64,000 bases of DNA from Carallia brachiata. Taxonomy: Eukaryota; Streptophyta; Magnoliopsida; Malpighiales; Rhizophoraceae. Location: NCBI GenBank assembly GCA_021464245.1, contig JADCRB010000012.1:1903999-1967998 (forward strand), written 5' to 3'. The translations under genes and the position numbers were made by a program. The notes under the pieces were generated by a model. The model was not told the origin of the DNA. It ran no database searches and saw only the letters and a program-made list of their open reading frames with translations. How positions within the stretch are numbered: position 1 is the stretch's first letter; the number at the start of each line of letters is the position of its first letter. Shown piece after piece: positions 1 to 64,000 of the stretch.

Positions 1-143
1 CAATGTTACATTGACTTCTTTTTTTCTGGTTTTTGATATGACAATCGGCGAAGGCCTGGAGCAATGGAAGGCTTGGCCAATGTAAACACAGAGTACAATG
101 CATAGAAGGAAAAGTTCGGGTTTCGATAGCCTCATTCCTACAG

Positions 144-305
144 GCGCCGAAGGAGGCAGCACTGGAGGCTCCGCCACAACTTGTCGACTCTGAACACCCA
201 CCTCTCTATGTCCCTTTCAGCTACAAGCAATTCAGAAATGTGCGAGACTCGGCCAAGTGGGCTCCTGGTGAAGTCCTTACTGCTTTTCTACGTACCCAAT
301 CCTGA
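144..305 (+). CDS. Last exon of an unidentified plus-strand gene (partial)
   Basis: An open stretch of 53 codons follows a pyrimidine-poor but usable acceptor (CCTACAG, ending at 143) and ends in TGA at 303-305. The residues are mixed and protein-like, with the core LYVPFSYKQFRN and the end VLTAFLRTQS. There are no internal stops. An AATAAA lies 87 bases after the stop, as expected for a real 3' end. The upstream exons lie outside the window or in the first 130 bases, where I could not define one with confidence. I do not recognise the family. It is the only fragment outside the transposons that looks like the intact end of a gene. Confidence 0.5.
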   Translation, partial: APKEAALEAPPQLVDSEHPPLYVPFSYKQFRNVRDSAKWAPGEVLTAFLRTQS

Positions 306-391
306 AAAGGATTGAGCTTGCAATTTGTAAGATGTATCAACACAAACGTCAATTCTCCGTACATGTTATCTCCTCCACCCTTTTGGGGTTC

Positions 392-397
392 AATAAA
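392..397 (+). terminator. Poly(A) signal AATAAA
   Basis: A canonical AATAAA sits 87 bases beyond the TGA of the preceding exon, in a T-rich 3' UTR context. Confidence 0.5.
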
Positions 398-2723
398 TGT
401 AGAGGAAAAAACCGGCCTTGATCTGTTTTTTTCTTTTCTCTACTTGATTGGCATTCAAGTTTGATGCGTTCCCAAAAGATTGTTCCTCAGTTTAATCATG
501 TTTACAAGGTTTTTAAATTGCACTGCTGCTGCTAATAAGAGAAAACCTTTTTTTTTTTTTTTTTGATACGACAAGAAATTCTTTCCAATTACATATTTTA
601 TTTTTACGAAAAATTTAAGAGACACGAAAAATAAATAGAGTACGAGATACAATTGTTCATTTTTATTCCTTATAAAGAAAGTTGTATCTTTCACCAAATC
701 TGCATTTCACGTCTCTTTAGTTGCGACTTTTATTTTTTGCACTACTTCCCACCGTCGCAGGGTCCTTCCCACTTACGGCCGCCCATGGTATACGAGGCTG
801 CAATTGTGGTCATAAACTGCAATTTAGACCCTGGATGTTCGTATTAATTGCATTTTACTAGTAGGTTTCGGTACTGTACTGGCTAGGAAAATATGTGGGT
901 AAATGCATACTGCAATTGAAAAAACCTAGGGAGGATCGGAGCCAATATACAAGACGCAAATCCATGACAACATAACTTTGAAAATAATTCGATTAAAAAA
1001 AAAAGAACTTGAAAATAATCGCCTATAAGATCACACAGTGACTTACCGACAACTTGGGACTTGGCTGATTACAAGCCACACAAGCAGAATGCAATGGAAC
1101 CATTCATGTGGCGACTTCTTTTTTTTTTTTTTTTTATGTCATAAAAATGACAAATCAAAGTTGACACCCCATGTCAGGAAAAGTTGTACTGAGTTCGTAC
1201 TATATAAACTGCATTATTTGTAATGGATACTTGAGAGAGTAAACAGTGATCTATCCAAGTTTCATTAGATAATTTATTTTACAAAGTTAGATACATATTT
1301 AAATTTATTTAATATCTTAATAAGAATTTGAACCCACCACTTCATGGTGTAATTTCATCCGCTAAGTTTATCTATTTTTTATATTTTAAATTCAATCATT
1401 TAAAAAATTTATATTATTTTAAAATTATTTAGAACTCCTTACTTAAAATTTTAATTTTTTTTATCATTTTATAATATATTGAAAAGAAAGGGAACAATGT
1501 GTACTTTTCTTCAATTACTTACTTTTCTTCCACTGATATGAAGAAAATAACAACAAAACGATAGGAATAATATGTAGTTTAAGTGCCCGGGGGCGGGTTT
1601 CCAATTCTTACTTTTCTTCCACCATGTCTCTGGAAAATAACAAGAAATGATGGGATTGACAACCGATAACTTTAATTGAAAGGAATTCTTCCCGGTACAA
1701 TAACACAAACTCGATGACTTAAAAATTGAAACGAGAATGGACCAAATCAACGGGAGTGGTCTATATCAACATTTCTACACTGCCCCCTAAGGTTGCTTAA
1801 ACAAAGACTATGGCCACAAAAATATTAAGGTGTATTTGAGATTGTAGTTGTTGTTCCCAAATTTGTTTTTCGTGTTAAAAGCAAAAAAAAAAAAAAAAAT
1901 GGTGCTTGGTAACATTTAAATTTTGCGGTTGGTAAAAACGCACTACACTTCAAACTGAGTTTGGGAGACGCAATGTTTTGTCATAATCTATTTCTCTGCG
2001 TCTCTACCGCAGCCCCTACCTATTACCATTCACCAATGTGCCTCCTAGCTTTATTACCGTTCACCACGTTGTTGTCGCTCCAAGAAGCCTGAGACCAGCC
2101 CAAAATGTAGCAATCTCCTTTTACTTTAAGCTGGTGTCTTCGTTGTTTTTTTTTTCCCCTCTAATTCAAAATTTAATTAGCATAATTTTTATCATCTATT
2201 TTCTTCACATAGCTCTTATTTTATAATGTAATTTTCTTCACTTTGAAATAGTAATTGTGCCTTTTGTCCTTAAATTAGTGGGTGATTTGATATTTTGGAA
2301 TTTGAAAATTTTTGTTGCAAATTATCATTTTTAAGGAAAGGGGGTAGGGACGATGATCCCCAATTCTCGTTGGAGATAGGGATGTGATTCAAAACTCCTT
2401 TTCCATTGGAATGAGGATGAGAATGAGGATTAATTATAAAATAAGGATGAGATTGAGATGACACTCTCCATTCCTACCTTGCCTGTTGTCATTCCTACTT
2501 TTGGGTTTTCATTTTGTTGGATTTCCTCATCACATATTGGTAATAGCTAATTGGAATTTCTCAAAAAAAAGTGTTTTTTTTTTTTTTTGTGTGAGAATGC
2601 ATACAGGAATACATATAATCCATTACTAGGTGCTCTGTTTGAATTAAGTGCAAATTCAGCGTAGGAGACCGCCTAAATAACTCAGAATTTACTTTAAAAG
2701 AAATTCTCTATCGTAAACCAAAA
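398..2723. other. AT-rich intergenic DNA
   Basis: Runs of A and T, several poly(A)/poly(T) tracts and only short reading frames with biased composition. I see no exon with matching splice borders and no transposon ends. Confidence 0.6.
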
Positions 2724-3088
2724 AGAGTTAGTATACAAAAATATTACTAATTTTATCTAAATTAATTAATTTAACATCAATTTTAAAACGTAATAATTTA
2801 TCTATTTTTGAATTTTTTTTATAATAAATATAACATGTAATGATTTCATATGAACATAATTTATTAATTTTGATAACAAATTTATAAAAAAAATATCTAT
2901 TTTGATAACATACTAATTATATACGTTACTATTACATCATCAAAATAGATAAATTTTATAAAAAAAATTTCACGGCATACCAAATTTTTTATAAAAAAAT
3001 TTAAAGATGAATAAATTGTTATTTTTTAAAATTAGTGCTAAATTTGTTATTTTAGGTAAAGTTAGAGATATTTTTACACATTAACCCT
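2724..3088. mobile_element. MITE with long terminal inverted repeats
   Basis: The first roughly 110 bases (from AGAGTTAGTATAC) match the reverse complement of the last roughly 110 bases (ending ATTAACCCT) with scattered mismatches, around a short AT-rich centre. There is no coding capacity. The size of about 365 bp and the fold-back form fit a non-autonomous DNA transposon. The superfamily cannot be assigned because no clear target duplication is visible. Confidence 0.6.
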
Positions 3089-3715
3089 AAAAAAATTATA
3101 TTTAATCTATTAATCATTAAATCTAACGATAAAAATGTATTGCCAGAACTTACACAAATATAATCTTTCTGGAAATGGAAAAGGAATACTTAATATAATT
3201 AATCATCTTCTATTATTCTTGTAAAGTACAAAGTCTCCATGCACCAATAAAGGGCTGACAAATAATGAATAAGCTATTAGTGCATTGTTGCCCTAATTTG
3301 CCCTAATTGTGTCTTGCAGCTTCAACTTTTTGTGCTGTTGCTGGTTATTGAGGGACTGCTTTGGTGGCCCAGGTGGAACACCCGGCCCATTCCGACCTCC
3401 TCCTACTGCACGATCGATTGCACGCCACCGTACAAGTCGTTCCTCATTCCTGTGCTACCCCCTTTACTTTAGTCTTTTGTACCACTTATAATGTAATAAA
3501 TCAGGCGACTGTTTGACGAAATGTTGTCTATATGCTTCTGAATGTAACCCATTTGGGTTTTTCAGTAATGCCAACACTTTTCATTTTCTTCTCTTTTGTA
3601 GCATAGTGTAATAGTTATTTTATTATGATTTGATAATTACGAGTTTAAATCATAAAAACAGTCTCTTTTATTTAATAAAGGAAACACTAAAACAGTTATT
3701 TTGTTTTTGTTGGGA
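3089..3715. other. Intergenic DNA with a short GC-richer patch
   Basis: Mostly AT-rich. The stretch 3310-3470 is less biased and open in two plus-strand frames, but it has no recognisable motif, so I do not call a gene. Confidence 0.4.
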
Positions 3716-3721
3716 GAAAGG

Positions 3722-5110
3722 ATCAGTATCAACTTCAATGGGGGGTTTTCTGCCAGTATCCCTGGCTTGTCTGTTTTCTGCATATAGAGGGCACACATGC
3801 AATCTACGATCAAAAGGGGCAATGACATTGCTATCAGGACCATGTCAGCCTCCAGGTTATTTTCTCTTGAAACTAGAACCAAAAAATGAATGATAAACTA
3901 TAGTGTAAAAGCAACACAACGCAAAATCAGAATTTGAAACCCTCTCAATCGGTTTTCCTTGGTATTAAAGATTGCCTCTTTAAAAATCTAATGAGGCAGA
4001 GAGAGAGAGAGAATCCCAAATTATTGAAGCAAAAAAGAAATTCCTGCAATGAGCATGCAAAATAACAAGAAAGGAGAAACAGGCTCCAACTCCGATGCTA
4101 AATTCAAGAAAAGATATAAAAGACGCTTTCTGAAAGGAGAACAAAGTCAAGAAATCCTGTCATTGAAAAACAAAATCAAGAAACAGAAAATAAGAAATCC
4201 AAATTGTTAGAGCGTTAATAACCGAGAAATCAAACGTTGAGCTTGAGAGGATTCATAAAAAGATATTAAACAAAAGAAAAAAGCTATCAAATTACAAGTG
4301 GAAGAATAGGAAAGTAAAAAACAGAATTACAAATCTCTTGGACAAAAAGAGCCGCTGGGTTTAAGAATCTGTCTTTTCCGCTTGCTTTTTGGGTTTCAAA
4401 TACACAAGTGGGGCTGTTCGATAGATTCTTTATAATGGGAAACCCAGTGTTCCGTCGACCAACTCAGCTAGGATCTTACGCTGCCCAAACTTCAAGGACC
4501 CGTTTATGACACAACCCAGTTCTTTTTAACCTATTATCAAAATCCTAAAAAAATAAGAGGACTTAACTATTCATTGAGAACCTAAATTATATAACTCGGA
4601 CGAATTGTTGGTGATCCAATATCAATATCTTCAATGTCCTGATAGAAATTTATCATTCTAATGCTTGTGGGGCAGCTCTGGTTTTATGGTGCAAAGTTTC
4701 AAAGTGCTAACCATCGTGAGAAAAGGTCGAGATTTTCATTACCACCAGCATGGGCCTACTTGATCTAGATGTTGACTTAAATGCTTTTTGTGTTTGATTG
4801 ATAATAAGTATGTTAATTGTCAAATCTGTTTTTGAACATCACCATTAGTTCCTCATTGCATAATCTGCAAGATAACTCTGTAGAGAAAAAACAAGAGGAA
4901 ATTTAGGGTTTTTTCACACTAAAATAAGAAACATAACCAAAATAATAATAATAATAATAATAATAAAAGGAAACTTGCATATACAAACCATTGCCAAAAT
5001 CTGTTCTCTTTTCATCTCTTCTACCAAGAAACTGAACAAATTCGAAGCTTCTTGATTTACTTGATGCCGTAGAACAGACCGTCATTCGCTGAACAGTCAA
5101 GATTGTTCAA
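3722..5110 (-). pseudogene. MCM4-like fragment, left end of the array
   Basis: Minus-strand bases 3722-3802 encode a damaged version of the MCM4 segment that normally reads like KTYIDCLHIKKTDK. Visible here are LYMQKTDK and then a LAEN.P segment, preceded by an AG acceptor-like site. About 0.6 kb upstream (4366-4690) lies a noncoding block that recurs near 29.7, 15.9 and 60.8 kb. Bases 4980-5100 hold the leader block with FVQFLGRRDEKRTD in one frame, which recurs near 30.5, 48.3, 48.5, 49.0 and 62.1 kb. The unit is broken at 5229 by the minus-strand retrotransposon. MCM4 is a subunit of the nuclear MCM2-7 replicative helicase. This copy cannot make a functional product. Confidence 0.6.
4941..4967. 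repeat. (ATA)n microsatellite
   Basis: About nine AAT/ATA triplets inside the repeated leader block. Confidence 0.9.
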
Positions 5111-5224
5111 TCTTGATTTATCCTTGAAAATAACAATATGAAAAATCAATCAAAATTGAAGAGGCAATGAAGAAAAACTAACTTAAAAAAACAAAAAAAA
5201 AACATTATCAGAAAAGCAAATATA

Positions 5225-5229
5225 ATTAT
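5225..5229. repeat. Target site duplication, left copy (ATTAT)
   Basis: ATTAT immediately precedes the TG end of the left LTR and is repeated at 13452-13456, directly after the CA end of the right LTR. Confidence 0.9.
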
Positions 5230-6797
5230 TGTCACATCCCAACTTTGGAGCATGTGACCGGCGCGACTATCTCAGATGGAGGACCCACCTCGAGACAATC
5301 GCAAGCCTTAAATGAAGGAAACGACAAAGAAGAATTCTCGATTCAAAAAAAAAGGCTGAAACAACACAAGTGTTTATCATAAACAAAAGGTAGTACAAGC
5401 CCAAATGCTTAGAAAACTAAGGTCCAACAGACGAGACCCAATATTAAAAATATATACCGGCATACAAGAAAGACTGTACTAGCGGAGTCTACTATATACA
5501 TAAACACAAGGAAGTACCCCCAGCAGCCTCTAGGAACGCTCCGATCGTTTGCTAGGGACTCGAGTCTCAAAACCTGAAAGTATTAGAAAAGAAAAATAAA
5601 GAGTGAGATATACAGATATCTCAGTGAATAAGCCTGACGCGCATAAAACGGGAGAGTGAATATACTAACTATGATCAGAATGGATTAAATAAATAGGTAC
5701 ATGTCTAAAATAATATAGATGTAACTCCAGGTCGCAGGTTTAGTAAATATCTCACGGACATAACTAGAGAGCAGAGCAACAGGCATATCGAATCATAATA
5801 AATACTTCATAAAAGTTAGCCAGCCAACACTGTCACTCCCCCGTCACGGTCAATAGTGGTCACCTACCTACTGAGGTGTACCACAAATGCAAGCTCAGTG
5901 TGCACACTGTCTACCGCAGTCTCCGGTAGCTGAGCGCCTAGTAACCCGTCCCTATTTGATATATCCGTGCTTATCTTAAATTTCAACAGTAGCAATTCCT
6001 CAAGTATTTATGGTTACAAGAAACAAGTATAAATATCAATATAATAATTAAATATAGCAACTCACTCTTCTTTATCGAGGATTATCACTTAGAATATAAT
6101 TTATTAATTTAAACCATAGAAAATGATTATTCATATACTAGATAAAAATTATATCAAATAATATAAATAAACAATGAAGGTAATCTAGCGCGTTATACGT
6201 GTCAAGATTACTCACAGCGATTTAGCTATTTTGAGATTCACGAGCTCGGCGCAAGTGATGGTCTAGTGGTCTCCGAGGATCCTAAACAGACCAAATAAAT
6301 ATTAAAATAAGTTTACAACTGGACTTAAATTAATCTACAAGGTACTAGTGTTTTTAAAAGTCTAGACATTTACCAAAGGGAGATTATATGAAATCAAATA
6401 GGGTTGTAAATTCTCTTGCAGATAGTATTGCAAAGAGAAAGGAATTGGGCAAGACTTTTGTGGCTATTGGAACCGTTCACTTTAAGGAAAAACTAAGGCT
6501 ATATAAAAGGAAGAGAAGCTACAACGGCTTCTTCAAAAGAACCACAAAGTGCCACATTTATGGGTGATGTGTCAATGAACAATGATAAAAGACAATAGGT
6601 TGATACCCAAGGTGGTAGCAATATAATGAGAGAGGTGTACCCCATTCCATGCATGTAGGCATCCAAGGTTGCCATATGGTCTAGTAGCTTGACACCTATA
6701 CATAAGGTGGCAGCAACATAATGAAAGAGTGTCCCCCATTCCATGCATGTAAGCATCCAAAGTTGCCACATGGTCCAGTAAGATTCTGGTTATTACA
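5230..6797 (-). repeat. 3' LTR of the minus-strand element
   Basis: 1568 bp, TGTCACATCC to GGTTATTACA on the plus strand. In the element's own sense it starts TGTAATAACC. A TATA-like TTATATAG lies on the minus strand near 6500. Near-identical to 11884-13451. Confidence 0.97.
6600..6780 (-). repeat. Imperfect tandem duplication inside the LTR (about 94 bp x 2)
   Basis: Two adjacent segments of about 94 bp share blocks such as CCATTCCATGCATGTA and AGGTGG(T/C)AGCA. The same pair sits in the other LTR at 13255-13434. It lies at the outer end of U3, where enhancer duplications are often found. Confidence 0.85.
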
Positions 6798-6811
6798 ATC
6801 TACCCCCCTTA
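6798..6811 (-). promoter_or_regulatory. Polypurine tract of the minus-strand element
   Basis: On the minus strand AAGGGGGGTAGAT directly abuts the 3' LTR. This is the plus-strand priming site for reverse transcription. Confidence 0.85.
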
Positions 6812-6847
6812 AATTAAATTCGTCCTCGAATTTACTAGGCGTTGGGT

Positions 6848-7241
6848 TTACTTACCAGGAGTTGGAAACATATATGGATATTTCATTTTCATATTCGCTT
6901 CCGTTTCCCAGGTGACTTCTTTTCCAGGTTGGGTATCCCAAGCTACTTTAACTAGATTGACTTCCTTAGAGCGTAGCTTTTTCACACTAGTATCCAGGAT
7001 TCAATTGGTTGGACTTCATAGGTCAGATCATCCTTTAGTTCAACTGGTTGGGAAATAACTACATGCGATGGATCTGGAAGATATTTCCGTAACATTGACA
7101 CATGAAATACTGGATGGATCCGAGAAAACTCTGGTGGTAGCTCCAATTTATAGGCTGTGGCTCCAACACGTTCCAATATCTCGTATGGACCAATAAAACG
7201 CGGACTAAGTTTTCCTTTCTTTCCAAATCGAAGTACACTTT
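6848..7241 (-). pseudogene. Out-of-frame integrase tail / chromodomain-like segment
   Basis: Downstream of the pol frame break near 7240 the expected integrase C-terminus is found in other frames. One segment includes RFIGPY and [15 protein letters not shown], the usual conserved block. After a second break near 7003 a third frame gives LVKVAW and VTWETE and ends at a stop at 6848-6850. Both breaks look like single missing bases, the first next to a short A run. The residues are otherwise well conserved, so decay is recent or the breaks are sequencing errors. Confidence 0.8.
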
Positions 7242-10200
7242 CATTGGTGAAACTCGTAGGAACACCAAATCGCCTACTATAAACTCCAATTCACGTCGTC
7301 GACGATCTGCATATGCCTTTTGTCGACTCTGGGCAGCTGCCATACTATCCCGAATCATACGAATTTTCTCCAAATTCCTTTCTAGTATTTCAGGTCCCAA
7401 AACAGGTTCTAATTGTTTCTTCTCTCCCAATTCATCCCAGTACAAAGGTGATCGACACTTACGGCCGTATAAGGCTTCATATGGAGCCATCTTAATGGTT
7501 GATTGGTAGCTGTTATTGTATGCAAATTCAACCAACGGCAAATGTTGGTCCCAACTACCTCCAAACTCCATCACACATGCCCGTAGCATATCTTCTAGAG
7601 TCTGTATGGTGCGTTCAGATTGACCATCTGTCTGTGGGTGGAATGCCGTGCTAAATTCCAATTGAGTCCCCATGGCTTTCTGAAATTCCCTCCAAAACCG
7701 CGAAGTGAATTGTGGTCCTCTGTCAGATACAATAGATACTGGCACTCCATGCAAACTCACAATCTTATTTACATATAGCTGAGCCAGCCTTTCAAAACCA
7801 TAAGTCGCTCGAATTGCCAAGAAATGTGCACTCTTGGTTAATCGATCTACGATGACCCAAATGGCATCATGTCGATCTCGTGTGAGTGGCAATCCAACCA
7901 CAAAATCCATTGCTACACTCTCCCATTTCCATTCAGGGATTGGTAGGGGTTGCAAGGTTCCAGCAGGCTTTTGGTGTTCAGCTTTAATTTGCTGACACAC
8001 GAGGCACTTCGAAACGAATTCTGCTATATCTTTCTTCATATTCTCCCACCAATACGCCCGACGCAAATCTTGGTACATCTTTGTTGTTCCAGGATGCACG
8101 GTATACGCAGTATTGTGTGCCTCTTCTAGTATTTGTCTCCGAAAGTTGTCTAAATTTGGAACACAAAGTCGTTCACCATACCACAGCACGCCTTCAGAGT
8201 CTACTGAAAATTCTTGCATGCGTTCGGCTAACACATTTTCTTTAATCTTCTGCAAATGTGGGTCTCTAGTTTGAGCAGCCTTAATGCTTCCTTTCAATTG
8301 TGGTTTAGCCTGAAAATAAGCTATTAAAGCTCCTGAGATTCCCACTGACATCTTCAAACCCCGCTCGAGTAATTGGTTCAATTCGCTTTGGTTTTGTCTC
8401 TTCTCTACTGAGATATGCGCTATACTTCCCATAGACTTCCTGCTCAGAGCATCAGCCACAACATTCGCTTTACCTGGATGATACTGAATAACACAGTCGT
8501 AATCCTTCAGCAATTCTATCCAACGTCTCTGACGCATATTCAAATCTTTCTGCTCCATGATGTACTTCAAACTCTTGTGGTCGGTAAAGATCTCACAAGT
8601 ATCACCGTAGAGATAGTGTCGCCAGAGTTTTAGTGCAAAAATCACTGCTGCCATCTCTAGATCATGAGTTGGATAGTTCTGCTCATGTTTCTTCAATTGT
8701 CGAGAGGCGTAGGCAATGACTCTACCATGCTGCATCAACACACAACCAAGTCCCACTCGTGAAGCATCACAATATACTGTAAATCCTCCAGTTTCTGATG
8801 GAAGGGATAACACCGGTGCTGATGTGAGTAATTCTTTAAGTTTCTGAAAGTCTCTAGTACACTCCTCGATCCACTCGAATCTGACCCCCTTTTGAGTCAA
8901 TTTAGTCATTGATGCTGCAATTCGAGAGAATCCTGGCACAAATTTGCGGTAATAACCTGCCAATCCCAAGAAACTGCGAACTTCTCCTACTGTAGTAGGT
9001 TGCGGCCACTGCTTAACTGCTTCAATTTTCTTTGGGTCTACCTCAACCCCTTTCTCAGAAATAACGTGGCCCAAGAATGTCACACTTCGAAGCCAGAACT
9101 CGCACTTGCTAAACTTGCCATATAACTTCTCATCTTTCAACTTCTGCAAGACAATTCTTAAATGCTTTTTGTGCTCTTCCTCGCTTGAAGAGTAAATCAA
9201 GATGTCATCAATAAACACAATGACAAACTGATCTAAAAACGGCTTGAAGACTCGATTCATCAAATCCATGAAAGCTGCAGGGGCATTTGTTAACCCAAAA
9301 GGCAGTACACGGAATTCATAATGACCATACCGAGTTCGAAATGCTGTTTTGGGTACATCTTCTTCTCGCACTCTCAGCTGATGATACCCTGAGCGTAAAT
9401 CAATCTTTGAAAAATAACAAGCTCCTTGTAGCTGATCAAATAGATCGTCAATCCGTGGTAGTGGATATTTATTCTTTATTGTGACTTTGTTCAACTGACG
9501 ATAGTCAATACAAAGTCGCATAGTCCCATCTTTCTTCTTAACAAACAGCACTGGTGCTCCCCACGGTGACACACTGGGGCGAATATACCCCTTATCCAGT
9601 AATTCCTGCAATTGCACCTTCAATTCCTTTAGCTCAGCAGGTGACATTCGATATGGAGTGATCGATATAGGTTTGGTGCCCGGTAGTAAATCAATACAAA
9701 ATTCAATCTCTCGATCCGGGGGTAATCCTGGCAACTCATCAGGAAACACTTCCAAAAATTCTTGCACCACTGGGATATCTTCTATTTTGGGTATAGGTTT
9801 ACTAGCATCTTGTAGAAGGGCCAAGTAAGCTAAACATTTCTTTTTAATCATCCGCTTCGCTCCTAACCAAGAGATTAGGTTGTAAGGTACAGAACTTTTA
9901 TCCCCTTGAAATTTAATCTCTTCTTCACCTGGCAACTTTAGGGTTATCATCTTTTGACGACAGTCTAGCGAAGCATGGTGCGCTGCTAGCCAATCCATTC
10001 CCAATATTACATCAAAATCCGTCATGTCGAGCACCACCAAATCCACACTAAAATCATGTTCTTTTATTCGAACTATGCACTTCTCACACACTTGATCAGC
10101 ATCTAAGGTTCCTCCCATAGGATTATGTACAGTTAATGGTGTGGTTAAGGGTCTAGGATTGACGGGTAATTTAGAGGCTAATGTGTATGACACATATGAA

Positions 10201-10535
10201 TGGGTGGAGCCAGGATCAAATAAAGCTCTAATAGGAATGGAATAAAGAGCGAGGGTACCTGCTACCACAGCATTAGAAACTTCTGCATTCCCTGGTACCA
10301 TGGCATAGACCCGAGCTTGTCCATGCCCAGATGATGTTTGTCTTTGACCTCCACGACTTCCACTAGAGCTACTTGTCCTAGAAGTACCTCGCCCTCCTGA
10401 CTGGCCTGCAACAGGTGATGGTACCGAAGCCTGTGAGGGTGCTAAGCGAGGTTGCCTCCCAAGCTCTGGGCACTCCCTAATCATATGTCCCGTCTGTCCA
10501 CAATGGAAACATGCACCCGTCTGGTGGCGACACAC
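7059..10535 (-). CDS. pol: Pol polyprotein (zinc knuckle, protease, RT, RNase H, integrase), frameshifted at both ends
   Basis: Numbering from the GTG at 10535. The frame stays open upstream to 10751, so that GTG is not a true start. Domains in order: CCHC knuckle C9, C12, H17, C22, with another cysteine pair just upstream; aspartic protease with FDPGST at 106-111 and ILGMDW at 177-182; reverse transcriptase about 295-490 with KIDL at 377-380 and FIDDIL at 441-446 (catalytic D379, D443, D444); RNase H with D590, E627, D652 and D695; integrase zinc finger H807, H814, C844, C847; and catalytic D877, D938, E974 with the exact D-x35-E spacing. Every key residue is present. After residue about 1099 the frame leaves the family sequence (see the tail at 6848-7241). 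Relative to gag the frame is -1. Plant members of this group normally have one continuous gag-pol, so the junction shift is probably an indel rather than programmed. Confidence 0.93.
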
Positions 10536-11620
10536 CCCCGAGTGTAGATTCCCACAATACTGGCATAGCGGTGTACTCCCACTGACAGTACTAGTTCCTC
10601 GTCCAGTAGAAGGACTCCCTGAATAGGCACGAAATCCCCCTCTCTGCGGATAGCTGATCCTTCCTCTTGGGAAGAGACTTCTTTCAAGCAGCCGAGTCTG
10701 TGGGGTCCGTTCTTCAGTTCTTGTAGAACTCCCTTCACCTCGGGATTGGGATCAAATTTGGCCTTCCTTCGTTGAGCATAATCACGTTCTTCTCTAGTCC
10801 GCTCCTCCACCATCCGCGCCCGGTCGACTACTGCTGCATATGATCTGAGATCCATCGAAATTACACTCTTGTATATGCCAGTATTAAGGCCTTTCAAGAA
10901 CCTCTTCACCTTCTGTTCCTCATCTTGAACTAAATATGTAGCATACTTGGCAAGGTGACTAAATTCCCGTTCATACTCATCAACAGTACGTCCCAACTGC
11001 CTTAAGTTCTCAAATTCATATGCCCTCCTATCTCGGACGCTCTGAGGCAAGTAAATTTTCAGAAACTCCGCACGAAACTGTTCCCAAGTTACCGGGACAG
11101 TCCTGCCTCCCAAGCTATCCTTCCAACCATTGTACCAAGTCAAGACGACCTCTCCAGTGAGTCGATATGCAGCTAACTCCACTTTTCTGGAATTATCAAC
11201 TCCCATCGGGTCAAGTCTTCGCTCCATCTCCATCAACCATGTCTCCGGGTCCTCTCCTTCTTGATGGGAATAGGTAGGGGGTTTCAGCTTCATAAAATCT
11301 ACAAGGGACATATCAACTCCCGTAGATGGTTGACGTACCGGAGCTCGGGCTAGAGTTCCAGCCATTTGTTGTATGGCCTGCTGTGTCTCTTGTAGTCCCA
11401 AGGCCAAGTCTTCAACTGTGATGGCCCTTCCTAGTGTTGCGGCAACTCCACGTCCTTGTTGTTCTCCTGAGGCTATGGTTGCAGCGGACATTTCTGCAGT
11501 CGGTGGCACGTGTCGACTTCGGGGTCTTCTAGGCCGATTTGCAAGTGGATCACGTGGTCTCGATTGTTCATTGGGTGCCTCCGGCTCACGAGTCGCTGGA
11601 ACTCGAGTTTTCGGTGGCAT
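10481..11620 (-). CDS. gag: Gag protein of the minus-strand element
   Basis: 379 codons from ATG at 11620. A low-complexity basic, proline-rich N-terminus ([12 protein letters not shown]) is followed by a retrotransposon Gag domain at about 110-290, with [25 protein letters not shown] and FLKGLN. This is the capsid-forming part of the virus-like particle. The last roughly 80 codons run out of the family frame and overlap the -1 frame that holds the zinc knuckle, so the knuckle that belongs to Gag is now in the pol frame. The start lies 263 bases inside the 5' LTR, which leaves room for the primer site and a leader. Confidence 0.9.
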
Positions 11621-11867
11621 TTTATCCTATAGACATGAGATATGCACCTCACATGTTAGTTGTCATGAATAAAAAATAATTACAGAAAACAAGTCCTAGC
11701 TGGGGATAACAAACCACAAAACCTAAACTCCGCTAATACGTCAATCAAGACACAGGGCCTATCCATTCTAAGGTAACAGGATTAAGTGGCATGCTACACC
11801 AAATCCCAAGGAACTTAGAATGCATATTCCCCACCAGAATACAATAGGGTGTATAAAAGAAAACTGA

Positions 11868-11879
11868 GCTCTGATACCA
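11868..11879 (-). promoter_or_regulatory. Primer binding site, initiator Met tRNA type
   Basis: The minus strand reads TGGTATCAGAGC, the classical complement of the 3' end of plant initiator tRNA-Met, four bases inside the 5' LTR. Confidence 0.93.
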
Positions 11880-11883
11880 ACTT

Positions 11884-13451
11884 TGTCACATCCCAACTTT
11901 GGAGCATGTGACCGGCGCGACTATCTCAGATGGAGGACCCACCTCGAGACAATCGCAAGCCTTAAATGAAGGAAACGACAAAGAAGAATTCTCGATTCAA
12001 AAAAAAGGCTGAAACAACACAAGTGTTTATCATAAACAAAAGGTAGTACAAGCCCAAATGCTTAGAAAACTAAGGTCCAACAGACGAGACCCAATATTAA
12101 AAATATATACCGGCATACAAGAAAGACTGTACTAGCGGAGTCTACTATATACATAAACACAAGGAAGTACCCCCAGCAGCCTCTAGGAACGCTCCGATCG
12201 TTTGCTAGGGACTCGAGTCTCAAAACCTGAAAGTATTAGAAAAGAAAAATAAAGAGTGAGATATACAGATATCTCAGTGAATAAGCCTGACGCGCATAAA
12301 ACGGGAGAGTGAATATACTAACTATGATCAGAATGGATTAAATAAATAGGTACATGTCTAAAATAATATAGATGTAACTCCAGGTCGCAGGTTTAGTAAA
12401 TATCTCACGGACATAACTAGAGAGCAGAGCAACAGGCATATCGAATCATAATAAATACTTCATAAAAGTTAGCCAGCCAACACTGTCACTCCCCCGTCAC
12501 GGTCAATAGTGGTCACCTACCTACTGAGGTGTACCACAAATGCAAGCTCAGTGTGCACACTGTCTACCGCAGTCTCCGGTAGCTGAGCGCCTAGTAACCC
12601 GTCCCTATTTGATATATCCGTGCTTATCTTAAATTTCAACAGTAGCAATTCCTCAAGTATTTATGGTTACAAGAAACAAGTATAAATATCAATATAATAA
12701 TTAAATATAGCAACTCACTCTTCTTTATCGAGGATTATCACTTAGAATATAATTTATTAATTTAAACCATAGAAAATGATTATTCATATACTAGATAAAA
12801 ATTATATCAAATAATATAAATAAACAATGAAGGTAATCTAGCGCGTTATACGTGTCAAGATTACTCACAGCGATTTAGCTATTTTGAGATTCACGAGCTC
12901 GGCGCAAGTGATGGTCTAGTGGTCTCCGAGGATCCTAAACAGACCAAATAAATATTAAAATAAGTTTACAACTGGACTTAAATTAATCTACAAGGTACTA
13001 GTGTTTTTAAAAGTCTAGACATTTACCAAAGGGAGATTATATGAAATCAAATAGGGTTGTAAATTCTCTTGCAGATAGTATTGCAAAGAGAAAGGAATTG
13101 GGCAAGACTTTTGTGGCTATTGGAACCGTTCACTTTAAGGAAAAACTAAGGCTATATTAAAAGGAAGAGAAGCTACAACGGCTTCTTCAAAAGAACCACA
13201 AAGTGCCACATTTATGGGTGATGTGTCAATGAACAATGATAAAAGACAATAGGTTGATACCCAAGGTGGTAGCAATATAATGAGAGAGGTGTACCCCATT
13301 CCATGCATGTAGGCATCCAAGGTTGCCATATGGTCTAGTAGCTTGACACCTATACATAAGGTGGCAGCAACATAATGAAAGAGTGTCCCCCATTCCATGC
13401 ATGTAAGCATCCAAAGTTGCCACATGGTCCAGTAAGATTCTGGTTATTACA
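11884..13451 (-). repeat. 5' LTR of the minus-strand element
   Basis: Same length and sequence as 5230-6797 apart from two single-base indels. It holds the promoter for gag-pol. The extra T near 13157 alters the TATA-like stretch relative to the other LTR. Confidence 0.97.
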
Positions 13452-13456
13452 ATTAT
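13452..13456. repeat. Target site duplication, right copy (ATTAT)
   Basis: Matches 5225-5229 exactly. Confidence 0.9.
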
Positions 13457-13538
13457 ATAAAGTATGCTTGGAGCTACAGCACAATGTTTAATTAACCTTG
13501 AGCCATCTAGGAACCAAGTTCTTTTGAATTTGATCCAC

Positions 13539-13634
13539 CTAATGTAACATGGTCCTTGCATTTTCAGACATTTTCTCAAATTCATCGATGCAACAAATGC
13601 CTCTGATACTTAGAAGTGCTCCACTGTCCAGAAC
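13539..13634 (-). pseudogene. MCM4-like Walker B exon
   Basis: After a TAG acceptor, 31 codons read without a break. They begin [12 protein letters not shown] and continue [20 protein letters not shown], then meet an in-frame TAG. MCM4 proteins have the same segment with CIDEFDKM as the Walker B motif of the AAA+ ATPase. The stop stands where the 22.0-kb copy still has a glutamate codon (GAG), so it is a point nonsense mutation. Later parts of the exon match poorly. A nuclear replicative helicase ancestry is secure. Function is not possible for this fragment. Confidence 0.85.
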
Positions 13635-13739
13635 CTATATATCTACATTGAAGGTATCTTTAGATATCAAAATACCATATGATCTAAGCTATGTCTCAGC
13701 CACAGAGAAAGAAAGGACTTGTCACGCACCAGTAATTGG

Positions 13740-14290
13740 CATGCCTCGTTATCTTCAGGTGGGTCCAACTAGTTTTCAAGTGTCAGCCTTTGTCTGCCAT
13801 CTCCTTCCTATTTGGCTTCGCCTCCCAATTTTGTAAACCTCATTCTCTGTTAAAATAAGAATGAGATCTTCACAACTAAAATACCCCATTCCTCCCCCCT
13901 AAAAAAAGGTAACAGAGGACTGATGTCAGAACAGTAGACAACAAGAGAAAAGGCATCTTGTGCACAATATGCTAATAAAATCAAACTTGCCTTCCATACT
14001 GTCAACATGGTTTAAATACCAGCCTTTTAATCCAGATCCTAGCTGAAAACATGCCAAAAAGAAATTTAGAGAGATGGTCTGAGAAAGAGAGGTACATCAC
14101 CATCAGCACAATACAAACTGATGAGGAGTGTAAATAATGCGTGACCTATATACTTACACCAAGGACAGAAAAACCAAGAATGAGAAAGTAGCAATTTTAG
14201 GAATCACTTGTTGAGTGATCTGTTCTGATTGTTGCATTGCAGCTTCTACGAGTCAAAAGTCCCTGACAAGCTCTGACTTTCGCCCAGTGG
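13740..14290 (-). pseudogene. MCM4-like C-terminal exon plus unassigned repeated exon
   Basis: Bases 14228-14290 carry, in shifted frames, EAAMQQS and TDHSTS. These match the MCM4 segment following the sensor-2 region (AMQQSATDHSTG). Bases 13740-13835 hold a block starting ENEVYK on the minus strand, which recurs near 19.9, 26.9, 42.3, 42.8 and 46.9 kb. In the best copies this block is open for about 35 codons and ends PEDNE before a GT donor. I could not assign it to a known protein. Confidence 0.6.
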
Positions 14291-14299
14291 GGACTGTGA

Positions 14300-17132
14300 A
14301 ATCACCTTCATAAGATTTTCACGACTTTTTACAAGTCACATATACTTCACGAAATAAATAACTATGCTTAAATATCTATGCCAACTGCCTTAATGGCAGG
14401 ATAAAGGAAATTCTTGATAAATCCATGGTTGATCTAGATCACTAAAAGTATTGTAAGCAATGGTTCAAAAACAGACAACCAACAGGAGACTAAAAAATAG
14501 CAAGCTACATGGTAATCATGCACCCCTGCAACACATATAGAATGTGTTCTGTCCAATTAATAATCAGGTCAACTAGGAAAAAAAAAAGAATGGAAATAGA
14601 AAAGCTGAATACGACGTGTTCCTACACAATTCATTGCCTAATTGCTCTATGAGGTTATGTACATTAATACTGGTTAGCCACAGAGCCTGCAAATGGTATT
14701 AAATTATTAGAAGATTATTACAGTATCATAAACAAACAAATGAGTGGCTAGCCATTCAGCACACCAGAGCCTAATAATTAAAGAATTAATATGAGATACC
14801 TATGCTTAGTGCAATTGGTCTGCTATAGAAACCAAAGCTCATGGTATGGCCTCCCTTCTGTGCAGTAAATCAAGTGAGAATATTCAAATAAGCAGATTCC
14901 AGTAAAAATAGTTGTAGAACACGTGAAATCAAACCAGAGTCTTCCAGCAATACGAAAGAACAAATGCAGAGAAGATTTCATAGAAGACGAAAACGACTGG
15001 AGCCAAAATTTACCTGTACTGGGAAGCTCTGGGTCAATGGGGGAAGAACGAACAAGAACATAATATTTCACATTTGTACTATTGAAACGAAATACAAGAT
15101 AAAGAAACTATCCAACCTCACTATTATGTGGAAACACGTATGGGAACTAACACTAGCTTAAAAAGGTTCGCTTCCTTCCATGTGTCAGCTCACTACAAAA
15201 TAAAAAAAAAAGAAGTTAATTTTCCACGATAAAAAAGAAGGAGCAGCAACATTTTGAACTAAAAATCATTTCTTTCCATAGTAACACGTTCATTTTATGT
15301 AAAAAACAGGAAGCGGAAGCAACTGAACCCCTACTCATGTACATGACTCCTTTCCATGCATTCATTCCTTTCAAGTATTGATTCTTTTAATACAAAAATG
15401 TATTCCTGATTAAACTGACTCAGATTTCAAAAAAAGGCAAGCTACCCCTCCCAATCTCTCAATTTTCTCTGTTGGTGATTCTTGTATAAAAGTTTGCTTT
15501 GGAGCTAAATGCAGCACGCAGGGGAAGCAAAGATAGTTGCATACAAGACTGAGAGAAAGATTGACATAAGATGGCAAGAGAAGAAATGGGTTTGACCAAA
15601 CAATAAGCCAGAGGAAACCAAACAATAAGCAAGAGGAAACAGAGCCCAAACCAAAACCCAAATTCGAGAAAAAGAGTACAAGGGAATCTATATAACACAA
15701 GCACAAAGTCCAGAAAAACTATCTTGAAGAAACAAATTCAAGAAATAGAAATGCTCAAGTTCAAATTTCTTTGATAGGGAGCAATAAGAGAGTGTTGATA
15801 GCTTTCTGTCAAGTGTTGGGTGGCAAAGATTCATGAAAAGAAATCAAAAAAAAAAAAAAAAAGGCTATTAAACCAGCATACCAACCTTTCAGTCAAAAGA
15901 AGTGGTTGAAAATAATGATCTATGACTCACTCTCTTTCAGCTCCCTTTTGAATTGGAATACACAAATGGGCTGTCGTGAAGTCAATTCTCCACCGGCCTA
16001 AGTAGCCTGAAAATCACACCTGCCAATAGTACCCAATTATGAAGCAACCAGATTGACCCAACATCAAAATTGCAAAGAAAAAAGGATTTCACTGAATAGA
16101 ATGCATAAATTAAATGACACAATTGTTCCCAGCAACGAATAGCTGGGTCAAATCAATTGACCCCATAGTTCCACTAGGACGCAGGTAAATGCTTGGTGAC
16201 CCAATATAAAAGTCTCAATGTGAAGAGATAATTTGGGTTTGAATCAAGAATCGCAAGAAGAGAGGACAAGAGCTACCTTACCAGTTACCACGATGGGGGC
16301 GCACACAAGTAAATGTGTGCTTAGTACCTGATTGGTTATAATTTGTAATTCTCAAATCTCATTTTTGAACAAGCATCATTGATGTGTCCCTATGTGTATT
16401 CCGTGAGATAGAAAGAACAAGAGTAGGTTTGCCACAACAAGAACCCACAGGTCAAATTTTATAAAAAGAAATAGAAACCTAATATATATATCAAACTCAC
16501 GAACCATTACCAAGAAATTAAACCGAATTCCACGGTTCCTTGATACCTCAACTGCAGAAATGGGACCCTTTTCGCTAAACTCTCAAGATTGTTGAATCTT
16601 GATTAATTCTTGGAAATCAAAAGTAGGGAAAATTAACCGAGAAAGAAGCGGAAATATGAAAAGAAAAAAAAAAAAAAAGGTTGAATAAAAGAAAAGAAAA
16701 TGCATTACAAGAACCTGTATCATGAAAATTTGTATCATCGTCGCTGCCTCTGAACCTACGTAAAAATCCTTCTTGCCGTCATTTTTATTCCTCCACCCGC
16801 GGAAATCAGACCCTTTTCGCCAAACTCTGAAGATGATTGATTCTTGGAAAGCAAAAATATGAAAAATTAACCAAAAAAAAAAAGGAAATATGAACAAAAA
16901 AAAAAAAGTTGAATAAAAGAAAAAAGAAAAAGCATCACAAGAACCTGTATCATCGTCGCTGCCTCTAAACCTGCTGTAAAAATTCTTCCATTGCCTACGC
17001 CTGTGTAGGACTCCTGCATTGGGCGCCGCTTTCGTGCTTCTGCTTGGTCGAGGAGGCTAATCAGAACTTCTTGCTGTTATTTTTACAGGAGAAGAAGAAA
17101 AAGAGAGACGCTTGGCTTTCGTTCGAGGAAGG
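14300..17132 (-). repeat. Duplicated unit shared with 59.6-62.5 kb
   Basis: Several blocks match the right part of the window in the same order and strand: 14520-14580 with 59690-59750; 14660-14700 with 59840-59880 (an open segment beginning ALWLTSIN after an AG acceptor in both); 14820-15060 with 60000-60210; 15940-16060 with 60770-60900; and the TATA-proximal end at 17133 with that at 62451. Some blocks have exon-like borders. The parent gene was not identified, although MON2-like exons lie next to the second copy. Confidence 0.6.
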
Positions 17133-17140
17133 AATTTATA
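17133..17140 (-). promoter_or_regulatory. TATA-like box of an array unit
   Basis: The minus strand reads TTATAAATT, followed within about 30 bases by CCAAGCGTCTCTC. The same pair (TATA then CCAACG.CTCT) recurs near 49.4 and 62.4 kb, so it looks like a duplicated core promoter. Confidence 0.5.
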
Positions 17141-17671
17141 AGCAACATTTTTTCCCCCATTCTAATAAGGAATCGTGGAATTACACAACTGCCCTTCCCT
17201 TTCACTATTGAGGATTTTTTTGAAGAACATTCATTCTCAATTTATTTCTGTGCACCTTAAAATATACAGGACAGTTTGGCCTTCGCGCTTGGCGGTATAT
17301 TTAAAAAGAAAAAAAAAAAAAAAGAAAGGAAAAAGTCTCTCAGATTTCTTAGGCAAAGCTTCGTGTATTGGATTAAGCTTCGTGTTGAATATAAATGAGA
17401 TGTGAGCCTAACTTAAATGACCCAATTACATCAATTGATGCACAGTCAGGCCTAAATTGAAAGATTTTGGAGCGGTATACTCTAATTATTCAAATTACAA
17501 ATCATTATGATAAGAAAAGGTTGGGACTTACATGACTAAGAGTTCAGAGGTGATGGTGCTGGACACAAAACAAACACAAATGATAAAATCACGTGTGTAG
17601 CAATGTAGTGTAGTTTCTGTCAAGTAATCTGAAAACAGAAAGAAAAGGAGTCTAACTATTGGGTGGGTTTA

Positions 17672-17912
17672 GGGGCTCCATTACATGGCCAAATAATTTT
17701 TTCTTACTGTATTCATACGCATTTTTTTTATGCAACCATGAACTTTTTTTGTGCAACTATAAACAAAAAATGTACAACAAAAAAATAATAATACTTTTTG
17801 TATCACTTTTTATCATTGTAGTTGCACAAAACACCTTTATGGTTGCACAAAAAAAGATGAGTATAGAAACAGTAAGGAAAAATTGTTTAGCCATAAACAT
17901 TTTCCCATCAGG
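17672..17912. mobile_element. MITE with about 100-bp inverted arms
   Basis: The left arm (GGGCTCC...ATGGCCAAATAATTTTTTCTTACTG, ending GTGCAACTATA) matches the reverse complement of the right arm, including the paired GTGCAACCAT and GTGCAACTA blocks. About 240 bp, no coding capacity. It lies just upstream of an array unit. Confidence 0.6.
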
Positions 17913-19880
17913 ATAATAGAAATAGAACAAAAACTAAAAAACTGAAAAACGAAAATCAAATAGAGGAGACATTACCAAACAATGTTGTTCTTGTTCCAAC
18001 TCCTACACACCAAGAAGAAAAACAACTGCACTGGAAAATGAACACGCGAAAGATGTTAAAAGGAGATCTAATAAATTTTGCTAAATACGCATATGTACAA
18101 ATCAGAAAGAGAAAGCTTTAACAAGCATCTGACATGAAGCTTACACAGATGGAGGAATAGCAGCCACTAATCTGGGTTGACAATCTTACGTAAAGCAATT
18201 GAAGCCTTCAAACATAAATAAGCTTATCCACAAACCTCTCCAAAGGACTTATGCTAGCCAACAAAAGATGGGAGCATGTAGGAAAACTAAGAGGCGAGAA
18301 ATCTATATGACCTATTTGCAATATTTCATCTCAGTTAAATCAGTGGACTACCGCAGTCAAGCATTGATCACGTCACTAGTGTAAGCTGTTCTGAGCACAA
18401 ATGGAGAATGCAAAAACAGTTGATGTTTTACACTTACTAATCACAGTCAAGAAGAATACCAGTAGTTAAGCTGTCTTCACAAGAGGCAATAGGGAGTAAC
18501 TCAAACACCAAAAAAAACCAAAGGAGAGAGAAAGACAAGGAGCAGTGAGGAACAACTCAAACATCAAAAAAAAAAAAAAACAAACAAAAAACAAAGAACT
18601 AATGTTAGAACCTAGACAACGTCAGAAACAATTGCCCAACATGTACACTATGTAAAACTTGCTTTTAGAAAACACATGAATACAAAAGAAATTGGGGGAA
18701 AAAAAAAGGATACCACTGGTGCACATCTGGCATCAAAGCTGGGTACATCACTACAATGTGGGATTATTTGTACTCTTAAAACAAACTTTAGTTCTATTTT
18801 AGATGCCAGCTATATCAAGATTGTTTTAGCAGATTCAATGATTCTGATAAAGCACGTCAGATTTGCTCACAGTATTATCACCCACAAATGAACACAAGCA
18901 TGTGTGAAAACAGGTACCAAACAACAAGAACCAACTATGTTACAAAATGATGTACCTAGCAAAACTTTGAGAGGCTCCTTTGATTGTTCATGAACAAGAG
19001 CTAACGCTGGCTCCAGAAGCTATCATAGATTCTAATCAATCTGGAGTGATTATTTTTATATATCAATGAACTAGGCACTAAAACATGTTTGAGAATGAGA
19101 TCAAAAACAAAACGAGCACAAAATATCATCATCAGTGCATGCTTTTGCTCCTTTTTAACCACGTGATATCCTGAGAAGAACATTTGAGATTATAGTTCAC
19201 AGACAAATTAAAATGACCCGTAAAGCATATAATGCGACAGCAGTTTAGAAAGCACTTACCATCAGTGCAATGAAAGCTGGATGAGAAGCATTAGAAAGTC
19301 ACTAGATCCAGGAAGTTATCCTGACAACCAATGAAAAGGTCCCTATCCGCTTCAGTGCCTAACTTAATCAAGACAAAAGGGACTGTCATTAGGCCTGAGA
19401 GCACCATAACATAGCTGGACAGAAACGATATCAATCTACAGGAACTCTCTTAGACTCCAATCAATCTAAAATAATTATCTGCACACTAATAAATTAGGCA
19501 CTAAAGCATGAGATTAAGAACCGAAACAAGGAGCACAAAATATCAACAATGCATGCTTTCGCTCCTTTTCAAGCATCTGATATCCTGAGAAAAACATTCC
19601 TAATTATGGAAAAATTAAAATGGCCCATAGTTTGTATAATGCACTAGGATTTTAGAAAGCACAAATTCAACAAAAATTATCATCATTGCAATGACAGCTG
19701 GATGAGAAAGTTTCGTTGACAACCAATGAAATAACAAATAAAATTCCTAAAAGAAACAAGCATCTATGATAAACTAAGTCAGATCGGTTAAACATAAAAT
19801 AAAGTAGTAATCACTCACCTGGGCCAACAATTTTCTGTAAAGAATCAAGAAAAAGTTGAAGCTATGGAAGTAACTACTAC
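17913..19880. repeat. Duplicated noncoding block shared with 51.9-53.6 kb
   Basis: Bases 18120-18310 match 51905-52150, and 18960-19170 match 53335-53540, including the minus-strand segment SKEPLKVL versus SKKPLKFL. Divergence is moderate with many indels. No confident exon of a named gene in the left copy. Confidence 0.55.
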
Positions 19881-19904
19881 AAGAACTTTCACACATAAGT
19901 AATT

Positions 19905-20004
19905 GAGTTACCTTAATGTCTTCAGGTAGGTCAACTGCTTGGAAGTCCATTGCAGTGCCATCTTCTTCCCTGCAGCCTTCTGCCCCTAAGTTTGCAAACC
20001 CCAT
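19905..20004 (-). pseudogene. Unassigned repeated exon, best-preserved copy
   Basis: Minus-strand codons run from MGFANLGAEG through DFQAVDLPEDIK to a GT donor without a stop. This is the same block as ENEVYK/PEDNE elsewhere in the array. A short AG-bounded segment with KIVGPG follows about 70 bases on, as KIVVP does in two other units. Protein family unknown. Its constant place after the MCM4-like C-terminal exons suggests it belongs to the same transcribed unit. Confidence 0.45.
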
Positions 20005-20957
20005 TCTTTGTTAGGAGCTTGTGTGCATGCCAGAGGGAGAGAGAGAGAGAATCTTTCGTCAATCTCACAACTCAATAACCCCAGAAAAAAAAAAAGAAAC
20101 AACAGATGAACAGATGACTAATGTTAGAACATAGGCTTCACATGCACAATAGGCAAACATACTTGTCTTTCATAATGTCAACTAGGGTTAAAACACCAGG
20201 CCTTTTGAGTTGCTGAGATTCCTACCTGACAGTTAGAGGCAGGCTTTCTCTTTGTCAATCTTTCCTTTCAAAAAGATATCAAACAGCAAAGTGCCCTCAT
20301 CAAAAAATTATAAATTATACTTCCATAATACAAATTTGTCAAAACCATTGCTCAAAATCTGGCAGCCTGTGTAACGTAGAAGTTCATTTAAAAAAAGTAT
20401 ACATATCGGTGACCAAAGAAATATACAAAGAAACTCAACAACAAGAAAAACGGAAACATGCACAGTAATCAAGACAGCCAGCTCAATAATGTGGGCCAAG
20501 AAGAAAAGTAGAGAGAAATAGAAGAGAGAGGGTTGCATCCGGATCAACATTAGAAAAACTGAGGAGGACTAATAACGTACGAGTCATATGCTTTTTTCAC
20601 CAACGTTAACTTCCATGCTGGAGCTCGCTCTGCTTCTCCATCTCCTCCAGTAACTACAGGCAAATAATTAAGCACATTTAATCTTGTTTCTGCTAAACAA
20701 TATAGCCAACTAGCATGCACCTCCTAGTAACATACCTCCATCAAGTGCTTTAAGAATCTCCCAAGTTGCACCTTCAGCATAAATATATTGTCAGTGGCTA
20801 AGATTTTCCCTTCTCATCCTTTCGCTTGCAGAAACTCCAGTCACAAAGAGATCCATAGCAGATGACATAAGAAAGGCAAAGACATCAGATACTATTGGTC
20901 TACTGAGACAAAAAAGTATTTTGGTGAATCACCAGTCAACTAATCCATTTTTGATAG

Positions 20958-22739
20958 TTAAATTGCAACTTCTAGAGCCAAAATGCCTCTCCTATTTCTG
21001 TTTCTCAACCTGCATCGCAGGGCATAAAAAGAAACTACAACTTACACATATATATGATCATGCCATTTGCACCGATATTGTTGCAAAGGGAAAGCCATAC
21101 AAACCGATTCTGAAAAACATATCCGAGCCAGAGCTCCATTAAGGTGTATCAGACATTTTATTTGCAGGGAGTTGCAGTTGTTACCACTCAGGATCATTGG
21201 TTCATGCAAAAAACCAAAAGAATATGGAATTAATAAGTTGGAAAAAAGAAGTCGACATCGAAGAAGAAGATCACAGAATTGCACAAGTACAAAAGACCAT
21301 GCAAAAAGTTTTCTAATGCCTTCGGCAACAATTTAAGCCAATGGGAAAATGAACAAGCAGAAAAATGTTGAAGAGATCTACCATTTTTGCTAAATGCGCA
21401 TGTGCACAGGTAAGGAAACAATGAAAAAAAACATACCATAATCACACCTTTTTGCTACCTCTAGGAGATTTCCTCTTGCATAACAGTCAACTCTTTGCGG
21501 CCTTATCTCATAACTTTGGGTAAATATTTACAAGCATACCTGACATATGCATCTAATGTTCTTCTTTTTGCAAGTAGACAAAATTGTTATGTGACCAACA
21601 TGCTTGGCAGGTTCCCTGTCTCTGCCCATCAAACATAAGAAACAACCATCATCAGATTGATTCTAATAACAGCAGCCACCTATTATGTTATTTCACGTGT
21701 TACCATCGTGCCTCATCTAAGCAATGGTAACCTATTATGGCTAAAATTAACAGAACTGAAAAACAAAAAAGAAAAATTCTATGCACCTTTTCCCTGCTGC
21801 AGCATTACTTGATACAAGTTAATATGAGATATCGACATGCAAATACATATTCCTACTTTTATGCTCATGCAAAACAATCATCCAAAAACTTAATTTGCTT
21901 GTTAATGATGAACTCATAATGTTGAATGAAAAATACATACAGCTGCAAAATTCTGAGGAAAGGAGAATTTGATCAACCTCAAGCAATGTGTTCCTTGCAT
22001 TTTCAGACATTTTTTTTTTTTCAAATTCAACGATGCAACAAATGCTTGTCACTTAGAAGAAATGCTGCACTTTCCAAAAGCTAAATATTTATGTCACAGT
22101 CTTACAGATAACAAAATCTCATATGATCTAAGTCATGTCTCAGACAAAGAAAGATAGAAAAACTTTTCTCACTGTTCCATTGGGGCATATAGCACAAGGA
22201 AATTACTTGCAATACGAAATGAAAGTAGCCAAGTTTTGCTGGTTTGGATAACCAACAAGAAGGATATTGATATTGCCGTGGAAGCTAGCACCAGAAGGCA
22301 AATTCTTAGGCATTCCCACCAAAAAGCTACAATTTGGGCATTAAACAACCACCACTACGCAGCATTAGATAAACAAAAAAATAATGAAACTGTATCAAAT
22401 CTATTTAATGAATCTTTGAGTCAAAATTTGGTAATTACCCGCAAAGAAGTTCACTCTCCACGTCTTCCAACTCCTATATGTTCAGTGCCAAAGATCAGGT
22501 TAGTCCATCATAAATAGCAGGTTAACTTGACAATCCTTTTAATTGTTCTATCTGCATTTCAAGTCAGCATAAACTGTAAAAAAAAATAAATAATATAAAA
22601 AACCAATGTGTTGTTGAAAATGAGCATATAACAAGACATATTCCTAAATTCTGCTTGGGCCAGTATTTACTTCAATGGGGTCTTCTGCCAGCATGCATGC
22701 CTTGTCCGTTTTCTGTGGATGAAGGACATCTATGTAAGT
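20958..22739 (-). pseudogene. MCM4-like pseudogene copy (TYID, Walker B, ITATP/ALAR, C-terminal exons)
   Basis: In minus-strand order: 22661-22739, after GCAG, reads TYIDVLHPQKTDK then LAEDPIEV, an intact match to the MCM4 linker before the ATPase. Bases 21962-22090 hold LLESAAFLLSDKH followed by a shifted CI.EFEKKKMSENA (Walker B region with an expanded A run). Bases 21105-21190 hold VTTATP and, one frame over, QIKCLIHLNGALARICFSES, matching the sensor-2-side segment PRQIESLIRLSEALAR. Bases 20958-21005 hold a decayed VEK exon. Exon order is collinear with MCM4, so this is a duplicated gene with introns and not a processed copy. Frameshifts and missing exons rule out an active helicase subunit. 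Confidence 0.8.
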
Positions 22740-22919
22740 CTGCAATCAAAATGGGAAAAGGCCACTGTGATCAGGACCAGGTCAGCCTCCATCTCTTTTT
22801 CTTGTAGCTAAAATTAAAAAAAAAAAAACGAATTATAAACTATAGTGTAAAGCAACAAAGGCGAAAGTTAGAAATTGAAAATTAACAGATTAACGACCAA
22901 TCACCAAGCCATTGTACTC

Positions 22920-25411
22920 CACATCTCTTTGGCTTTTGGATTGTTGCATCACAGCTTCTAGGGGACAAAATGCCTCTGCTAGATAATGTTTCTCAACCTG
23001 CATCACGAGATCCAGAAGAAGCCATAATTCAAGTTATGTTATGATGACACCATTTGAACTGACTGAGAACATTATACCAACCTGTTTCTCGAAATGAATC
23101 CAAGCCAGAGCATATCGGAGTTTTTATTTACCTAGGTGCTGGAGTTATTATCTATCTAGAAATATTAGTCACGCAATGCCCCAACAAAATATGACATTAA
23201 TAAGTTGGAGAAAAGAAAGTCAATGTCGAAGCAGAATATCATGCAATTGAAAAGGCCAAAGATTATGTTAAACGTTTCTAGTGCTTTTGGGAACCATAAG
23301 CCACTCAGAAAAAAAGCGCAATGACATGCACAGATAAGAAAAGTTTCAAAGAAATTAACTTTACACGTTTTTGCTACTTCCAGAAAAAACTTCCTTTCTT
23401 CCTTATCTCTATCAACCTTGAGTCAATTTCTACCTGCTTCGTCTGATAACTGAGGGTGAATATGTTTATGGGCATAGTTCACACTCGAGTTAATGTGGTT
23501 TGAGGCATTCTCTTCTACATTCTGCAAGTAGAGAAAAGTTTCATGAGCAATCACTCAATAAAATCCCTTAAACAGGAAGGACTTGCTGAATTCTCAATAC
23601 CTCAGTATTGTGCATCTGCCACAGCAAGATAAGCTTGTCTAAGTTATGGACCTGCTAAGACCTGATGTTTCCAAGGTCACCGACATGAAGGATATTGACA
23701 TCATCACAAAAGCTAGCACCATATGACAAATTCAAGGCATTTCCATCAAAGGGCTACAGTTTGGACGTCAACTAACAATCATACTCACAGCATCAATATA
23801 TTTTGACAGTAATTAGATTGTAGTGAATCCATTCAATATATAAGTGAGTCAAACTTCTTTAATTACCTGGCAAAGAAGTCCACCTTAGGTCGTCCAGCTC
23901 CCACAGGTTCGAAGCACCTTAGGTCATCCAGCTCCCAAATGTTCGAAGCCAAAGATCTGGTTTGTCTGTCTGTCAAACTTCTTTAGTTACCTGGAAAACT
24001 CTTTTGATTGCCCTATCTGCAATTTAAGCCTGAAAAAGATGTGAGCTGACAAAAAATCCAACTTTGTTGCGAAATAAAAAAAAAAGAACATAGAGTAACA
24101 CCCTGGCTGAATCCAACTGGACACCTTCCTTAATTCTGCACGAGCAAGCATCAACTTGCCAACACTCATGACCTGTCTATTTGCTCATATGAAGGACATC
24201 TATTAAAGTCTGCAATTAGAAGGGAAAAAACGGTTATTTATAATCAAAACCACATCATCCCTCAGGCACTGGAGGTTGGTTCATCCCAATGAGCAGGAAA
24301 GATAATAACACATGCCTTGAATATGGATTTCACAGTTCTCTGAGTTGGTCCAACTCCAACATCCATAACTAGAGACCTTAGCAGCATGAATCACGTTAAA
24401 GCAATGCAAGTTCCAGGTGTTCATTGGGACAACATCATGCATTAATCTCATGGTCTTACCTCAACCTTGTTACCTGGCTTTCCCAGTATTCCAAAACTCA
24501 ATAAGCTCACTGTGGACAATGAGCTCATATTCCTTTCTCAAAATCAGATGTTAATGAGACATCGACTTAACTATGCAGCTCATCTCAGGATGCATCTGCT
24601 TGTTTGTTTGCTGTGTATGGAGGGCATAAAGGCAAATCTTCAATCAAAAGGGGAAAAGGCCACTGTAACCAAGACCATGTTTGCCTCCAGCCTCTTTTCT
24701 CTTGGAACTCGAATCAAAATATGAATGATAAACTGTATTGTAAAAGCAATACAGGAAAAAGGCAGAAAAATTAACAGATTAATGACCAATCATTATCTAT
24801 CTAAGTACAATGGAAAAGCCACACATTCCAATCCAAAATAAGAAAAAACATATCCAACACAAGCATACAAGAGACCCTCCTGTGTCTACCCAGATGTCAA
24901 GAAAGAGAAAACCAGACCCTCCCAATTCCCTCCCTCTCAATCAGTGATCATTAGAATTGAATATTGGTTCTTTAGAATTCTAACGAGGCATAGAGAGGAG
25001 AGACAGAGAAGTTCCCAAGATATTGAAGCAAAACTGAAATTCCCGCCTTCAATGACAACAAGATAGCAAAAGAAATGAGGGTGACTAATAAATAACAAGA
25101 AAGAGGAAACAGACTCCAAAACCCAATTTCAAGAAAAGATACAAAGGATGCTTTCTAATCCATTTACCCTGCAAACTTTGAGTCAAATTTTTGTAATTAA
25201 CCTGAAAAGAAAGTCACTATCCAAGTTATCGAGCTCCCATATGTTCTCTGCCAAAGATCACGTTAGTCCATCATAAATATCAGATTAACTTGACAACCCT
25301 TTTAATTGTTCTATCTGCATTTCAAGTCAGCACAAAGAAAAGAAAACAGTCTTTTGCCAGCATGCATGACTTTTCTGTTTTCTGTGGATGAAGGACATCA
25401 ATGTACGTCTG
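22920..25411 (-). pseudogene. MCM4-like pseudogene copy with several intact exons
   Basis: Exons in order: 25345-25411 (TYIDVLHPQKTEK); partial extra copies of the same exon at about 24585-24640 (LYALHTQQTNK) and 24160-24215; 23434-23521, 88 bases bounded by GCAG and GTAG, open throughout and ending AHKHIHPQLSDEA; 23083-23151 (IITPAPR, then a stop where MCM4 has Q); and 22920-22997 (VEKHYLAEAF then EAVMQQS, open). The Walker A and Walker B exons are absent from the proper place. The intact splice borders show the parent was an intron-containing MCM4. Confidence 0.8.
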
Positions 25412-25799
25412 CAATCAATGGGGGAAAGGGCCATTGTGATCAGGACCACGAGAGCCTCCATCTCTTTTTTCTTGCAGCTAAAATCAAAAAACGAATTATA
25501 AAGTACAGTGCAAAAGCAACAAAAGGGAAAGTTAGAACTTGAAAAATTAAGAGATTAATGACAAATCACCAAACCCATGAACTCACCATCTTCTCAAACA
25601 AAGAGGATTGCAAGGCAAAATCCAAGAACGTAGAATTACAAAAATTCACTGGTTGCTCTGTGTCCTTCAAAGCCCAATATCTTAGTCATATCTCCTAGCG
25701 ACATTCCCCGCTAGCCCATGGGTCTTCCAGATTAAGGATGTCGTTTCCGGCAGAAAAGAAAAATAAAAAAGAAAAGAAAAATAAAAACAATAAAGAAGT

Positions 25800-26211
25800 A
25801 TTAATAGAAGAAAAAAGAAAGAAGGTTTGATAAAGAATCAAAGATCCAATAAGAAAGAAAACAACTAAACAGATTCGGCAACATAAACAATAGTAAAAAC
25901 AAGAATAGGAATGAAGAGCGCAGAATCTTGGGTGATCTTTGGCGTGGTTTCTGAGCGCAGAATCTTGGTGATCCAGCAGGCTCCGTCGATTGCAATAACA
26001 ATGCTAGCAAGGAAGAAAGAAGATAATGGAAAAGAGAGCATCCTGAAGAAAAAAAAACTGGCAAGGGAGGAGATCAGAGAGAGAAAAGAGAGAGAGAGAG
26101 AGAGAGAGGGAAGAGGCTTGAGGAGAACCAGACAGAGGAAGTTAGAGGGAAAAAGCAAAGTTGATCATTTGATTGGAGCCCTGTGAGAGGGGGACATGGG
26201 CGGTTTATATA
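25800..26211 (-). promoter_or_regulatory. 5' end of an array unit with TATA box
   Basis: The minus strand has TATATAAA at 26204-26211, then a CT-rich leader and a segment containing the doubled block GATCACC.AAGATTCTG. The same leader recurs near 46.1-46.4 kb, and in a hybrid form near 31.2-31.4 kb. I do not see a convincing protein start. Confidence 0.5.
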
Positions 26212-26850
26212 GACGTTGCGTAGTTTGTTTTTACAATAAAATAATGGACAAACCCGCTTCGCAAGGGGATTTCCTTCAGTAGGGTAATTGGTTTAATATT
26301 TTTGACCGTTATATCAGTATATTTAAAAAAAATAAAAAGTTAATTATTTTTTTTTTTGACAGAAAAAAAAAAGTTAATTAAATTGGCAATCCGAATCATA
26401 GTAGCATTATAATACCTCTATATAGTAATAATGAATAGAAGGAATAATAGGCAATACGCATCTTAATAGGACTATTAGGTGTTACAAATAACATTCAAAT
26501 TCTCTTGAATCTTATTGAAACAAGAAACAAGAAATCAGCCAATGGGGATAAAACTTTAACAAGTGAAAGTCTAATAGACCTTTTTAGCTCTTCCTAGTTG
26601 TCGCCAAGGCATTTTATAATGTTGAACAAAATTTGCTATAGAAAGCAAGCTTCTAATATGAAAAGAAATTAAAAAAAAAAAGCATCTAAGATGAAAACCA
26701 AAGCAGATCGAAGATATACATATATCGTTGTAATGCAATCACTTACCTGGAACCACAATTTTATGCAAAAGAGGCTAGAAGAGAAGCAGTTGAAGCTGTG
26801 GAACAGTTACTTCAAGGGCATTTCAGTCACGCACGGAGTAATCAGCTTAC
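26212..26850. other. Noncoding part of the array
   Basis: AT-rich sequence matching the flanks of the 31.4- and 46.4-kb 5' ends. No exon recognised, apart from a segment near 26.75-26.82 kb corresponding to the KIVVP exon of other units. Confidence 0.5.
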
Positions 26851-29372
26851 CTCATTCTCTTCAGATTGATCCCACTGGTTTTCAAGTCAAGGGTCGGGCT
26901 TTGTAGCGTCAACTCCTCCTAGTCTGGCTTTACCTCCCAATTTTGTAAACTCCATTCTTTGTTAGGATGAGATTAGAGATCTCCACAACTCAAACACCCT
27001 CCCCAAAAAATAAGAGTAAATGACTAATGTGAGTGCATAGACAACAAGAGAAATGGCTTCACATGCAAACAAAGTCAAATTTACCTTCCATAATGTCAAG
27101 AAGGTTTAAGACTCAGCTGAAAATTGGAAAACAAAAGTACAATGAAAAGACAAGTACATCAGAATTAGCATTAAAGAAACTGATGAAGTGGAGAGTGACT
27201 GATGTATGAGTTATAGCCATATGCTTACTTCAAGGAAAGGAAAACCAATAATAAAGGGTCAGCAGCTTTAGGAAATTGCTTCTGATTGTTGCATTGCAGC
27301 TTCTAGGATACGAAATGCCTCTGCTATACAATGTTTCTCAACCTGCTTCACAAGATCCAAAAGAAGCCATAAATTGAAGTTATATTATGATGACACCATT
27401 TGAGTTAATGCAGTTAAACACTGGGAACATGATACCAACCTGTTTCTCAAAGTGAATCCAAGCCACAGGATACTGGAGTTTCTATTTACCTAGGTGCTGG
27501 AGTTATTATCTGTGAAGAGATATTAGTCATGCACCAGCAGAATATGACACTGATAAGTTGGAGAAAAGAAGGTCAAAGCTGCAGCAGAATATCATGTAAT
27601 TACAAAAGCAAAACATTATGTGAAAGGATTCTGGTGCTTTTGCAGACCATAAGCCACTCAGAAGAGAAAATGCAACGATCTGCATGGAAAAATTAGCTTA
27701 AACTTTCTGCTGCTTAGAGGAATGCTTCCTTTTCTCTTTGTATCTATCAACCTTGAGTCAATTTTTAACTGCTTCATCTGATATCTGAGAGTGAATATGT
27801 TTATGGGCATAGCTCCTCCCACTCAGAGTCAATGTGGTTTGAGGCATTCTCTTCTAATTCTGCAAGTAGATAAAAGTTTCATGACCAATCACTCAATAAA
27901 AGCCCTGAAACAGGAAGGAGTTACTTGAATTCTCAAGACCTCAGTATTGTCAAAGTGGAATGAAACACTGTGGGAAGACGCCTATCTGTTGGCTTGTCAA
28001 GTCAAACCTGAAACCATCACCATCAGAGTCATACTAATAATAACAGTCACTTTTCTTTGGGGGGTTGCAATCACCTCACCTATTATGGCTAAAATAAGGA
28101 GAACCATAAGAGTAATTTGTACACACTTTTTACTTGTCACATTCTTAGGATACTCGTAAGACAGGACAGAGCCATATAGTAATGTACAAATTGTTTAATG
28201 CCTCAGTTGCATGGCCTGTGGACAGATGATAATGTACAAATTATTTACCCAGATGATAAGGTAGTAGAAAGATGTGTTTTGTCAACCTTAGACAACCTAG
28301 AACTGTACTGTGAACCAATAGGGTTTGCACTAGCCAGCACTAAAGTCCAAGCATTAAAGAAACCAATAACACCAGCCTTTGCAGTGGAAACTGTTTTTCT
28401 GCTCCATCACCTGGAACCGTAAGCAACATTGAGCTCATGTATTAGAAGAAATGCATAATTTGCATAATAATGTAAAGTATCCTATGAGAATGGAAGACAA
28501 TTTTTAATATCATTCACTTATAAAAAGCAAGCCATTTAGGAACCGTCTTCTCTTAAATTATCAAACGATGATCAAGTAATTGCAAGATATGTGACAAGCA
28601 AATGCAGACTCTGCTTCCATCTTCCATCCAAGTCTAGAGAATTGAAATTGGAACTTATTGAGGAACTCGTGATGTGAATTAAAAAATATATACTGCTGCA
28701 ACATTCTGAGGAAAAAAAATTGACCAACCTCATTTAAACCAATCCTTGCATTTTCAGACATTTTATCAAACTCCTCTTGTCTGTCACAAACCTAAACATC
28801 ACATTATAGATATCAAAACCCCTTAGGATCTAAGCCATGGTCTTAGGACAGAAGGATCAAAATTCTCTTACCGTTTCTCCTATTTTAGGATTTTTGCCAA
28901 CATTTGTCATCTAGCCAACAGCTGAGATACCCATAAATAGTGCATATGCCACAACAAAATAAGCTTGACGTTCGTTTCAGATAGTAATTAAATTGTAGTG
29001 AATCCATTAAATAAATCAATGAGTCAAACTTCTTCAATTACCTGGCAAAGAAGTCCACCTCAGGCCATCCAGCTCCCAAATGTATGAAGCCAAAGATCCA
29101 GTTAGTTTGTCATAGATCTCATGTCAGGCTGCCTTGAAACTTCTTTTGATTGTTATATCTATAGTTTCAAGACAGAAGAAGATGTGAGCCAAAAAAATAA
29201 ATCCAATTTTTTTGGAAAAGAAAACCTAGAAACAGCAACACCATGGCTGGATCAAACTGGACACGTTCCTCAATTCTGCATGAGCCAGTATCAACTTCTA
29301 CGGGGTCTTCTGCCAACACTCATTACTTGTCCATTTTCTTCACGTGAAGGAAATCAAAGTAAGTCTGCAATT
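26850..29372 (-). pseudogene. MCM4-like pseudogene copy, most complete exon order
   Basis: Collinear remnants on the minus strand: 29290-29372 (TYFDFLHVKKMDK, two stops, LAEDPVEVDTG); 28715-28800 (KMSENARIGLNEV, Walker B exon); 27764-27860 (HKHIH.Q.SDEA, frame broken by one missing base near the exon start); 27430-27500 (ITPAPR region and WIHFEKQ); 27290-27360 (VEKH/EAF exon); and 26855-26960 (unassigned ENEVYK-type exon). This is the clearest single copy of the ancestral exon order. It is thoroughly inactivated. Confidence 0.75.
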
Positions 29373-29689
29373 CCCACAGGCGCTTGAAGTTGGTTCATCC
29401 CATTCAGTAGGCTAGAGATTAACACACCTTCTTGAATATAGATTTCACAGTTCTCTGTGCTGATCCAACTCGACATCCATAACTAGAGACCTTAAGAGCA
29501 TGAATCATGTTCAAGCAATACAAGTTCCAGGTATTCCTTGGGAAAACATCATGCCTTGATCTCACGGCCTCACCTCAACCTTGTCAGCTAGCTAGCTTTC
29601 CAGGTATTCCATATCTTAATAAGCTTACTGTGGACAGTGAGATTCAATTAAATGAGGAAGAACAGGGGAAGTAAGAAATAGAGTTACAA

Positions 29690-30240
29690 ACTTCTTGGAC
29701 TAAAAGAGCCGTTGAGTTTAAGAATCTCTCCTTTCCGCTTGCTTTTGGGTTCCAAATACACAAGTGGATCTATTTGATAAATACTTCATATTGTGAAGCC
29801 TAGTTTTCCATCAACCTACTCAGTTAGAAACTTACCCAGCCCAAATTTCAAAGACCCATTTATAACACAACCCAGTTCATTTTAACCTAACATCAAAATC
29901 CTAAAACAATAAAAGGATTTGACTAGATATTGACAGCCTAAATAAAATGAATCGGGTTAATAATTGCTGACCAAATATCAATATCTTTATAATTTCATGA
30001 TGTTATTTTATCATTCTAAGGCTTCTGGAGCTGCTCTGGCTTTTAGGATACAAATTACTAAATGAGAGAAGGCTGAGATTTTCCTTACCATCACCATGGG
30101 CCTACTTGATCTTGACGTCAACTTATAAACTTTGTGTTTGATCGATCATAAATATTTTAATTGTCAAACCTGTTTCTTGAACAGCAGCACCCGTTCCTCG
30201 AAGCATCTACTTTGCAGTATAACCTGGAAGAGAAACTATA
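29690..30240 (-). repeat. Repeated noncoding block (second copy of 4366-4860)
   Basis: Extended similarity to 4366-4860, with shared stretches such as CAAATACACAAGTGG and ACACAACCCAGTTC. Diverged relatives lie at 15940-16380 and 60770-61110. It occupies the same place in each unit, between the leader blocks and the TYID exon. Confidence 0.7.
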
Positions 30241-30499
30241 AGAGGAATGATGGTATTTTTTTTCCCAGTAAAAAAAGAAACAAAACTAAAAAAATTTTAC
30301 TCAAAAAATAAAATCTAATATATGAACCATTGCCAAATTATTTTTCCCAGGACCATCATTCGCTGAACTATCAAGATTGATGAAAACTTGATTCCTCCTT
30401 GAAAATCAACAGTAGAAAAAGTTACTGAAATTGAAGAGGAAATGGACAAAAATTAACTGGAGAAACAAGAAAAAAAAATTACATTATACGAACCTTCGT

Positions 30500-31395
30500 G
30501 AAAAATCAAGATTAATCTGTTCTCTTTTCATCTCGTCTATCAAATAACTGAAGAAATTCATCTGTTCTTGATTCTCTTGACGCCGTAAAATGGACCATCA
30601 TTCGTAGAACTGTCAAGATTTATGAATCTTGATCTTGATTGATGCTTGTAAATCAATAGTGGAAAAAGTTAGCCGAAATCAAAGAGGAAATTGACAAAAA
30701 TTAACTGGAGAAACCAAAAAAAAAAAAAAACATAATACGAACCGTCATAAAAAATAACAACTGAAGAAATTCATCAGTTCTTGATTCTCTTAACGCCGTG
30801 AAAGGGACCATCATTCGCTGAACTGTCAATATTGATGAAACTTGGTTGCTCCTTGTAAATCAACAGTAGAAAAAGTTAACCAGTCGAAGAGGAAATTGAC
30901 AAAAATTAACTGGAGAAACCACCAAAAAAAAAAAAAAAACGCTACGGTAACCGTCTCCAAAAATCAATATCATTGCTGTCCTTTCCATCCGCAAAGAACT
31001 GAAGAGCACGGAATAGAAATTCTCTCTTTCGCTGCCTCCGCCGAATCCGTATTCCGCACGGCCTTCTCGCTTCCACCTATTTGAGGAGGCGAGACGTCCT
31101 TGCCGGTCTTTCTGGTATTTGAGAATGAATTTGACCGTTATTTTTGAAACGAAGAACAAAGAAACTGAATAGGTAATGAAGAGCGCAGGATCTTGGGTGA
31201 TCCATCAGGCTCTGTGGATTGCAAAAACAATGCTAGAAAGGAACAATGAAGATAATGGAAAAAGAGAGCATCTTGAAGAAAGAAACTGACAAGGGACGAG
31301 GTTAGACAGAGAGAGATAGGGGAAGTTAAGAGGGAAAAAGGCAAAGTTGCTGATTTGATTGGGGTCTTGAGAGAGAAAGACACGGATAATTTATA
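30500..31395 (-). promoter_or_regulatory. Hybrid 5' end of an array unit
   Basis: The TATA-like TATAAATT at 31388-31395 and the first part of the leader match the units at 26.2 and 46.4 kb. From about 31168 downward the sequence instead matches the 49.1-49.4 kb unit (segment KDRQG.LAS.. with GGAEYG there and RAEYGFGGG here). The junction lies in a shared GTTTCTTTGTTCTTCG stretch. This looks like a recombinant of two array units. Confidence 0.6.
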
Positions 31396-32090
31396 CAGAC
31401 GTTGTACAGTTTATTTTACAATAAAAATAATAGACAAATCCACCTCACAAGAGGATTCCCTTTAAAAGGGTTAATTGGTTTGATTTTTTTGACCGTTATA
31501 ACAGTCTATCTAAAACCCAAAAAAAGAAAAAAGACATAGTTAAATTGGCAAATCCGGATCATAACAGATTTATAATACCTCTATAGTTTTTTCCTTTTTT
31601 TTTTTTTTTGTGCGTGCAAAAGAAACAGCCAAGGCTAGTGATCAAAGGCTATTAAAAATCCAATCTTCTTAAATCTTAAAATGGGTAAAACTAAACTATT
31701 GGAGGGTCACAAGAATCAAACCATAAAGCACAAAAATTAGTCGGTAGGTTTAGGCCTTTCTCACGAAACAAGAAATCAGCCTAAGGCAATAAAACTCTAA
31801 AAAAGATCTTTTTAAAAAAAAAAAATATGGGGGTGAAAGTCCAGTGGATCTCTCTTCCTAGTTGTCGACAAGGCATGTCATAATATTGACCGAAATTTCC
31901 TAAAGAAAGCAAGCTTCTAAGATGAAAGGAAATAAACCAAAAAAAGAGAACATCTAAAATGAAACCTAGAGCAGATTGAAGATATACATATATATAGTTC
32001 CAATGTAACCTCTCAGCTGGAACCACAATTTTATGAAAGGCAGCGAGAAGAGAAGCAGTTGAAGGCCAGAACAGCAACATGTTGAATTCA

Positions 32091-32095
32091 AGGAC
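32091..32095. repeat. Target site duplication, left copy (AGGAC)
   Basis: AGGAC precedes the TG end of the 5' LTR and recurs at 42210-42214. An uninterrupted related site exists near 46.82 kb (TTCAAGGACATTTCA). Confidence 0.93.
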
Positions 32096-32138
32096 TGTAA
32101 ACTAATAATTAAAAAAAAAAATATATATATATATAAAT

Positions 32139-32212
32139 GGTTGGCAGCCGCCAACCTTGAAGGTTGGCAGCTGCCAACCTAATTAATGCCACCAACCATT
32201 TGGTTGGTGGCA
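32139..32212 (+). promoter_or_regulatory. Three consecutive palindromes upstream of the LTR TATA box
   Basis: GGTTGGCAGCCGCCAACC (32139-32156), the perfect palindrome GGTTGGCAGCTGCCAACC (32162-32179), and 12-base arms TGCCACCAACCA / TGGTTGGTGGCA (32187-32198, 32201-32212) with a two-base loop. They are preserved in the 3' LTR at 41581-41654. They end 18 bases before TATAAAT. Confidence 0.9.
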
Positions 32213-32230
32213 GGCAGGCATGGGGGAGCC

Positions 32231-32237
32231 TATAAAT
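32231..32237 (+). promoter_or_regulatory. LTR TATA box
   Basis: TATAAAT in a GC-rich setting (AGCCTATAAATGGCC), present in both LTRs (3' copy at 41676-41682). Confidence 0.8.
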
Positions 32238-32759
32238 GGCCTCCCCAATTAGAAGGAAGGAGAAGAGAGAAAAAGAAAAAAAAGAAAAAGAGCAGCGAAG
32301 AGCAGCGCAGCGCAAGAAAAAAAAAAAAAAAAGAGAAAAGAAAAAAAAAAAAGAGAGATAGTAAAAAAAAAAAATCGAAAATTACAAATCCGGCTGGATT
32401 AAGCCTCATACGGCCCTCAGCAAAATCCAGGCAACTCATCCGAGAACAAGTCCATTCGACCCTCGGTGAAATTAAGTCAGATCAGCTCAGATCGAGTCTC
32501 TACGGTTCCTAAACGTAGTCAAAACATCCAAATCAGACAAGTTTCAGTCTATCCAGTTCAAGAAAAAGCGGTGGAAATTATTTCTGTCAGATCAACTCGT
32601 GCAGCCCTTGACGGAGTCAAAAAAGGAACACTAATCGGAGGATCTACGGAGATCGACCCCACGTAAATTTTCTTTTACTTTACAATTTTTATTTGTAATT
32701 TATTTTTGTATTTTCGAGTTTAATTGTTTTAGGCTCGAAATTTACGCTTTACAAATTTT

Positions 32760-32777
32760 TGGCACGCTCGGTGGGAC
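32760..32777 (+). promoter_or_regulatory. Probable primer binding site
   Basis: TGGCACGCTCGGTGGGAC lies six bases after the 5' LTR. It starts with TGG as expected for pairing to a tRNA CCA end. The tRNA species is not assigned. Confidence 0.65.
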
Positions 32778-32804
32778 ATCTTCACCTCCCATCTCTTGTT
32801 CCTA

Positions 32805-33000
32805 AAAAAAAAAAAAAAGAGGTAAAAGGGGAGCCGAGAGAAAAAAAAAAAAGTAAAAAAAAAAAAGTAAAAAGTAAAAAAAAAAAAGTAAAAAAAAAAA
32901 AGTAAAAAGTAAAAAGTAAAAAAAAAAGTAAAAAGTAAAAAGTAAAAAAGTAAAAAGTAAAAAAAAAGTAAAAAAAAAAGTAAAAAAAAAAAAAAAAATT
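32805..33000 (+). repeat. (GTAAAAA)n low-complexity spacer
   Basis: About 190 bases of A runs broken by GT every 5-12 bases, between the primer site and gag. Noncoding. Confidence 0.9.
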
Positions 33001-33022
33001 TTACAGGTGTTCAGCACATCAA

Positions 33023-34319
33023 ATGGCACCGAAAAGGAGTACAACTGCTGCCACAAAAAAGAAGGCAACGGCTCCATTGCCTGCATCAACTACCCTACCT
33101 GGGTACGCAGGTCCAGAAACCCGGGGACGGACACAATTTCTTGCCGTCCAAACCCGACAAAATGTCGAAATGGAGAGTCCACAGCTTGCACAACAGGATC
33201 TCTCCCCTGACTCTCTTGCCGCATGGAGGAGTCGATCACCCACCCCGATCGAAATCGGGGGCAACACGACGAACCTGCTCAACAAAATCCGACTCACACA
33301 GAAGAATCAGAAGAGTTCTCTCCCCCAGTCTTTCCCGGAGCCTCATCTGTTGCCGTCATGATGACCAACACAACCAGCACAGAGGAAAGAATTTCAGAAT
33401 TGGAGAACAAAATTTTGCAGCTGATCAGAGTCGTGGAGGAAAAAGATCAACAGATCGCAGCTCTCAAAGGAAAAGCCCCGATCCAAGTTGATCCCGAAAT
33501 CCGCGAGGAGCAACCATATCCACCCGGTTTCACTCCAGAAGCCACACCAGCCGACGTCTTCCCTGCAGAAAAGCGACCAGGTAGTTCTACACAGCTGCCA
33601 CCCTCAAATTCTAGCTTCGCTATCTGTTCAACAATTGCAGGAAATGATAGCCAATACGATCCGACTGCAACAAGCTACATCCTTCCAAGGATCACAGATG
33701 TACGTCAAACCGTACACCAGACGGATCGAAAGTCTCAACATGCCCTTGGGCTACCAACCGCCCAAATTTCAACAATTCGACGGACGAGGCGATCCCAAAC
33801 AGCACATCGCCCACTTCGTTGAAACCTGCAACAACGCAGGGACTTACGGAGATCTCTTGGTGAAGCAGTTTGTTCGTTCACTCAGGGAGACCGCTTTCAC
33901 CTGGTTCATAAATCTTGAACCAGAATCGATCGACAGTTGGGAACAGCTACAACGAGAGTTCCTCAACAGATTTTTCAGCACTCGAAGGACGGTAAGTATG
34001 ATGGAGCTTACCAGCACCAAACAAAGAAAGGAGAGCCCGTTGTCGAATACATCAACAGATGGCGTGCCCTCAGCTTGGACTGCAAAGATCGCCTGACGGA
34101 GACTTCTGCCGTGAGATGTGCATCCAGGGAATGCATTGGGAGCTGTTATACATCCTGCAGGGTGTCAAACCCCGAACTTTCGAAGAACTGGCGACCCGCG
34201 CACATGATATGGAGATAAGCATCCAGACTTCCGGAGGCACGGTTCCCATCCAGTTGGACCAGCAAGGGGGCAGAAGGGAGATTAAGAAACCCAACAGCTC
34301 CGGAAAAGGAAAGAAGTGA
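33023..34319 (+). pseudogene. gag: Gag of the Tat-type element, frameshifted
   Basis: ATG at 33023 opens a basic N-terminus (MAPKRSTTAATKKK). The protein continues through at least three frame changes (in the 33.22-33.36, 33.6-33.8 and 34.0-34.1 kb intervals). A coiled-coil-like stretch (ISELENKILQL) precedes the capsid domain. That domain holds HIAHFVETCNNAGT, LLVKQFVRSL, DSWEQLQREFLNRF and, in another frame, EMCIQGMHWELLYILQG, all typical of Tat-lineage Gag. It ends in a lysine-rich tail at 34319. As it stands no continuous Gag can be made. Confidence 0.85.
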
Positions 34320-35140
34320 TGACTGTTGAAGCCGCACCAGTAAAAGTGGGCGCCAAAGCTAAGGTAAATCCTCCGACCCAAATAACTCAGCCAAAACAAC
34401 AGGAAAGGCGGAAGGTGACATTGCGAGAGTTGGAGCAGAAGCAGTATCCATTCCCCGACTCAGACGTCCCCGACATCCTTGACCAACTCTGGAGGCGAAG
34501 CTGATCGAACTCCCAGAGTGCAAGCGGCCGAATGAAAAGGATCGAGTCAGCGATCCGAGATTCTGCAAATATCACCGGATAGTAAGTCATCCAACCGAGA
34601 AGTGTTTCGTCCTGAAGGAGCTAATCATGAAGCTCAAAAGCCAGAATAAAATCATTCTGGACCAGGAAGGCATAACCTCTGCAAACCAGACCACCATCAC
34701 TTCAAAACCATCAGAAGAGTGACACACGTAAGGAGGAGCCGCTCGACAACAAAAAGTCGACAACGGAGAAGGTATATGAAGCTCTCCAAACCCTTCTCGC
34801 TAACCCTCAGCTGTTTATAGCTTTGCAATCAACAGAAGTGTGGCAAAATCAAGTCAGCAATACTCTCCAGACCTCAGCTGAATCACAGCCATCAAATGAG
34901 TCTAACTCAGCGGAGCAACAGGCGGCCAAAATCACGTCGGATGTTACTCTGCTATCTCATTTTCAGATGAGGATCTCCTGCTGGGGTCCAAACCCCACAA
35001 TCGGCCGCTGTATGTATCAGGCTATGTGAGAGAACAGAAGGTCCGACGTATTCTGATCGACGATGGTCAGCAGTCAATATTATCCCAAAATCCACCATAA
35101 AGGAGCTCGGCATCGGTTGATGAATTATCAGACAGCCGCT
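34320..35140 (+). pseudogene. Gag-protease linker of the Tat-type element
   Basis: Short open segments in changing frames. Fragments such as KRPNEKDRVSDPRFCKYHR (34.52-34.58 kb) and VREQKVRRILIDDG near 35.03-35.07 kb lead into the protease. The ILIDDG segment is the expected catalytic DxG site, but the sequence right after it leaves the frame. Confidence 0.6.
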
Positions 35141-35664
35141 TGATGATTCATGGCTTTAATCAAGGAGGACAGAAAGCAATTGGGATGATTCGCTTGGAGC
35201 TAACTATCGGTAATCTCACTTCTAGCACTCTATTTCACGTGATTGATGCACGTACCACATATAAGATGTTGCTAGGACGACCGTGGATTCATGGAAATGG
35301 AGTTGTGCTCTCAAGCCTGCATCAGTGCTTCAAGTACTACAATGGTGGCGTTCAAAAGGTCAATGCTGACTTAAAGCCGTTCGATGATGCTGAATCACAT
35401 TTGGCGGATGCAGTCTTCTACACTGACACAGACAATCCGGAGATCATTCCATCAAAAGCTACTTGGACTGGGGGCATCCACAAAAAGGGAAAAGCTGTCG
35501 AAGAACCTGCCAATGCCCAACCCCAGGCTCCAACAAATGAAAAGCTGCCACAGCCTGCTGAACTTTCCGAAGGATGTTGCATCTTCAAGCTCCACTCCAG
35601 TCCTACGCTATGTGCCGAAGTCACGACGCTCAGAAGGTCAACCCCCTTTCTCTTATTGTATTGA
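35140..35664 (+). pseudogene. Aspartic protease region of the Tat-type element
   Basis: An open segment with MIHGFNQGGQKAIGMIRL, STLFHVIDARTTYK and LLGRPWIH. This is the conserved second half of the Tat protease followed by a linker. The catalytic aspartate lies upstream in another frame, so the enzyme is split. Confidence 0.8.
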
Positions 35665-36158
35665 TCTTAAACAGGAGCATAGCCAACCCAAAACAAAGGA
35701 GCTGCACAACCTGAAGGAGACTTACACTCTGCCGATACCAAAGATTGAGCCGGTTTTGTCTTCAAAACCATTAAAAGGCTTCGTCAAACCACACACGGGG
35801 GCAGTCGAAGGCGGCTCACTTCCAGAAAGAAGAACACATGAAGGATTTGATCCTAATGCATACAAGCTTTTGGCAAAGGCGGGCTATGACTTTCAAACCC
35901 GAGCACAATGGGTACGCTGCCGTCCACACATGGCGCCGCTTCTCAAACATCACAGTCCCGACCTGGCTTAGGCTATCAGGAGAAGTCACCTGTGCGGATC
36001 ACGCTAAAGAGCCGAAGCCGAGCAGCTGATGCACGTGCCATCACCACCACCACCAAACAAGACAGGCTTATCCAGTCAAACAAAGAAGGTGAAGTCAGAG
36101 GTTCTGCATTTCATGTCACAATTAGCGAGGAGGCTGATCCGACTCATCAGATGGTGAA

Positions 36159-37690
36159 GTGAAGGAGGCTCCCCCGGAACTTGAAGATGGTGGCCAAGCA
36201 ACTGTTGATGAACTCAAGGAGGTCAATCTTGGCTCTCCGGAAGATCCTCGACCTACATTTGTAAGTGCTTTACTTACTGCAGAAGAAGAGCAAGAATATG
36301 TTCAGGTATTAAGTCAATACAGGGACGTGTTCGCATGGAGTTACAAAGAAATGCCTGGACTTGACCCAAAAATTGCGGTGCATCGTCTAGCAGTAAAGAA
36401 GGGTGTCCGTTCTGTCAAGCAGCCACAACGACGGTTCCGCCCGGAACTCATTCCACAAATCGAGGAGGAGGTGAACAAGCTGATCAATGCCGGCTTCATC
36501 CGAGAGGTCACCTACCCAACGTGGATTGCCAACATTGTCCCGTAAGAAAGAAGAATGGACAGTTGAGGGTATGTGTTGATTTTCGAGATCTTAACAAGGC
36601 CTGCCCGAAAGATGACTTTCCGTTGCCCATAACGGAGATCACAGTCGATGCAACAACGGGTCACGAAGCATTGTCTTTCATGGATGGTTCTTCAGGCTAT
36701 AACCAAATCAGAATGGCACCAGAAGACGAGGAGTTGACAGCATTCCGCACCCCAAAAGGTATATACTGCTACAAAGTTATGCCGTTTGGATTGAAAAATG
36801 CTGGCGCCACTTATCAACGTGCTATGCAAAAAATTTTTGATGACATGCTGCACAAGATTGTAGAATGTTATGTTGATGACTTAGTTGTAAAGACTAAGAA
36901 GCGCAAAGACCACCTCGAGGATCTCAAGACAGTGTTCGAAAGACTTCGGAGGCATCAGCTCAAAATGAACCCTCTCAAGTGCGCATTCGGTGTCACATCA
37001 GGAAAGTTTCTTGGGTTCGTGGTGCGCCATCGTGGAATCGAAGTTGATCAGTCAAAGGTTGAGGCAATTCAAAAGATGCCTGAACCTAAAAACCTGCACG
37101 AGCTGCGAAGTCTACAAGGAAAGCTGGCCTACATTCGCCGTTTCATCTCCAATTTAGCTGGGAGATGTCAACCTTTCCATCGGTTGATGAAGAAGGATGT
37201 CAACTTCGAGTGGGACGAAGCTTGCAGCAAAGCCTTTGAGAGCATAAAGAAGTACCTTTCCAATCCACCGGTCCTAGGCTCCAATTCAAGGAAAGTCGTT
37301 GATTCTCTACATTGCAGCAGGAAAGATCTTTGGGAGCCTTGCTTGCACAGGAAAATGAGCAGGGAAAGGAAGTTGCCTGTACTACTTGAGCAGAACACTA
37401 AACGGTCCGGAGCTGAGTTATTCGCCCATTGAAAAGACATGTCTAGCACTGTTCTTTGCCATTGACAAGCTGAGGCACTACATGCAGCTCACACGGTACG
37501 TCTCATTGCCAGAGCTGATCCTGTCAAATATATCTTATCCAGACCAATCTTGTCAGGACGACTTGCCAAGTGGGCAGTAATCCTACAAAGCTACGACATT
37601 GTCTACGTGCCTCAAAAAGCAGTCAAAGGACAAGCTCTAGCAGACTTCCTTGCAGATCACCCTGTTCCGTCAGATTGGGAGTTCACAGAT
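36159..37690 (+). pseudogene. pol: Reverse transcriptase and first RNase H of the Tat-type element
   Basis: Two frames joined near 36540. The first gives FAWSYKEMPGLDP and the RT N-terminus (FRPELIPQIEEEVNKLI). The second gives VCVDFRDLNKACPKDDFPLP, SGYNQIRM, VMPFGLKNAGATYQR and the catalytic YVDDLVVK. RNase H follows in further frames: RTLNGPELSYSPIEK near 37.4 kb and GRLAKWAVILQSYDI then QALADFLADHP near 37.55-37.66 kb. RT residues are intact, but frame breaks near 36.54, 37.3 and 37.5 kb prevent a full product. Confidence 0.9.
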
Positions 37691-37709
37691 GATCTTCCAG
37701 ATGAAGAGG

Positions 37710-38130
37710 TCTTTTACATTGAGACACTGCCACCATGGACGATGTTCTTTGATGGTGCAGCAAGGCGTGATGGTGCTGGTGCCGGCATAGTGTTTGTCAC
37801 TCCTCAACGACAAATACTACCATATGCTATCATTCTCGTGAGTTATGTTCAAATAATGTTGCTGAATACCAGGCTTTGATCATTGGTCTTCAAATGGCTG
37901 TCGATATGAAGATTCCAACTATAGAAGTCCATGGAGATTCCCAGCTCGTCATCAACCAACTTACAGGATTGTATGACGTGAAGAAAGAGGACCTTGCGCC
38001 TTACCATCAACGTGCTCGACAGCTAATGGATGAATTTGAAAGCATCACCTTGGAGCATGTGCCTCGACGAGAAAACACTCAGGCAGACGCGTTGGCTAAC
38101 CTGGCTACTTCTCTTGCAAAGTCAGAAATC
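37710..38130 (+). pseudogene. Second (archaeal-type) RNase H of the Tat-type element
   Basis: WTMFFDGAARRDGAGAGIVF supplies the first catalytic aspartate. After a break near 37.85 kb come NVAEYQALIIGLQMA (glutamate) and VHGDSQLVINQL (aspartate). The HVPRRENTQADALANLA box closes the domain. The extra RNase H is a lineage marker for Tat elements. Confidence 0.88.
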
Positions 38131-38299
38131 CAGGCTACAGTTGTTGCTGTATGTCAGAAATGGATAGTGCCACAAAGGATGATGAAGAAACTACAGCAGC
38201 CAACGCTGTATCTGTACGTCTCGCGGAGGACGAGATTGGCGCCAACCAATCATTGACTATCTACAGCACGGGAAGCTGCCGAAGATCGTCGTCATAAGA

Positions 38300-39478
38300 C
38301 AGAAATTCAACGACGAGCTCCCCGCTTCATATATCTCAAGGATGCTCTGTATCGAAGGTCTTTTGATGGAGTTCTACTTCGCTGCCTAGCCAATGAAGAG
38401 GCAAAACAGGCTCTCACTGAAGCACATTCTGGTGTTTGTGGCGGACATCAATCAGGGCCTAAGTTGCACTTCCAACTCAGAAGGATGGGATACTACTGGC
38501 CAACCATGGTACGTGATTCAATTGAGTTTGCTAAAACCTGTCAAGCTTGTCAATTTCATGCGAATTACATACATCAACCACCGGAGCCACTGCATCCAAC
38601 TGTCTCATCCTGGCCCTTTGAAGCTTGGGGTCTCGACTTAGTGGGGCCCTTGCCAAAGTCATCCCTGGGTCACCTGTACATCCTCGCAGCAACCGACTAC
38701 TTCTCAAAATGGGCTGAAGCCATTCCACTTAGAGAGGTAAAGAAGGAGCATGTTGCCAATTTCATCCGGACTCAGCTGATCTATCGCTATGGAGTCCCTC
38801 GATTCATCATCACTGATAATGGTAAGCAGTTCTACAACACTTAATCGACAAGCTCTGCGAGAAGTTCAAGTTCAAGCAGTACAAGTCATCCATGTACAAT
38901 GCCCCAGCAAATGGCTTGGCCGAAGCATTCAACAAGACCTTATGCAACCTGTTGCGGAAGGTAGTCTCTAAATCCAAAAGAGATTGGCATGACAGAATTC
39001 CGGAGGCATTATGGGCGTATCGTACAACTTACCGGACTCCAACACAGGCGACGCCATACTCACTTGTCTACGGTGTCGAAGCAATACTGCCGTTGGAAAC
39101 ACAGATTCCATCCCTGCGCATGGCTGTTCTGGAAGGACTCACACAGGAGGAGAATGCTCGCCTACGTCTGGATGAGTTAGAAGCCTCGATGAAAGGAGGC
39201 TCGAAGCACAACAGCAACTTGAGTGCTACCAAGCCCGGCTCACCAACACGTTCAACCGCAGGGTCCGCCCTCGATCTTTTCAAGTTGGAGACCTTGTTCT
39301 TGCAGTGCGACGGCCCATCAACATGAAGCATCGGCCTGGTGACAAGCTTACTTCCAAATGGGACGGGCCATACTTAGTGCAGGAGGCCTACACTCACAAC
39401 GCTTACATGCTGTCAGACCAAGAAGGCGTCCGAATCGGCCCAATCAATGGTAAATTTCTGAAACAGTATTATGTGTAA
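38300..39478 (+). pseudogene. Integrase of the Tat-type element, frameshifted
   Basis: The zinc-binding part EAHSGVCGGHQSG with CQACQFH is split over two frames. The core has GLDLVGPLP (D), FIITDNGKQF (D), then after a break near 38.85 kb NGLAEAFNKTLCNLL (E). The C-terminal part reads KHRPGDKLTSKWDGPYLV, and the frame ends at TAA near 39478. The DDE residues can all be seen but not in one frame. Confidence 0.88.
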
Positions 39479-39482
39479 ATAT

Positions 39483-39508
39483 GTTTAAAAAAAAAATCAA
39501 AAAAAAAA

Positions 39509-39565
<57 letters not shown>

Positions 39566-39583
39566 AAAAAAAAAAAAAAAAAA
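39483..39583 (+). repeat. Poly(A)-rich tract after pol
   Basis: About 100 bases, almost all A with a few T and C, beginning right after the pol stop. Confidence 0.95.
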
Positions 39584-39604
39584 TGCGAAGTCCCGATCTG
39601 AAAG

Positions 39605-39800
39605 ACCAAGCGAAAGTCCAAACCCAAACACTTGAGCCCAATTCAGAGTCAAAACCCAAACACTCAACCCAAATCCAAAAAATTCAAATTCAAAACCCAA
39701 ACACTCGACCCAAGTCCAAAAATCCAAGTCTAGAAGCCCAAACACTCGACCCAAATCCAATCCAAAGCCCAAAACCCAAAAATTCCAAGTCCCAAACATA
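39605..39800 (+). repeat. Degenerate tandem repeats CCCAAACACT(C/T)GACCCAA
   Basis: At least four copies (near 39622, 39654, 39697 and 39737), with AAATCCAAA spacers. G-poor on the plus strand. They lie between the poly(A) tract and the TATA box of the WOX-like gene. Confidence 0.75.
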
Positions 39801-39872
39801 GTCCAGAACCCAAGTTCAAAATCCAATCCAACTCCTGGCCCGCATGAGTATAAACTGTGAACGGCCCAAAAA

Positions 39873-39879
39873 TATAAAA
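39873..39879 (+). promoter_or_regulatory. TATA box in front of the WOX-like frame
   Basis: AATATAAAAGCAACG stands about 93 bases before the ATG at 39966. That is the usual spacing for a TATA box plus a short 5' leader. It suggests the gene has its own promoter, independent of the LTR. Inferred. Confidence 0.45.
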
Positions 39880-39943
39880 GCAACGGAGGGTTTGAGTCTG
39901 AACTCAGCATCAGTCTCAACCGATCTTCACCACACCAAGACCT

Positions 39944-40582
39944 TTGCTCCTCTGCCGCAAGAAAGATGGAACCAGTTGCAGAACCTCAAGACAAGGGAGA
40001 AGAAAGTCACCTCGCACAAGGTGGCAACCGACCATGGCACAACTGCAAATTTTGGAGGAAGTCTTCTACAACGATGGAGGTATTGTCCCTAACTCTACAC
40101 AGATTCTCCAACTTGTCTCACGACTTCGCCCGCTAGGGGCAGTCGAAGGAAAAAATGTATATTTTTGGTTCCAGAATCGGAGACATAGGGAAACAGTGGC
40201 GCTGAGAGATGGTATTTCCAAAGCACAGCCTGTTGTTCCTATAGTAGATCTCACCAGTACAGCTTCACCCTCAAATGAAGCCGGCCCAAGTTCTACCACT
40301 GCAATGGTCTCTCCACGGTACGTTCATCAAAGCCGTAGCCTATGGGAGCATACATACTGGTCCTGGTGGTTTCACGGAGTCAGCCAAGGGTTCATCCCTC
40401 CTAGATACTTAAGTCTAGGAGGAATTTTTCTAGCACACAGGAGTCATTCCGGCGAAATTTTGCCTCTCTTTCCAGAATATTCCGGCAGCATCAACCAGCC
40501 GGAAAGCGACGTCGACGCCAACATCATCGGCCCACCAGACGAGGTCGAGCTTGACTTGGAGTTGCACCTCGGGCCCCGCTAG
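39944..40582 (+). CDS. WUSCHEL/WOX-like homeodomain protein carried by the retrotransposon
   Basis: The frame is open from 39902 to the TAG at 40580-40582. Numbered from 39944 it is 212 residues. Homeodomain about 25-88: TRWQPT, QLQILEEVFYN, a long loop-turn, RLRPLGAVEGKNV and the recognition helix WFQN (75-78). The EGKNV..WFQN block and the RLR..G spacing are specific to WOX homeodomains. Residues 171-178 (EILPLFPE) resemble the WUS box, with I for the usual T. The tail ELDLELHLG has L203, L205, L207, L209, an EAR-type repressor motif. WUS-clade proteins use exactly this order to control stem-cell and meristem fate in the nucleus. The first in-frame ATG (40034) is inside the homeodomain. A better start, ATG at 39966 (MEPVAEPQDKGEE), is one frame off, so an indel or splice is implied. 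No intron interrupts the homeodomain. It lies between pol and the 3' LTR in sense orientation. Confidence 0.85.
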   Translation: MLLCRKKDGTSCRTSRQGRRKSPRTRWQPTMAQLQILEEVFYNDGGIVPNSTQILQLVSRLRPLGAVEGKNVYFWFQNRRHRETVALRDGISKAQPVVPIVDLTSTASPSNEAGPSSTTAMVSPRYVHQSRSLWEHTYWSWWFHGVSQGFIPPRYLSLGGIFLAHRSHSGEILPLFPEYSGSINQPESDVDANIIGPPDEVELDLELHLGPR

Positions 40583-40599
40583 GACGGCCGACAAGATAA

Positions 40600-40700
40600 G
40601 GTGCAACGACTTCTGCAACGACTTCTGCAGCACGCGGCAACGACTTCCCAGCACACGGCAACGACTTCTGCCACACACGGTAACGACTTTCGTGACACGC
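40600..40700 (+). repeat. AACGACTT(C/T) tandem block
   Basis: Five to six spaced copies of CAACGACTTC with CACACGG-type spacers, directly after the WOX-like stop codon. Confidence 0.75.
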
Positions 40701-40816
40701 GTCAGCCGCTGCCTCTTTTGTCTCTTATGCAGGAAAGGGACGTGGATGGCCCTACCGATTCTGCATACCTTTTTTGACTTTTCAAAAAAAAAAAAAAAAA
40801 ACTCTTTATTATTTGT

Positions 40817-40825
40817 ATATATATC
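40817..40825 (+). promoter_or_regulatory. TATA-like box before a second small frame
   Basis: TATATATAT, about 60 bases ahead of an ATG in favourable context (AAAAGAAAATGGCT). Confidence 0.3.
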
Positions 40826-40878
40826 CTGCATGCCCGAGTTGTAATATTCACCCCTCAGCTCTTCTTTCTCAAAAGAAA

Positions 40879-41181
40879 ATGGCTAGTCTCTGCACTTGTC
40901 TCAGGAAGTTCTTCGATCAAGAAGTTGGAGGCGCACGAGCTAAGAAAAGAAGGAGTAGTCTTCTTCGAGGGATCCCTAAAAGCCCTCGAAACTCAGTCTC
41001 CAACGCCATCGGTGTCATGGAGTTCCAACTACTCTCCTTAGTTCACATCTACCACAGAGGGATGAGAAGCTGCAATTATCCTAATCTTTCTTTGGATGCA
41101 GCGACGTACAGGGAAGTTCCAACTACTCTCCTTACGTCGAAGCAGACTTGGAAATCATCACTACAGTCAGTCTCTCTGTGA
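40879..41181 (+). CDS. Small unidentified reading frame next to the WOX-like gene
   Basis: 100 codons from ATG at 40879. It starts MASLCTCLRKFFDQEVGGAR, followed by a basic patch AKKRRSS that could act as a nuclear signal. It matches no family I know. A 19-base direct repeat (GTTCCAACTACTCTCCTTA) occurs at about 41025 and 41117. Another frame is open from 41096 to 41530 and is serine/proline-rich (GPSSWGGSSSLPTGSSS), so the real gene may be longer and frame-broken. It lies inside the Tat-type element, between the WOX-like gene and the polypurine tract. Confidence 0.35.
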   Translation: MASLCTCLRKFFDQEVGGARAKKRRSSLLRGIPKSPRNSVSNAIGVMEFQLLSLVHIYHRGMRSCNYPNLSLDAATYREVPTTLLTSKQTWKSSLQSVSL

Positions 41182-41528
41182 GCCGGTCTTGAAGTTCCAA
41201 GGTCCTGGGCCTTCCTCTTGGGGAGGTTCAAGTTCTTTGCCTACTGGATCATCCTCACCAGAGCTTTGGAACTTCAAAGAACCTTTGCCAGCCTTTGCCA
41301 GCCATGGAAGCTCAAACGCACCTGGAGCCAAGACTTCAATTTCTATATTGGCTGGGCTGCTAACTTCTTCAAGATCATATCGGTTTCCTATTGCAATCCA
41401 ACAACAGCGGAGATGGTCAAAGATAGAAGACTCCAAGATTCAATGTTCATCAGGACTTTCCAAATTTCAAACTGGACTTCAAGACTCGGTTCGAATTATC
41501 TCTGTAAAAATTTTTCTTACCGACCCTT

Positions 41529-41542
41529 GAAGTGGGGGCATT
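41529..41542 (+). promoter_or_regulatory. Polypurine tract of the Tat-type element
   Basis: GAAGTGGGGGCATT directly before the TG of the 3' LTR. Confidence 0.85.
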
Positions 41543-42209
41543 TGTAAACTAATAATAAAAAAAAAAAAAAAAATATAAATGGTTGGCAGCCGCCAACCTT
41601 GAAGGTTGGCAGCTGCCAACCTAATTAATGCCACCAACCATTTGGTTGGTGGCAGGCAGGCAGCTGGGGGAGGCCTATAAATGGCCTCCCCCCAATTAGA
41701 AGGAAGGAGAAGAGAAGAAAAAGAAAAAAAAGAAAGGAAGAGCAGCGAAGAGCAGCGCAGCGCAAAAAAAAAAAAAAAAGAAAAGAAAAAAAAAAAAGAG
41801 AGATAGTAAAAAAAAAAATCGAAATATTACAAATCCGGCTGAGATTAAGCCTCATACGGCCCTCAGCAAAATTCAGGCAACTCATCCGAGAACAAGTCCA
41901 TTCGACCCTCGGTGAAATTAAGTCAGATCAGCTCAGATCGAGTCTCTACGGTTCCTAAACGTAGTCAAAACATCCAAATCAGACATAGTTTCAGTCTATC
42001 CAGTTCAAGAAAAAAAGTGGTGGAATGGAAATTATTTCTGTCCAGATCAACCTCGTGCAGCCCTTGACGGAGTCAAAAAAGGAACACTAATCGGAGGATC
42101 TACGGAGATCGACCCCACGTAAATTTTCTTTTACTTTACAATTTTTATTTGTAATTTATTTTTGTATTTTTGAGTTTAATTATTTTAGACTCGAAATTTA
42201 CGCTTTACA
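41543..42209 (+). repeat. 3' LTR of the Tat-type element
   Basis: 667 bp. Keeps the three palindromes (41581-41654) and the TATA box. It differs from the 5' LTR by about five C-to-T or G-to-A changes and several small insertions. Confidence 0.96.
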
Positions 42210-42214
42210 AGGAC
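42210..42214. repeat. Target site duplication, right copy (AGGAC)
   Basis: Identical to 32091-32095. Confidence 0.93.
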
Positions 42215-45200
42215 ATTTCACGCACAGAGTAATTGGCTTACATCATTGTCTTCAGGTTGGTCCAACTGGTTTTCAAGTCAAAAGTCATCCTTTGCACTCT
42301 GCAGTGCCAACTGCTTCCTATTTGGCTTCACATCCCAATTTCGTAAATTCCCTTCTTTGTTAGGATGGGAATGAGATCTTCACAACTAAAGCATGCCCTC
42401 CGCCCCCACAAGAAAAAGAAGCAGATAACTAATGTTAGAACATAGACAACAAAAGAAAAGGCTTCACAAGCACAATATGCAAAGAAAGCCATACTTGCCT
42501 TCCATAATGTCAACAACTTTACACACCGGCCTTGTATCCAGACCCTAAGCTATATGCTTACGTCAAGGAAAAGGAAACTAAGACTGAGCGGGCAGCAACT
42601 TTGGGAAATCGATTGCTGAGTGATCCGTTGTGATTGTTGCGTTGCAGTTTCTGGAAATCAAAATGCCTCTGGTACATCATGTTTATTATTCTGCATCGCA
42701 GGGCCCAAAGAAACCATACATCTGACATATGATACAATGATGCATTTTTCACTGATCCAGTGTCAACTCCTTCCTGTTTGGCTTCGCCTTCCAGTTTGTA
42801 AACCTCATTCTCTGTTAGGATGAGATTAGAAATATTCACAGCTCAAACTCCCAAAAAAATAAGAATAAAGGACTAACGTCAGTATAGACAACAAGAGAAA
42901 AGGCTTAATATGCAAACAAAGTCAAATTTACCTTGCATAATGTCGAGAAGGTTAAAGCATCAACATTGTAATCCAGACTCTCAGCTGAAAATAGGAAAAG
43001 AAAGGTACAGAGACAACATATATGTATCAGCATTAGCACTAAGAAACTGATGAAGGGTTAGAGTAAATGATATATGAGTTATAGTTATGCTAAGGAAAAC
43101 CAAGAATATAAAGGCAGCATCTTTAGGAAATTGCTTGTTCAGTGATCCATCCTGTTCTCAAAATGAATCCGAGCCAGAGTATATTGGGATTTCCCTTTTA
43201 CCTAGGTGCTGGAGTTATTATCTGTCAAGAAACATTAGTCACGCAATGCACCAGCAGAATATGACAAAGATAAGTTGGAGAAAAGAAAGTTAACGCTGAA
43301 GCAGAATATCATGTAATTGCAAAAGCCAAAGATTACGTGACAGGTTTCAAGTGCTTTTGGGAACCATAAGCCACTAAAAAAAAAAGCAAAATGACGTCAA
43401 CAGATAAGAAAAGTTTCAAAGAAATTAACTTTACTCCTTTTTGCTACTTCTAGAAAAAACTTCATCTTCTCCTTATCTGTATCAACCTTGAGTCAATTTT
43501 TTACCTACTTCATCTAATGACTGAGGGAGAATATGTTTATGGGCATAGCTGTCAACCGGAGTTAATGTGGTTTGAGGCATTCTCTTCTACATTCTGCAAG
43601 TAGAGAAAAGTTTCGTGAGCAATCACTCAATAAAAGCCCTTGCACAGGAAGGACTTACTGAATTCTCGAGACCTAAGTATTGTGCATATGCCATGGGAAG
43701 ATAAGTTGATAAAGTAAGGGACCTACTGAGACCTGATGTTTCCAAGGTCACCGACACGAAGGATATTGATACCACCACAAAAGCTAGTACCATATGACAA
43801 ATTCAAGGCATTTCCATCAAAGGGCTACAGTTTGGGCGTCAACTAGCAATCATCCTCACAACATATATTCAGATAGTAATTAAATTGTAGTGAATCCATT
43901 CAATAAATCAGTGAGTCAATCTTCTTTAATTACCTGGCAAAGAAGTCCACCTTAGGTCATCAAGCTCCCAAATGTTTGAAGCCAAAGATCCAGTTAGACT
44001 GTCATAGATCTCATATTAGGATGCCTTCAAAACTCTTTTGATTGCCCTATCTACAGCCTAAGCCAGAATAAGATGTAAGCCAAAAAAATAAATCCAACTT
44101 TGTTGCTAAAGAAAAACAAGAACGTAGAGTAACACTTTGGCTGGATCAAACAGGACACTTTCCTCAATTCTGCATGAGCCAGCATCAACTTCTATGGGGT
44201 CTTTTGCCAACACTCATGACTTGGCCGTTTGCTTCATATGAAGGACATCTATGTAAGTCTGTAATGAACAGGAAAAAAAACCGTTAATAGTTTGTAATCA
44301 GGACCACATCATCCCTCAGGCACTTGAGGTTGGTTCATCCCATTGAGCAGAAAAGAGAACAACACACGCCTTGAATATGGATTTCACAGTTCTCTGCGTT
44401 GGTCCAACTGCAACATCCATAACTAGAGACCTTAACAGCATGAATCAACGTTAAAGCAATACAAGTTCCAGGTATTTGTCGGGACAATATCATGCATTAG
44501 TCTCATGGTCTCACCTTAACCTTGTTACCTAGCTTTCCCAGTACTCCACTACTCAATAAGCTCACTGTGGACAACGAGCTCATATTCCTTTCTCAATATC
44601 AGACATTAATGAGACATCAACTTGACCATGCAGCTCATCTCAGGATGCATCGGCTTGTTTGTTTTCTGTGTATGGAGGGCATCAATGCAAATTTGCAATG
44701 AAAAGGGGAAAAAGGCCATTGTAATCAGGAACATGTTTGCCTCCAGCCTCCAGCCTCTAGCCTCTCTCTTGCAACTAGAATCAAAAAATGAATGGTAAAC
44801 CATATTGTAAAAGCAACACAGGGCAAAAGTAGAAAAATTAACAGATTAATGACCAATCACTATCTATCTAAGTTAAATGGTAAAGCTACACATTCCAATC
44901 CAAAATAAGAAAAAACATATCCAACACAAGTATACAAGAGACCCTCCTATGTATACCCAGATGTCAAGAAAGAGAAACCAGCCCCCCCCAATTCCCTTCC
45001 TCTCAATCAGTGATCATTGGTATTAAATATTGGTTCTTTAGAATTATAACGAGGTAGAGGTAGAGAGAGAGAGAGAGAGAAGCTCCCTAGATATTGAAGC
45101 AAAACTGAAATTCCTGCCTTCAAATGACAAAAAATAGCAAAAGAAGAAATAAGTGTGACTAATAAATAACAAGAAAGAGGAAACAGACTCCAAAACCCAA

Positions 45201-45580
45201 TTTCAAGAAAAGATACAAAGGATGCTTTCTAATCTATTTACCCTGCAAGCTTGGAGTCAAACTTCTGTAATTACCCTAAAAGGAAGTTCACTCTCCAAGT
45301 CACCCAGCTCCCATATGTTCTCTGCCAAAGATCGGGTTAGTCCGTCATAAACATCAGGTTAACTTGACAACCCTTTAATTGTTCAATTTGCATTTCAAGC
45401 TAGCATAAGTTGTGAGCGAAAAAAAAAACAAAAAAAGATTTGTTGTTGAAAACAAGTATGTACTGAGACATCTTCCTGAATTCTACATGGGCCATTATTA
45501 ACTTCAACCGGGCCATCCGACAGGAAGCATGAATTGTCCGTTTTCCAGTGGATGAAGGACATCTATGGTAAGTCTGCAAT
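42215..45580 (-). pseudogene. MCM4-like pseudogene copy split by the Tat-type insertion
   Basis: Remnants in order on the minus strand: TYID-type exons at about 45510-45580, 44640-44700 (ICIDALHTQKTNK) and 44190-44260 (TYIDVLHMKQT); 43512-43598 (AHKHILPQ, one frame break); 43130-43215 (IITPAPR and the ALAR-equivalent region); 42760-42830 (an unassigned exon reading ENEVYKLEGEAKQEG) running straight on into the VEKH/EAF exon at 42630-42700 (KHDVPEAF, then ATQQSQ); and another copy of the unassigned exon at 42230-42340. The close join of two blocks at 42.7-42.8 kb, normally about 400 bases apart and in the other order, shows recombination. The last block continues across the retrotransposon into 31.8-32.09 kb. 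Confidence 0.75.
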
Positions 45581-45659
45581 CGATAAGGAAAAGGCCATTG
45601 TGATCGTGACCACGTCAGCCTCCATCTCTTTTTTCCAGCAGCTAAACTTTAAAAAAAAA

Positions 45660-45682
45660 AAAATATATATATATATATATAA
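45660..45682. repeat. (AT)n microsatellite
   Basis: About ten AT units following an A run. Confidence 0.9.
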
Positions 45683-45699
45683 ACTATAGTGTAAAAGCA

Positions 45700-46395
45700 A
45701 CAAAAGGGAAAGAACGTGAAAAATTAACAGATTAACAACAAATCACCAAACCATCGTAGTCTGCATCTTCTCAAACAAAGAGGATGGCAAGGCAAAAATC
45801 AAAAACGTAGAATTCGAAAAATTCACTAGCCGCTCTGTGTCTTCAAAGCCATTATCTTAGTCAACATCTCCTGGCGACATTCCCCGCCAGCCCATGGGTC
45901 TTCCAGATTAGGGATGTCGTTTCCACCAAAAAGAAAAAGAAAACAATAAAAAAGCATTAATAGATGAAAAAAGAAAAAGAAAAGGATAAAGAAGTATCAA
46001 TAGACGAAAAAAGAAAGAAGTTTTGATAAAGAATCAAAGTTCCATAAGAAAGAAAACAAGCAAACAGATTCAGCAACATAAACAGCAGTAAAAACAAGAA
46101 TAGGTAATGAAGAGCACAGAATCTTGGGTGATCTTTGGTGTGGTTTTTGAGCGCAGAATCTTGGTGATCCATCAGGCTCCGTTGATTGCAATAACAATGC
46201 TAGAAAGGAAGAAAGAACATAATAAAAAAGAGAGCATCTCGAAGAAAGAATCTGGCAAGGGAAGCGGTCAGCGAGAGAGAGAGGGGGGGAAGAGGCTTGA
46301 GAGGAACCAGACAGAGGAAGTTAGAGAGAAAAAACAAAGTTGATGATTTGACTAGAGTCTTGAGAGAGAGGCACTGGCATGGGTGATTTGTATAG
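45700..46395 (-). promoter_or_regulatory. 5' end of an array unit
   Basis: Leader matching 25.8-26.2 kb, with the same doubled GATCACC.AAGATTCTG block. The TATA position (46386-46394) reads TATACAAA, a weakened form of the 26.2-kb box. Confidence 0.5.
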
Positions 46396-46849
46396 ACGTT
46401 GTGTATTTGCCTTGCAAGAGGACTCTCTTCAAAAGGGTAATTGGTTTGACAATTGCACCGTTATATTAGTCTATTTAAAACAAGAAAAATATAGACAATC
46501 CGCATCATGATAGGACTATTAGGCGTTACAGATAAAATTCAAAATTTCTTAAATCTTATAACGGGTAAAACTAAACTATTGGACCTCTCGTCCTACTTGT
46601 CGCCAAGACATTTCATAATATTGAACAAAATTCCCTAAAGAAAGCAAGCTTCTAATATGAAAGGAAATTAAAAAACAAAAAGGCATCTAAGATGAAACCC
46701 AAAGCAGATTCAAGACATACGTATATAGTTACAATGTTACCACTCAGCTGGAACTACAATTTTCTGCAAATCAGCCAGAAGAGAAGCAGTTGAAGCCATG
46801 GAATAGTAACATTTTGACTTCAAGGACATTTCATGCACTGAGTAATGGA

Positions 46850-47300
46850 CTTACCTCATTGTCTTCAGGCTGGTCCAACTGGTTTTCAAGTCTTTGCAGT
46901 GTCAGACTTTGCAGTGTCAACTCCTTGTTTGGCTTCGCCTCCCAATTATGTAAACTCCATTCTCAGTTAGGATGAGATTAGAGATCTTCACAACTCAAAC
47001 ACCCTCCCCAAAAAATAAGAGTAAAGGACTAATGTGAGTACACGGACAACAAGAGAAAAGGCTTCATTGCCCTTTTTTGTGGACTAATGGAGAACAGATC
47101 CTCCATTTGTTGTTCTAAGTATCCTCCATTTAAAATTGAGGTTCAAAGAAATTAACTTTACTCCTTTTTGGAAAGCTTCCTCTTCTCCAGTCAATTTTTT
47201 GCCCGCTTCATCCGATAACTGAGGGCAAATACGTTTATGCGCATAGCTCATACTCAGAATTAATGTGGTCTGAGGCATTCTCTTCTATGTTCTGCAAGTA
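46850..47300 (-). pseudogene. MCM4-like fragment (LSDEA exon and unassigned exon)
   Basis: Bases 47150-47290 contain SYAHKRICPQLSDEAGKKLT, which matches the MCM4 segment reading SYARKHIHPKLSDEAAEELT. The start of the exon is in another frame. Bases 46850-46965 carry the unassigned exon, with LENQLDQPEDNE before a GT donor. The short spacing shows that the intervening MCM4 exons are deleted in this unit. Confidence 0.75.
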
Positions 47301-49412
47301 GAGAAAAGTTTCATGAGCAATCACTCAATAAAAGCCTTGGAACAGGAAGGACTTACTAAAATTTTCAAGACCTCTGTATTGTCAAAGTGTAATGCCTCTG
47401 TCACGAACCTAGAGATCACATCATAGATGTCAAAATCCCCCTAGGATCTAAGCCATGGTCTCAAGACAGAAGGATCAAAATTCTCCTACGGTTTCACCTG
47501 TTTCAGGATTTTTGCCAACATATGTTGTCTAGCCAACAGCTAAGGCACCCCATACATTGTTCATATGCCACCGCAACATAAGCTTGCCTAACGGACCAGC
47601 TAAGACTTGATGTTACCGACGTCACCAACTTGAAGGATATTGATATCACTACGAAAGCTAGCACCATACGACATATTCAAGGCATTGCCATCAAAGAGCT
47701 ACACTTTGGGCGTCAACTAAGAATCATCCTCACAGCATAACATATTTAGATAGCAATTAAATTGTAGTGAATCCATTAAATGAATCATTGAGTCAAACTT
47801 CTTTAATTACTTGGCAAAAAAGTCCACCTCAGGTCATCCAGCTCTCAAATGTTCGAAGCCAAAGATCTGGTTAGTCTGTCATATATCTCATATCAGGCTG
47901 CCTTGGAAACTCCTTTGATTGCCCCATCTGCAGTTTTCAGCCAGAATAAAATGTAAGGCAAAAAAAATCCTTTTTTTTTTTTTTTTGCGAAAGAAAAGCA
48001 AGAACATATAGTAACACCTTGGCTGGATCAAACTGGACACGTTCCTCAATTATGCATGAGCCAGTACCAACTTACATACTTTGATTGATCATAAATATGT
48101 CAAATCTGTTTCTTGAAGAGCAGCATCCATTTCTCCATGCGTGTACTCTGCAGAATAACGTGGAAGAGAAAGTATAAGAAGAACTTTGGAGTTTTTTTCA
48201 CAGTAAAAAAGAAACATAACTAAAAAAATTTACTTAAAAAGAAAATCTAATATATGAACCATCGCCAAATTCTGTTCTCTTTTCATCTCGTCTATCAAAC
48301 AACTGAAGAAATTCATCTGTTCTTAATTCTCTTGACGCCGCCATGAAATGGACCATCATTGGCTAAGCTGTCAGGATTGATGAATCTTGATTGATCCTTG
48401 AAAATCAAAAGTAGAAAAAGTTAACCGAAATGGAAGAGGAAATTGAAAAAAAATTAACTGGAGAAACAAAAAAAAAAAAAAAACAAAAAGAAAAGAAAAG
48501 AATTACATTATACAAACCATCGCGAAAAATCAAGATTAATCTGTTCTCTTTTCATCTCGTCTATCGAACAACTGAAGAAATTCATCTGTTCTTGACTCTC
48601 TTGACACCGTGAAAGGGACCATCATTCGCTGAACTATCAATATTGATGAAACTTGATTGCTCCTTGACAATCAACAGCAGAAAAAGTTAACCGAAATCGA
48701 AGAGGAAATTGACAAAAATAAACTGGAGAAACAAAAAAAAAAAATTACATTATAGGAACCGTCGTGAAAAATCAATTCCAATTGCGTTGTATTGACTGTT
48801 ATATCTAAAAAAAAAAAAAGACATAATTAATTCAAATTTCCTTATGAGGAAGCAACATCAGTGCTTCCTTCTCCATGCGTCTACTCTGCAAGATCAGGAA
48901 GAGAAAGTACAACAGAAACTATGGGGTTTTCTCACAGTAAAACAAAAATATAACTAAAAAAATTAACATAAAAAGAAAATCTAATATACGAACCATTGCG
49001 AAAATCTGTTCTCTTTTCATCTCCTCGACCAAATAACGGAAGGAATTCGTCTGTTCTTTGATTCTCCTCGACGCCATTAGATAGACTGTTATCCGCTGAA
49101 CTGTCAAGATTGATGAATCTTGATTGATCCTTGATAATCAATGGTAAGAAAAGTTAACCGAAATTGAAGAGAAAATCCTTTGCATCCGCAAAGAATTGAA
49201 AAGCACGGAATAGAAGTTCTCTCTCTCGCCGCCACCACCGGATCCGTATTCCGCACCGCCTTCTTGCTTCCACCTACTTGCAGGGGAGGCGAGACCTCCT
49301 TGCCGGTCTTTCTGCCAATTAAGAGTCAACGTGACCGTTATTTTTGAAGCGAAGAACAAAGAAACACAATACTTTGTAGAGAAGGGAGGAGAAAAGAGAG
49401 CCGTTGGACGGT
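47300..49412 (-). repeat. Tandem leader blocks of array units
   Basis: Blocks at 48250-48470, 48530-48730 and 48970-49160 are near-repeats of each other and of 4980-5150, 30340-30660 and 62030-62160. They share TGTTCTCTTTTCATCTC and a minus-strand frame with DEF..LF.RRDEKRTD. The three side-by-side copies indicate local tandem duplication of a leader exon. Function unknown. Confidence 0.6.
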
Positions 49413-49420
49413 TATTTATA
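49413..49420 (-). promoter_or_regulatory. TATA box of an array unit
   Basis: The minus strand reads CTATAAATA, followed by CCAACGGCTCTC. Best-looking of the array core promoters. The following leader (49140-49330) encodes an open GGAEYGSGGGGE stretch of unknown meaning. Confidence 0.55.
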
Positions 49421-49429
49421 GGCAAGCCT

Positions 49430-52190
49430 GAGGAATGCGTTTGTGAATTGGGCCTTTTTGCCCTTTTCCTTTTCTTACGTGGATTGCGAGTGATCTTTTC
49501 CGCATCAATGGATTTGTTGCTTTTCCTTTTTGGATTAGTGAATTTACATAAACGGGGCCGACCTTTTTTCTTTTCTCAATGAAGTCGTCTTTTTTTTTTT
49601 ATTGGAAAGGAAAAAAATTAGAGAGAGGCAAGAGATAGAGAGTGAAAGAGCTGAAAGAGATGTTGTAGGTCTGTGTAAAATTTATACACTTTCTGAGAAA
49701 TATACATAATGTGAATATGGTAAATAAAATGTGCAAATAATTAATATAAATTGTACATACAGTCATTATAAAAAATTAATTGTGTCTCTGTTGTGATTAT
49801 AGGTACTACATTCTTATGACCAGAATTGAAAAGAAAAATCAAGTGAACTTTTCTTTTGACCAAAAGAAAAAAAAAGAAAAAGTGAACTTTATTATGAGCT
49901 TCTTGTGCTAAAAGACTTGCAGAATCTCAACATAAAATTACATGGAACGAGAGTTCTCATTTTTTATTTAATGAAGTGGCTTTGATTACCCAACAAAAGG
50001 TGTCCATCATTCATTTTAAATATTTATCAATGAAGTTATTGGTACGGGATCTAATGCATAAGGTTTTATTTTATTAAAATTTGATTCCATCTAAAAGCAA
50101 TTTCCTAATTATTTTATATGCATTAAATGTCCTCAAATAAAAGAATTATTTGACTGCTATGTTTATCGCTTAAATTAGATTGCATCATACTACCCGAATC
50201 TTTCATCATGGATTCAACAGAAGATAAACACATGCATGTTTAATTGAATTCAAATGCAGACATCCGACGTTGTTTCGTTGGATAGCAGTAAAATAATTCT
50301 TTCTACACTCTTTAATATGAACCTTAATTTATGTAAACTCTAAGACACACCCAATGTAAAAGGTAAACCTTGATTGTTTCTTGTCCATCCTTCGCCTCCA
50401 AGTTGTTGCCCAATTGGCTTGGAATCAACTTTGAAGGTAAAAAAAATAAAAAAAAAATTCAATCGCCTCAACTCTTCCACTTGTCCAAATTGAGAGCAGT
50501 AATTCTCCGTCCTAATGCAATGGATGGTTCCGCTTTCATCCTGCAGGCCCGATTGGAACGACCTCAGTAGTCCAATTACGTTAAGCAATTTGAAATTAGC
50601 ATACGATTGGTGAATCGCATTAATGGACCCATGATTCTAGAATGGGGACATTGAGAATAAGGTAGCAGTTCCAATTCGTTCCTTCTTGAGCTTCTTGAAA
50701 AGTTCATCAGCTAAGTTTAAGACTCCAACTCTCCAAGGCCTTGAAGGTATGTCCCTTCATGACTCGTGGTTGTAAAAATGAGAAAGTTAAAAGGTAATTA
50801 CCCAACAATCTCATCAGGAAAATTATGTCTATTCAGAAAAGTACAAAAAATTCGAATGATGTAGCTCATCAAATGCTTTGGTAACACTTGAATTTCGAGC
50901 GTTTAGGTTGGGAACATTCGTAACTTATCATTAGACCACAACAATAAGCACTAAGCATGTAATCAAACCAACGAACGTCGAGGAGGATCAAATGGGTTTT
51001 GCTATTTTTGTTGGGTATTTCAACGCGCGATATTTGCAGTAATTTCATCCTACCTTATGCTCGTTCTATGCTCATATGTCTGTCTTACGTAAAAGCCATG
51101 CGGGTACACTGCAGTCTTGTCTGAAGACCATAGTAAACATCAATTCTCTCAATCGCTGCACCTCTATTTCTTCAGATAAGATCCAGCTGGATGATTTTTG
51201 GCATTTTTTTTCCGATCACCAGAACCTTACATTATAAGATTTTAGCAACAATTTAAGAACCGACTGCAAAACCACCAATCATAATAACATTGAGGGATTG
51301 GTGATTTCTAGGTCCCTCCTTTTAATCTTTCTTTTTTTTTTTGATTGTTTTCATTTTTTTTAAGAGGAAGTTAGAATATGAAAATGAGCGGGGGGCCAAG
51401 TAGGAACAGAGCTCTAGAAGGAAGATAGAAAGATGTCAGAAGTACAACAAAAAGAGAATTTTCAGTGCATTAATCCACGGAATGAAAATCACAAATGATA
51501 CAACAATAAATATATCCCTTCACTAGAGTCGATTTGAAGCCACCTAAATTAGATGACCAAACAACATGTTTGCCTAATCAAGTTACTCAAGCTTGTCCCT
51601 GAGCTGGAAACATCTCGGCCTCGCTTTTTAGTGACCTGGAAATTCCCAACTATGAGGACTTTCCTCCCTTACCAGCGTTAAACTAAGGGGTCAACTAAGT
51701 TCATATGTAAAACATGCAAACAAACGAGATGGCAGGACCAATAAAATCTAAGTACTTTAACTTCACCTTGGCAACCTGTCAAGAAAAAATCATCTTGGCA
51801 TTACCTTGACAGGATTTTTTCTTTTTTCAGATTCCACGTCAGGCGAACTAAGCAGAACGTTTTTGAATTGTCAAGGAATCCTTTAATATTTTAAGAAAGA
51901 GAAAGCTTTAACAAGCATCTAAGAAGAATCAACACAGATGGAACACAGCAGCCACTGACCTGGGCTCACAATATTAAGTAAAGTACCTAGAAGCAGTTCA
52001 AGGGCTTCCAAACACATATCAATATGTGCATTCGTTAAAAATAGCTTCTTTCTTCTTTGCTAACATCAACAAGCTTCTCCAGACCTTTCAAATGTACTCA
52101 TGCCAACAAATAAGGGCAAGGGCATGTGGGAAAACTATGAAGAGGGGAGACAGCTTTGTTACCTATTTTCATCTCACTGAACATCCATGC
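49430..52190. other. Intergenic DNA, partly duplicated
   Basis: 49.6-51.9 kb is AT-rich and shows no recognisable exon. A minus-strand open stretch near 50.66-50.75 kb (NLADELFKKLKKERIG) is protein-like but unassigned. From 51.9 kb the sequence matches 18.1 kb. Confidence 0.5.
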
Positions 52191-52195
52191 ACTAC

Positions 52196-54962
52196 CTTAG
52201 CGATGGCTGCCAAAGCAGAAAAGGCTATTCCCTCTCTTTTGGGTGCCATCATTGAGGAGGAAAAAAAATCCAATTTGTTTAAGCTCAGATATCCCAACAA
52301 GAAAAGAAAGTTCAGTCGAAGCAACAGAAGTTAAGCAAAAACAAGATGTAATAGTTTTCATCAATGCATAACTACCGGAGACATGAGCAGACTAAAGGAC
52401 CGATAGTCGCCAACTTGTAGCATGCTGAAATAGACAGCAACAGTTGCTGCTCCAAGCATAAAAACAGTATAATTGTATAGATCATAGTCTGTAATTTAAA
52501 CTTACACTAGTGTCTCAACGGTAAATATTTCTGAAAGGAAGCATCAAATATCAAGTGAAGAATTTCATTATATAAATGAAACTTCAAGAAAAAGATTTTC
52601 CAACCTCCGTACACAGGTGACATGATCCTTACCACCTTTAAAATAACAGCCTTGATACTTGTTTCATTGCAAAGTGTCTACCAATTCAGAAATGAGCACT
52701 AGAGCAGAACCTTATTGTTTGATGAGGTGCAAATATCTGCAGTCAATCATTTGACCATGTTGATAGTGTATGCTATTCTAAGCACAAATGGAGGATGGAA
52801 AACAGTTCAAATTTTACAACTACCACTCACAGAGAAGAAAAGACCAGTAGTTAAGCTATCTTTAGAAGTGCAGCAGGCAGGAACTCAAACACCCAAAAAA
52901 AGAGAAGGACAAGGAAGAGGACGAACAACTCAAACACCCCTCCCCCCAAATAGACGAAAGATAACTAATGATTGAACAAAGACAACATCAGAAAAGTTTG
53001 CACATGATGTAAAAAACATAAAACTTGCATTCAAAAATCACACAAATCCAAAAGAAATACAACAAGGTGAAACCGTAGCATAGCACTTCAATAGCATATT
53101 GGACAAAACATCGAAGCCAGGTTTTGCAACTACCACTATGGGATTTATACTCTTAGCACACCCTTTGGGCCTATTTAGATGCCAAATATCAAAATTGCAT
53201 AAGCAGATTCAATTGATTTTAATAAAGCAGATAAAATTTGCACACAGTACTATCACCCACAAAACAGCATAAGCAGGTGTGGAACCGCATACCAAACACA
53301 AGAAGCGATTTATCTTACCAAATGATGCCCCTTGTAAAAATTTGAGAGGCTTCTTTGATTGTTCCTCAACAAGAACTAAAGCTGGCTTCTTAGACTCTAA
53401 ACAATTAGGAGTGATTATCTACACATAAATGGACTAAGCCCTAAAGCATGCCCGAGAATGATATCAAGAATCAAAAGAAGGAGTTCAAAATATCAGCAAT
53501 GCATGCTTTTGCTCCTTTTCAAGCAACTGATATCCTCAGAATAACATTTGATATCACAGAAAGTGATGCTAGATCAAGATGAGTCATAAAATGAGTCATA
53601 AAATGCTAACCTGATCACGATCTGGAAGTGACTCGTCCTCCTGTAACAATCAAGTGATGCTAGATCAAGATGAATCATAAAATGCTACTTATGAAGTTCT
53701 AGAAACAGAAAGTGACTAAGAAGAGCTTAACCTCAGCTTCAGCAAGTGACTCATCAGCATACACCATGTTTGACAACCAGTCCTGAAAAAGTTAACAGAA
53801 AGTGTAAAAAATTGCACAACTGAAAAGAAAAAAAAAAGGTGATAGCACAACGTTTAAACAAGAAGAACCAAAAAGCTACACCGGAATTAAACGTGGCAAG
53901 AATTCTCCCAAGCTCTCGAGTGGTAATTGTGCTTCGCAGCATACAGACCTGCATGATTTCAATAATTAAGGGCCAAAAGGTGCATAGACTTCTGTTTATA
54001 GACTGATGCGAAAGCACATACTGTTTGATTTTACATGAAATGAGCTTTAACTTGTTGCTTTCACAAATTTAACAAGTTTTTATAACAAAGATTAGTGGTT
54101 TCAACTCCTCCACAAGTTGAAAACAAAATTTTGATAAGTAAGATTTGTTATCCTGATACTAGAGGACCAACAGGTGACAAACTTAGGGTTAAATCTGCAG
54201 TCTTTCCTATAAAGAAATGGATCTAGTAGGTAGTACCTAGTGCCTACATCCAGGACTCCAAACAAGAATTTTAAGCTACAAAGATGGTTAAAAGATTTAA
54301 TTACAGAGTAAAGGAATACCAGAATTCACAGGCTTCCAGAGCCACTTCATCATCACTGCCCTTGTTTGACTGGCAAAATGTATTCAGCTATTTCTTTCAA
54401 ATGTGGCTGAGTTTCGTGCAGAAGTTATGACATTAACAAGGTGAAGATGGAGACAACATAAAAACTAAGTACATGATGTTGAGATTGCGACATTCACTGA
54501 GTGCACAATGCAATAGAAAAGGAATGCAAAACAACTGTCCTTGAACAAATAATGTCCATGCAAGATGTAATATAAACTACAAGGGCAAAAAAGACTCACT
54601 CACCTCCAAGAAAGATGGACGAACCTCTATTAGCTGAACATAAGAAATGCAAAGGAAATGGAACAAAGTCATCATCCCGCAATTCTTTCGATAAGTAAAA
54701 ACTTACAAGAAGCCCAAATGTAACAATGAAGATAAGAAATGCACAAAAGGTGAAACTTTTTTCACAAAAACCATGAGGTAACCAACCAAAAATACTAAAA
54801 AGAGGTTTTGCTCTAAAATTACCAGCAAATTGGGCAAGGAAAAATAGCTAAAGATCCAATTACAATAAGCATGAGACAAAATATTCACCAATTTCCTCAC
54901 TTCTGGGGCAGGGTCATGAGCAAGAGCAAACAACCCTTGAGATTCTGATTTATGTATAGAGC
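52196..54962 (-). pseudogene. Transportin-1-like gene fragment (five exons)
   Basis: Exons in order on the minus strand: 54889-54962 (ends QGLFALAHDPAPEVRKL before a GT donor; the start needs a frame correction and has lost codons); 53882-53949 (CCEAQLPLESLGEFLPRLIP, GT donor); 53732-53782 (51 bases, LSNMVYADESLAEAE, AG and GT borders); 53611-53640 (30 bases, EDESLPDRDQ); and 52196-52260 (KREGIAFSALAAIAK). They follow the order in plant transportin-1, the importin-beta-type receptor that carries RNA-binding proteins into the nucleus. Later exons and the C-terminal HEAT repeats are absent. Short exons are clean while others are damaged. This is a truncated duplicate. Confidence 0.8.
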
Positions 54963-55493
54963 CTGCAAGCAATTCAGATATAACATTGCAATCTGCCAGC
55001 AATATTGGAAAATATTTCAGGGTCATCAAGTTGATCCCCTGTTCTTTGGAATACCATTCAAATATTCATGTGATTGCATATGGATGGGTCATCAAGTTGT
55101 TGTCTTTATCCTTTTCCAGATAAATTATTACTTTTATAACCGACATCTTGATGTTTTAATAGCACTACTATACAAAATGCAAGAGAACCCAAAAGAGTGG
55201 GCGAAGATGATAAAAAGATTCAAGAAAAACCAAATCACCATTGTAAAGCAACACAAGAACTAGAACAAACATCACATATAGATTCCCAACTGAAATCATT
55301 CAAGAAAGAATAGAGAGAACAAAGAAAGACTCATCACTCAAGAACTCCACAATCAACGCCGAAACTGAATTACCCCATCAAAGATGACGACTCAGGGAAA
55401 AGGAAAAGAAGAAAAAGAAAACCCAGAACTATTTTTTCAGGAGACATTAGAAAGAAACAAAGAAACAAAACCCAATCAAGAAGAATGGTCCGC

Positions 55494-55585
55494 CTGAGCA
55501 TGGGCAAGAATGAAAGCGAGGTAATTATTGAAATCCGGTAACAGGTAATAGTGTTTGAGTTGCTGTCAAATCTGGGACTTGTCAG
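55494..55585 (-). pseudogene. Transportin-1-like second exon, duplicate A
   Basis: ADKSQI, an in-frame TGA where the family has W, then QQLKHYYLLPDFNNYLAFIL. It is a second copy of the exon at 56480-56578, about 1 kb downstream of it. The donor position reads GC instead of GT. Confidence 0.8.
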
Positions 55586-55706
55586 CTCCTCTTCCCTCGA
55601 TTTGTTGTTGTCTTTATTCATTTTCAGATAAATTGAATTTCTTCCATTACCGATGTCTTGATATTTTAGCAGCAATACTGTACAACATGCCAGATAACCG
55701 AAAACT

Positions 55707-55719
55707 GGGGGGGGGGGGG
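55707..55719. repeat. G13 homopolymer
   Basis: Thirteen consecutive G in AT-rich DNA. Confidence 0.9.
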
Positions 55720-56479
55720 CAAGGAGAAAAAGATTCAAGAAAAACCAAACCATCATTAATAAGCAGTACAAGAATTAGGAAAAATAGCGAAAAGAAATTC
55801 CCAAGTAAAACACATTCAAGAAAGAAAAAAGAAAATCAAGAAAGATTCAGGAACTCCACAATCAAGAGCGACACTGAAATCCCCAATCAAAGACCACATG
55901 ATCAGATGATCCAATCAGGACAAGAACCCGGCTATTGTTAAAGCGCTTTAGATTATTAGAAAGGCTATTCTAATATAAGGAACTTTAAAAGAGAAGAGTT
56001 AGGCTATTCCTTCATACATCCTTTGTAAGAAAGCGCTAGCTTGTATATGTTAGTTCGCTGCCGCATTGCACCCAAACTGCCAGCAATTTGATCACAACCC
56101 CACCATACAAAAGGAAAAAAAGAAAAGGAGAAGCAAAATAAGAAAAAGAAAACCCAGAACAAGGAAAAACACCAAAAACAAATTCCCAAGTGAAATCATT
56201 CAAGAAAGAACAAACAGAACCAAGAAACACCCAGGAACTCTACAATCAACACTGACGCTGAATTCCCCAACGAAAGATCACACAATCGGACAATCCAATA
56301 AGAAGAAAAAAAAAACCATCAAACTGCCAGAAAATTGATTACAGTTCCACTGTACAAAAGAAATGAAAAAGAAAAGATAAGGAAGAAAAGAACAAGAAAA
56401 CCCAGAAATATGTATATATATTTTTTTTTTTCCTGCATAAAGATAAAAAAAACAAAACTAAATTGATAAGAAGGGCTAC

Positions 56480-56578
56480 CTCAGCACGGGCAAAGAATGA
56501 AAACAAGACAATTGTTGAAATCAGAGTGCTGGGAATAATGTTGGAGTTGCTGCCAAATCTGGGACTTATCAGCAGAAA
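56480..56578 (-). pseudogene. Transportin-1-like second exon, duplicate B
   Basis: [20 protein letters not shown] then CLVFIL, followed by one extra T that puts the normal RAE end out of frame, then a GT donor. Matches the N-terminal HEAT repeat of transportin-1. The flanking 0.5 kb is shared with duplicate A. Confidence 0.82.
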
Positions 56579-56788
56579 AAAAGGGTCATATGAAGGCATT
56601 CACAGATTTCAATATTGAAAACTACAACACTCTACTAAAATTGTCATCAACATGCAAAGATAATATCACCTCAGCATCTAATCAACATTATTCTTTTCCA
56701 CAAGCAAACCCTCAGCAGAACTAAAGACATGATTAAACAAGTTCATGAAAGTCAACCGTAAAATGCAAGATGCATAAAAAACTTTCAC

Positions 56789-57530
56789 CTGTACATTTGA
56801 AACAGCCTGAGCAATAGCTTTTACCACAACAACCTCTACAATGTTTGTGATCTTTGGATGCCTACAAAGCAGATGGAAAATTAATTGTTGCAACTTGTTG
56901 TAAGTTACAATCCATTTTGGGCTCACTAAGGAGCATAAAAGAGGATCAACAAGAAAAGTTTTAACTTACTTGCGCACTCTGTCAGACGATCTGTTGTTTT
57001 CAAGAAGTGAAAGACATATATGAAGGCCTTGAGCGGTATTTTCCTACCACAAAGAGATAGAGGTCCAAACAACAAAATTCATGGACCCAAAAACAAGACA
57101 ACAGGGGCCACTTTCCATGTAAAAAAAACAAGGAGACTCCCGAAGGCAAGAGCCCTTGTTTTCCCTCGGCACCCAAAAAAATTATAAAAACTCATTCAAA
57201 ATAAAGATTGCGGATTCAAGATTCTAATTTCTTGATTCTCCAAATAATTGAAGACTAACAAAGTTGAATCTTGAAACCAAGAACATAAATCCAAGCACGC
57301 AAACACAGCGCATGCAAAAGAAAGAAAAAAAAAAAGAAACTGAAAAAGCGCTCTTTCAAGTCAATCAAGAAAGATATAAAGATTGATAAAAAAAAAAAAA
57401 GGATAAATACCAAATGGAACTGTATACCTAGAAGAATGCGCTTTCGGCAATCTTTCAGGGCGGAATAACGATGGCGAGCCTCAGCGTCTAGCGGTCGGAG
57501 ATCAAATTCCAAGATCGCCAAGAAAGACAT
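56789..57530 (-). pseudogene. MON2-like gene 5' fragment (exon 1 and two internal exons)
   Basis: Exon 1 (57428-57530) starts ATG at 57530 with MSFLAILEFDLRPLDAEARH, then shifts frame before its GT donor. Exon 56970-57043 (74 bases, AG/GT borders) reads ENTAQGLHICLSLLENNRSS without a break. Exon 56789-56861 (73 bases, AG/GT) reads HPKITNIVEVVVVKAIAQAV then SNVQ. All match MON2/SEC7-related ARM-repeat proteins of the Golgi/trans-Golgi network. The second and third are far apart in the parent, so internal exons are missing here. Transportin-like exons follow immediately downstream, giving a MON2-transportin chimera. Confidence 0.8.
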
Positions 57531-57539
57531 GGCCGGGGC

Positions 57540-57840
57540 ATCATGCGGCCGCACACGGACTTCTGGCAATATTGCAATGCCAAGAAAAAGGAGAGAACGA
57601 AACAAGAAAGTATAGAGAGAGAGAGGAAGGAAAAGAGAACAGAAATGAGGGAGGGAGAGAGAGAGAAGGAGGGAGACAGAGAGAGAGGGAGAAGAGAGGG
57701 TAGGGGTTTGGGAGAGATAATAGTAAAGAAGGAGAGAGAGAGAGGAGTTTGGGAGACCAAGAGGGGGCCTCCATTTTTTAGACGATCAGAAAATTAAGAA
57801 AAAGAGCCGTTGCAATTGCGCATGTTGAGGACACGTGTGG
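57540..57840 (-). promoter_or_regulatory. CT-rich leader and G-box upstream of the MON2-like exon 1
   Basis: A CT-rich 5' leader on the minus strand (57590-57760) and ACACGTGT (G-box core CACGTG) at 57831-57838. This looks like a retained native promoter. No clear TATA box. Confidence 0.4.
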
Positions 57841-58133
57841 CGTGTGAGCAGAATTGTTGGGCTATGGGCCTGGATCAATTACCTTCACAAACAACTAATT
57901 TTTCTCCATCTTAATCTCCGGAAAAGGCCTTCTCTTCCCACCCAAGAAGGATTTCGCGATTGTTTTCTATCTGTTTTTGACTGATAGCATAATCACTAAA
58001 GAAAAGATGGGACAGTCATCCTGTTAGAACTGCAAAATTCCATAACAACAACACAAATAAAAACATTCATTGGAGCAGCCTTTTTAAAGAACAGCTTTCT
58101 AGAAAATTAATTTTCTTTTTAGCTCAAACATAC

Positions 58134-59518
58134 CTCACATTCGGTAACAATGGATGAATTGAATACCCTGATAATATGAGCAACTGCTAGCAAGGAGGAC
58201 CAACGAAATGAACGCTCTCCGGCTTCTCCTGCGAGCTACAACAAAGAGTAACACAATGACATGCGTTGAAAGTGGAAAATTTATGAGAATAACATAAAAA
58301 AATCTTTGCATGTACCAAAGATAGAGCTGTGCTTGTCTATACGAGAGAAATGGCTGTACCTCAGCATTGGTACAGAGCGAAGTCATCAAAAAATATCATA
58401 TCTGGTAATGCAAAATCTGACAAGGTTCCAAGAGAATTTGAAAACTAGACACCTTTGGCTTAAAACCAAAGGAAAAGAACTGTGAACAATGGTGGGGAGG
58501 ACATTCATAGAATCACCTGTTGATGAGGAACCAAGGTCTTGCAAATAACCACGCAATTGGAAAGAATGAACCTGCAGAGCAGTAGCATTGAAAAAACAGA
58601 CAAAAAGAAATACTAAAAATCACCCGAGTCTAATTCAATAGCAATAGCCTTCCAGCATGTTTTAATTTACTTCTTTTGTAACAATGTTGATAAACACACA
58701 ACACCCTCCTTTAGAGAAAAGAAACTTAATTAAATACCCAATTACATTCAAAAGACAACCAACAGCTTATATCCAAAACATAAAAGCGTTTACAGCACCC
58801 AGTAATAATAATGCGACCACATTCCTACGACTGCACCAATAAAGCCTACCAACTGCCTCCCATGTTAATGCTAGACAAAGAATAGTCCTTTGCCAACAAA
58901 TAAATGTAAAAGGCAACAAAAAAACACAAGGATGTTACGGGAAAAAAAAAAAAAACCTGAACCAAGATGATCTTTTCTTTCACAAGTTTCAGTCATATAT
59001 CTCTTATACTATACCAATGAAATAAGCTAAAGAGACAAACATTTTTTTTAACTTGTTTCAGAACCACAGTTTCTAAGCAGCTACCAAAAACTATAGAAAC
59101 TTCCTAACTCTCATGTCCTGATTCAGCAAATCACATATCTAGATTTCGTTTGTTAGATTATAACATCAAGAAAGAATTCTACAGCATTTACTAGTATTTA
59201 AACACAGCACAGAAGAAATTAACCATTTATTGCAAGAAAATTCTGAGAAAATACTCAGGTTTGCAAGAAGAATAAAAAAATGGCAGAACATAATTCTAAC
59301 TCAAATATCCAAAGCAACTACTCGTTTAAAAGAACTGACATGTAATCAACACATGTAGGATAAAATATAAAACTTTACACTGCATTAACAAACAACACAT
59401 CTTTAGCAGTAGTGAAAATATGAATTAGAAGATTATCTATTATTTTCAAGTGGCACATACTGGAGAAAGAGCTGTCAGTTCCCGAAGTAAAATAAGGCCA
59501 TCAATAGCATAGTTCTTC
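58134..59518 (-). pseudogene. MON2-like gene fragment, internal exons
   Basis: Three clean exons in parental order: 59461-59518 (KNYAIDGLILLRELTALSP); 58517-58571 (FILSNCVVICKTLVPHQQ); and 58134-58235 (LAGEAGERSFRW, then AHIIRVFNSSIVTECE). All are bounded by AG and GT with no stops. They match the MON2 run GLRLLEDLTAL, FVLSNYVAVFKILLPYQQ, VAHIIRLYSSSLITECE. They lie upstream of a separate exon 1 at 57.5 kb, so two partial MON2 copies stand head to tail. Whether this part is transcribed is unknown. Confidence 0.8.
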
Positions 59519-59599
59519 CTGCAATATAACTAGGAAGTTCTTACTGCACATGTCAAGAGAATTTAGCCTGCAAGCGAATTTTATCATCACTTTCAAGGA

Positions 59600-62450
59600 T
59601 TATTGGATAACTGTAAGTTGCCTTCAATACCATAGTCACTGGATCCAGTCACCGTTCGGTCTGCTGGAGTGGCTAATCAAGCTAACTGGTAATCATACAC
59701 CCCTGCACCACATATAGAAGGTGTCGTCTTCAGTTAATAATCAGGTCAATCCAAGAAAACAAAGAACAGAGAAAGAAAAACTGAAAAAGACCTATTCCAA
59801 TGTGTTTCAATGCCCAATTTCTCTACAAGGTTCCCTAGATTGATGCTGGTTAGCCACAGAGCCTGCAAATGGTGTTCGATAATTAGAAAAATGATACACT
59901 ATCATATGCAAAGAAATAAGTGGATGGCCATTCGGCTCACTGAAGCCTAATAATTAATGTGAAAAACCTTTGGTTTGTGTAGTTGGGCTGACAGTAAAGC
60001 CAGAGCATAAGTTATGGCCTTCCTTATCAGTGCTATATTAGGAGAGAAGGTTAAAATGAGCAAATTTTAGTAAAAATAGCGGAAAAACACATGAGATTAA
60101 ACTAGATTCTTACAAGAATATAAGAGCAAGTGTAGACTAGAGTCTGTGGAAGAAGAAAGTGATTGAATCCAAAACTTACCTGTACTGGGAACACTTGCTC
60201 CATGGGCTGAACATTATGTTTCGTATTTGTGCAAATGAAATGAAATACAAGAGAAAGAAACTATTCAACCTCACCATTGATTGGAAGCATGTGTGGGAAC
60301 TGATACCAAATTTAAAATGTTCACATCCCTCCACTTGTTGGATCAAGGATCTCCCACTCTCTCAATTAGTGATTCTTGCTATAAAAGTTTGCTTTAGAGC
60401 TAAATGTGGCCAGGGGGTTGCGACAGAGGAAGAGAGAGTTGCACACAAGATTCCTAGAAAAACTGACACAAAATAGCAAAAGAAGAAATGTGTGTGACCA
60501 AACAAGAAGCAGAAGAAAACAGACTCCCCCAAATTTAAGAAAAGTTATATGAAATAAACATGAAGTCAACAAAAATTGAAAAAAAAAAATTAAGTAACAG
60601 AAACACTCAAATGCGAATTTCTGAGAGCAACTAGGAGAGTTTGATAGCCAAGAAATCAAGTGTTGAGGGAAAAGATTAATGAAAAAAAATTAAACAAAAT
60701 AAGAAAAAGGATATTAAAACAGACTTACCAAACTTTCACTCAAAAGAAGCAGTGTGTACTAGAATCTAAAATTCTCCCCCTTTCTGCTCCCTTTGGGTTT
60801 GAAATACACAAATGGGACGTTGCGTGAGGCCAACTTTCCACCAATCCTAATTAGCCCGAAAATCTTGCACAAAGCACCCAATTATGAAGGAACCAAATTA
60901 ATTGAGTATCATAATTGTAAAGAAATAAAGATTCCACTAGAGAGTATGCCTAATAGACGAGGATGGGAGTTCACTTCCAAGTTACCACCATGGGCTCACG
61001 CACACCGAATGTCGAGTAAATCAGTCCTTTGAGCTTGATTGGTGATTATATGTAATTCTCCATCTCTTTCTCGAACAGAACCATCAATGCCACTATATGT
61101 GCATTCTGCAAGACAAACAGAACAAGATTATGCTCATCATAGTACTAACCCACAAGTCAAATATTATAAAAGTAATAGAATAAAAAAAAAGTAAAAAAAG
61201 AAAATCAGATACAGGAACTATTACCTAAAAAGAAAACCGAAATCACCCATTCTTGATTCCTCCATGCCAAAAATTGGATCTTTCTCGTCAGAGTATCAAC
61301 CCAAAAGTCAAATGTTCCAGAAGAGATGGAAACAAAAAAAAAAATGAAAAAGAAAATCAGATACAACAACGATTATCAAGAAAGTTAACAAAATTCACTG
61401 GTCTTTACTTACTCGCTGCCCCAGAACACGGACCTTTTTCGCTAAACTCTCAAAGATTGTTGTATTCTGATTGATTCTTGGAAGTCAAAAGTAGGAAAAA
61501 TTAACCAAGAAAGAAGCGGTAATGTTAAAAAAAAAAAAAAAGAAAGAAAATGCATTACAATAAGCTGTATCATAAAAATCAGTATCATCTGTCATTCTCG
61601 GTCTTCTGTCTCCTCAAAGAATGGAAGAAGAAGAGGCTATTCTTGAAATTCTTCCTCTCGTTGCCATTATCTTTGAAGCTGAGAACAGAAAAGAAAAACA
61701 CATTCTTAAACATTGCAAAAGAACAGACTACGGAAACCCTTTTTAGATATATACAAAATTTTCAAATTATAGAAGAAAGAAGAAACAGAAGCAGAGACAG
61801 AAGCAAACCTGATTCCCAAATTCAAGAAAACATACAAATAATATCTTTTTAAAAAAAAAAAAAAAAAAGAGCACAAAGTCAAGAACTAGTGTCATAAAAA
61901 AATTAAAATGAAGAGACAAAACATCTTAAATGAAAATTTTCTTACCGTGGAGCAATTAAGAGAGCGCCTCCTTGAGCGTAAAAAGAGATAATATTAAAAA
62001 AAATGATTTAAGAAGAAAATAATCCGATACACAAACCATTGCCCAACTCTGTTTTCTTTTCATACCGTCTACCGAGAAACTGAACCAATTCAATGGTTCT
62101 TGATTCCTCCGACGACATCGTAAACTGGACCTTCACTTGACGGGATTCTTCATAAACAACATTCGGAAAAGTTAACCAAAACCAAAAGCGAAACATAAAC
62201 AAAAAAAATAAAACAAGAAAAAGAATAGAGAATACGAACGTAAAGAAAATCAGTATCGTTACATTGTTCTCTCGCAGCCTCTGCCGGAACGTATTTCAGC
62301 GCCGCCTTCTCCCTTCCGCCTTGCTTGAGGAACCCCTTGAAGAACAAACATCCTGAAGAGCGATTTTGGAGTCACAATGTGAACATGCGCACTGCAAAGG
62401 AAGGCGAGGAAGAGAGACGTTGGATTAGGGCAGACGAAATGTAAACGTAG
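59600..62450 (-). repeat. Duplicated unit shared with 14.3-17.1 kb
   Basis: Second copy of the unit described at 14300-17132. Open exon-like segments here include KAITYALALLSAQLHKPK (59.94-60.02 kb, AG and GT borders) and ALWLTSINLGNLVEKLGIE (59.80-59.87 kb). Bases 60770-61110 match the noncoding block of 4.4 and 29.7 kb, and 62030-62160 match the leader exon block. The parent of the exon-like segments is not identified. Confidence 0.6.
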
Positions 62451-62457
62451 ATTTATA
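62451..62457 (-). promoter_or_regulatory. TATA-like box of an array unit
   Basis: The minus strand reads CTATAAATC, followed by CCAACGTCTCTC about 40 bases on, as at 49.4 and 17.1 kb. Confidence 0.5.
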
Positions 62458-62459
62458 GG

Positions 62460-64000
62460 CAACGGAAACCCTTTTGTGAATTTACAAAATTATCCCTTTT
62501 CTTCTGCAATGGGGATCGATTGTGGAATTGCTCAGAATAACACTTGTCCTCATTTCATATGGATTTCTTCTCATTTCTTTTTTACCCTTAAAATAATATC
62601 AGGCAAAATTCTTTTCCTTCTCTCATTTGGATTAGGATTTCTTATTTGGATTCCTCTTCTTGAAAATAAAAAGTCGAGAAAATTATGTTCTGAGTCTCCA
62701 CCAAAAAGCTTGCAAGAAAGTCAATATTGCATATAATTACATGTGAAAGAAGTTTTTGAATCAATAAGTGTCTTTGTCATATCACTCATATAATTTATCA
62801 ATAAAATTTTTGCTAGCATAATGTTTTATTTATGCAATATACAACTAAAAAGGTCCCTCGGAAATGAGATTTGAGGCATTTAAAACTTTAAGTGTGGTGA
62901 AATGCAAGTGTCAACGGAATAGTCACAAGTTTGTTTTTGTCCAACCTCTTTAACGCCCAGGAATTCAGTGTTATACCATATTTTCGAATTGAATACCGTA
63001 ACTTTTGGCTAGACATCATGTGAACAGAGCAAGTTTGATTGCTAGCTGAAGTAGAACTGATCAACGATGCCAAACTTGTATTCTAAACAAGTCACGAGAT
63101 AGAAATATTCGAAAACTAATCTCGAGACTGCAATTACAAGCTAAAAATTACTTATTATAATTAAACGTGGTTAATGCACACTATTGCACAAAACCATGGA
63201 AGCATAGACACTAAAAATTTCTTTTTGGATATAAAGGGAGAGATGATATCTATTAGATTCAAAGTTCAGGGGCCAACGGTGACCTCTAGGACTTAGTAAA
63301 GTGGGAAACATACAACTCGAAAGACAAGTAAAATGATGTTCACATTGCGAGAACCCACCCACACGATAAGAGAACAAGCAAAAGAGGAAACCAACAAGTG
63401 TAAGAATAAAGAGGAGACAAGGCTTTACTCGCATTTGGATTTTGCCAAGGTCTGCAGATATCAAAATACTTCATCGCTATGCCTTAAACTACAGTGCTCA
63501 AAAGCTGCCCACTTAAGTCTGAACGATTCACAGCAGATGTTTTCAGTTCATCCTCGACAGATAGCAACGATGATATACAACGCCATATGTCACCTCAATC
63601 CTGTTTCTCACATTCAGCAGAATTCCTCACAACCAAAACAAATTGATAAACGATTCATCTTGGAAGCATGAAACTCCTCAGAAGGACCAACAGAACAAAA
63701 GGCCTAAAAACAGTACGTGGACAATTAGTGGCAACTAAGTGGTATCAAAATATACGCGCCAATGACTATTGGTTGGCGGAAAGAAAAAAGTTGGTCTTCG
63801 CCCAAAAAAAGTGCAGGTTTTAAGAATAAATAACAACAATACGCAGAAATTTTCGAGATGGAATTGTCTCCAAATTCTCCTAGCTCCTAATACTCATAAG
63901 CAAATAGTACTATATTCCAACATGTACAAGAATAAGCCAATTTTGTCATACAAGCAGCCAATGAAGGAATCACTCAGCATGAGAATAGGATTTCACGCTA
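62460..64000. other. Intergenic DNA
   Basis: AT-rich. Short frames on both strands without motif or splice borders that I can support. Confidence 0.55.

Follow-up and report, generated by a model that had tools for sequence, protein, structure and literature searches.

Introduction

For many of the extra genes carried by plant retrotransposons, neither the origin nor the function is known. The closest described case is in Vigna. According to a 2023 meeting report on K. Naito's genomes (PMC10714607), Vigna marina and V. riukiuensis carry many amplified copies of WOX-family genes (over 1000 in V. riukiuensis), most of which lie between identical LTRs and show target-site duplications. Orchid Ty3/Gypsy elements are described as carrying an AlkB-type m6A demethylase, and a B3 DNA-binding domain and a LONELY GUY family domain are further entries in the screen of 121 angiosperms in that work (PMC9289625). 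In the Tat lineage, Retand elements with TRP28 are reported to have extra frames between pol and the 3' LTR, whose products are predicted to bind DNA (PMC11963269).

The Vigna report was the only direct precedent found in a literature search that covered few subscription papers and no preprints, and an earlier description may exist. The available text of PMC7264820 and PMC6317226 does not mention a homeodomain, and that of PMC10149957 does not mention WOX. As far as their available text goes, the other papers examined that combine WOX and transposon terms describe elements near WOX genes or host WOX genes, and none of them describes WOX inside elements. Here we describe a WUSCHEL-type homeobox gene in a family of Tat elements of Carallia brachiata.

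The WOX frame and its host element

The window is the whole stretch of DNA that was analysed (64,000 nucleotides). A first-pass annotation, made from the sequence letters, had described the frame at 39944-40582 as a WUSCHEL/WOX-type homeobox gene inside a Tat retrotransposon. The frame is in sense orientation and occupies the slot between the integrase and the 3' LTR of a 10.1-kb Ty3/Gypsy element with the following features:

32091-32095, no strand, target-site duplication AGGAC on the 5' side (direct repeat)
32096-32754, plus strand, 5' LTR starting with TG (94.55% identity to the 3' LTR, K2P 0.040)
32760-32772, plus strand, candidate primer-binding site TGGCACGCTCGGT
33488-34096, plus strand, gag fragment (Retrotrans_gag 1.1e-7)
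36521-37432, plus strand, reverse transcriptase fragment (RVT_1 5.1e-35)
37876-38256, plus strand, RNase H-like domain between reverse transcriptase and integrase (RVT_3, PF13456, 4.4e-18)
38464-39326, plus strand, integrase region in two separate frames (first piece rve 1.7e-8, H2C2 1.4e-5)
39849-39854 and 39873-39879, plus strand, two TATA-like stretches upstream of the WOX frame
39944-40582, plus strand, WOX frame as listed, with a TTG start (212 aa)
40013-40192, plus strand, homeodomain, frame residues 24-83 (Pfam and structure matches)
40454-40474, plus strand, WUS-box-like EILPLFP (sequence motif)
40550-40570, plus strand, EAR-like LDLELHL (motif, below the Pfam cut-off)
41530-41539, plus strand, purine-rich tract directly before the 3' LTR (sequence)
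41543-42209, plus strand, 3' LTR ending with CA (LTR pair comparison)
42210-42214, no strand, target-site duplication AGGAC on the 3' side (direct repeat)

The element is a complete insertion (32096-42209), having two LTRs with TG..CA ends and a short target duplication. The second frame of the integrase region gave no Pfam match. Tat elements, in angiosperms Ogre and Retand, are recognised by an archaeal-type RNase H (aRH) between RH and integrase (PMC6317226). Because an extra RNase H sits between the reverse transcriptase and the integrase, the element is placed in Tat by this criterion. The PF13456 domain is read here as the aRH, which suggests an element of Tat, Ogre or Retand type, with an ordinary RH not separately located.

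All the motifs named in the first-pass annotation (TRW.PT, RLR..G..EGKNV..WFQN, ILPLFP and LDLELHL) are present within this single open frame. Its homeodomain matched the Pfam model with an E-value of 2.7e-9 (37.1 bits against a cut-off of 22.9). Two solved structures were matched, the best being WUSCHEL (6ry3, 6.8e-16) and the other STENOFOLIA (6wig, 1.4e-13). The element gene also contains EGKNV..WFQN, by which WOX-type homeodomains are recognised. Together with the aRH-type domain, these matches bear out the description of a homeobox gene of the WUS clade within a Tat element. Chance similarity as the source of the homeodomain was set aside on account of the E-values and the 589 genomic places described below.

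The WUS-box has the consensus TLxLFPxx, and WUS itself carries an acidic stretch ahead of the WUS-box and a C-terminal EAR motif. By eye, the box reads EILPLFP in the window copy, with I in place of T, and ETLPLFP in the copies of subfamily B (see below), and no acidic stretch was seen before it in the element gene. LDLELHL is present near the end, and it scored 15.3 bits with the Pfam EAR model, under the cut-off of 28.9. A single-sequence AlphaFold prediction of the WOX protein was uninformative (mean pLDDT 34).

The first-pass annotation took the 212-residue frame for a complete regulator with a leader and a TATA box. The open frame with its homeodomain is there, but it starts with TTG, and the likely start is the ATG equivalent to position 39966, which full-frame copies use for a product of about 203-207 aa. 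In the window, the frame from ATG 39966 is out of register with the homeodomain and runs to a stop. Therefore, the window copy is broken near the N-terminus and is not a complete regulator; intact copies are present elsewhere in the genome. The two TATA-like stretches do lie upstream, as a candidate promoter only. The context of the one at 39873-39879 recurs in 58 of 71 copies, some of which had little upstream sequence fetched.

Several other features were observed in the window. A long A-rich tract (39487-39583) lies between the integrase end and the WOX segment, and is also present, with other lengths, in the five copies compared. The WOX element is flanked by diverged repeated blocks (22251-32095 and 42209-49365, 72-92% identity), which look as if a tandemly duplicated host region had received the element; no frame longer than 95 aa was found in 42300-49500. 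A second Gypsy element lies at 5229-13453 on the minus strand. It is a recent insertion, with LTRs (5229-6799 and 11883-13453) that are 99.87% identical and long open frames for gag (379 aa) and pol (1158 aa).

Copies across the genome

A degenerate recognition-helix pattern was found at 284 + 305 = 589 places in the 337.5-Mb genome, a count that leaves copies with an altered motif outside, and the reversed control pattern was found at 0 places. A positional sample of 20 copies was taken by order among the matches listed (the first 100 places). All 20 were the element gene, 1 of A type and 19 of B type. The integrase was upstream of the WOX gene in 15 of them; 2 were short elements, and the 3 others showed a second WOX piece, the family's protease region and mostly unreadable sequence, respectively. 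The frame is thus multi-copy and no isolated capture. The integrase was also upstream in 26 of 30 copies, and in 45 of the 51 copies with flanks, which include those 30 (5 of the remainder are short and 1 is unclassified). Between the tail end of the integrase region and the WOX stop, the median distance was 1106 bases (46 copies). A host gene lying merely beside an element was set aside, since the same slot was seen in most copies examined. At one locus (C1:424243-425978), the WOX motif occurs at two places separated by 862 bases, which represent two consecutive WOX genes or fragments.

Only 4 of the 20 positional copies have one frame from the ATG through the homeodomain and the WUS-box to the EAR-like end, and at least one of these landmarks is missing from the single frame in the other 16. 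A first protein search scored the best 150 of 2779 candidates, a set biased to intact frames in which not all are full length, and 8 of these 150 matches had a stop within the matched part. An in-frame upstream ATG is missing in 4 of the 5 short copies among the 51 with flanks, as it is in the window copy. Several copies have one-base deletions in common, some close to the start and others elsewhere. Because of this ATG loss and these shared one-base deletions, some lineages spread with a disrupted WOX frame.

Outside this genome, the WOX frame found no match at 1e-3 among 219 candidates from a collection holding 5.8 billion predicted proteins. Given how common WOX proteins are in plants, this collection seems to be WOX-poor. 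A search of viral contigs also found nothing.

Short elements without gag-pol

The family has two architectures, a long one with gag-pol pieces and a short one without them, of which one whole example of about 5 kb was found. This example (L089) is a 5.0-kb LTR element with the target-site duplication GTGAC and LTRs of 98.2% identity (K2P 0.017), and it contains a 203-aa WOX frame starting from its own ATG. WOX is the only frame of at least 150 aa between its LTRs, and no gag-pol was detectable. In Blast, it matched the window element only at the LTR end with the primer site and in the stretch from WOX to the LTR. The C58 locus resembles L089, the LTR starts being 99.2% identical over 521 bases; its 3' LTR is cut by the end of the fetched stretch, and its WOX frame is without an in-frame ATG. 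Tandem 43-44-bp units with TATAAAA lie upstream of the WOX gene in both of these short elements, the two examined.

Other repeats were also observed. L089 has 47-bp tandem units inside its LTRs, and the short elements have 8-bp and 40-72-bp arrays and an array of TATA units before the gene (upstream stretch of L002). In the short-type copy L004, a piece 79% identical to window 34392-34718 adjoins the WOX module; this copy is either an intermediate deletion form or a member of another family.

Probable donor of the element's WOX gene

Nine WUS-clade homeodomain loci of the host genome scored above the element copies. We take them to be two WUS (L058 and L059, so named from the homeodomain), two WOX1, two WOX4, WOX5, WOX3 and WOX2. 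Among these nine genes, the WUS pair alone shares with the element a first homeodomain loop that is longer by one residue. TLPLFP was found only in the WUS pair among the seven host genes whose WUS-box was seen. The extra loop residue and TLPLFP make WUS the likely, but not proven, donor. In alignment scores, subfamily A reached 175 and 173 with the WUS pair against at most 151 with the others, and subfamily B reached 186 and 185 against 165. By percent identity, WOX3 was level with the WUS pair against the element homeodomain. In the homeodomain tree, which had no outgroup, the element branch was 1.17 long and its placement had 15% support.

The element gene and host WUS share the longer first loop and an M[E/D]P start, and the ETLPLFP box of host WUS is also that of the B copies. 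In contrast, about half of the homeodomain residues differ. The helix end is NRRSR or NRRHR in the element but NHKAR in all nine host genes, with WFQN kept. Since the helix end is unlike that of all nine, the target range of the element protein may differ.

The element gene also differs from host WUS in length (see above) and in having no introns. It is continuous from the homeodomain to the WUS-box, whereas 7 of the 9 host WUS-clade genes have stops between these two parts in the homeodomain frame, as would be expected of introns; the remaining two showed no WUS-box within the fetched stretch. The first-pass annotation was right that the gene is intronless. From the lack of introns only, we infer the capture of a spliced WUS-type transcript via RNA.

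Probable selection on the homeodomain

The 91 copies fall into subfamilies A (36 copies) and B (55 copies), and one copy (L034) combines A and B traits. Pairwise dN/dS (NG86) was calculated on 49 of 50 copies, L031 being dropped because its homeodomain start was out of frame. For the homeodomain, A compared with B gave 0.36 and the B copies among themselves gave 0.24; for the rest of the protein, the values were 0.60 and 0.58, respectively. Within A, it was 0.91 at a dS of 0.013, a divergence too small to tell. Between A and B, dS was 0.41 in the homeodomain versus 0.14 in the rest.

To separate life in the replicating lineage from decay after insertion, shared variants were compared with private ones, which occur in one copy only. 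Shared variants had a minor count of at least 4 in the 91 copies, at least 2 in the 20 positional copies and at least 3 in the 55 B copies. The 71 non-positional copies came from protein-based searches, which favour conserved proteins. The positional sample is free of this bias save at the search motif, and the homeodomain test omits 36 bases around it.

In the homeodomain, shared and private dN/dS were 0.38 versus 1.44 in the 91 copies (Fisher p 0.0018), 0.15 versus 1.27 in the 20 positional copies (p 8e-5) and 0.19 versus 1.25 in the 55 B copies (p 4e-4). When the homeodomain frame was shifted by one or two bases, no such contrast was observed (p 0.28 to 1). Low shared values, high private values and flat shifted frames indicate that, during the spread of the family, selection at the protein level likely acted on the homeodomain.

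Outside the homeodomain, the values were 0.97 versus 1.19 in the 91 copies (p 0.064), 0.87 versus 1.23 in the positional sample (p 0.040) and 0.91 versus 0.86 in the B copies (p 0.66). The middle part of the protein alone gave 0.91 versus 1.58 (p 0.032), and the WUS-box plus EAR gave 0.67 versus 0.83 with 9 shared variants only (p 0.44). These weak contrasts mean little, because shifted frames outside the homeodomain reach p 0.074 and 0.062. With shared dN/dS of 0.87-0.97 outside the homeodomain, selection gives no support for a function of the WUS-box or the EAR-like end. The comparison of dN/dS across copies, suggested in the first-pass annotation, therefore found constraint in the homeodomain but a value of about 0.9 in the rest; its own opposing case, a dead capture seen in a single copy with dN/dS near 1, does not hold for the homeodomain.

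Among the length changes that copies share, deletions of 3 or 6 bases close to the C-terminus are the commonest. Four sites have a one-base deletion carried by 3 to 7 copies each, and 8 of 50 single-copy deletions are multiples of three. With the higher dS between A and B in the homeodomain and the mixed traits of L034, the subfamilies look mosaic, perhaps through template switching. Independent captures for A and B were set aside, because the flanks and the helix change are common to both.

Possible roles of the WOX protein

Because selection likely kept the DNA-binding part working, the element probably uses its WOX protein to direct the activity of genes in those cells in which it spreads. 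With modest confidence, we lean towards the reading that the intronless WUSCHEL-type gene of this Tat family encodes a WUS-like DNA-binding accessory regulator, a predicted corepressor recruiter that would shift transcription in the element's favour. A Tat element would have captured a spliced WUS-type transcript, and the gene would be expressed either from the TATA-bearing segment ahead of it or through the element's own transcript. The protein would bind DNA through its WUS-like homeodomain, its WUS-box and EAR-like end are predicted to recruit a corepressor, and the resulting shift of host or element transcription would benefit the element.

The protein might instead bind the element's own LTR or TATA-bearing segment and tune element transcription, like a regulatory accessory protein of retroviruses. 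The tandem TATAAAA units before the gene in the two short elements agree with this, and the window LTR has 14 TAAT cores versus 7.9 expected (P 0.033) and 2 TAATTA versus 0.4 expected (P 0.047), P values that are uncorrected for five motifs on six stretches. However, WUS-type motifs were not enriched in two short-type LTRs or in two upstream segments, and we regard such self-regulation as rather unlikely. Neutral cargo, captured once and copied only because it sits inside a successful element, would account for the value near 0.9 outside the homeodomain, for the disrupted or incomplete frame in 16 of 20 positional copies and for the one-base deletions common to some copies. It would not account for the low dN/dS of shared homeodomain variants (0.15-0.38, p 0.0018 to 8e-5) beside flat shifted frames, or for the WOX gene being kept where gag-pol was lost. 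We regard neutral cargo as improbable.

Retention in elements without gag-pol would also be expected of a cis signal, so the region could be kept as nucleic acid, for packaging or as a plus-strand priming tract, rather than for its protein. The homeodomain contrast follows the reading frame and not the shifted frames, and the commonest shared length changes are 3 and 6 bases, although shared one-base deletions occur; this explanation is very improbable. A counter-defence role deserves little more credence. Host WUS is said to restrict viruses in the shoot apex, and a WUS mimic with an altered recognition helix could compete with it and open germline-forming cells. The WUS-like homeodomain, the changed helix end and the repressor-type motifs fit this idea, but both its function and its targets are putative. 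Returning to the accessory regulator that we prefer, a tentative and rather doubtful extension is that the family has made a master stem-cell regulator its own accessory gene. This WUS mimic would drive cells into the stem-cell state that yields germ cells, or unlock that state, and stripped-down elements with hardly anything but the gene would spread beside the complete ones.

Comparison with known systems

In the present family, the donor class is recognisable and is a stem-cell kind of gene, the copies number in the hundreds, and selection on the homeodomain can be separated from decay after insertion. It can therefore be tested directly whether a transcription factor of the cells that give rise to the germline brings an advantage to the plant element carrying it. 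In the automatic annotation of such genomes, hundreds of transposon genes may be taken for members of the WOX family.

The orchid elements are also Gypsy elements with a captured conserved cellular domain, but there the captured protein is an enzyme, and the string homeo is absent from the available text (PMC9289625). The Retand elements with TRP28 likewise belong to the Tat lineage and carry their extra frames in the same place. However, those frames are antisense and encode a domain of unknown role, and homeo, WUS and WOX are absent from the available text (PMC11963269). The family described here may be the same as that of the Vigna WOX burst. The available text of the Vigna account has neither a sequence nor a lineage, and states no donor, selection test or status of gag-pol (PMC10714607). 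WOX inside LTR elements is thus not wholly new, whereas the lineage, the evidence of selection and the short form go beyond that available text.
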